Below are positions 1 through 39,216 of a stretch of DNA of 39,216 nucleotides, piece after piece (the first letter of the stretch is position 1; the number at the start of each line of letters is the position of its first letter). A model generated the notes under the pieces. The model searched no databases and was not told where the DNA came from. It saw only the letters and a list, made by a program, of their open reading frames with translations. The stretch comes from an uncultured Mycoplasmatota bacterium (GTDB lineage Bacteria > Bacillota_I > Bacilli_A > RF39 > UBA660): contig CAMNSB010000005.1 of the NCBI GenBank assembly GCA_946554325.1, positions 1 through 39,216 on the forward strand, read 5' to 3'. The translations under genes and the position numbers were made by a program.

Positions 1-55
1 AGCATTACTTTACACTTTTTTATCAAAAATTCCACTTTCTACTTGAAATTTTGCA

Positions 56-84
56 TTGCAAAAACGCTCAATTCGATATATAAT
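56..84 (+). promoter_or_regulatory. Putative sigma-A-type promoter of the giant surface protein
   Basis: TTGCAA (56-61), 17-nt spacer, TATAAT (79-84), upstream of ORF at 179. Confidence 0.55.
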
Positions 85-122
85 AATAATAAATAAAAGA
101 TAAAAAGTACTATATTTTAATG

Positions 123-145
123 TCATAAAGTAGGCGTCTTTATGA
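123..145. promoter_or_regulatory. Perfect dyad TCATAAAG-N7-CTTTATGA in the leader of the surface protein gene
   Basis: TCATAAAG (123-130), TAGGCGT, CTTTATGA (138-145); same dyad recurs at 8005-8027 and 39027-39049. Confidence 0.6.
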
Positions 146-178
146 TGAAAAAATAAAGTAACGATGAGGTGAAAATCA

Positions 179-3100
179 ATGCTTGGAAAGGATAAAAATA
201 TTCTGATTTTAACAATTTTATGTATTGCGTTTTTACTAATAATAGGTGGAGTTAGTTATGCTTTTTTATCTCAGGTCTTTTTTAGTGAACAAAAACTAGA
301 AACTATTGTTGGAACCCTTGCTATCGAATATAAAGATAAAAAAGGACTTCATTTAGATGGTATTTATCCAATGAGTGATGAAAAAGGTATGATGACTAGT
401 TCTTATGAGTTTAGTGTAGAAAATACAGGAGATGTGAAAGCCTTGTATGATATTTCTTTAGAAGAAGATAAAAGTACCATGAATCATTCTTACTTAAAAT
501 ACTCCCTAAAAAGAAATAATGAAGAATGGAGTGAACCTAAAGTATTAGATAGTTTGAAATTAAAAGAACAAATAGAATTAGATGTAGGTGCAAAGGATAA
601 CTATGAACTTAAAATGTGGATGGATGAGAAAGTGGGAAATGAAGGGAAAAACAAAGTCTTCAAAGCAAGAGTAGTAATCTCTAGTGTTCAAAGTAATGCA
701 AGTAGCAAAGATGTAACCCCTCCAGTCATCAAGTTAAAAGGAAGTTTATCTGAAAGTATTGAACAAAATAAAGAATATATTGATTTAGGAGTAGAAAGTA
801 TCGTTGACGATAAAGATACTTTAAATAAAGAAGATATAAAAGTAACTTATGAATATTATGATGGAGAAAATACCAAAGAAGTAGAGAACATTGATACCTC
901 CAAACTAGGAGTATACTATATTACTTATACCATTTCTGATAAAAGTGGAAATATAGGAAAGATTATTCGAAGTGTCAATATCTATAAGAAGAATACAATC
1001 CCACCAGTGATTAGATTAAATGGTAATAACTTAATAGCCATAAAAAGAGGAGAAGCATATTCAGAACTTGGAGCCAGTGCCAGTAGTGGAGAAGCTAATC
1101 TAACTAATAGAGTAGTAACAGTTGGAAAAGTAAATACAAATAAGTCTGGAAGTTATGAGATTAAGTATTTAATCACGGATAATGATGGAAATACAGCAAG
1201 TATCGTAAGAATAGTTAATGTCATTCATATTACGAGTGATGTAAAGACAGATATCAAACTAGATTTACCCAATAAACCAACAGACAAAGTCAAACTAGAA
1301 GGAGAAAACCTAGGAGATATTACTTATACTAGTAGTGATCCTGATATTGTAACAGTAGATGAGAATGGTAATGTAACAGGTAAAAATCCTGGAACAGCTA
1401 CAATAACCATAACTACCAGTACAGGACATAAGGAAACAATTATAATCACGGTAACAAAAACAGTAAATATCACCTATGAAAAAAGTACAGGGATTAGTAG
1501 TATCAGTAAAACAAGTGATACATGTGAAATTACAGAAAAAAATGGTAGTTGTCATGTTACTTTACCAAACATAGAAGGTTCAAAAGGATATACAGTTAGT
1601 GGTTGGTATGAAGGGGAAAGTAAAGTTGGAAATGCAAATGATTCTGTTACAGTAATAAGTAATAAAACATATACAGCAAAGGCTAATGCTAAAACCTATA
1701 CAATTGTTTACCATAGTAATGGTGGAAGTGGAAGTATGGCAAATACTACAGCAACAACAGGAAAAAATGTTTCTATTTCAGGTAATTCATTTACAAAAGA
1801 GGGATACAGTTTTGTAGGATGGACCACCAATAGTAATGGAGAAGATGATGGATATAACTGGACTGGTTTTAATGGAACATGGAACTTTGATAATGGTGAT
1901 AAAGGAATCACAGAAAACAAATTGAATCTATATGCCAGATGGAATATCAATCAATATAATGTTACTTATGACTATGCAACAAATGGAGGAAGTAGTGCTA
2001 CTAAAACTAGTGCTAAGGTAGGCTATAATAGTGCGATAGACTTAACGCCAAGTGCTACAAAAAGTGGATGGACCTTTGTAGGGTGGAATACGAATAAAGA
2101 TGCAACCAGTGCTTTAAGTAGTTTAACAATGAAGACAAGTAATGTTACTTTATATGCTATTTTTAGGAAAGAGGCCATTACTAGAACAGTAAACTTTAAT
2201 GCCAATGGAAATACCATTAGTGCCACAAGTAAAAGTTGTACGATAGCAGCAGTTTATAATAATGCAACACAAGAAGCTAATTGTTCTGTTACAACACCAA
2301 CAATCACAGCACCTACTAACACACCTAGAGTGATAGGATATCATACTTCGTCTACTGCAACATCTTCTCTTGTTGGAAGTAATGCTAATTTAGTAGTAAC
2401 TTCTGAAATAAATGGAAAGAAGTATTTTGCTATTACAACCAAAGATGCGATAAAAAGGAATATTACTTATACGAAACAAGGAACAGGAGTAACCGCTATT
2501 GGAAAAACAAATGATTCTTGTACGATAAATGCAACTTATAATGGTGCATCACAAGGAACTACTTGTACAGTAACAGCACCCTCTATAACAGTATCAAGCG
2601 GTTATACAGCAGTAGGATGGAATACCTCATCTACTGCTACTAATGGAACAGCAGCAAATGGAGTAATCACATTAGATAGAGATCAAGAGTATTATTCGAT
2701 TAGCTATAAAAATGCCATTACCAGAACAGTAACTTATACCAAGGGAACAGGGGTAAGTGCTATTGGTAAGACAAATGACTCCTGTACCATAGCAGCAGTC
2801 TATAATAATGCTACCCAAGGGACAAGTTGTAATGTCACATTACCATCTATCACAGCAAGTAAAGGATATACAGTGGATGGATGGTATCAAAATACAACAA
2901 AAAGTGCAGTAGGAGCAAGTATTAGTTTAAGTAGTAATGCTTCCTATGAAGCAAGAGCTACAGCCAATACTTATACAATTAGTTATAATGCAAACGGTGG
3001 AAGTGGAACAATGGGTAATACTACAGCAACCACAGGGAAGAATGTTTCTATATCAGGAAACTCATTCACAAAAGAAGGTTATACATTTGTAGGATGGACT

Positions 3101-4993
3101 ACGAATAGTAATGGAGCAGATGATGGATATAACTGGACAAACTGGAGTGGAACATGGAATTATGATAACGGACAATATGGAATTTCAAGTAATAAATTAA
3201 CACTATATGCCAGATGGAGTATTAATTCTTATGATGTTACTTATAACTATTCTAATAACGGAGGAAGTAGTGCTACTAAAACTAGTGCTAAAGTAAACTA
3301 TAATAGTGCTATAGACTTAACACCAACTGCTACGAAGAGTGGATGGACCTTTGTAGGATGGAATACCAATAAAGATGCCACAAGTGCATTAAGCAGTCTT
3401 ACCATGAAAACAAGTAATGTTACTTTATATGCTATCTTTCGAAAAGAGGCAAGAGTGATAACAATGAAATTCTATAAAAATGGAGCTAGTACTCAAACAA
3501 ATGAAAGTGGAACAGCCGTAGGAGATAATTATGTTACTAGAAGTTGTACTATATTAGCAGTCTACAATAATACTACACAATCAAGTAGTTGCCATATTAC
3601 TTCACCAGTGATAGTTGCAAGTAGTAACACCCCAACTGTTATTGGTTATAGTGCAAGTGCTTCAAATCATTCAAATATTTGGTCTCCAAATACTTCTAAA
3701 AGTGTGACTACTAGTGATGAACTTTTTGCACAGACAAAGAAAGATGGATTTTCGAGAAGTGTTTCTTATTATGCGTGGGAAGGAGTAGATGATCACGGAG
3801 ATGGTGGTACAGGTGGCAACTCCAAGCCTTTTAATATCAGTTCTTGCAACATTGCAACTGTTTATAATGGAGCAAGTCAAGCAACGGGTTGTGATGTAAC
3901 TTTAATAACAGCTCAAGCAAAGACTGGGTATAAGGATGCCAAATGGTATGTAAATATAAATGGAACAGGAACTCCATATTTATCAGGAAGTAGACTTACT
4001 TTAAATGGAGAAATCAGTGTTCTTTTTGGAATAGCAAAGAGAAATTTTACCTGTGCAAAAGCAGGAGAGACTACCACTTATGGAAAAAGAGAATGGTATA
4101 CAGTAGCAAATGATGGAACAAATTGCACTTTGGCACTAAATGCTCTTTCTACTTCTACAGGAACTTATGCAGAGGCAACAACAAAATTAACTTCAGAATA
4201 CTTCGTAGATGATCCACAAGAATCCACTTTATTAAATGAAAAGAATGCAGGACTTACAACAGTACTTGGAACATATACAGCAGGAACTGGAATTCCAAGT
4301 GGTACTACTGGAGTAATCTGGACAGGTGCTAGTAGTGCAGTAGGAGTCAATAGGACATTCCCATATTATTCAAATAAAACAGCAGGTTTATACTATAGTA
4401 CTAGACACGTAACGGATAGCAATACTACAGGGTCATTATTATATTCTAATTTTGTAACTGGATATAATACCTTATCCACCTCAACATGTAGTTCGGTAAG
4501 TGGTTCTAATTGCGTGATAAATAATGGAAAAGTGACCACTTATACTGTTAGTAATCATGGCTCAGAAAGTTGGACAACTTGGCAGATAGCAGATACTAAT
4601 AGCAATAAAAAATTCACAATAAATCGTGAAAAAGCAATAGGATCTTCACCACATGTTTTTAATACCCTAGGACAATACTCTTTATACTTGTATGATTGTG
4701 GTGGTACAAAACACAACAATGTAAGCTATAGCATAATAGCCAGAAATGGCTCATCAGTAACACATAACAACTATTTTACATCCCCTACCTCTACGTCAAC
4801 TATTTCTGCGATTAATAAGCACTATTGGAGGCAGGCTGGTGTAAGTGCAGGAGCAACAACAACAGTAACCAACGGAACACAAAGAACATACAATACAGGA
4901 ACGGATGCCTCTTGCATCCCAACATATACTACAGCATTCTCAAATGCCACTTATACAATTAATTATCGTCTTTATATAAGAGTAAAAATATGA
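179..4993 (+). CDS. Large secreted repeat surface protein: SipW/TasA-like N-terminus, Ig-like (DUF5011-like and BIG2-like) domains, InlB B-type repeats and Cys-paired repeats
   Basis: 1604-aa ORF; N-terminal ILILTILCIAFLLIIGGVSYAFLS signal; 'ENTGD' TasA/camelysin-like segment; DxTPPVIxLxG repeats; VTVDENGNVTGKNPGTATITI Ig2 motif; repeated YTIxYxxNGGSG...FxGWTTNxNG...LYARW. Confidence 0.8.
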   Translation: MLGKDKNILILTILCIAFLLIIGGVSYAFLSQVFFSEQKLETIVGTLAIEYKDKKGLHLDGIYPMSDEKGMMTSSYEFSVENTGDVKALYDISLEEDKSTMNHSYLKYSLKRNNEEWSEPKVLDSLKLKEQIELDVGAKDNYELKMWMDEKVGNEGKNKVFKARVVISSVQSNASSKDVTPPVIKLKGSLSESIEQNKEYIDLGVESIVDDKDTLNKEDIKVTYEYYDGENTKEVENIDTSKLGVYYITYTISDKSGNIGKIIRSVNIYKKNTIPPVIRLNGNNLIAIKRGEAYSELGASASSGEANLTNRVVTVGKVNTNKSGSYEIKYLITDNDGNTASIVRIVNVIHITSDVKTDIKLDLPNKPTDKVKLEGENLGDITYTSSDPDIVTVDENGNVTGKNPGTATITITTSTGHKETIIITVTKTVNITYEKSTGISSISKTSDTCEITEKNGSCHVTLPNIEGSKGYTVSGWYEGESKVGNANDSVTVISNKTYTAKANAKTYTIVYHSNGGSGSMANTTATTGKNVSISGNSFTKEGYSFVGWTTNSNGEDDGYNWTGFNGTWNFDNGDKGITENKLNLYARWNINQYNVTYDYATNGGSSATKTSAKVGYNSAIDLTPSATKSGWTFVGWNTNKDATSALSSLTMKTSNVTLYAIFRKEAITRTVNFNANGNTISATSKSCTIAAVYNNATQEANCSVTTPTITAPTNTPRVIGYHTSSTATSSLVGSNANLVVTSEINGKKYFAITTKDAIKRNITYTKQGTGVTAIGKTNDSCTINATYNGASQGTTCTVTAPSITVSSGYTAVGWNTSSTATNGTAANGVITLDRDQEYYSISYKNAITRTVTYTKGTGVSAIGKTNDSCTIAAVYNNATQGTSCNVTLPSITASKGYTVDGWYQNTTKSAVGASISLSSNASYEARATANTYTISYNANGGSGTMGNTTATTGKNVSISGNSFTKEGYTFVGWTTNSNGADDGYNWTNWSGTWNYDNGQYGISSNKLTLYARWSINSYDVTYNYSNNGGSSATKTSAKVNYNSAIDLTPTATKSGWTFVGWNTNKDATSALSSLTMKTSNVTLYAIFRKEARVITMKFYKNGASTQTNESGTAVGDNYVTRSCTILAVYNNTTQSSSCHITSPVIVASSNTPTVIGYSASASNHSNIWSPNTSKSVTTSDELFAQTKKDGFSRSVSYYAWEGVDDHGDGGTGGNSKPFNISSCNIATVYNGASQATGCDVTLITAQAKTGYKDAKWYVNINGTGTPYLSGSRLTLNGEISVLFGIAKRNFTCAKAGETTTYGKREWYTVANDGTNCTLALNALSTSTGTYAEATTKLTSEYFVDDPQESTLLNEKNAGLTTVLGTYTAGTGIPSGTTGVIWTGASSAVGVNRTFPYYSNKTAGLYYSTRHVTDSNTTGSLLYSNFVTGYNTLSTSTCSSVSGSNCVINNGKVTTYTVSNHGSESWTTWQIADTNSNKKFTINREKAIGSSPHVFNTLGQYSLYLYDCGGTKHNNVSYSIIARNGSSVTHNNYFTSPTSTSTISAINKHYWRQAGVSAGATTTVTNGTQRTYNTGTDASCIPTYTTAFSNATYTINYRLYIRVKI
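1694..2176 (+). repeat. InlB-B-type repeat block, copy 1
   Basis: 483 nt encoding TYTIVYHSNGGSGSM...LYAIFRKEA; gapless match in length to the copy at 2969-3451. Confidence 0.75.
2969..3451 (+). repeat. InlB-B-type repeat block, copy 2
   Basis: 483 nt encoding TYTISYNANGGSGTM...LYAIFRKEA; 1275 nt (425 codons) downstream of copy 1. Confidence 0.75.
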
Positions 4994-5020
4994 TAAAGTA
5001 CAATAAGGTTGGTGATATTT

Positions 5021-5854
5021 ATGAAACAAAAGAAAATAATAATACTTATTGCTACCATATTTCTATTTATCTTCGCAATGGTTATAATTGCTAATGATAT
5101 AGAAAACAGTAAAAAAGAAGAAAAAGAAGTAGAAACAGGAATGAAAAAGCTAGAAAAAAAGTTTAAACGCCGTGAAAATATGCTAATCTATGTAACAGAT
5201 GATAGTTGTGAATTATGTAAAGAAACTGACAAAATGATAGATTTTTATGAAAAAGCATATAATTTAGAATTTTATAGAACGAATAAAGAAGGACTAACAA
5301 ATAATGATTTAAAAGAATACTTTGGATTAGAAGAAGCTGCCATAGAACTACCTGCTGTAGTCTATATTCGTGATGGTATGTTAAAAGGAATAGATAACAA
5401 GATCTTAACAGAAGACTATTTTAGAGACTATCTAGTAGAATATGAATTTCTAGATAAAAAATATTTAGAAACAGATTATAGAATTACATATGATCAATTT
5501 ATGGAAAAATATAAAACAGATGAAAAACAAATCATATTTTTCTATAATTATGGAACCAATATATATTACAATGGTAAGAAAAAGAAGAATAAAATAAAAT
5601 ATGCAAACCGTGAAAAAGTAAGAGAAGAACTAGTAAAATTATCGAAAAATCATAACTTTAATTATAAAGTAGTCTTTTTCTCTAGTGAAGGTAGTGACAA
5701 AATATATCAAGAAGTTTTAAAAAGTACAGGGAAAAAAGAATTAGGAGGCTCATTTATTGTACTAACGCAAAATAGTCAAGTCACCGATTATTTAGAAGTA
5801 AAAGCGTTAAATTCTATTTCTCCATTTCTAGAAAAAAATAATATTTATGAATAA
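5021..5854 (+). CDS. Membrane-anchored thioredoxin-like protein
   Basis: N-terminal TM (IIILIATIFLFIFAMVIIA) then MLIYVTDDSCELCKETDKMIDFYEK with CxxC; start taken at ATG 5021 after AAGGTTGGTGA rather than TTG 5009. Confidence 0.65.
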   Translation: MKQKKIIILIATIFLFIFAMVIIANDIENSKKEEKEVETGMKKLEKKFKRRENMLIYVTDDSCELCKETDKMIDFYEKAYNLEFYRTNKEGLTNNDLKEYFGLEEAAIELPAVVYIRDGMLKGIDNKILTEDYFRDYLVEYEFLDKKYLETDYRITYDQFMEKYKTDEKQIIFFYNYGTNIYYNGKKKKNKIKYANREKVREELVKLSKNHNFNYKVVFFSSEGSDKIYQEVLKSTGKKELGGSFIVLTQNSQVTDYLEVKALNSISPFLEKNNIYE

Positions 5855-5895
5855 AAATCGTTGGACTTCGACTAGACGTTTTGATAGAATAATGA

Positions 5896-7910
<2,015 letters not shown>

Positions 7911-7911
<1 letters not shown>

Positions 7912-7960
7912 AAAAGGACTAAGTAGAGATAAAACATTTCACTGAGTCCTTTTCTTTTTA
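7911..7960 (+). terminator. Rho-independent terminator after ligA
   Basis: AAAAGGACTAAGT...ACTGAGTCCTTTT stem followed by TTCTTTTT. Confidence 0.75.
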
Positions 7961-8004
7961 TATATTTCGACATAGTTTTCTTTCTATATTCGTTAAAATG
8001 ATAC

Positions 8005-8157
8005 TCATAAAGGATGCTACTTTATGAAAAGAATAGATTTTTTCTTTTACTCATATTCTTTTCTTTTCTATGACTATTTTTTTGACTATGATTATAAGTA
8101 AGTCTTATTTTGTCAGGGTAAAAGTACAAGCATTTCTTCTTGACGAATATATGACTA
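8005..8157 (+). repeat. Composite intergenic element, copy A (dyad plus four TTGACTA-like heptamers)
   Basis: TCATAAAG-GATGCTA-CTTTATGA at 8005-8027; heptamers ATGACTA 8070, TTGACTA 8082, TTGACGA 8140, ATGACTA 8151; same spacing as copy at 39026-39180. Confidence 0.7.
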
Positions 8158-8193
8158 ATAATAAAAGAAATATTTCCAGATAGTTAACAAAAA

Positions 8194-8330
8194 TCACTCA
8201 AAAACCCTTCCTTTTCCTTGTAAACCAGCATTTTTACACTCTTCCAAAAACGTCTTTTTATCAACAATATAGGACTCATATTTAAGCTTTCCACCTCTAA
8301 CTTTATCTGCAAAAGGAAACATCATCGAAC
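8194..8330 (-). pseudogene. Possible C-terminal remnant of an unidentified gene
   Basis: Minus-strand reading MMFPFADKVRGGKLKYESYIVDKKTFLEECKNAGLQGKGRVFE* has ordinary protein composition, but the upstream part runs into the promoter of the capsule operon. Confidence 0.25.
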
Positions 8331-8338
8331 AAAATTTC

Positions 8339-8366
8339 TTGACATTTTGAAAAAATGTGATATAAT
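8339..8366 (+). promoter_or_regulatory. Consensus promoter of the polysaccharide locus
   Basis: TTGACA (8339-8344), 16-nt spacer, TATAAT (8361-8366). Confidence 0.85.
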
Positions 8367-8395
8367 ATGTAAAAACAAAAAGGGGGATGAAATTG

Positions 8396-9082
8396 ATGGA
8401 AGAAATCAATTTAAAGGAGTTATGGCATTATTTTATGTCGAAAAGTTATATTGCAATTGCTGCAATGATTATCTGTATATTAGTAGGAAACATTTATCTA
8501 TTCTGTTTCCAAACACCACTTTATAAAAGTACAACATCATTAGTATTAGTAAATGAAGAAAGAAGTGCTGCAAGTATTACACAAAGTGATATTACACTAA
8601 ATAACAACTTAGTAACGACATATAGTGAAATTATCAAAAGTAGAAATGTCCTATCACAAGTGGCAGAAAATCTAGAACTAGATGAAAGTGTTGAAAACTT
8701 ATCACGTTCTATTAGTGTATATTCAGTAACAGATACACAAATTATTAAAGTAGATGTAAGTCGTGAATCAAATGAAGAAGCAAGAGATATTGCGAATGAA
8801 TTAGCAGATGTATTTTCAAAAGAAATCAGAAGTATTTATAGAATTCAAAATATCTCAGTAGTAGATGAAGCGACATTAGCAACTAGTCCATATAATATTA
8901 GCATTATAAAACAAAATGCAATTTATAGTATTGTAGGAATGCTAATCGGAATGGGAATTATTTTTGTAATATTCTATTTCGATACTTCAATCAAAGATGT
9001 AAAAACAGTAGAAGAAAAATTAGATCTAACAGTGTTAGGCGTAGTTCCTAAGGTAGGTGATAAACATGGGTCGAAAAAATAA
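8396..9082 (+). CDS. Wzz/YveK-type capsular polysaccharide chain-length/kinase-modulator protein
   Basis: Two TM helices flanking an extracellular domain (YKSTTSLVLVNEE...; IVGMLIGMGIIFVIFYFDTSIKDVKTVEEKLDLTVLGVVP); start at ATG 8396 fits AGGGGG. Confidence 0.9.
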   Translation: MEEINLKELWHYFMSKSYIAIAAMIICILVGNIYLFCFQTPLYKSTTSLVLVNEERSAASITQSDITLNNNLVTTYSEIIKSRNVLSQVAENLELDESVENLSRSISVYSVTDTQIIKVDVSRESNEEARDIANELADVFSKEIRSIYRIQNISVVDEATLATSPYNISIIKQNAIYSIVGMLIGMGIIFVIFYFDTSIKDVKTVEEKLDLTVLGVVPKVGDKHGSKK

Positions 9083-10283
9083 AAATAAATACAAAAACAA
9101 GAAAAAAGAAGTAACCACAGTAGTAAAGGATAAGCAACCTATAACAAGTGAAATAATGAAACAACCAACACCACCAATAGTAAAAACAGTGGAGCAAGTT
9201 GTAAAGCCTGTTGAACAGCCTGTAAAACCAGTAGAACCTATTGTAAAAAAACAAGAAGAAATCGAAATAATCGAAGTAATCGGAGAAGAAAAAGAAAAAA
9301 AGGGAAGTGTTGAAATGCAGGAGAAAGTAGTAGAACAACAAGCAAAAAGCCCAGTGACATATCAATCAGTAAATAACCAAATACCAAATCAACAAGTAAA
9401 ACCAGTACAACAAGTACCACAACCAGTAAATAACCAAATACCAAGTCAACAAGTAAAACCAGTACAACAAGTACCACAACCAGTAAAAAAAGAAGAACCA
9501 ATACTAGTACAGCCTTTAGTTTATCAACAAGTAGAGGCGACAGTACCAAAAGTACAACAAGTAACAGAAATAAAAAAGGCACCAATCTATAATCCAGAAG
9601 TAAAAAAAGTAGATTTGCTAATAACAAAAAATCCTAAATCATCATTTAGTGAAGCAATCAAATCAGTAAGAACAAATTTACAATTTGCAAGTGTAGATAA
9701 AGAAATTAAAATCATTCTAGTATCATCCCCTGAACCAGGAGATGGAAAAAGCTTAATTTCTTCCAATTTAGCAGGAGCTTATGCTCAAGAAAATAAAAAA
9801 GTTCTAATTATAGATTGTGATTTAAGAAAAGGTCGTCAAGCAGAAATATTTGGAATAAAAAAATATCCAACAACAGGATATACAAACTTAATTTTAAACT
9901 ATAGAAGAAATATAACAACCTTAGAAAACTATATCAATAAAACAGGTATTGCCAATGTAGATTTAATTCCAAATGGACCAACGCCACCAAATCCAATTGA
10001 ACTTCTATCATCACCTAAGAATAAAGAACTATTAGATGATTTAAAAACAAGATATGACGTAATTATTCTAGATTGTCCACCAGTTCTTGGGCTTAGTGAT
10101 GCACTAGTCATGACAAAATATAGTGATGCAAACATTATTGTAATATCAAAAGGAAAAACAAAAGTAGAATCCCTTGCAGAAGTAAAGAAAAGCTTTGAAA
10201 AAGTAAATAGTACCATCACAGGAGTCATTACCAATAAAGCAAAACGTAAACATAATAGTTATTATGGATACTATGGTGAATAA
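9057..10283 (+). CDS. CpsD/YwqD-type bacterial tyrosine kinase with long Pro/Gln/Val-rich N-terminal extension
   Basis: Walker A SSPEPGDGKSLISSNLA, Walker A' VLIIDCDLRKGR, VIILDCPPVLGLSDA, C-terminal SYYGYYGE tyrosine cluster; ATG 9066 is an alternative start. Confidence 0.92.
   Translation: MINMGRKNKNKYKNKKKEVTTVVKDKQPITSEIMKQPTPPIVKTVEQVVKPVEQPVKPVEPIVKKQEEIEIIEVIGEEKEKKGSVEMQEKVVEQQAKSPVTYQSVNNQIPNQQVKPVQQVPQPVNNQIPSQQVKPVQQVPQPVKKEEPILVQPLVYQQVEATVPKVQQVTEIKKAPIYNPEVKKVDLLITKNPKSSFSEAIKSVRTNLQFASVDKEIKIILVSSPEPGDGKSLISSNLAGAYAQENKKVLIIDCDLRKGRQAEIFGIKKYPTTGYTNLILNYRRNITTLENYINKTGIANVDLIPNGPTPPNPIELLSSPKNKELLDDLKTRYDVIILDCPPVLGLSDALVMTKYSDANIIVISKGKTKVESLAEVKKSFEKVNSTITGVITNKAKRKHNSYYGYYGE
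9369..9482 (+). repeat. 57-bp tandem repeat, two copies, inside the kinase gene
   Basis: Unit GTAAATAACCAAATACCAAATCAACAAGTAAAACCAGTACAACAAGTACCACAACCA at 9369-9425 and 9426-9482 with one mismatch; encodes VNNQIP(N/S)QQVKPVQQVPQP. Confidence 0.95.
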
Positions 10284-10285
10284 AA

Positions 10286-11011
10286 ATGAAAGATCTACAT
10301 TCTCACATTTTAATGGGAATAGATGATGGTAGCAAAGAACAAAAAGAAAGCTTAGAAATACTAAAAAAAGCCGAAAAAGAGGGAATTACAGACATTATGC
10401 TAACACCACACTATATTAAAAATACAAATTGGTCAGAAAATAATCTAGGAAAACAAAATAAATTAGCAGAATTAAAAGAAGAAATAATAAAAAACAATAT
10501 CAAAATAAACCTATATTTAGGAAACGAAGTCTATATTGATGAGGAAATTTTAAAACTAATCAAAGAAGGAGAAATAGCCACATTAAATGGCACTAGATAT
10601 ATCCTAATAGAACTTCCACTAATGAATGAACTGCAAAATACAAAAGAAATCTTATTTAACTTAGTAACCAACAATTATATTCCTATCATTGCCCATCCAG
10701 AACGATATCACTATATACAAACAAATCCAGAAAAAATAGAAGAGTATTTAGAAATGGGAGCATTACTCCAAGGAAATTATCAAAGTCTATTAGGAAAGTA
10801 CGGACAAAAAGCAAAAACAACATTAAAAATTTTATTAAAAAATAATAAAATTCAATTTCTAGCAAGTGATATTCATAGAAAGACGGATGAATATTACTTA
10901 AAGAAAACAAATAAAAAATTAGAAAAATTAATAAAGAATAAAAAGACGGTTGAAGACTTGTTAGATGGAAATTTTGAAAAAGTAATAAACAATGAAATAA
11001 TTTCTATCTAA
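10286..11011 (+). CDS. CpsB/YwqE-type PHP-family protein tyrosine phosphatase
   Basis: DLHSHILMGIDDGSKEQKESLEILK, TPHY, GNEVYID, IAHPERY, ASDIH. Confidence 0.92.
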   Translation: MKDLHSHILMGIDDGSKEQKESLEILKKAEKEGITDIMLTPHYIKNTNWSENNLGKQNKLAELKEEIIKNNIKINLYLGNEVYIDEEILKLIKEGEIATLNGTRYILIELPLMNELQNTKEILFNLVTNNYIPIIAHPERYHYIQTNPEKIEEYLEMGALLQGNYQSLLGKYGQKAKTTLKILLKNNKIQFLASDIHRKTDEYYLKKTNKKLEKLIKNKKTVEDLLDGNFEKVINNEIISI

Positions 11012-11035
11012 AGTATATATTTAGGGGGTTTATAT

Positions 11036-11716
11036 ATGTACAAGTACTTTAAAAGGACAATGGATATTGTCGTTAGTTTTATATTACTTATTTTTTGTAG
11101 TATTCCAATGATACTAGTTGCAATTGCAATCAAATTAGAAAGTAAGGGATCTGTCCTATTTAAACAAATAAGAACAGGTAAAGATGGAGAAGAATTTATG
11201 CTATATAAATTTAGAAGTATGACGCAGGATAATAATGTTTTAAACTTTAAAGAAGAAAATAAAATTACGAAAGTGGGAAACTTTATTCGTAAAACTTCTC
11301 TAGATGAATTACCACAACTAATAAATATCATAAAAGGGGATATGAGTTTAATAGGACCACGTCCATGGATTGTAGAATACGCACAAAATTTTACTAATTA
11401 CCAAAAGAAAAGATTAAAAGTTCGTCCTGGAATTACAGGACTTGCACAAGCAACTGGAAGAAATAATCTATCAATTTTTGAAAAAATAGAGTATGATATA
11501 GAGTATGTAGAACATTATTCCTTAATGGAAGATTTAAAAGTAATTGGAATGACAATGAAAACAGTATTATCTAAAGAAGGGGCAGACCTTTCCAAAGCAG
11601 GAGTACATGAAGAAATCGTTGCATTAAGAGAACATTGTTTATTTTCTACGAAAGATATGACAGGAGATTTTGAAGAAACAATTTACGAATCAGATAGCAA
11701 TTCTGTAATAGCATAA
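11036..11716 (+). CDS. Undecaprenyl-phosphate sugar phosphotransferase (initiating transferase)
   Basis: YKYFKRTMDIVVSF...KQIRTGKDGEEFMLYKFRSM...KTSLDELPQLINIIKGDMSLIGPRP...RPGITGLAQATGRN. Confidence 0.95.
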   Translation: MYKYFKRTMDIVVSFILLIFCSIPMILVAIAIKLESKGSVLFKQIRTGKDGEEFMLYKFRSMTQDNNVLNFKEENKITKVGNFIRKTSLDELPQLINIIKGDMSLIGPRPWIVEYAQNFTNYQKKRLKVRPGITGLAQATGRNNLSIFEKIEYDIEYVEHYSLMEDLKVIGMTMKTVLSKEGADLSKAGVHEEIVALREHCLFSTKDMTGDFEETIYESDSNSVIA

Positions 11717-11744
11717 AGAAAAAGAATAAAAAGGGTGTATTGAT

Positions 11745-12863
11745 ATGAAAAAAGTACTATTTACAGCAACCGTGGATTCTCATATATTAGCATTCCACGT
11801 GCCATATTTAAAATATTTTAAAGAACAAGGATACGAGGTTCATGTAGCTACAAATGGCAATGAAATAATTCCGTATTGTGATCAAAAACATATCATATCA
11901 TTTGAAAGAAGTCCTTATAAAATAAATAATTTAAGGGCTATTTCGCAGTTAAAGAAGATAATTGAAAAGGAAAATTTTAATATTATTCACACCCATACCC
12001 CAATGGGGAGTGTTGTAACACGACTAGCAGCACGAAAAATGCAAAAAAAAAGAAAAACAAGAGTCATTTATACTGCCCATGGTTTTCATTTTTATAAAGG
12101 TGCTAGTAAATTAAATTGGCTACTATTCTATCCTGTTGAAAAGTACTTGTCAAAATATACAGACACCTTAATTTTAATCAATAAAGAAGATTATAACCTT
12201 GCAAAGAAAAAATTTAAAAAGTGTAAGGATATAAAATATGTTCCAGGTGTTGGAATCAGTACCAAGAAGTTTGATATCAAAATAACGAAACAGCAAAAAA
12301 GTAATCTAAGAAAGGCACTAGGAATTGAAGAAACCGACTTTGTGATGATTTATCCAGCAGAGCTATCTAAAAGAAAAAATCAAGAGTGGTTAATTCATTC
12401 GTTGAAAGACTTTTTACACCAACAGGAAGACATCAAATTATTATTACCAGGAAGAGATAGCTTAAATGGAAAGATTGAACATTTAATAAAAGAAGAAAAA
12501 TTAGAAAACCAAGTTCTCCTACTAGGGTTTAGAAAAGATATTCCCCAACTTCTAAAGATATCAGATATCTCTATCTCAACTAGTAAACAAGAAGGACTTC
12601 CCGTTAATATCATGGAGGCAATGTATGTAGGAGTACCTTCTGTTGTAACTGATTGTAGAGGAAATAGAGATCTAATTGAAAATAATATCAATGGCTATAT
12701 TGTAGACCAACTAGATAAAAAACAGTTTGTTGAAAAAATCTCTATTTTATATCATAATAAAGAAAAAAGAGATGAACTACAAAAAGCAAGTAAAGAAAAA
12801 ATAAAGGAGTATCTATTAGATAACACAATGGTATATATGGAAAAAATATATAGAGGTGAATAG
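11745..12863 (+). CDS. Glycosyltransferase family 4 (EpsD-like)
   Basis: GT-B features: IIHTHTPMGSVVTRLAA...YTAHGFHFYKGAS...ISTSKQEGLPVNIMEAMYVGVPSVVTDCRGNRDLI. Confidence 0.9.
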   Translation: MKKVLFTATVDSHILAFHVPYLKYFKEQGYEVHVATNGNEIIPYCDQKHIISFERSPYKINNLRAISQLKKIIEKENFNIIHTHTPMGSVVTRLAARKMQKKRKTRVIYTAHGFHFYKGASKLNWLLFYPVEKYLSKYTDTLILINKEDYNLAKKKFKKCKDIKYVPGVGISTKKFDIKITKQQKSNLRKALGIEETDFVMIYPAELSKRKNQEWLIHSLKDFLHQQEDIKLLLPGRDSLNGKIEHLIKEEKLENQVLLLGFRKDIPQLLKISDISISTSKQEGLPVNIMEAMYVGVPSVVTDCRGNRDLIENNINGYIVDQLDKKQFVEKISILYHNKEKRDELQKASKEKIKEYLLDNTMVYMEKIYRGE

Positions 12864-12867
12864 CATT

Positions 12868-14001
12868 ATGAGAAGAAAAATAAAGAAAATAACTAAAATG
12901 TTTCTCTGCTTTTTAAAATATATGTACTATTTGGCTTTCTGTAAAATAACAAAAGTAAATAATGATTCTATTTGGTTAATTTCAGAAAGAGGAAATGATG
13001 CAAGAGATAATTCCTATCATTTTTATAGATATATCAAAGAAAATCATCAAGATATTAATATAAAATATGTGATAGATAAAAAATCCAGTGATGCTAAGAA
13101 GATAAAGAAAGAAGATATCGTTGAATATGGAAGTAGAAAACATTATATTTACTTTTTAACAGCATCTAAATTAATTAGTACACATATTATGGGCTATTCT
13201 CCTGATATGAGTATCTTCTGGCGATTAGATAAATTAGGATGGTTAAAACTAAAAGGAAAGAAAATCATGTTACAACATGGTATTACTCAAAACTATTTAG
13301 CATTTATGTCTAAGAAAATTGCCAAACTAGATTTATTTATCTGTGGTGCTTATAAAGAATATGAGTATATTTTAAAAGAGTATGGGTATACAGAAAAAGA
13401 AGTAAAATATACAGGTTTTGCTAGATATGATAACCTAAAAAGTAAGGAAAAAAGACAGATTCTGGTCATGCCTACTTTTAGAAAATGGTTAAACTATACA
13501 GATGATTTTACAAGCTCTGAATACTTTAAAAAGTGGAATAGTTTTTTAAATCAAAAAGAATTATTAGCCTACTTAGAATCAAAGAATTTAGAATTAATTT
13601 TTTATCCTCATTATGAAATACAAAAATATCTATCACAGTTTAAAACTCCATCTAAGAGAATTATATTGGCCAGTTTTAAGGATTATGATGTACAAAAATT
13701 ACTCATTGAATCTAGTGTTTTAATCACCGATTACTCTAGTGTTTTCTTTGATTTTGCTTATATGAAAAAACCAGTGATCTACTATCAGTTTGACCTAAAA
13801 AAATTTAGAAAAGATCATTATCAACAAGGATTCTTCGATTATGATAAAATGGGTTTTGGTCCAGTATGTACAACAGAAAATAAGTTAATAAGTGCCTTAA
13901 AAAATATAGAAAATGATGATAATAGAAATGTAGATGAATTTTTTAAATATCATGATTTTCATAACTGTGAGAGGATTTATCAAGAAATAATAAAGTTATA
14001 A
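12868..14001 (+). CDS. CDP-glycerol:poly(glycerophosphate) glycerophosphotransferase family protein
   Basis: WLISERGNDARDNSYHFYRYI...KIMLQHGITQNYL...LITDYSSVFFDFAYMKKPVIYYQFD; ATG 12868 preferred over ATG-less upstream start. Confidence 0.9.
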   Translation: MRRKIKKITKMFLCFLKYMYYLAFCKITKVNNDSIWLISERGNDARDNSYHFYRYIKENHQDINIKYVIDKKSSDAKKIKKEDIVEYGSRKHYIYFLTASKLISTHIMGYSPDMSIFWRLDKLGWLKLKGKKIMLQHGITQNYLAFMSKKIAKLDLFICGAYKEYEYILKEYGYTEKEVKYTGFARYDNLKSKEKRQILVMPTFRKWLNYTDDFTSSEYFKKWNSFLNQKELLAYLESKNLELIFYPHYEIQKYLSQFKTPSKRIILASFKDYDVQKLLIESSVLITDYSSVFFDFAYMKKPVIYYQFDLKKFRKDHYQQGFFDYDKMGFGPVCTTENKLISALKNIENDDNRNVDEFFKYHDFHNCERIYQEIIKL

Positions 14002-14020
14002 AAGAAAGGAAGAGAGGAAT

Positions 14021-15184
14021 ATGTCAATTATCTGCCTACTACTATTTATTGCATTTCCCATCATTGGGCTTCCTGTATACTTGGGATGCTATGTTTTTCA
14101 TTCAAACAAAAAAGGAATTCTATATTCTCTTTTAATAGGAGTGACACTTGGGTTTATTACATACTATTTTATACCACCACATGATTATGATTTATACCGC
14201 CATCAATTTATTGCTAGATATATTCATAATTTACCATTTGACCGTTTTTTAGCTTATTCCAAAGTAACAGAGTTAGAGTTTTTACCTCTTCTATATAGTT
14301 ACTTCATCTCATTTACTGAAAATTACAACTTATTACAATTCTTTATCGTCTCCCTAGGATATACATTAATGTTTTATATGATGTATGACTATCGGAAAAA
14401 GACAACGATATCAAATTTAAGTTTTATTTTAGTAGTTATCTTTAATATCTTTGGTTTTAATGCTCTATATTTTATTAGTGGACTCTATTACTATATTGCC
14501 ATCATTCTCTTCTCCTTTGCATTTTACAATGAATATACCAAAAAGGGGAATAAGTTCTTATCTTACTTTCTTTATGGATTAGTACTACTGATTCACGACT
14601 CCATGTTTTTCCCCGTTGTCATTTTATTGATATTTAAACTATTTAACAATAAACTAAATGTAAGATCACTAGGATTATGTATTTTAATCTTTGGTTTATC
14701 TTATTATGTAATTAGTGTTTTAAGTAGTGTAATAAACTTTGAATTATTTACTAAAGTAATCAATTTGTATAACCATTATATTAGTAATGACTACCGAATG
14801 AGAAAATTTTATAGTGGAACAATCTTTATTATTGAAATTACGAAGTTACTGTTAATACTGGCAACTATCTTTATGACCAAAAATAAAAAACCACTCAGCA
14901 AAGAAAATGGATTTATTATCCTATTAGCAGTATCTACTTTACTCATGATGCCAAAATCACTTGTTATGATTCGTTTTATCATGGGAGTTCAGTTAATTGG
15001 AATTGTGCCTTTAATGAATTATTATCAAAAGAATAAACTAACAGATATTAAATTGATTATGATCGCCATTTTATGTGCTTTAGGAATTCTTTACACACTT
15101 TATTTTTATAGAGTATTTAAAGATGAAAACTTCGGAAATTTAAAAATTTCAGATAGTATTGTGACGATATGGAAGAAGGAATAA
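14021..15184 (+). CDS. EpsG/Wzy-like polysaccharide polymerase
   Basis: Polytopic membrane protein with PPHDYDLYRHQFIARYIHNLPFDRFLAY near N-terminus, in polysaccharide operon. Confidence 0.75.
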   Translation: MSIICLLLFIAFPIIGLPVYLGCYVFHSNKKGILYSLLIGVTLGFITYYFIPPHDYDLYRHQFIARYIHNLPFDRFLAYSKVTELEFLPLLYSYFISFTENYNLLQFFIVSLGYTLMFYMMYDYRKKTTISNLSFILVVIFNIFGFNALYFISGLYYYIAIILFSFAFYNEYTKKGNKFLSYFLYGLVLLIHDSMFFPVVILLIFKLFNNKLNVRSLGLCILIFGLSYYVISVLSSVINFELFTKVINLYNHYISNDYRMRKFYSGTIFIIEITKLLLILATIFMTKNKKPLSKENGFIILLAVSTLLMMPKSLVMIRFIMGVQLIGIVPLMNYYQKNKLTDIKLIMIAILCALGILYTLYFYRVFKDENFGNLKISDSIVTIWKKE

Positions 15185-15186
15185 CG

Positions 15187-16269
15187 ATGAAAATATTATA
15201 TGTTAATAATACAATGAATATAGGAGGGATTGAATCCTTCTTAATGAATATTTTAAGAAATATAGAAAAAGAGAAATATGAAATTATATTTCTAACATAT
15301 AATGAGGAAACGTTTGATTATGAAGAAGAAATTAAGAAATTAGGAAGTAGAATCATTAGAATATCAAATCCTAATGATATATCGATTCTAGAACATATCA
15401 AACAGTTAACCAATGTGATGAAAGAAGAAAAACCAGATGTAGTACATTGTCATACCCATTTTAATAGTGCCTATGTGATGCTTGCCGCATATCGTGCCCA
15501 TATTAAGAAAAGAATTTGTCACTCACATTCTACTTATGCACTACTGGAAACGAGTAAAGTAAAAAAGGTAAAATGGATTATTTCAAGAATGATGATGAGA
15601 CTATTTGCAACAGATCAGATTGCCTGTAGTAAAGAAGCAGGAGTGGCACTCTATGGAAATACCAGTTTTAAAAAAATTACCAATGGAATTGATATGAAAA
15701 ATTATCAATATGATAAAAAGATACGAGCAAAGTATCGAAAAGAATGGAAAATAGATGATAAGACAGTGGTAATTGGTCATGTAGGAAGATTAGACTATCC
15801 CAAAAATCATCAGTTTTTAATAAAGATATATAAAGAGTACGCAAAGGAAAATCCCAATAGTTTATTAGTGCTAGTGGGGGATGGGCCACTAAAAAAAGAA
15901 ATAAAAAAGATTGTAAAAAAAAATAAGTTACAAGAAAAAGTAATGCTGCTTGGAAATCGAAATGATGTAAGTAAACTATTAAATGCCTTTGACCTATTTC
16001 TATTTCCATCCATTTATGAGGGACTACCAATGTCATTAGTAGAAGTACAAGCAAATGGTATTCCTGCACTCATTAGTGATAGTATCTCAAGTGAGATTAA
16101 ACTAACCCCATGTATTGAGTTTTTATCAATTAAGCAAAGTGAAAAAACTTGGGCTAAGAAACTAGCAAGTACCAGTGTAAAACGCATAGATACGAAAAAA
16201 ATAATGAAAGATAGTGAATATTCAATAGAAAGTACCATTCATGAATTATTAAAAATATATAAGAAATAG
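15187..16269 (+). CDS. Glycosyltransferase family 1/4 (EpsF-like)
   Basis: VNNTMNIGGIESFLMNILR...VVHCHTHFNSAYVM...GHVGRLDYPKNHQFLIKIY...FPSIYEGLPMSLVEVQANGIPALIS. Confidence 0.92.
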   Translation: MKILYVNNTMNIGGIESFLMNILRNIEKEKYEIIFLTYNEETFDYEEEIKKLGSRIIRISNPNDISILEHIKQLTNVMKEEKPDVVHCHTHFNSAYVMLAAYRAHIKKRICHSHSTYALLETSKVKKVKWIISRMMMRLFATDQIACSKEAGVALYGNTSFKKITNGIDMKNYQYDKKIRAKYRKEWKIDDKTVVIGHVGRLDYPKNHQFLIKIYKEYAKENPNSLLVLVGDGPLKKEIKKIVKKNKLQEKVMLLGNRNDVSKLLNAFDLFLFPSIYEGLPMSLVEVQANGIPALISDSISSEIKLTPCIEFLSIKQSEKTWAKKLASTSVKRIDTKKIMKDSEYSIESTIHELLKIYKK

Positions 16270-16298
16270 TAAAGAGCATCGGAAGGAGATGAGTCAAT

Positions 16299-17114
16299 AT
16301 GAAGTACTTAAAGCTAGAAGAAATACAACAAGAAGAAAAAAATATATTAAAAGAGACAATAGCTTTTTTAACAAAAAACAATATTCCTTATGCAATGTGT
16401 GGTGGAACCCTATTAGGTGCAGTAAGACATCAAGGCTTTATACCATGGGATGATGATATTGATATCTTTGTACCAAGGCCTGATTATGAAAAACTGATAT
16501 CTTTGTTAAAGAAGAATCAGAGGGTAGCAGGTTATAAAGCAACAGGGAGTATGTTAAAAAATAGCTATCACCCATTTATCAAAATAACAAATGAGAAAAT
16601 ATTGACTTATAATGACCGAATGGGCAATAATAAACAAATGAATTTATGGATTGACATTTTCCCAATTGATGGCTTACCAAAAGAAAAAGAGAAAACAGAA
16701 AAATTATATCAAAAAGTAAAATATGTGAGAAATCTATATATGTTGAAAACTTATAAATATGGCTACCTATTAAAAACAAATAATATCATAAAAGGAATAG
16801 TAAAAGGAATAGTAAAGACATTCTTAGTATTACTTCCATATAGTATTCTCTCCAAAAGATTAGATGATCTTTCTAAAACATATTCTTATGAGGAAGAAGA
16901 ATATGTTGGAGGTGTTTTATGGGGATATGGACCAAAAGAGAAAATGCCTAAGAAAGATGTTTTGTGGAAAGAATTTGATTTTTGTGATTTAAAGGTGATG
17001 GGACTAAAAAACTATCATCAATACCTAACCAATTTATACGGAGATTATATGAAATTGCCTCCAGAAGAAAAAAGAAAAACCCATGAGTTTATTGCTTGGA
17101 GAAATGAAAGATGA
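16299..17114 (+). CDS. LicD family phosphotransferase
   Basis: IPYAMCGGTLLGAVRHQGFIPWDDDIDIFVPRPDYEKL...NLWIDIFPIDGLP. Confidence 0.95.
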   Translation: MKYLKLEEIQQEEKNILKETIAFLTKNNIPYAMCGGTLLGAVRHQGFIPWDDDIDIFVPRPDYEKLISLLKKNQRVAGYKATGSMLKNSYHPFIKITNEKILTYNDRMGNNKQMNLWIDIFPIDGLPKEKEKTEKLYQKVKYVRNLYMLKTYKYGYLLKTNNIIKGIVKGIVKTFLVLLPYSILSKRLDDLSKTYSYEEEEYVGGVLWGYGPKEKMPKKDVLWKEFDFCDLKVMGLKNYHQYLTNLYGDYMKLPPEEKRKTHEFIAWRNER

Positions 17115-18613
17115 AAAGAAAAAATAAAAATATACCATTACGAAATGTAGTATCAAGTGTACTCTTGCAACTAGTCACAATAATTAGTGGATTTATAATT
17201 CCCAAAATAATTCTTTCTGTCTTTTCTTCTGAGGTAAATGGACTAGTATCATCCCTCAATCAATTTCTAAATTATATTAGCTTATTAGAGGGAGGTCTAG
17301 CAGGTGTGGTGATGGCTAGACTGTATCAACCACTAGCACAAAACGATCATAATAAAATGAGTTCCATTGTAAAGACCACCAAGAACTTTTATCATCGTAT
17401 TTCCATCATCTTTATCATTTACACGATTTTCTTATCCATTATCTATCCACTCGTTGTAAAAACTTCATTTTCTTTCTCCTATGTATTTACACTCTCTATT
17501 ATCTTATCGATAACACTATTTGTACAATACAATTTTTCTCTGGCATTAAGACTATTATTACAAGCAGATAAAAAGGTATATATTGTCTCATTTACTCAGA
17601 CAGTATTAACAATATGTAATATTATTCTATTTTACATATTATCAAAGTTTTTTCCAAATATTCACTTTTTAAAGTTAGTCTCTGCAATTATCTTCTTACT
17701 ACAACCAATCATCTATAACATCTATATTAATAAACATTATAAGCTAGATAAAGAAGCAAAAGAAGATGATAGTCTAACCAAAAGTAGATGGGATGGCCTT
17801 GCCATTAATGTCGCAGCTTTCATTCATAATAGTACAGATATTGCCATATTAACTATTTTTACCAATCTAAAGATTGTATCAGTATATTCCATCTATTCAT
17901 TAGTAACAATGGGACTAAAAAAAGTAATCACTTCTATTTCAGCAGGAATTAACCCAAGTATAGGACACTTATATGCAAAAGGAGATAAAAAAGCATTAAA
18001 TGAAAAATTTGAACTATATGAATTTATTATTTTCTTTATTACCTTTTTTATATTTACAGTAGGAGGCTTACTAATTACAGATTTTGTACTACTTTATACA
18101 AGAAATATAACAGATATTAACTATAATGAACCAATATTTGGTATTCTAATTATTTTAGCAGAAATGATCTTTTGTTTAAGGGAACCCTATGTATCTATTG
18201 CATATACTGCCAACAAGTTTAAAGACATGAAAAAAGCCGCTTACTTAGAAGCAATAATAAATATTATAGTATCTATCATTTTAGTAAGAAACTTTGGTCT
18301 TATAGGAGTAGCAGTAGGAACAATATTATCACTATTATATCGAACTTTATATCATGTAGTATATTTAAAAGACCATATTCTAAATCGAAACATCTTAGAA
18401 TTTGTAAAAAAGATACTATTATTTGCAACCCTATCTATGATTGGAATCATAATATGCAACAGGTGTTTTACGAATACGATAAATACAGCACGTGATTTTA
18501 TAAAAAGTGGTATGATATATTCAACAATTATAATAACTTTATATTTAATAGGATGTATGATATTTTATCGCAAAGATTTAGAAGATTGTAAGAAAATGAT
18601 AATAAAAAAATAA
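17111..18613 (+). CDS. Wzx-type polysaccharide flippase (MATE/MVF superfamily)
   Basis: 500-aa polytopic protein, FIIPKIILSVFSSEVNGLVSSLNQFLNYISLLEGGLAGVVMARLYQPL; ATGA overlap with licD-like gene. Confidence 0.88.
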   Translation: MKRKNKNIPLRNVVSSVLLQLVTIISGFIIPKIILSVFSSEVNGLVSSLNQFLNYISLLEGGLAGVVMARLYQPLAQNDHNKMSSIVKTTKNFYHRISIIFIIYTIFLSIIYPLVVKTSFSFSYVFTLSIILSITLFVQYNFSLALRLLLQADKKVYIVSFTQTVLTICNIILFYILSKFFPNIHFLKLVSAIIFLLQPIIYNIYINKHYKLDKEAKEDDSLTKSRWDGLAINVAAFIHNSTDIAILTIFTNLKIVSVYSIYSLVTMGLKKVITSISAGINPSIGHLYAKGDKKALNEKFELYEFIIFFITFFIFTVGGLLITDFVLLYTRNITDINYNEPIFGILIILAEMIFCLREPYVSIAYTANKFKDMKKAAYLEAIINIIVSIILVRNFGLIGVAVGTILSLLYRTLYHVVYLKDHILNRNILEFVKKILLFATLSMIGIIICNRCFTNTINTARDFIKSGMIYSTIIITLYLIGCMIFYRKDLEDCKKMIIKK

Positions 18614-18625
18614 GGAGAAGGTTTT

Positions 18626-20032
18626 ATGTTAAAAAGAATCAATAAAATATTATGTAGTGTAACACTACTAATTACTTTCATATTTTGGATACTACTTGTA
18701 TTACTGGATATTCTACCAACTCTATATCTTGTAGTGTTAAGTATCCTATTGTTTATAATCTGTTTTCTATTTTGTTTATTCGCTGTAAAAGGCAAAAAAA
18801 GCATCCCACTTTTCATAAGTATCTTAATAGAAATACTAATAAATATAGTCCTTTTATTTGCAGGTAGTAAAGTATATGAGACCAATGATTTTCTACACAA
18901 ATTAAGTAAAACCAAACAGGAAGAAATGTATTACTATGTAATAGTAAAAAAAAAGAGCAGTTATAAAAAAATAAAAGATTTAAATAATAAGACTTTAGCA
19001 ACCTATTTTGTAAATGATAATAATAAGGAACAAGTGCTTGAAAAACTAAACGATAAAGTCCAAGTATTAGAAAAGAAATATAATAATCTATCCACACTAG
19101 GAAATGACTTATTACAAAATAAAGTAGATGCGATATTAGTAAATGACTTTAATAAAAATCGTCTAGAAGAAACAAAAGACTTTAAAGAGAAAACAAAAGT
19201 AATTCATACCATAAAAATTCCTCTAAAAAATAAAGTAGAAGTAAAAAACGTAGATATCACAAAAGAACCATTCTCAGTCTACATTAGTGGAATTGATACT
19301 TCTGGACCTATTAATACAGTATCGCGAAGCGATGTAAACATAGTAGTAACAGTAAATCCTAAAACACATGAGATTTTATTAACTAGTATACCAAGAGACT
19401 ATTATGTATCTCTTCATGGAATAGATGGACCAAAAGACAAACTAACCCATGCTGGACTTTATGGAATAAATATGTCAGTAGAGACAATAGAAGATTTACT
19501 AAGTATGGAAATTGACGATTATATTAGAGTAAACTTTGATACATTAGTGAGTGTAGTAGATAAAGTTGGTGGAGTAGATGTCTATTCAGATATGGATTTT
19601 AAAACCTATAAAGGGTATTATTTCAAAAAAGGTTATAATCATTTAGATGGCAAAAAGGCATTAGCATTTTCAAGGGAACGAAAAGTCTTTGCTGAAGGAG
19701 ATAGAAAAAGAGGAGAACATCAAGAAGAAGTCATTCGTGCAATCATTAATAAGATAACTTCTTCTAAAGTCATGCTTACTAATTACTCATCGATTCTAAA
19801 TAGCCTAGAAAATACTTTTGAAACATCGGTATCGACAAGCGAAATAAAAAGTTTTGTCAAAATGCAACTAGAAGAGATGCCAAGTTGGGATATTAAAGCT
19901 CTAAACTTAGATGGAGTAGGAAGTAGTGCCTATACGTATTCCATTCCAAATGAAAATCTCTATGTAATGCTCCCAGATGAAGAAACTGTAAAAAAGGCAA
20001 GTGAGACAATTCAAAATTTAAAAAATAAATAG
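18626..20032 (+). CDS. LytR-CpsA-Psr (LCP) family protein with inserted solute-binding-like domain
   Basis: VYISGIDTSGPINTVSRSDVNIVVTVNPKTHEILLTSIPRDYYV...KLTHAGLYG...YIRVNFDTLVSVVDKVGGVDVYSD...ALAFSRERK; residues ~95-200 read YYYVIVKKKSSYKKIKDLNNKTLATY. Confidence 0.93.
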   Translation: MLKRINKILCSVTLLITFIFWILLVLLDILPTLYLVVLSILLFIICFLFCLFAVKGKKSIPLFISILIEILINIVLLFAGSKVYETNDFLHKLSKTKQEEMYYYVIVKKKSSYKKIKDLNNKTLATYFVNDNNKEQVLEKLNDKVQVLEKKYNNLSTLGNDLLQNKVDAILVNDFNKNRLEETKDFKEKTKVIHTIKIPLKNKVEVKNVDITKEPFSVYISGIDTSGPINTVSRSDVNIVVTVNPKTHEILLTSIPRDYYVSLHGIDGPKDKLTHAGLYGINMSVETIEDLLSMEIDDYIRVNFDTLVSVVDKVGGVDVYSDMDFKTYKGYYFKKGYNHLDGKKALAFSRERKVFAEGDRKRGEHQEEVIRAIINKITSSKVMLTNYSSILNSLENTFETSVSTSEIKSFVKMQLEEMPSWDIKALNLDGVGSSAYTYSIPNENLYVMLPDEETVKKASETIQNLKNK

Positions 20033-20100
20033 TAAAGCAAAAAAAAATTTGTAATTAAAATAATACCTTGATATAATAAAGAAAAGTAAAGGTGATAGTA

Positions 20101-20757
20101 ATGTTTTCATGGAAAAAAGATAAATTAAAAAATGTAGAAACAGAAAATATTAATGAAATAGACTTAGAAACCAAAGAAGAAAAAAAAATATTTAAGATTT
20201 TAAATATACTTTTGATTGTTATATTAGTAGTAGCAACATTAATATCTGTAGATATCATTTTAGTAAGTAAATATCAAAAAGGACCATTTTTTGCCATTCG
20301 TACTAATGTATATAAAGATGGAGGGACCAAAGTATATTATGGTCTTGGATATAAGGTAATTAAATATCATCAAGTAGTAGGAAGAAGAGATTGGCAAGTT
20401 GGATTCTGGACAATGAAATATAATATTAAACCAACTTCTGTATCTACTCTAGATTTAGCATTAGAATTAAGAAACAATCCTAAGAAGTCCTTTGAAAAAT
20501 ATCAGAAAAAATTTCTAAAAGTAGAAGGAAAGATTTATAAAATAAATACGAAGAAAAAAGAATTAACGTTGAGATATTTGGATGAAGATAAGAAATATAG
20601 TTTAGATGTAGTTTGTTCAATGGAAAAAAACAATAAAAAACTAAAGAAGAAAGATAATATTGAAGTAATTGGAACAGTAGATGCTTATACAGTAAGAGAT
20701 AGTAAAGAGAAAGATTCCATTAACACATTAAAAATGACTCATTGCTTTGCAAAATAA
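20101..20757 (+). CDS. Membrane-anchored protein with possible C-terminal OB-fold domain, function unknown
   Basis: Single TM (ILLIVILVVATLISVDIILV); FLKVEGKIYKINTKKKELTLRYLD...IEVIGTVDAYTV resembles OB-fold layout; ATG 20101 after AAAGGTGATAGT. Confidence 0.5.
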   Translation: MFSWKKDKLKNVETENINEIDLETKEEKKIFKILNILLIVILVVATLISVDIILVSKYQKGPFFAIRTNVYKDGGTKVYYGLGYKVIKYHQVVGRRDWQVGFWTMKYNIKPTSVSTLDLALELRNNPKKSFEKYQKKFLKVEGKIYKINTKKKELTLRYLDEDKKYSLDVVCSMEKNNKKLKKKDNIEVIGTVDAYTVRDSKEKDSINTLKMTHCFAK

Positions 20758-20804
20758 AATAGTAAACTTATGAAACTTGTAAATTGCCAATATTTATGTT
20801 TATG

Positions 20805-20852
20805 AAAACTAGAAATTAGTCTTACGAAAAGATATTTTCTAGTCTTTTTTTA
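20805..20852 (+). terminator. Rho-independent terminator ending the polysaccharide region
   Basis: ACTAGAAA...TTTCTAGT stem followed by CTTTTTTT. Confidence 0.7.
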
Positions 20853-20935
20853 CCCTAAATTTATAAAAAGACTCATTTGCATTTCCTTTTTCTTTTTAGT
20901 AAACTTGCAAAAAGCAAAGAAAGAAGGTGTAGAAC

Positions 20936-21867
20936 TTGAAAAAAAGTATGAGTGAACTAATCAAGATCAGAGACAAATTAAAAGAGGAAGGAAAGGTAAT
21001 CCCTGCTACTTTTGATGCTATGTTTAAAGAGGTAATGAAAGGATGTCCTAATTATTTAGCAGATATTTTATATCAAGTTACAGGACTAAATAAAGAAATG
21101 ATTTTAAAACATATGGAGATTCAAGACACAGAACATGGGATTAGTCATATTCTAGAAAAAAGAAAAAGAAGTGATGTAATTATCAAAGTAAAAAATAATG
21201 TTTTGAATTTAGAGATGAATATCGAGTTTTATAAAGGACTATATGAGAAAAATGAAGCATACTTAAGACGAGTGGGTAGTGAAATGATAAAAATAGGACA
21301 AGATTATAAGTATAAAAAACCAATTCAAATTAGTTTTGATAATTTTGCCCCTTTGGAAAAAAGTATGATGATCTTATTATGGAGTTTCGGATTATGGATA
21401 CCAAACATCATATAGTAGAAGTGGAAGATTATGTCAAATATCATATTAACCTAGCGAAAATATGCAAAAAATATTATAATAGAGAACAAAGAGATACTCT
21501 CACCAAACTAGAAAAAGAACTGTTAATATTAGTACTAGATGAAATTAGTGAGATAAAAGAAATTAGTAAAGGAGATAGTGAACTAATGGAAGCAGGTAAA
21601 AAAATTGAAGATATGTCATTTGATATTAATATGATAGGACTTTATGATGAGGAAGAAGATAGAAAGATTACGGATTATTTAAAAACACAGTATAAATTAG
21701 AACTTGCTGAAGAAGAGGGCTTAAAACGTGGAATGGAAAAAGGGATAGAAAAAGGCAAGAAGCAAAGTAAAATAGAAATTGCAAAAAAATTAAAAGAAAG
21801 TGATGTTGGATTTGAAATCATAGTGAAAACAACAGGCTTAACAAAAGAAGAAATCAAAAAGTTATAG
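20936..21867 (+). pseudogene. Rpn-family (PD-(D/E)XK) recombination-promoting nuclease/putative transposase, frameshifted
   Basis: ORF 20936-21415 (IPATFDAMFKEVMKGCPNYLADILYQVTGLNKE) and ORF 21379-21867 (YDDLIMEFRIMDTKHHIVEVEDYVKYHINL...GMEKGIEKGKKQSKIEIAKKL); adding one A to the A6 run 21357-21362 joins them. Confidence 0.8.
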
Positions 21868-21892
21868 AAGTTAGAAATACAGGAGAAGAAAA

Positions 21893-22720
21893 ATGACAAT
21901 ATTAGAAGAGTGGAAAGAAAAAATGATAGAAGACAAAACTTTTCATACTTTTTATAGAGTTCAAGGTGGACTAAGTTATGAAAAATTTTCTCTAAATGAA
22001 AAAGCAGTCGTATATAATTCCAAAGAAAAATATACATACTTTTCAGAAAGTAGAGAGCATCATCAATATTATAAAACAAAAAGAATTGACCAATTAGTCT
22101 TAAGAAATGATGATCCAATGCAAAAACGAGATTATTTAGCAACGAATTCCCTTTATGTATATAGGTATCAGTTACCAAGAATCAAAGAAAATTTTAAAAG
22201 TATGGAAGCAAATAGAGTAAATATAAAGTGTTTCTCATTCTATTTTTTAGAAGATGCCTTTCAACTAATAAAAGAAAATAGTGTTTATTATATGAAAAGA
22301 ATAGTAGATAATATTCCTAGAAGAGTAGATATAAAAGTAAATGGAGGAGGGTATGGACTAAATGATGAATGGTTAAGACTTTTCTATTTATCTACCTTTA
22401 TGACAGAAATTATTTCAATTGAAAAAGAAGATATAGAAATATATTTATCTAAACTTTCATACCTTTTAAGCAGTGAAATAGAAATTGGTAATGAACAAAA
22501 AAGGAGAATGATTATCTCCAGTCATCTCTCTTCTCCATTTACTAAATATGAATTAATGGATACTCTTGAAAATATTGTAGAAAAAGGACTCACCATTCCT
22601 AATAGCACTTTACAAAAAAGACCAAGACAAGTAATCAAAACATTTGTAAAAAGTTATGAAAATAAAAGAGAAGAAGCAAAAAGATGGTTGGATAATAGAA
22701 TGAACAAAAAATATAAATAA
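21893..22720 (+). CDS. Hypothetical protein, 275 aa
   Basis: Intact ORF with upstream AGGAGAAG; no recognised motif. Confidence 0.6.
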   Translation: MTILEEWKEKMIEDKTFHTFYRVQGGLSYEKFSLNEKAVVYNSKEKYTYFSESREHHQYYKTKRIDQLVLRNDDPMQKRDYLATNSLYVYRYQLPRIKENFKSMEANRVNIKCFSFYFLEDAFQLIKENSVYYMKRIVDNIPRRVDIKVNGGGYGLNDEWLRLFYLSTFMTEIISIEKEDIEIYLSKLSYLLSSEIEIGNEQKRRMIISSHLSSPFTKYELMDTLENIVEKGLTIPNSTLQKRPRQVIKTFVKSYENKREEAKRWLDNRMNKKYK

Positions 22721-22847
22721 AGGTAAGGATTCGAAACATTGGAAGTGGATACTTAATTTTTTCTTTTGTGGATGAATGTAGAAGAATCATAATATAATAT
22801 AGAAAACATAAAAGAAAGAACGGTGACATAATGAAAATAAATATCAT

Positions 22848-23473
22848 ATGACCAAAGAAGATAATATATTTTTTGCAAAAAGAAAATTGATTGACAATAT
22901 TTACAAAAGTGCAAATCTAGAAGGAATTGCTATAACATTCGCGGACACTTATTCTTTTATGAATAATGTAAATACAGAAAATATTTCGATAGATGATATG
23001 TTAAAATTAAAGGGATTAAAAGATGGTTGGGAATATATTTTAAATAAAGTAGATGAGGAGTTAACACTGGATTACATAAAAAAATTCATTTTGAAGTTTG
23101 CAAAGGACAAAAACTTGGAGATTTTAGAGATAAAGGAGTTGGGATTACTGGAACAGATTGGAGACCAAAACTACCGAGTGAATGCGATTATGAAAGTGAG
23201 TTAAAAGAAATTCTTTCCATTGCAAGTGACTTAGACAGATGTATCAGTATATTCTGCTGGACTCAAAGAAGCCAGATGTTTTTAGATGGAAATAAGGAAG
23301 TAGCAAACTTAATCACCAATAAAGAAATGATAAAGTATGGGCAAGGGATTATTTCAATTCCAGTAGAAAAAATAGGAGAGTATTTTACCAAACTAATAAA
23401 ATACTATGAAACAAATAATATAAAAGATTTAAAATTATGGATTTATGAAAATTGTATAGATGGAATTAATTAA
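22848..23473 (+). pseudogene. Fic-domain protein, frameshifted and with altered Fic motif
   Basis: N-part NIFFAKRKLIDNIYKSANLEGIAITFADTYSF...; after adding one G near 23117 continues NLGDFRDKGVGITGTDWRPKLPSECDYESELKEIL...TQRSQMFLDGNKEVANLITNKEMI. Confidence 0.75.
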
Positions 23474-23615
23474 AAAAAAGGAGAATATAAAAAGGAATCA
23501 AAATCAAGATACGATAGGAACAAAGCCAGTTTTGAATTTGCCTAAATTAGAACCAATACTTATATCAGATAAAACTTGGAAGGGTTCGGAAAAGAGCTCT
23601 TTAGTAAAAAAATAA
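23460..23615 (+). CDS. Small overlapping ORF, 51 aa, function unknown
   Basis: MELIKKKENIKRNQNQDTIGTKPVLNLPKLEPILISDKTWKGSEKSSLVKK*; start overlaps the Fic remnant stop. Confidence 0.3.
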   Translation: MELIKKKENIKRNQNQDTIGTKPVLNLPKLEPILISDKTWKGSEKSSLVKK

Positions 23616-23621
23616 TATAGT

Positions 23622-23650
23622 AACTGTTGTGTAAAAACACAGTTTTTTTT
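23622..23650 (+). terminator. Rho-independent terminator
   Basis: AACTGTTGTGT-AAAA-ACACAGTT followed by T8. Confidence 0.75.
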
Positions 23651-23754
23651 GTGAGATAAAAAAATAACATAAATTATTAGAAATAACCTGTTTATGTGGT
23701 ATAATACAAAAGAAAAAGATGTAGCATAATTTTCTTAAGAGAATGTGATAAGAT

Positions 23755-24033
23755 TTGATAGATATAGGTTATTCTATGGTAAGAACTCATCTAAATGGCA
23801 AACATCCTTTTATGAAAAACATTTCTTCAAATAGAACTTATTATTTATTGGAGGGCAGTGCTACATTTATACTAGAAGAAGAAAAAATAAAAATAGAAAA
23901 AGGAGAAATGCTTGTCATTCCCAAGAATACAAAATATGCATTTTATGGAAAGTTTGACGCAATATTAGTAGATTGTCCCACATTTAATCCAAAAGATGAT
24001 ATAATTTATAAAGAAGAATTAAAAAATGAGTAA
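23755..24033 (+). CDS. Small cupin-domain protein
   Basis: YYLLEGSATFILEEEKIKIEKGEMLVIPKNTKYAFYGKFDAILVDCPTF; TTG start uncertain (ATG 23776 possible). Confidence 0.75.
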   Translation: MIDIGYSMVRTHLNGKHPFMKNISSNRTYYLLEGSATFILEEEKIKIEKGEMLVIPKNTKYAFYGKFDAILVDCPTFNPKDDIIYKEELKNE

Positions 24034-24044
24034 AGGAGAAAATT

Positions 24045-24341
24045 ATGGAAGATAAATTATCGAAAGAAGAAGTGATGCATGTCGCGTCCCTTGCCAAAAT
24101 TAAAATAGATGAAAAGGATATTGAAAAATATCAAGTAGAACTGAAAAAATTATTAAATGATGTAGAACATATTCACGATATCAAAGGATATGATGATGAG
24201 ATTTTAATTACCCCAACAGAAGAAGTTTGCAAACTAAGATGCGACGAGGAAGAAAAGATGTTATCCCCAGAGGAAGTATTAAAAAATGTTCCTCGTCATA
24301 ATGGAAATTATATAGAAGTGCCGGTGGTTATCAATGAGTAG
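24045..24341 (+). CDS. gatC: Asp-tRNA(Asn)/Glu-tRNA(Gln) amidotransferase subunit GatC
   Basis: KEEVMHVASLAKIKIDEKDIEKYQVELKKLLNDVEHI; directly upstream of gatA. Confidence 0.95.
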   Translation: MEDKLSKEEVMHVASLAKIKIDEKDIEKYQVELKKLLNDVEHIHDIKGYDDEILITPTEEVCKLRCDEEEKMLSPEEVLKNVPRHNGNYIEVPVVINE

Positions 24342-25791
24342 ATATTTAGAAAAAAGTGTACTAGAGTTACACGAATTATTAAAGAAAAAAGAAATTAGTC
24401 CCAAAGACTTAGTAGAAGAAGCATTCACCCGAATAGAGGAAAATAAAGAGTACAATGCTTATATTACACTAAACAAAGAAAAAGCTTTAGAAGAAGCGAA
24501 AGAACTAGAACATATTCCTTTTGAAGAAGATAATTTATTATTTGGCCTACCAATTGCCGTAAAGGATAATATCATAACAAAGGATTTAAGAACAACTTGT
24601 GCATCCCACATCTTAGATAACTTTATGCCGATTTACGATGCAACAGTAGTAGAAAAACTAAAAGCATCCCACATGATTATCATTGGAAAGACCAATATGG
24701 ATGAGTTTGCTATGGGCTCAAGTAGTAGAACAAGTTATTTTGGTGCCCCAAAAAACGCTTGGAATAAAGAAAAAATCACGGGAGGGTCTAGCGGAGGAAG
24801 TGCTGCAACCGTTTCTCTTCGTGATGTACCGTTTGCACTAGGAAGTGATACTGGAGGAAGCATTAGACAACCTGCAAGCTATACAGGAATCGTTGGAATG
24901 AAACCAACGTATGGAAGAGTTTCTCGCTATGGACTAGTGGCCTTTGCTTCCAGTCTAGATCAAATAGGACCAATGACTAAAAATGTTTATGAAAATGCCC
25001 TTTTATTAAATGCTATTGTAGGACGCGATGACAAAGACTTAACTTCCTCTCATAAAGAACAAGAGGACTTTACAAGACTGATTGGTGCTAGCATAGAAGG
25101 AATGAAAGTAGCAGTGCCAAACTACTTTATGAGTGACATTGTAAATGAAGAAATAAAAGAAAAAATAAAAGAAAGCTTAGAGATATTAAAAAGTGCAGGA
25201 GTGACTATAGACTTTGTAGATATCCCATATCTAGAAAATGCCGTAACCTTATATCAAATTATTGCAATGGGAGAAGCAAGTAGTAATCTCGCACGCTTTG
25301 ATGGAGTTCGTTATGGACATGCGAAAGAAAATCCAGAAAGTATAGATAATTTGTACTATGGAACAAGAGAAGAAGGCTTTGGAGAAGAAGTAAAACGTCG
25401 TATTATGGTAGGTTCCTACCTGCTAAGTGGAGAAAATGCCAAAGAGTATTACAATAAAGCATTATCCATTCGTGATGACATGAGAAAAGCCCTCTTAGAT
25501 ACATTAAAAGAGTATGATTTTATTTTAGGACCAACGACCACAACCACCGCTTATAATTTGACTGACCCAATGGATGATCCATCCAAAAGCTTTATGGATG
25601 ATGTTCTAGTAATTCCTGTCAATATGGCGGGACTCCCTGGTCTAAATATTCCAGTAGGGTTTGATAAGGAAAAAATGCCAATAGGACTTCATATCATAGG
25701 CGCTCCATTTGAAGAAGCAAAAATGTACTCTCTTGCATCTTACCTAGAAGAAAAACTAAATCTAAACCTAAATCCGAAAGGAGAAGAGTAA
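24334..25791 (+). CDS. gatA: Asp/Glu-tRNA amidotransferase subunit GatA
   Basis: Amidase signature GGSSGGSAATVSLRDVPFALGSDTGGSIRQPASYTGIVGMKPTYGRVSRYG; overlaps gatC by 8 nt. Confidence 0.98.
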   Translation: MSRYLEKSVLELHELLKKKEISPKDLVEEAFTRIEENKEYNAYITLNKEKALEEAKELEHIPFEEDNLLFGLPIAVKDNIITKDLRTTCASHILDNFMPIYDATVVEKLKASHMIIIGKTNMDEFAMGSSSRTSYFGAPKNAWNKEKITGGSSGGSAATVSLRDVPFALGSDTGGSIRQPASYTGIVGMKPTYGRVSRYGLVAFASSLDQIGPMTKNVYENALLLNAIVGRDDKDLTSSHKEQEDFTRLIGASIEGMKVAVPNYFMSDIVNEEIKEKIKESLEILKSAGVTIDFVDIPYLENAVTLYQIIAMGEASSNLARFDGVRYGHAKENPESIDNLYYGTREEGFGEEVKRRIMVGSYLLSGENAKEYYNKALSIRDDMRKALLDTLKEYDFILGPTTTTTAYNLTDPMDDPSKSFMDDVLVIPVNMAGLPGLNIPVGFDKEKMPIGLHIIGAPFEEAKMYSLASYLEEKLNLNLNPKGEE

Positions 25792-25792
25792 C

Positions 25793-27229
25793 ATGACGAA
25801 TTATATAAAAACAATTGGTATTGAGGTTCACGTCGAATTAAAGACCAAAACAAAGATTTTTTCCCCTGCAAAAAATGGGTATGGCAGTGGCGCCAACACC
25901 CTAACCAATGTAGTTGACCTAGGATATCCTGGAACACTCCCTACCTTAAATGAAGAAGTAGTAAACCAAGCGATAAAAGCAGCAATCGTTCTGAATTGTA
26001 AAATTAGAAAAGAGATGCATTTTGATCGCAAAAACTATTTTTATCCAGATAACCCTAAAAATTATCAAATCACGCAAAGTAGAACACCCATTGGTTATGA
26101 TGGTTATGTCGAAATAGAAGTAGAGGGAGAAAAGAAAAAAATTGAAATTGAAGAGATGCATATCGAAGAAGACACTTGTAAAAGTGCTCACCGAAAAGAT
26201 GTGACTTTACTTGATTTTAATCGTGCAGGAGTGCCGTTAATAGAAATTGTCACAAAGCCTTGTATATCTTCAGGAGAAGAAGCCAAACTCTACATTGAAA
26301 AACTAAGAGAAATACTTTTTTATGCAGATATTTCAGACTGTAAAATAGAAGAGGGAAGTATGAGGTGTGATGCCAATATCTCTCTTCGAAAAAATGAGTC
26401 TGATCCACTAGGAACCAAAGTAGAAATCAAGAATATTGGTTCTATCAGTAACGTAAAATTAAGTCTAGAAAAAGAGTCGATTCGTCAAGAGAAACTACTA
26501 GAAAATAATGAGACTTTCCCAGCTCAAACAAGACGTTTTGATGATAAATTAAATGATACTGTTCTAATGCGTATCAAAGAAACAGGAAACGATTATCGCT
26601 ACTTCCCAGAACCAGATATTCCATATCTATATATAACAGATGAAATGATTGAAAACGTAAAAAATACCATACCACTAACAGCAGATGAGAGAAGAAAAGA
26701 ATATATGACTCGTGGAATTAGTAAAATAAATAGTGATAAAATCTTACTAAATCGCTCTTTGAGCGACTATCTAAACCAGTTTTTAAAAACAGATATAGAC
26801 TTTGTTATAGTATCAAACCTTTTATTAGGGGATATCTCCTTCTATTTAAATAAACATTTTTTAAAACTAGAAGAAACTAAGCTAACAAAAGAGAAAATGA
26901 TTAAACTAGTAGAAAAATTAAGCGACAAAACACTGACAAACAAAAATGTAAAAGATATGATAGAATACTTGCTAGAAACAGATAAAACGGTAGAAGACAT
27001 CATAAAAGAGAAAAATATTGTAAATATTACAGATGATTCCTATCTAGAAAATATCATTTCAGAAGTATTAGAAAATAATAAAGAAAGTATCAATGATTAT
27101 CTATCAGGACATGATAGAGCATTGAAATACTTAATGGGACAAGTAATGAAATTATCAAAAGGAAGTGCGAACCCAACACTTGCTAGTCAAATGTTGAAAG
27201 AAAAGTTAGAAAACTTGACAATTGATTAA
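25793..27229 (+). CDS. gatB: Asp/Glu-tRNA amidotransferase subunit GatB
   Basis: TIGIEVHVELKTKTKIFSPAKN...HFDRKNYFYPDNPKNYQITQ...EEMHIEEDTCKS...LDFNRAGVPLIEIVTKP. Confidence 0.98.
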   Translation: MTNYIKTIGIEVHVELKTKTKIFSPAKNGYGSGANTLTNVVDLGYPGTLPTLNEEVVNQAIKAAIVLNCKIRKEMHFDRKNYFYPDNPKNYQITQSRTPIGYDGYVEIEVEGEKKKIEIEEMHIEEDTCKSAHRKDVTLLDFNRAGVPLIEIVTKPCISSGEEAKLYIEKLREILFYADISDCKIEEGSMRCDANISLRKNESDPLGTKVEIKNIGSISNVKLSLEKESIRQEKLLENNETFPAQTRRFDDKLNDTVLMRIKETGNDYRYFPEPDIPYLYITDEMIENVKNTIPLTADERRKEYMTRGISKINSDKILLNRSLSDYLNQFLKTDIDFVIVSNLLLGDISFYLNKHFLKLEETKLTKEKMIKLVEKLSDKTLTNKNVKDMIEYLLETDKTVEDIIKEKNIVNITDDSYLENIISEVLENNKESINDYLSGHDRALKYLMGQVMKLSKGSANPTLASQMLKEKLENLTID

Positions 27230-27250
27230 CGAAGTAACATAGTGTATAAT
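27222..27250 (+). promoter_or_regulatory. Putative promoter at the gatB 3' end
   Basis: TTGATT (27222-27227), 17-nt spacer, TATAAT (27245-27250). Confidence 0.55.
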
Positions 27251-27273
27251 ATAGATACTGGGGATGTGATAAA

Positions 27274-27735
27274 ATGGATTTTATAAAGAAAAATAAGTTT
27301 ACAATAATAGCAATCGGATGTTTTTTAATACTTGTTTTGTTATTAGTGCAGGTAAAAAATGCTTTCTTTCCAGATATGAGAACAGCCATTTATGGGAATA
27401 GATTAGATGGAATAAAAGATATAAAAATTACCAAAGGAGAACTATCGACTTTAAAGGATACCTTAGAAAAAAATGAAACAGTAAGTAAAGTGTCTACAAT
27501 CGTTAGTGGTAAAATCGTAAATATCATGATAACTGTAGGAGACGAGCTAGGACTAGATCAAGCCAAAGAATTAGCAAACACTTCTTATCAAGAGTTTACA
27601 AAAGAACAACAACAAAATTACGATTTTCAAGTATTTATTCAAAAAAACAACGATGCAAAAGATTTCCCAATTATTGGCTACAAGCATCATAAAAAAGAAG
27701 GATTTTCTTGGACAAAAGATAGAACGGTGGAATAA
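27274..27735 (+). CDS. Membrane-anchored hypothetical protein
   Basis: N-terminal TM then extracytoplasmic domain; RBS GGGGATGTG; no recognised family. Confidence 0.6.
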   Translation: MDFIKKNKFTIIAIGCFLILVLLLVQVKNAFFPDMRTAIYGNRLDGIKDIKITKGELSTLKDTLEKNETVSKVSTIVSGKIVNIMITVGDELGLDQAKELANTSYQEFTKEQQQNYDFQVFIQKNNDAKDFPIIGYKHHKKEGFSWTKDRTVE

Positions 27736-27737
27736 CT

Positions 27738-29774
27738 ATGAAAAAGAAACTAATTATCATCATACCAATTTTAATTGCAATCATTGCTTTCGTCTTTGTT
27801 TATCGCTATTATAATAAAGAAGATAAAACAACAACTCTAACGGTAACAGAAAAAAAATGGGTACAAGACAATGCTAAAACAGCAGTAGATTTTGAAATTA
27901 TCAATGATTATCCATTATATGGAATGAATGGAAATGGTGTTTTCTTTGATTTTATAAAAGACTTTGAAAAGAATATCAAGCTAGAATTCAATAAAATTCC
28001 CTATCTAAAAGATAGTACTGCCACAACCTCAAGCTATCGTATTCGCCTGCTAGATGCTGATGAAAATATAGGAGCAAATGACTTGCTTATCTTTAAAGAT
28101 AGTTACATTGCAATAGGAAAAGAATATCAGAGACTAAATCATATCAAAGATATGAAAAATATAACCTTCGGAGTATTTAAAGAAGATTCATCAGAAATTA
28201 GTTATTATCTAAAGTCAGGAACTAATCTGTCATATAAAACCTATAATAAAATTGATGAGCTATATAATGCATTAGAAAAAGACGAAGTAGATATGATTAT
28301 TACCCCAAATATCATGTATTTGGATAAAACCATTAATAATAAATATTCAATTAACTACTACTTTCCAGAAATGACAAAACGAGTTGTTCTAACACTAAGT
28401 AATAAAAATGATAAACTAAATAAAATTGTCAAAAAATATTTTAAAAAATGGAAACAAACCAAATATATAGAAGAATATAATGATGCTTATCTAGATTATT
28501 ACCTAGAAAAAAATAAACTAGATGCCAAAACAAAAGCAGATCTCATTTCTAAAAATTATGTATATGGCTATATAGAAAACTATCCGTATGAAGCAAAAGT
28601 AAATAAGAAAGTAACAGGAATAGCTGGAGAATACATGGATAGAATAGCAAGACTTACAGATATCGAATTTAAGTACAAAAAATATAGTAGCAAAAAAGAA
28701 TTAGAACAAGCAGTAAAAAAAGGTGAAGTAGACGTTTATTTTGATTATTATAATCTAACAGACAAAAAGTATCTAGCAACACTTTCTACATTTATTGAAG
28801 ACTATGTCATACTAGGAAGAACAAAAGATAATCATATTATAAACTCTTTTGAAAGCCTAAAAGGAGAAAAAATAGTGATGTTAAAAGACGACTCACTATA
28901 TAACTATTTTGAAAATAACTCACGTTCAGATATTACCACTTATAAAAATGTAAGGGATATGGTAAAAAATGCAGATAATAAACTAATTGTATTAGATAGA
29001 GAAATTTATAATTATTATCGTGAAAAGAAATTTTCTAAATATACAATTTTGTATACAGATACGATGATGAATGATTATAAATTCATGGTAAAAAAGGATA
29101 ATAAAGCATTCTATAATTTATTTAACTATATCATTAATACCAATTCTTATTATAACTATCGAAATGCAGGATTAGAAAGTTTAAATGCTTCGATTCTAGA
29201 AGGCTCAACCCTAGAACAAGTATATATGATTATTCTAATGATTATCTTTATTCCAATGATTCTATTAGGATTAATCTATGCTATCATCAAAAAGAAAAAA
29301 CAAGTGAAAAAAGTAAAAATAGTAGATCGTCATAAATATACAGATATGCTAACATCTCTAAAGAATAGAAACTATCTAAATATCAAAACACCAGAATGGG
29401 AATCATCTAAAGTATATCCACAAGCAATTGTGATGGTAGATCTGAATAATGTAAAATATGTAAATGATAATTATGGTCATGAAGAAGGAGACCAATTAAT
29501 CATCAAGGCAGCATCCATTCTTGTAAACACACAACTAGAAAATAGTGAAATAATAAGAACAGATGGAAATGAATTCTTAATCTACCTAGTAGGCTATAGT
29601 GATAGACAAGTGGCAACCTATACAAAAAAACTATCAAAAGAATTCAAAAATCTGCCACATGAATTTGGAGCAGGAGTAGGTTATAGTATTATTGAAGATG
29701 AAATTAAGACACTAGACGATGCCATTAATGAAGCAACACTAGAAATGATTACCAATAAAGAAGATTATAAATAA
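27738..29774 (+). CDS. Sensor with tandem extracellular solute-binding (SBP_bac_3-like) domains, TM and degenerate GGDEF domain
   Basis: LRLLDADENIGANDLLIFKDSYIAIGK.../IENYPYEAKVNKKVTGIAGEYMDRIARLTDIEFKYKKYSSKKELEQAVKKGEVDVYFDYYN; TM near 29220-29300; MVDLNNVKYVNDNYGHEEGDQLI...IIRTDGNEFLIYLVG. Confidence 0.8.
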   Translation: MKKKLIIIIPILIAIIAFVFVYRYYNKEDKTTTLTVTEKKWVQDNAKTAVDFEIINDYPLYGMNGNGVFFDFIKDFEKNIKLEFNKIPYLKDSTATTSSYRIRLLDADENIGANDLLIFKDSYIAIGKEYQRLNHIKDMKNITFGVFKEDSSEISYYLKSGTNLSYKTYNKIDELYNALEKDEVDMIITPNIMYLDKTINNKYSINYYFPEMTKRVVLTLSNKNDKLNKIVKKYFKKWKQTKYIEEYNDAYLDYYLEKNKLDAKTKADLISKNYVYGYIENYPYEAKVNKKVTGIAGEYMDRIARLTDIEFKYKKYSSKKELEQAVKKGEVDVYFDYYNLTDKKYLATLSTFIEDYVILGRTKDNHIINSFESLKGEKIVMLKDDSLYNYFENNSRSDITTYKNVRDMVKNADNKLIVLDREIYNYYREKKFSKYTILYTDTMMNDYKFMVKKDNKAFYNLFNYIINTNSYYNYRNAGLESLNASILEGSTLEQVYMIILMIIFIPMILLGLIYAIIKKKKQVKKVKIVDRHKYTDMLTSLKNRNYLNIKTPEWESSKVYPQAIVMVDLNNVKYVNDNYGHEEGDQLIIKAASILVNTQLENSEIIRTDGNEFLIYLVGYSDRQVATYTKKLSKEFKNLPHEFGAGVGYSIIEDEIKTLDDAINEATLEMITNKEDYK

Positions 29775-29778
29775 AGGA

Positions 29779-30615
29779 ATGAGAAAAATGGAGCGAGTAA
29801 GGGCTTTTTTGAAAAAAGTATTTCATATTATAAAAAGACCTGAGATGAGGATACTACCTGGTCAACTCGCTTTTTTCTTTGTCTTATCTTTAATACCCTT
29901 AATAGCATTAGTAGGAACCATCGCTGCATCATTTAATATATCAGTCTCATCACTAGAAGAGGCAATTAAATTTGCACTACCAAGGGATGTGTCACAAACA
30001 CTATTAACTTATGTGTCTGGAAAAGGACTAAACTTTAACATTATAGTCTTCTTTTTATCAGCATTCATCTTAGCATCTAACGGATGCCATTCTATGATTA
30101 TCACATCCAATGAAATATATAAAATAGAATGTGAGAAAGTACTAAAAAGAAGATTAAAAGCAATTTTTATGACCTTTATCTTAGTATTATTAGTAGTATT
30201 CCTATTAATAGTACCAGTCTATGGAAATACGATCCTACAAGTAATTCTATCGCATACAAACGAAAGTGAAGAAGTAAACCTAATAACAAGTATTTACCAA
30301 ATACTAAAATACCCAATATCCATATTTTTAATCTATGTCAATATAAAACTATTATATACCATTGCTCCAGATGAAGAAGTAAAAGGAAAGTCAACAACTC
30401 ATGGAGCAATATTTACAACCATCACTTGGGTAATTGCCACAGAAATATACTCATTCTACGTAGAAACATTTGCAAATTATGATATTTTTTATGGTAGTAT
30501 TTCTAGCTTAATTATCCTCTTAATGTGGGTTTATATTCTATCCTATATTTTTGTAATAGGAATGGCAATAAATGCTGGAGAAAAAAATGAAAAAGAAAAG
30601 GAGCAAGAAAAATGA
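29779..30615 (+). CDS. YihY/BrkB family membrane protein
   Basis: LPGQLAFFFVLSLIPLIALVGTIAASF...SNGCHSMIITSNEIYKIE...GSISSLIILLMWVYILSYIFVIGMAINAG. Confidence 0.88.
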   Translation: MRKMERVRAFLKKVFHIIKRPEMRILPGQLAFFFVLSLIPLIALVGTIAASFNISVSSLEEAIKFALPRDVSQTLLTYVSGKGLNFNIIVFFLSAFILASNGCHSMIITSNEIYKIECEKVLKRRLKAIFMTFILVLLVVFLLIVPVYGNTILQVILSHTNESEEVNLITSIYQILKYPISIFLIYVNIKLLYTIAPDEEVKGKSTTHGAIFTTITWVIATEIYSFYVETFANYDIFYGSISSLIILLMWVYILSYIFVIGMAINAGEKNEKEKEQEK

Positions 30616-31616
30616 AAGAAAAAATATTAATAACAGGAGGATGTGGATTTATTGGTAGTCATACTGCCTGTGTATTATTAGAATCAGGCTATGAAGTAGT
30701 AATCATAGATAATTTATCCAATTCCAAAGTAGAAGTCATTGATAAAATAAAAAAAATTAGTAGTAAAGAAGTAACTTTCTATGAAGGAGATGTATGTGAT
30801 AAAAAACTACTAAAAAAGATATTTAAACAAGAAAAAATAGATGTAGTTATTCATTTTGCAGCCTTTAAGGCAGTAGGCGAAAGTGTAAAACTACCATTAA
30901 AATATTATAGAAATAACTTAGATACGACACTAAGTCTACTAGAAGTAATGAATGAATTTAACTGCAAAAGACTAGTATTTTCATCCAGTGCAACTGTCTA
31001 TGGAAGTCCTAAATCTTTACCGATTAAAGAAGACTTTCCACTATCAACAACAAACCCTTATGGCACAACCAAATTAATGATAGAACAAATCTTAAAAGAC
31101 CTAGCAAAATCAGATCCTACCTGGTCAATTGCTATCCTTCGCTACTTTAACCCAATAGGAGCACACGAATCAGGACTAATTGGAGAAAACCCAAATGATA
31201 TTCCTAACAATTTAATGCCCTATATTGTAAAAGTAGCAAATAAAGAACTAGAAATCCTTAGTATCTTCGGTTCAGACTATGATACCAAAGATGGAACAGG
31301 AGTAAGAGACTATATCCATGTCATGGATCTTGCAAAAGGTCATGAAAAAGCGATTGAAAAAGTATTAGCTGAAACCAAAATAGATTGTTATAACTTAGGA
31401 ACAGGGGAGGGCTATAGTGTCTTAGAATTAGTAGAAACTTTCAAAAGAGTAAACAACGTTGACGTACCTTATAAAATAGTAGAAAGAAGACCAGGGGATA
31501 TTGCTGCATGTTATGCAGACCCAACTTATGCCTATAAAGAACTAGGTTTTAAGGCAGAAAGAGGAATCGAAGAAATGTGCAAAGACGCTTATCACTTTGT
31601 AGAAAAAAATAAGTAA
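30612..31616 (+). CDS. galE: UDP-glucose 4-epimerase
   Basis: ILITGGCGFIGSHTACVLLESGYEVVIIDNLSNS...FSSSATVYGSP...NPYGTTKLMIEQ...YFNPIGAHESGLIGE. Confidence 0.97.
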   Translation: MKEKILITGGCGFIGSHTACVLLESGYEVVIIDNLSNSKVEVIDKIKKISSKEVTFYEGDVCDKKLLKKIFKQEKIDVVIHFAAFKAVGESVKLPLKYYRNNLDTTLSLLEVMNEFNCKRLVFSSSATVYGSPKSLPIKEDFPLSTTNPYGTTKLMIEQILKDLAKSDPTWSIAILRYFNPIGAHESGLIGENPNDIPNNLMPYIVKVANKELEILSIFGSDYDTKDGTGVRDYIHVMDLAKGHEKAIEKVLAETKIDCYNLGTGEGYSVLELVETFKRVNNVDVPYKIVERRPGDIAACYADPTYAYKELGFKAERGIEEMCKDAYHFVEKNK

Positions 31617-31630
31617 CAAAAGGAGAAAAA

Positions 31631-32427
31631 ATGGATCAAGACACAATAGAATATTTAAAAAGAGCAATAAAAAGGACATATTGGAAGAAATAGCTACTTA
31701 TGGAGTAAAAAGTTATATCCAATATAACGATACTCAAGACAAATATACTTATGTAAAAAATAATAATGTAATTTATGGGATTAATGGATTAGAGAAAAGA
31801 GCATATTGCAATTATTTATACGGTGTATGCTTTGAAAGTACAAGTGTTCCTGCATATGAATACTTTCCACTTAATATGTATGAAGAAGAATATCCTACAT
31901 TAAAAGAAAAAGATTTAAAATCTGCTATGCTATTTAAAATAGGAACAGAAGAAGAAGGGATTCATCACTCCTTACAAATATATAAAGGAAAAGATACAAC
32001 AAGAGTAATGTATCATTCTAAAAGATATCATGATGATGTGAAAGATTATTATGAAGAAGTAATTGCTGATGAAAAATATAGTTTACCAAATCTATCTGAC
32101 AATACTATATCAAGTGAAGAAATCCAAAATATTTTACTTTCTCTACAAGAAAGATTAGAAGGAAATATAGTTTTAGATATTATTTCGACTGAATTAAATA
32201 CTTTTGATACAAAAATCAATATTAGAAAAGGACTCGTTCAAGAAGAACTAGCCCCATTATCTCCCAAACTCTTTATGGATAAATCATTGGATGAAATAAG
32301 CACTTTAGTTAGTGCGAATAAAGAGGATTATTTTAACGTAATGAAAAATCAATTTGAACTAGCAACAAATATCGATAAAAGTTCAGAAATACCAGAAAAT
32401 CGAAAGATTAAAAGCATATACTCATAA
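31631..32427 (+). pseudogene. Hypothetical protein with 5' frameshift
   Basis: ATG 31631 with upstream AGGAGAAAAA reads MDQDTIEYLKRAIKRTYWKK*; adding one A to A5 run 31669-31673 gives MDQDTIEYLKRAIKKDILEEIATYGVKSYIQ..., joining the ORF tracked from 31681. Confidence 0.55.
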
Positions 32428-32518
32428 TAATTTTAACTAGTAGATATGAAAGAAAATGATTGCCTTCTAGAAAAATATTTTTTAATTAAAAAAGAAAAAA
32501 CACCCTAGTGATATAAGG

Positions 32519-32548
32519 AAAAAAGTGGCATAATAAGCCATTTTTTTG
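32519..32548 (+). terminator. Putative terminator
   Basis: AAAAAGTGGC-ATAATAA-GCCATTTTTTT. Confidence 0.6.
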
Positions 32549-32570
32549 TATTTTTAACCATACATTTTTG

Positions 32571-32598
32571 TTGACAATTGTCGAGCGTATGCTATAAT
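32571..32598 (+). promoter_or_regulatory. Consensus promoter of the fibre-protein cluster with palindrome over the -35 box
   Basis: TTGACA (32571-32576), 16-nt spacer, TATAAT (32593-32598); GACAATTGTC palindrome 32573-32582. Confidence 0.85.
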
Positions 32599-32672
32599 GT
32601 AATTGTATTGTAAAGGATATCGGAGTGTATGCATTTATAGCAGTACAGGTAAAATGAAAAGGGGCACTTAGG

Positions 32673-33404
32673 ATGGAAAAAAGAGTGAAGTTAAGTACGC
32701 AAAAAGTAAGACGTGAGAGGAAAGCTAGAAGAATTATTATCGTAACTTTACTTTTGATTCTTTTACTATTAATACTCCTATATTTTGCCATAGGTATTAT
32801 TTATAATAATGGAAATTTCAGCATAACGTTAGACAAAAACCTTTATTTCGATAAGGGACTGATTATCTATGATGATCCTGAATACAAAGTATATCGTTCT
32901 GAATTGCTTGCCCCATCCCCAAATATGTTTGACAATATCTCGTATAAATGGCTTCCCGAAGATATGGATCAACAAAATGGAGGATCACACAATGGAAAGA
33001 ACTACTTAGCATATACTTTTTTCGTGGAAAACACAGGTGATAGTGTGTCGGATTATTGGAATGAAGTCATTATCGACGATGTGATCAGAAACGTTGATAG
33101 TGCAATCAGAATTAGAGTCTATAGAAACGGACAACCCACAACCTATGCAACTCTAGCAGCAAATGGAGAAGCTGAGCCGAATACTACACCTTTTGTATCA
33201 GAAAGTGTAGTAGCAAGAAGTTATATCGATAACTTTAAACCAGGTGATATTGATCGATACACCATAGCACTATGGATAGAAGGCTCAGACCCCGAATGTA
33301 CAGATAATATTTTAGGTGGTGAGTTCAAAGTAAGAATGGATTTTAATTCTGGACACACAAAATTGAAAGAAAAAAGAGGTAAGGAAAATGAAAAAAAGAA
33401 ATAG
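32673..33404 (+). CDS. Secreted TasA/camelysin-like protein
   Basis: N-terminal TM; NYLAYTFFVENTGDSVSDYWNEVIIDDV...YTIALWIEGSDPECTDNILGGEFKVRMDF. Confidence 0.65.
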   Translation: MEKRVKLSTQKVRRERKARRIIIVTLLLILLLLILLYFAIGIIYNNGNFSITLDKNLYFDKGLIIYDDPEYKVYRSELLAPSPNMFDNISYKWLPEDMDQQNGGSHNGKNYLAYTFFVENTGDSVSDYWNEVIIDDVIRNVDSAIRIRVYRNGQPTTYATLAANGEAEPNTTPFVSESVVARSYIDNFKPGDIDRYTIALWIEGSDPECTDNILGGEFKVRMDFNSGHTKLKEKRGKENEKKK

Positions 33405-34641
33405 TAAACACGAAAAACGTATCAAAAAACTGATTATAAGTTCTGCGCTATGTGCAATTATCTTTGCCGTTGCAACTTATGCATGGTTTATTGGTATGAA
33501 AACCGTTAACTTATCAAGTTTTGACGTAAGTGTTTCTGCTATTGATTCACTATACTTATCACTAGATGGTGAAACATGGAAAGATACCGTAGATATCTCA
33601 GAAACAACTTATAGCCCTGAAAAATATGTAGGTAATACAAATAGTTGGGGTGGAGATGGATTAATACCAATGTCAAGTGTTGGTAAAATCGATAACACAA
33701 AGTCAAGAATGATCCTATATGAAAAAGGAAGCCTAACAGCTAGTCCAGGTGGATATAGAATAATGGCTAGCCGTGCTAAAAACGAGGGAGATACTGAAGC
33801 AAATGGTTATGTAGCCTTTGACTTATTTATCAAAAATATGTCTGGTAAAGAATACTATGCAGATTATAATAAGTTAAATGAAGAAGCAATTTATTTAACA
33901 CCACAATCTACAGTAAAAGTATCAGATACTGGAGCGGGTGCTGAAAAAACTGGTATTGAAAACTCAGTAAGAGTTGGATTTGCACAAATTGGTCGTGTAA
34001 AAGCAGATGCAGAAGCAGATGTAATTAGAAATATTGCCTGTGATTCTACAGGAGCAGTAACTGCAATCTGTGATAAACGTGATGCACAAATTTGGGAGCC
34101 TAATGATACAAAACATGTAGAAAATGCTATAAACTGGTATAATACTTCATGCAAGAAAAGAACAGGAGAAGACATTACAGACGCTGCTTCATATTCTGGT
34201 GCATGTAAAACAATTGCAAATGGAACAGCATATAAAACATATGCAATTGGTGGAGTAATTAATCATACAGATAAAGTAGATGTATATGATGGAGAAGACT
34301 TCAATGGATATACAGCATCTGTTGCAGAAACACCAGGTGCTGGAAAACTATATGCTTATGATTATTTCACTGATACAGAGAAGAATATTGCAGGGGCAGC
34401 TCGTCCAGAGTTTATCTCACTTGCACCAAATAGTGTTACAAAAGTACGTGTATATATTTGGATAGAAGGACAAGATATCGATAACTACGACTTTGCTTCC
34501 CTTGGAAAGAAAATATCTGTTGAATTTGGATTCACAAAAGAAAAATTATATGGTGATGATATTGGATATGAAGGTGATCCAGAATTACCTGAAGAAGTAG
34601 CAAAACATCCAAATAAACCTGCAACGCCAGAAACACCATAA
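33388..34641 (+). CDS. Secreted 'ATYAWF' fibre-like protein, paralogue 1
   Basis: TM then VATYAWFIGMKTVNLSSFDVSV; C-terminal SLAPNSVTKVRVYIWIEGQDIDNYDFASLGKKISVEFGF; overlaps previous ORF by 17 nt. Confidence 0.7.
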   Translation: MKKRNSKHEKRIKKLIISSALCAIIFAVATYAWFIGMKTVNLSSFDVSVSAIDSLYLSLDGETWKDTVDISETTYSPEKYVGNTNSWGGDGLIPMSSVGKIDNTKSRMILYEKGSLTASPGGYRIMASRAKNEGDTEANGYVAFDLFIKNMSGKEYYADYNKLNEEAIYLTPQSTVKVSDTGAGAEKTGIENSVRVGFAQIGRVKADAEADVIRNIACDSTGAVTAICDKRDAQIWEPNDTKHVENAINWYNTSCKKRTGEDITDAASYSGACKTIANGTAYKTYAIGGVINHTDKVDVYDGEDFNGYTASVAETPGAGKLYAYDYFTDTEKNIAGAARPEFISLAPNSVTKVRVYIWIEGQDIDNYDFASLGKKISVEFGFTKEKLYGDDIGYEGDPELPEEVAKHPNKPATPETP

Positions 34642-34650
34642 AAGAAGTAA

Positions 34651-34672
34651 TGAAGGGGACTTTTCTCCTTCA
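34651..34672 (+). promoter_or_regulatory. Intercistronic hairpin lacking a T-tract
   Basis: TGAAGGGGA-CTTT-TCTCCTTCA, 9-bp stem with one G-T pair. Confidence 0.6.
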
Positions 34673-34700
34673 TCACAATGAATAGAAAAAGGAGAATATT

Positions 34701-36023
34701 ATGTCAAATTCACGTAATAAAAAACATGAAAATAGAGTAAAAAAACTCGTTGCAATGGTTGTATTGTGTGCAATTGTCTTAGCAGTATCAACCTATGCAT
34801 GGTTCATTGGTATGAAAACAGTAAACCTTTCAAAATTTGATATCAATATCAAAACAACGGAAGGTCTATACCTATCAATGGACGGAAAAAGCTGGACTTA
34901 TAACCTAGAAGGCGTAAAAACAGCAGAATCTTATGAAAAAAACACAAATACTTTTGCAGAAAAAGGATTAGTTCCAATGTCAACAGTAGGGGACATGGAT
35001 AAAACTTCATCAACTATGAAATTATTTGAAAAAGGAAGTTTAACATCTACACCAGGTGGTATGAGACTACTTGCAAGTCAAGTAAAAAATAATACCATTG
35101 ATACAGAAGGTGGATATGTAACAGGAAAAGAAGGAGAAGGATATGTATCATTCGACCTATTCATCAAAAACTTATCTGGTGAAGAATACTATGCAGAAAA
35201 CAATCCACTAAACGAAGAAGCAATTTATCTAACAACAAACTCTGGAGTAAAAGTATTAACAACAGGAGAAGGACAAGAAAATGCTGACAAAACAGGAATT
35301 GAAAACTCAATTAGAGTTGGATTTGCACAAATTGGTCGTGTAAATGCTGGAATTGATAATGACAAAGAACTTGCAACAATTACTAGTATGACATGTGCTG
35401 ATAATAAAGAAAAAGAAGTAACTGGAATTTGTAGAAATGCTCAAATCTGGGAGCCTAATGATACAAAACATGTACAAAATGCTCTAAATTGGTATAAAAC
35501 ATCATGCCTACAAAGAAATACAGACGGTGCAGAAGTAACATCTAAGGACTCTTATGGAGATGCATGTGCAGAACTTGAACTTACAAAAGCATATCCAACA
35601 TATGCAATTAGTAGAGCAATAAATATTGAAGATAAAGTAAACATTTATGATGGAACTGCATTCAATACTTATGAAAAAAACTCTACTACATATGATGCTT
35701 ATAAAGGAGCAGATGATACTGCCAAAGCAGATATGAAATTAGTAGAATATCCATACTTTACAGATACTATGAAAATGAAAACAAGTGTAGATCGTCCAGA
35801 ATTTATGACACTAGCACCAAATAGTATCACAAAAGTACGTGTATATATCTGGCTTGAAGGACAAGACATTGATAACTATGATTTTGCTTCCCTTGGAAAA
35901 CAAGTTGCAATCAATTTTGGATTCACAAAAGAAAGATTTACAGAAGGTGATGTTAATTACGAAGGACCATCTACTGATATTACAGATAAAACAGAAACTC
36001 CTGAACCAACTCCAGGAACTTAA
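34701..36023 (+). CDS. Secreted 'STYAWF' fibre-like protein, paralogue 2
   Basis: VSTYAWFIGMKTVNLSKFDINI; NAQIWEPNDTKHVQNALNWYKTSC; TLAPNSITKVRVYIWLEGQDIDNYDFASLGKQ. Confidence 0.7.
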   Translation: MSNSRNKKHENRVKKLVAMVVLCAIVLAVSTYAWFIGMKTVNLSKFDINIKTTEGLYLSMDGKSWTYNLEGVKTAESYEKNTNTFAEKGLVPMSTVGDMDKTSSTMKLFEKGSLTSTPGGMRLLASQVKNNTIDTEGGYVTGKEGEGYVSFDLFIKNLSGEEYYAENNPLNEEAIYLTTNSGVKVLTTGEGQENADKTGIENSIRVGFAQIGRVNAGIDNDKELATITSMTCADNKEKEVTGICRNAQIWEPNDTKHVQNALNWYKTSCLQRNTDGAEVTSKDSYGDACAELELTKAYPTYAISRAINIEDKVNIYDGTAFNTYEKNSTTYDAYKGADDTAKADMKLVEYPYFTDTMKMKTSVDRPEFMTLAPNSITKVRVYIWLEGQDIDNYDFASLGKQVAINFGFTKERFTEGDVNYEGPSTDITDKTETPEPTPGT

Positions 36024-36053
36024 TATGGATAGCAAAACAATGAAGCGAAGTTA

Positions 36054-36103
36054 GCAGAGTGTAAATAAAGAGTGATATAAAATTACTCTTTATTTATATC
36101 TGC
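36054..36103 (+). promoter_or_regulatory. Large intercistronic hairpin
   Basis: Perfect 12-bp arms TAAATAAAGAGT (36062-36073)/ACTCTTTATTTA (36085-36096) plus outer GCAGA/TCTGC. Confidence 0.65.
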
Positions 36104-36119
36104 CAAAGGTGGTGTAACC

Positions 36120-37169
36120 ATGAAAGATAAAAAACATAAACCAAAAGAAGAAAACAGTACAAAAAGAAAGAAAAGAGCCTTTATAATTATTTTACTTTTT
36201 GGTACACTCTCGATTTTTGCAACCTATGCATGGTTTTCAACCAACTTAAATGTAAAAGTAAAAACATTTAATATGATTGTAACCAAAAATGGAGGACTAT
36301 CAATATCATTTGATGGGATCAATTTTGACACTTTTGTTGAAATATCAAGAGATGAGCTAATAAGAAACTTAAAAAATAGATACCCAGATCATAAAAATCA
36401 ATGGGCATCCACTGGTCTCTCACCAGTATCCACAACAGGAATCACAAATCCTAATACCTCAACATTTGCAATGTTTGAAACAGATGGAGGAGTAAGATAC
36501 AGAAATAAAAATAAAACAAATGGTTATATTAGAACTAGTTTAATTAATGAAAATGAAAGTAGAGAGTTTAGTCGATATATTGCATTTGACTTGTTTTTTA
36601 AAAACGAAACAGGCTCTCCTATCAGTGATAATTTGTATTTAGATACAGGAACAGAAGTGACAATGGAAGAAGGAGCAACGGAAGAGATGAGAGGCTTATT
36701 AAACTCTATTAGGCTAGGATTTGTAAAAGTAGGATCTGTAAGTCATGATGCCAGTGTCAATGAAATTCAAAATATTGGTTGCAGTAATAATTGTAGATCC
36801 ATCATTTATGAACCAAATAGCAATGCTCATACAGATCTTTCAATAGAGCGAGCTAAAAAGTATGGAGTTAATCTAGTAAATGGAGAAAGTTTTCCAACCT
36901 ATGCTTCTATTCGTGATGGTGGACCAATCTATGTAAATAATACAGTCTCTGGAACAGCAAATATAGACTCCTCATACTTTGCTCTCCAAAACACAAGAAA
37001 AGATGGGGCATTAGGAGAAACCCTATTTGAAATACCAGATGGAATTACCAAAGCAAGAGTATATGTTTGGGTAGAAGGACAAGATATTGATAGTCTAGAA
37101 ACAGACTCCATAGGTGCAGAAATATCGATATCAATTAATTTCGTGAAAGATACAGCAGGATACAATTAA
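36120..37169 (+). CDS. Secreted 'ATYAWF' fibre-like protein, paralogue 3 (shorter)
   Basis: FATYAWFSTNLNVKVKTFNMIV; TKARVYVWVEGQDIDSLETDSIGAEISISINF. Confidence 0.7.
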   Translation: MKDKKHKPKEENSTKRKKRAFIIILLFGTLSIFATYAWFSTNLNVKVKTFNMIVTKNGGLSISFDGINFDTFVEISRDELIRNLKNRYPDHKNQWASTGLSPVSTTGITNPNTSTFAMFETDGGVRYRNKNKTNGYIRTSLINENESREFSRYIAFDLFFKNETGSPISDNLYLDTGTEVTMEEGATEEMRGLLNSIRLGFVKVGSVSHDASVNEIQNIGCSNNCRSIIYEPNSNAHTDLSIERAKKYGVNLVNGESFPTYASIRDGGPIYVNNTVSGTANIDSSYFALQNTRKDGALGETLFEIPDGITKARVYVWVEGQDIDSLETDSIGAEISISINFVKDTAGYN

Positions 37170-37205
37170 TTAGTTTTAGGAATAAAAAGGTAAAAAGGTG
37201 ATAAA

Positions 37206-37355
37206 ATGAAAAAAATAGAAAAAAAAGTGGAATTTGATTTGTCAGCACTCAATTTAAAAGAATTAATCGAAGTATATCAAAATATAGAAGACTTTATAAA
37301 ATATATACAAGATGAAAAAACAAAATTAAAGAATGAGGAACAAGTAAATGGATAA
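37206..37355 (+). CDS. Small 49-aa protein overlapping the downstream coiled-coil gene
   Basis: MKKIEKKVEFDLSALNLKELIEVYQNIEDFIKYIQDEKTKLKNEEQVNG*; AAAGGTG RBS; ATGGATAA start/stop overlap with ORF at 37348; missing from the ORF track. Confidence 0.6.
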   Translation: MKKIEKKVEFDLSALNLKELIEVYQNIEDFIKYIQDEKTKLKNEEQVNG

Positions 37356-38976
37356 TTTTTTAGATTTTATAATAAAAGATATTGAGGCAAAAAAAACACT
37401 ATTTTCCACTGCACCTACTAAGACTAAGACAAATCGAAAAAAACTATATGAACAACTAGAAAGTACAGAACAAAAATATGAAAATTATAAAACAAATATT
37501 TATAACTACTTAAAGGCAAAAGCAAAAGCATTAAACATCAAAGAAAAAGATCCAAATATCGAAGTATTAAAACAAAAAATGAAGGAATTGGAACAAATAA
37601 AATTCCTACTAAACCCATATAATACTTATTTTGAGAAAATGGGCTTTGATGTATTACTATTTCAAATTAATAACTACTATGCTTTCAATTTCAGTTCACT
37701 AAATACAATTATTAATGGCTTCTTACAAAAATTTGAAATGGCAGGAGTTCTCTTACAAAGTGATGATTTTAATTATACTTATTATGTTCATGAATATATG
37801 AAATCATTCTTAGATGTATATTATAAAAAGTCAGAAAATTATAGTAAAGTATCAGAAGTATTTGAACAAATATATTTTTTAAATCCTGAAATTATTGCAC
37901 ATATCGAATTAAATTTTCGAAAACTAATTGCAAGTAATAAAGCAAAATTTACAAGCTATATTGCAAAACTTCAAAAAGAAATTATGGATAAACATCATAT
38001 AAAAGATTATCCCTCTTGTATAGAAGAGTTAAAATCTGTCTATAGCAAGTTAATAGAGGCAGAAAAAGAAGATATAAACACGATTATAGAACTAGCAAAG
38101 AAAAAAGAAATAGACATTGAACAATACTTTGAAGAGAATAAAGTAAGAAAAACAGCATTTCAAACCATAATTGCCGATCATATTGATTATCACAATAAGG
38201 AAGATATGAATGATATTTGTACCTCTCTAGAAAAACTAAAAAGTAATATTGAAGAATATAGAAACTATATTAAGTTTTTACCAATTATAAATAATTTTAA
38301 AGAGCAATATCAGAAATTAATAACAGAAGAAAATAAAAATATAGAGCATAAAGGATTAAGAGAAATCAAAGAGAAGATAAATAAAAAAGAAGAAGAATTA
38401 ATGCGATTAAATCGTAAAATATTTGGAAGTAAACCATTATTCTTTGATTTTAAAAATGAGAATAATTTAAAAGCATTAAAAGTGGAATCAGTACAGAAAG
38501 CCAAGGAATTATACGACCTTTATAAAGTATATGATCAAGAATTCTTTAAAGATAAAATTAGAACAACATTAGATAAAACGCTATCTGTAACAGATTTATT
38601 AAACTTATATTATAGTTTTGATTATTTTAAGAAGTTGGCAATCAAAGAGGGATACCATATCAAGTCTTACGAAGAAATTGTAAAATATAGCGAAGAATTC
38701 GATGCGTTTGCAGAAAATTCATTAAATGTAGTAATGCCAGGTGTATTAGTATTTGATGAGACTAGAATTGGAAGAGTAATAGCCAATAAGTATCGTCTAA
38801 GTAATATAAAGATTATAGAAGATGACTTAAGTGAAAATAATCTAGATACATTAAGTAATAAAATCTCTTTAATTCTAAGAGTAAATAGAATCGAAAATAG
38901 TAATACTACAGTAGAAAAAGTCTGGTTTATTACAGAAGTAGAAAAAATAAATACAAACCAAAATAAAAAAATGTAG
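37348..38976 (+). CDS. Cytosolic helical/coiled-coil hypothetical protein, 542 aa
   Basis: No signal peptide or TM; long Lys/Glu-rich helical segments; no recognised family. Confidence 0.65.
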   Translation: MDNFLDFIIKDIEAKKTLFSTAPTKTKTNRKKLYEQLESTEQKYENYKTNIYNYLKAKAKALNIKEKDPNIEVLKQKMKELEQIKFLLNPYNTYFEKMGFDVLLFQINNYYAFNFSSLNTIINGFLQKFEMAGVLLQSDDFNYTYYVHEYMKSFLDVYYKKSENYSKVSEVFEQIYFLNPEIIAHIELNFRKLIASNKAKFTSYIAKLQKEIMDKHHIKDYPSCIEELKSVYSKLIEAEKEDINTIIELAKKKEIDIEQYFEENKVRKTAFQTIIADHIDYHNKEDMNDICTSLEKLKSNIEEYRNYIKFLPIINNFKEQYQKLITEENKNIEHKGLREIKEKINKKEEELMRLNRKIFGSKPLFFDFKNENNLKALKVESVQKAKELYDLYKVYDQEFFKDKIRTTLDKTLSVTDLLNLYYSFDYFKKLAIKEGYHIKSYEEIVKYSEEFDAFAENSLNVVMPGVLVFDETRIGRVIANKYRLSNIKIIEDDLSENNLDTLSNKISLILRVNRIENSNTTVEKVWFITEVEKINTNQNKKM

Positions 38977-39003
38977 AATACCAAAAATTCTGCATTCTTT
39001 TTG
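38971..39003 (+). terminator. Rho-independent terminator overlapping the stop codon
   Basis: TGTAGAAT-ACCAAAA-ATTCTGCA followed by TTCTTTTTG. Confidence 0.65.
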
Positions 39004-39025
39004 TATTAAATTAGATAAAATGTGA

Positions 39026-39180
39026 TTCATAAAGGAAGATACTTTATGAATTTTAAGAATATTTACTAGTATGTATTTACTTTTCATATTCATTGACTAA
39101 ATACTTGACTACTATTATCTATCTGTCGAATTTTAGCAAGTAGCTTATATTACTTTCTTATTCTGACAAATATTTGACTA
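39026..39180 (+). repeat. Composite intergenic element, copy B (dyad plus four TTGACTA-like heptamers)
   Basis: TTCATAAAG-GAAGATA-CTTTATGAA at 39026-39050; heptamers TTGACTA 39093, TTGACTA 39105, CTGACAA 39163, TTGACTA 39174. Confidence 0.7.
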
Positions 39181-39216
39181 TGAATAACAAATAAATTATC
39201 AAATAATTAATCTCTT

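Follow-up and report, generated by a model that had tools for sequence, protein, structure and literature searches.

The window analysed here, a 39,216-nucleotide stretch of DNA from an uncultured Mycoplasmatota bacterium, contains three copies of a dyad in which two 8-bp half-sites enclose a 7-bp spacer. The first copy, TCATAAAG-TAGGCGT-CTTTATGA at positions 123-145, was absent from the original prediction and forms the promoter end of an element that is cut by the contig start. A predicted outward promoter on the plus strand (TTGCAA-N17-TATAAT, 56-84) reads through this dyad, in the ON direction, into the plus-strand gene (179-4993) of a 1604-aa surface protein with Listeria-Bacteroides/InlB-type repeats and Ig-like domains, which is apparently driven through the dyad. 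An ORF of 281 aa (5009-5854), for which no Pfam or NCBIfam match was found, lies between the surface-protein gene and ligA.

The second copy, TCATAAAG-GATGCTA-CTTTATGA at 8005-8027, is the N-end crossover dyad of what we call element A and is followed on the plus strand by four arm-type heptamers, ATGACTA (8070-8076), TTGACTA (8082-8088), TTGACGA (8140-8146) and ATGACTA (8151-8157). The third copy, TCATAAAG-GAAGATA-CTTTATGA at 39027-39049, is the N-end dyad of element B, the body of which (39050-39216, plus strand) extends as far as the contig end and includes heptamers at 39093, 39105, 39163 and 39174. The original prediction had placed the dyad and heptamers of A exactly, and the heptamer spacings of 12, 58 and 11 nt that it had reported for A do recur in B. 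An intrinsic-terminator-like hairpin with a T-run (38970-39026) precedes B, and flanks of a similar terminator type are also seen before several other elements. Downstream of A, and outside the element, a fixed promoter with a 12/12 consensus match (TTGACA-N16-TATAAT, 8339-8366, plus strand) stands before the Wzz/capsule operon; the capsule/exopolysaccharide cluster (Wzz, ATPase, CpsB, sugar transferase, glycosyltransferases and LicD) occupies 8387-20757 of the plus strand, its end being approximate. An Rfam scan of the window detected no RNA family, and none of the window ORFs scanned encodes a recombinase, as had been stated.

Within the window alone the significance of these sites is weak, since the three dyad matches (at most three mismatches) were reached in 4 of 100 shuffles, and 12 loose 19-bp heptamer pairs were found compared with 9.7 expected, which is not significant by itself. 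The exact pattern TCATAAAG-N7-CTTTATGA, however, occurs 26 times in the 1.4-Mb genome (G000), the dyad of element A being one of these copies, against 0 occurrences of the reversed-pattern control, which makes a chance origin untenable. A pattern search of this genome and its relatives gave copies beyond chance with the heptamer geometry kept, rather than chance-level matches with unconserved heptamers. Many contig ends of the 92-contig G000 assembly fall within or next to dyad copies, in a repeat-like manner, and the term dispersed repeat, which had been offered as one alternative, is descriptively true.

Architecture of intact and decayed elements

Intact copies are about 300 bp long and consist of an inverted dyad at either end, two internal pairs of TTGACTA-like heptamers and an outward sigma70-type promoter near one end. 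We refer to the promoter end as P and to the opposite end as N. The inverted dyads of a pair are about 274-289 bp apart in G000 and 238-420 bp apart across six genomes, and bound a short segment like the inverted repeats of an inverton; several Bacilli genomes carry 15-60 dyads each. In other G000 elements, heptamer pair 1 lies at about +60 to +66 and +72 to +78 and pair 2 about 55-70 nt beyond pair 1, and by these positions the G000 elements and those of relatives have direct-repeat arm-type sites near the core, in the manner of arm-binding integrases. Using consensus scoring, the outward promoter score was higher at the P-end than at the N-end in 53 of 62 elements and never lower (p about 1e-10), and the internal promoter, judged by consensus match, reads out of one end. 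An intact copy would thus be laid out as terminator-side flank, dyad, N-end with two arm-site pairs, outward promoter, dyad, leader and surface-protein gene start.

Element A has retained an N-half (8028-8219, plus strand) that is homologous to the elements on contigs C56, C46 and C27. Its alignment with C56 extends past the heptamers as far as about 8219 and breaks down at the -35 region, with no second dyad beyond, and in place of the two ends of an inverton only one is present, the promoter end being missing as well. Its N-side flank (7935-8004, plus strand; alignment scores 86, 82 and 72) is of a type found at the N-end in C56 and at the P-end in C18 (start) and C23. Because A is cut at the -35 box, has lost the second dyad and is followed by the fixed capsule promoter, it is probably locked, and its sequence suggests that it is probably a decayed remnant in the ON orientation. 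Without a promoter end and partner dyad, it would not flip alone, and the capsule operon would use its fixed promoter. Other decayed copies in G000 include an N-half (C3:5121) and the elements on C71 and C75, which have no clear P-dyad. On the minus strand, 8196-8330 reads as MMFPFADKVRGGKLKYESYIVDKKTFLEECKNAGLQGKGRVFE, which may be a gene fragment joined at the break of element A. A lone dyad on contig C6 (37592-37614; L005 1501-1523), situated between a terminator-type flank and a surface-protein gene, resembles a site that has lost its element.

The last 55 bp of element B are identical to C62:1-55 and to the end of C86. B probably runs on into C62 and there acquires its promoter end, a second dyad (spacer TATCTTC) and a surface-protein gene, the C5-C62 join being ambiguous because C86 has the same 55 bases. 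Both element B and the dyad at 123 represent ends of elements that appear to be ON-oriented. A and B are both N-ends, lie in the same orientation and flank the 31-kb capsule region, as would be the case if they were direct-repeat attachment sites between which recombination excised this region. Their spacers, however, differ (GATGCTA versus GAAGATA), the two elements belong to different subfamilies, and B has a partner dyad of its own in prospect past the contig end; we therefore give such an excision hardly any credence.

Spacer identity and element orientation

The spacers vary between elements, and within an element the left spacer was the exact reverse complement of the right in 21 of 24 paired elements in G051, 15 of 15 in G001, 10 of 13 in G146 and 6 of 7 in G147, i.e., in 52 of 59 for the four genomes together, against about one exact match when partners were shuffled within a genome. 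When the spacers were compared in direct orientation, 3-7 of the 7 positions mismatched. Since it is only in inverted orientation that the two spacers agree, recombination between them would flip the segment, with strand exchange taking place within the 7-bp spacers. Some spacers are common to several elements, such as CTGGATA in G001, so that the notion of a private address for each element is only approximate. Matching was weaker in G000, with 3 of 8 automatically paired elements exact and one of the eight pairings spurious; the mismatched spacers may mark locked elements or assembly chimeras. The C46 element of G000 has matched GATGTTA spacers. Mismatched end spacers were seen in the G000 elements at C8:18157, C16:44, C18:10687 and C28:44, those on C8 and C18 being ON and those on C16 and C28 apparently ON, and these four are possibly locked ON, or else assembly chimeras.

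We also compared the orientation of elements relative to their flanks. The elements on C11 and C37 of G051 align plus/plus with 95% identity whereas both flanks align in minus orientation, with breakpoints at the dyads, and one flank matches at 55 of 55 bases, dyad included. A systematic comparison yielded opposite-orientation pairs in G000, G001, G051 and G146, with both flanks swapped in L212/L217. Both orientations relative to the flanks are thus found between paralogous cassettes, the contrasts lying mostly between paralogous loci of assemblies that are nearly all metagenome bins. For a single locus, contig ends provided branch signatures only, with C59 ending exactly at a dyad and C37 of G051 starting with the 55-mer common to C11.

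At the level of sequence, these data establish the anatomy of the elements, the matched inverted spacers, the occurrence of both orientations between similar flanks, the conserved promoter and the surface-gene neighbours. Matched inverted spacers, both orientations and surface genes at either end together argue for invertible promoters, and we consider it very likely that the sites constitute a genome-wide family of invertons for surface-protein phase variation, which a Tn916/lambda-type tyrosine recombinase would flip. A regulator-binding array, proposed earlier as an alternative, would make the dyad and heptamers operators of the surface genes that act without recombination; the intergenic location beside surface and capsule genes and the resemblance of the heptamers to -35 boxes are in line with it, but it leaves unexplained the matched variable spacers, the two orientations between similar flanks and the recombinase nested between dyads that is described below, is strongly disfavoured by them and appears extremely improbable to us. 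Both the regulator array and the excision between A and B were set aside.

A tyrosine recombinase enclosed by dyads

Contig C54 carries a 370-aa tyrosine recombinase (L029:860-1972) bounded by the same dyads and heptamer pairs, one pair of heptamers being placed directly before its start codon and the other directly past its stop codon. The recombinase ORF is the only gene in this element. It contains the Pfam domains PF00589 Phage_integrase (E 2e-27) and PF14659 Phage_int_SAM_3, and the R...HxxR...H...Y residues of tyrosine recombinases (R205, H314, R317, H340, Y350) are invariant in 12 homologs. Its closest solved structure is 6emy (E about 1e-16), the chain of which is labelled 'Int protein' and which we take to be Tn1549 Int. 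The N-terminus consists of a conserved segment of ~65 aa; no Pfam or PDB sequence match to an arm-binding N-terminal domain was obtained for the recombinase, and this domain is known to escape Pfam in some cases (PMC8138268).

Homologs of the recombinase are present in 24 of 145 family genomes. In G000, G001 and G147 it is the only gene within an inverted pair of dyads, and in many of the family members inspected it likewise stands alone between inverted repeats that are themselves (divergent) dyads. A dyad scan also led to four records of other organisms, one of them a cultured Anaerovorax, in which recombinase homologs of about 40-54% identity lie close by, thereby tying the dyad to the enzyme independently. 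G146 and G148 have dyads, and no close recombinase was found in them; a profile search returned distant relatives only. In Anaerovorax sp. IOR16, a cultured Clostridia strain, the homolog is situated between dyads with the inverted-matching spacers ATTTTAC/GTAAAAT (L123, 951-2441), and the right dyad has a second copy elsewhere (C10:687092). At L038 (about 355-1415), inverted dyad-like ends with the spacers TTCGATA/TATCGAA and without heptamers enclose a 307-aa recombinase that lacks the N-terminal segment, perhaps an arm-less form of the same system.

The dyads are strongly supported as core crossover sites. In the proposed mechanism, the 8-bp half-sites would serve as core sites for the C54 recombinase and the heptamers as its arm sites. 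The position of the heptamers and the class of the enzyme support their assignment as putative arm sites, the place of the gene between such dyads supports the C54 recombinase as the candidate flipping enzyme, and the spacer statistics support the view that spacer identity may guide inversion. One may further speculate that, with heptamers before int, the enzyme regulates its own gene. The original prediction of a tyrosine-recombinase attachment site, with inverted cores around a 7-bp overlap and direct-repeat arm sites, is well supported by the recombinase between such dyads; it missed that the site is one end of a two-ended element, of which A is a truncated copy and B a copy continuing past the contig end, and it also missed the inversion, the outward promoter and the adjoining surface-protein genes. 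The inverted ends and matching inverted spacers point to promoter inversion rather than phage-type integration.

Another possibility is that C54 carries a small autonomous transposon, integrase-only, whose ~300-bp copies are MITE-like deletion derivatives moved in trans without promoter switching. The ends and arm pairs common to both, with int placed between the two pairs, the ~26 dispersed dyads, the solo dyad at C6:37592 between terminator and surface gene, as after the departure of an element, and the mismatched spacers in several G000 elements, which resemble Tn916-type coupling sequences, are all compatible with this. It does not, however, fit the inverted matching of spacers within 52 of 59 elements (G051, G001, G146 and G147), the conserved outward promoter facing or turned from surface genes, or the non-random placement upstream of paralogous surface genes, and we regard it as improbable; transposition may nevertheless be part of the answer as the way in which cassettes spread. 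Within the preferred reading of invertible promoters, it is possible, if rather doubtful, that an integrase of the arm-binding, mobile-element class now serves as an antigenic switch across the genome, in which every cassette has core and arm sites and a 7-bp spacer that confines recombination to the two ends of that cassette; the enzyme may in addition spread or remove cassettes, as mobile invertible promoters, with spacer mismatch acting as a natural lock.

Predicted expression states and relation to known switches

Next to the dyads lie genes for paralogous proteins whose N-terminus bears a membrane/signal segment. Elements were called ON when the start codon lies at the P-end and OFF when it lies at the N-end, on the basis of predicted promoters. 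By these calls, about 10 elements are OFF and 2 ON in G001, 9 OFF and 2 ON in G146, and 4 OFF and 1 ON in G147, where the ON element is the one bearing the recombinase. The assigned elements of G000 mostly look ON (C8, C18:10687, C6:4046, B/C62 and the dyad at 123). Each flip of the segment would leave the promoter facing the gene (ON) or pointing in the opposite direction (OFF), and we infer from the sequences that expression follows element orientation.

In Vpma switching of Mycoplasma agalactiae a gene cluster is rearranged, whereas in the present system the promoter cassettes are dispersed, one to each gene. The two systems are alike in the site-specific switching of multiple surface-protein genes, most of which are silent at once (PMC2268961). 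It is already known from Mpi and RecV that one enzyme can serve invertible promoters at several loci (PMC5903667); for Bacteroides fragilis, that paper cites at least thirteen Mpi-controlled invertible promoter regions, seven polysaccharide loci among them. The present elements resemble the Mpi system in having many dispersed short invertible promoters before surface loci and one recombinase in trans, but Mpi is a serine recombinase, and here we find a candidate tyrosine recombinase, core-dyad ends and internal arm-site pairs. RecV of Clostridioides difficile is likewise a tyrosine recombinase that inverts several unlinked regulatory segments; neither arrays of arm sites nor 7-bp spacers matched within each element are among its features in the available text of PMC5386303 and PMC5903667, and here, in contrast, the recombinase gene itself lies within one invertible segment.

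Arm-binding tyrosine recombinases have been described chiefly as mobile-element integrases (PMC8138268). Tn916, Tn1549 and lambda Int share with our system the core and direct-repeat arm-type sites, and the catalytic domain best matches Tn1549 Int. They differ in that conjugation and phage genes are absent here, the ends are inverted rather than direct, leading to inversion, and the spacers match within an element; the C54 element, without transfer genes and with inverted ends, is not a Tn916-type conjugative transposon. Gut bacteria commonly carry invertons close to surface genes (PMC11892184); according to that study and the works it cites, inverted repeats there too enclose a promoter in the vicinity of surface genes and invertases, whereas the inverted repeats of our elements are palindromic dyads in their own right and are accompanied by internal arm-type sites. 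PMC11892184 nowhere uses the word Tenericutes, and arm-site cassettes with matched spacers in uncultured Bacilli were not found in the open-access literature searched.

Altogether, the elements point to a large phase-variation system in an uncultured gut-type Bacilli lineage, in which each genome has dozens of promoter cassettes before its surface-protein genes; most of these cassettes look OFF in some species, and most look ON in that of the window. Inversion would thereby be linked to a class of recombinases known mainly from phages and conjugative transposons. A 7-bp spacer of its own for each element is predicted to let one enzyme serve many switches without scrambling the chromosome, and the site motif allows such switches to be read directly from assemblies.
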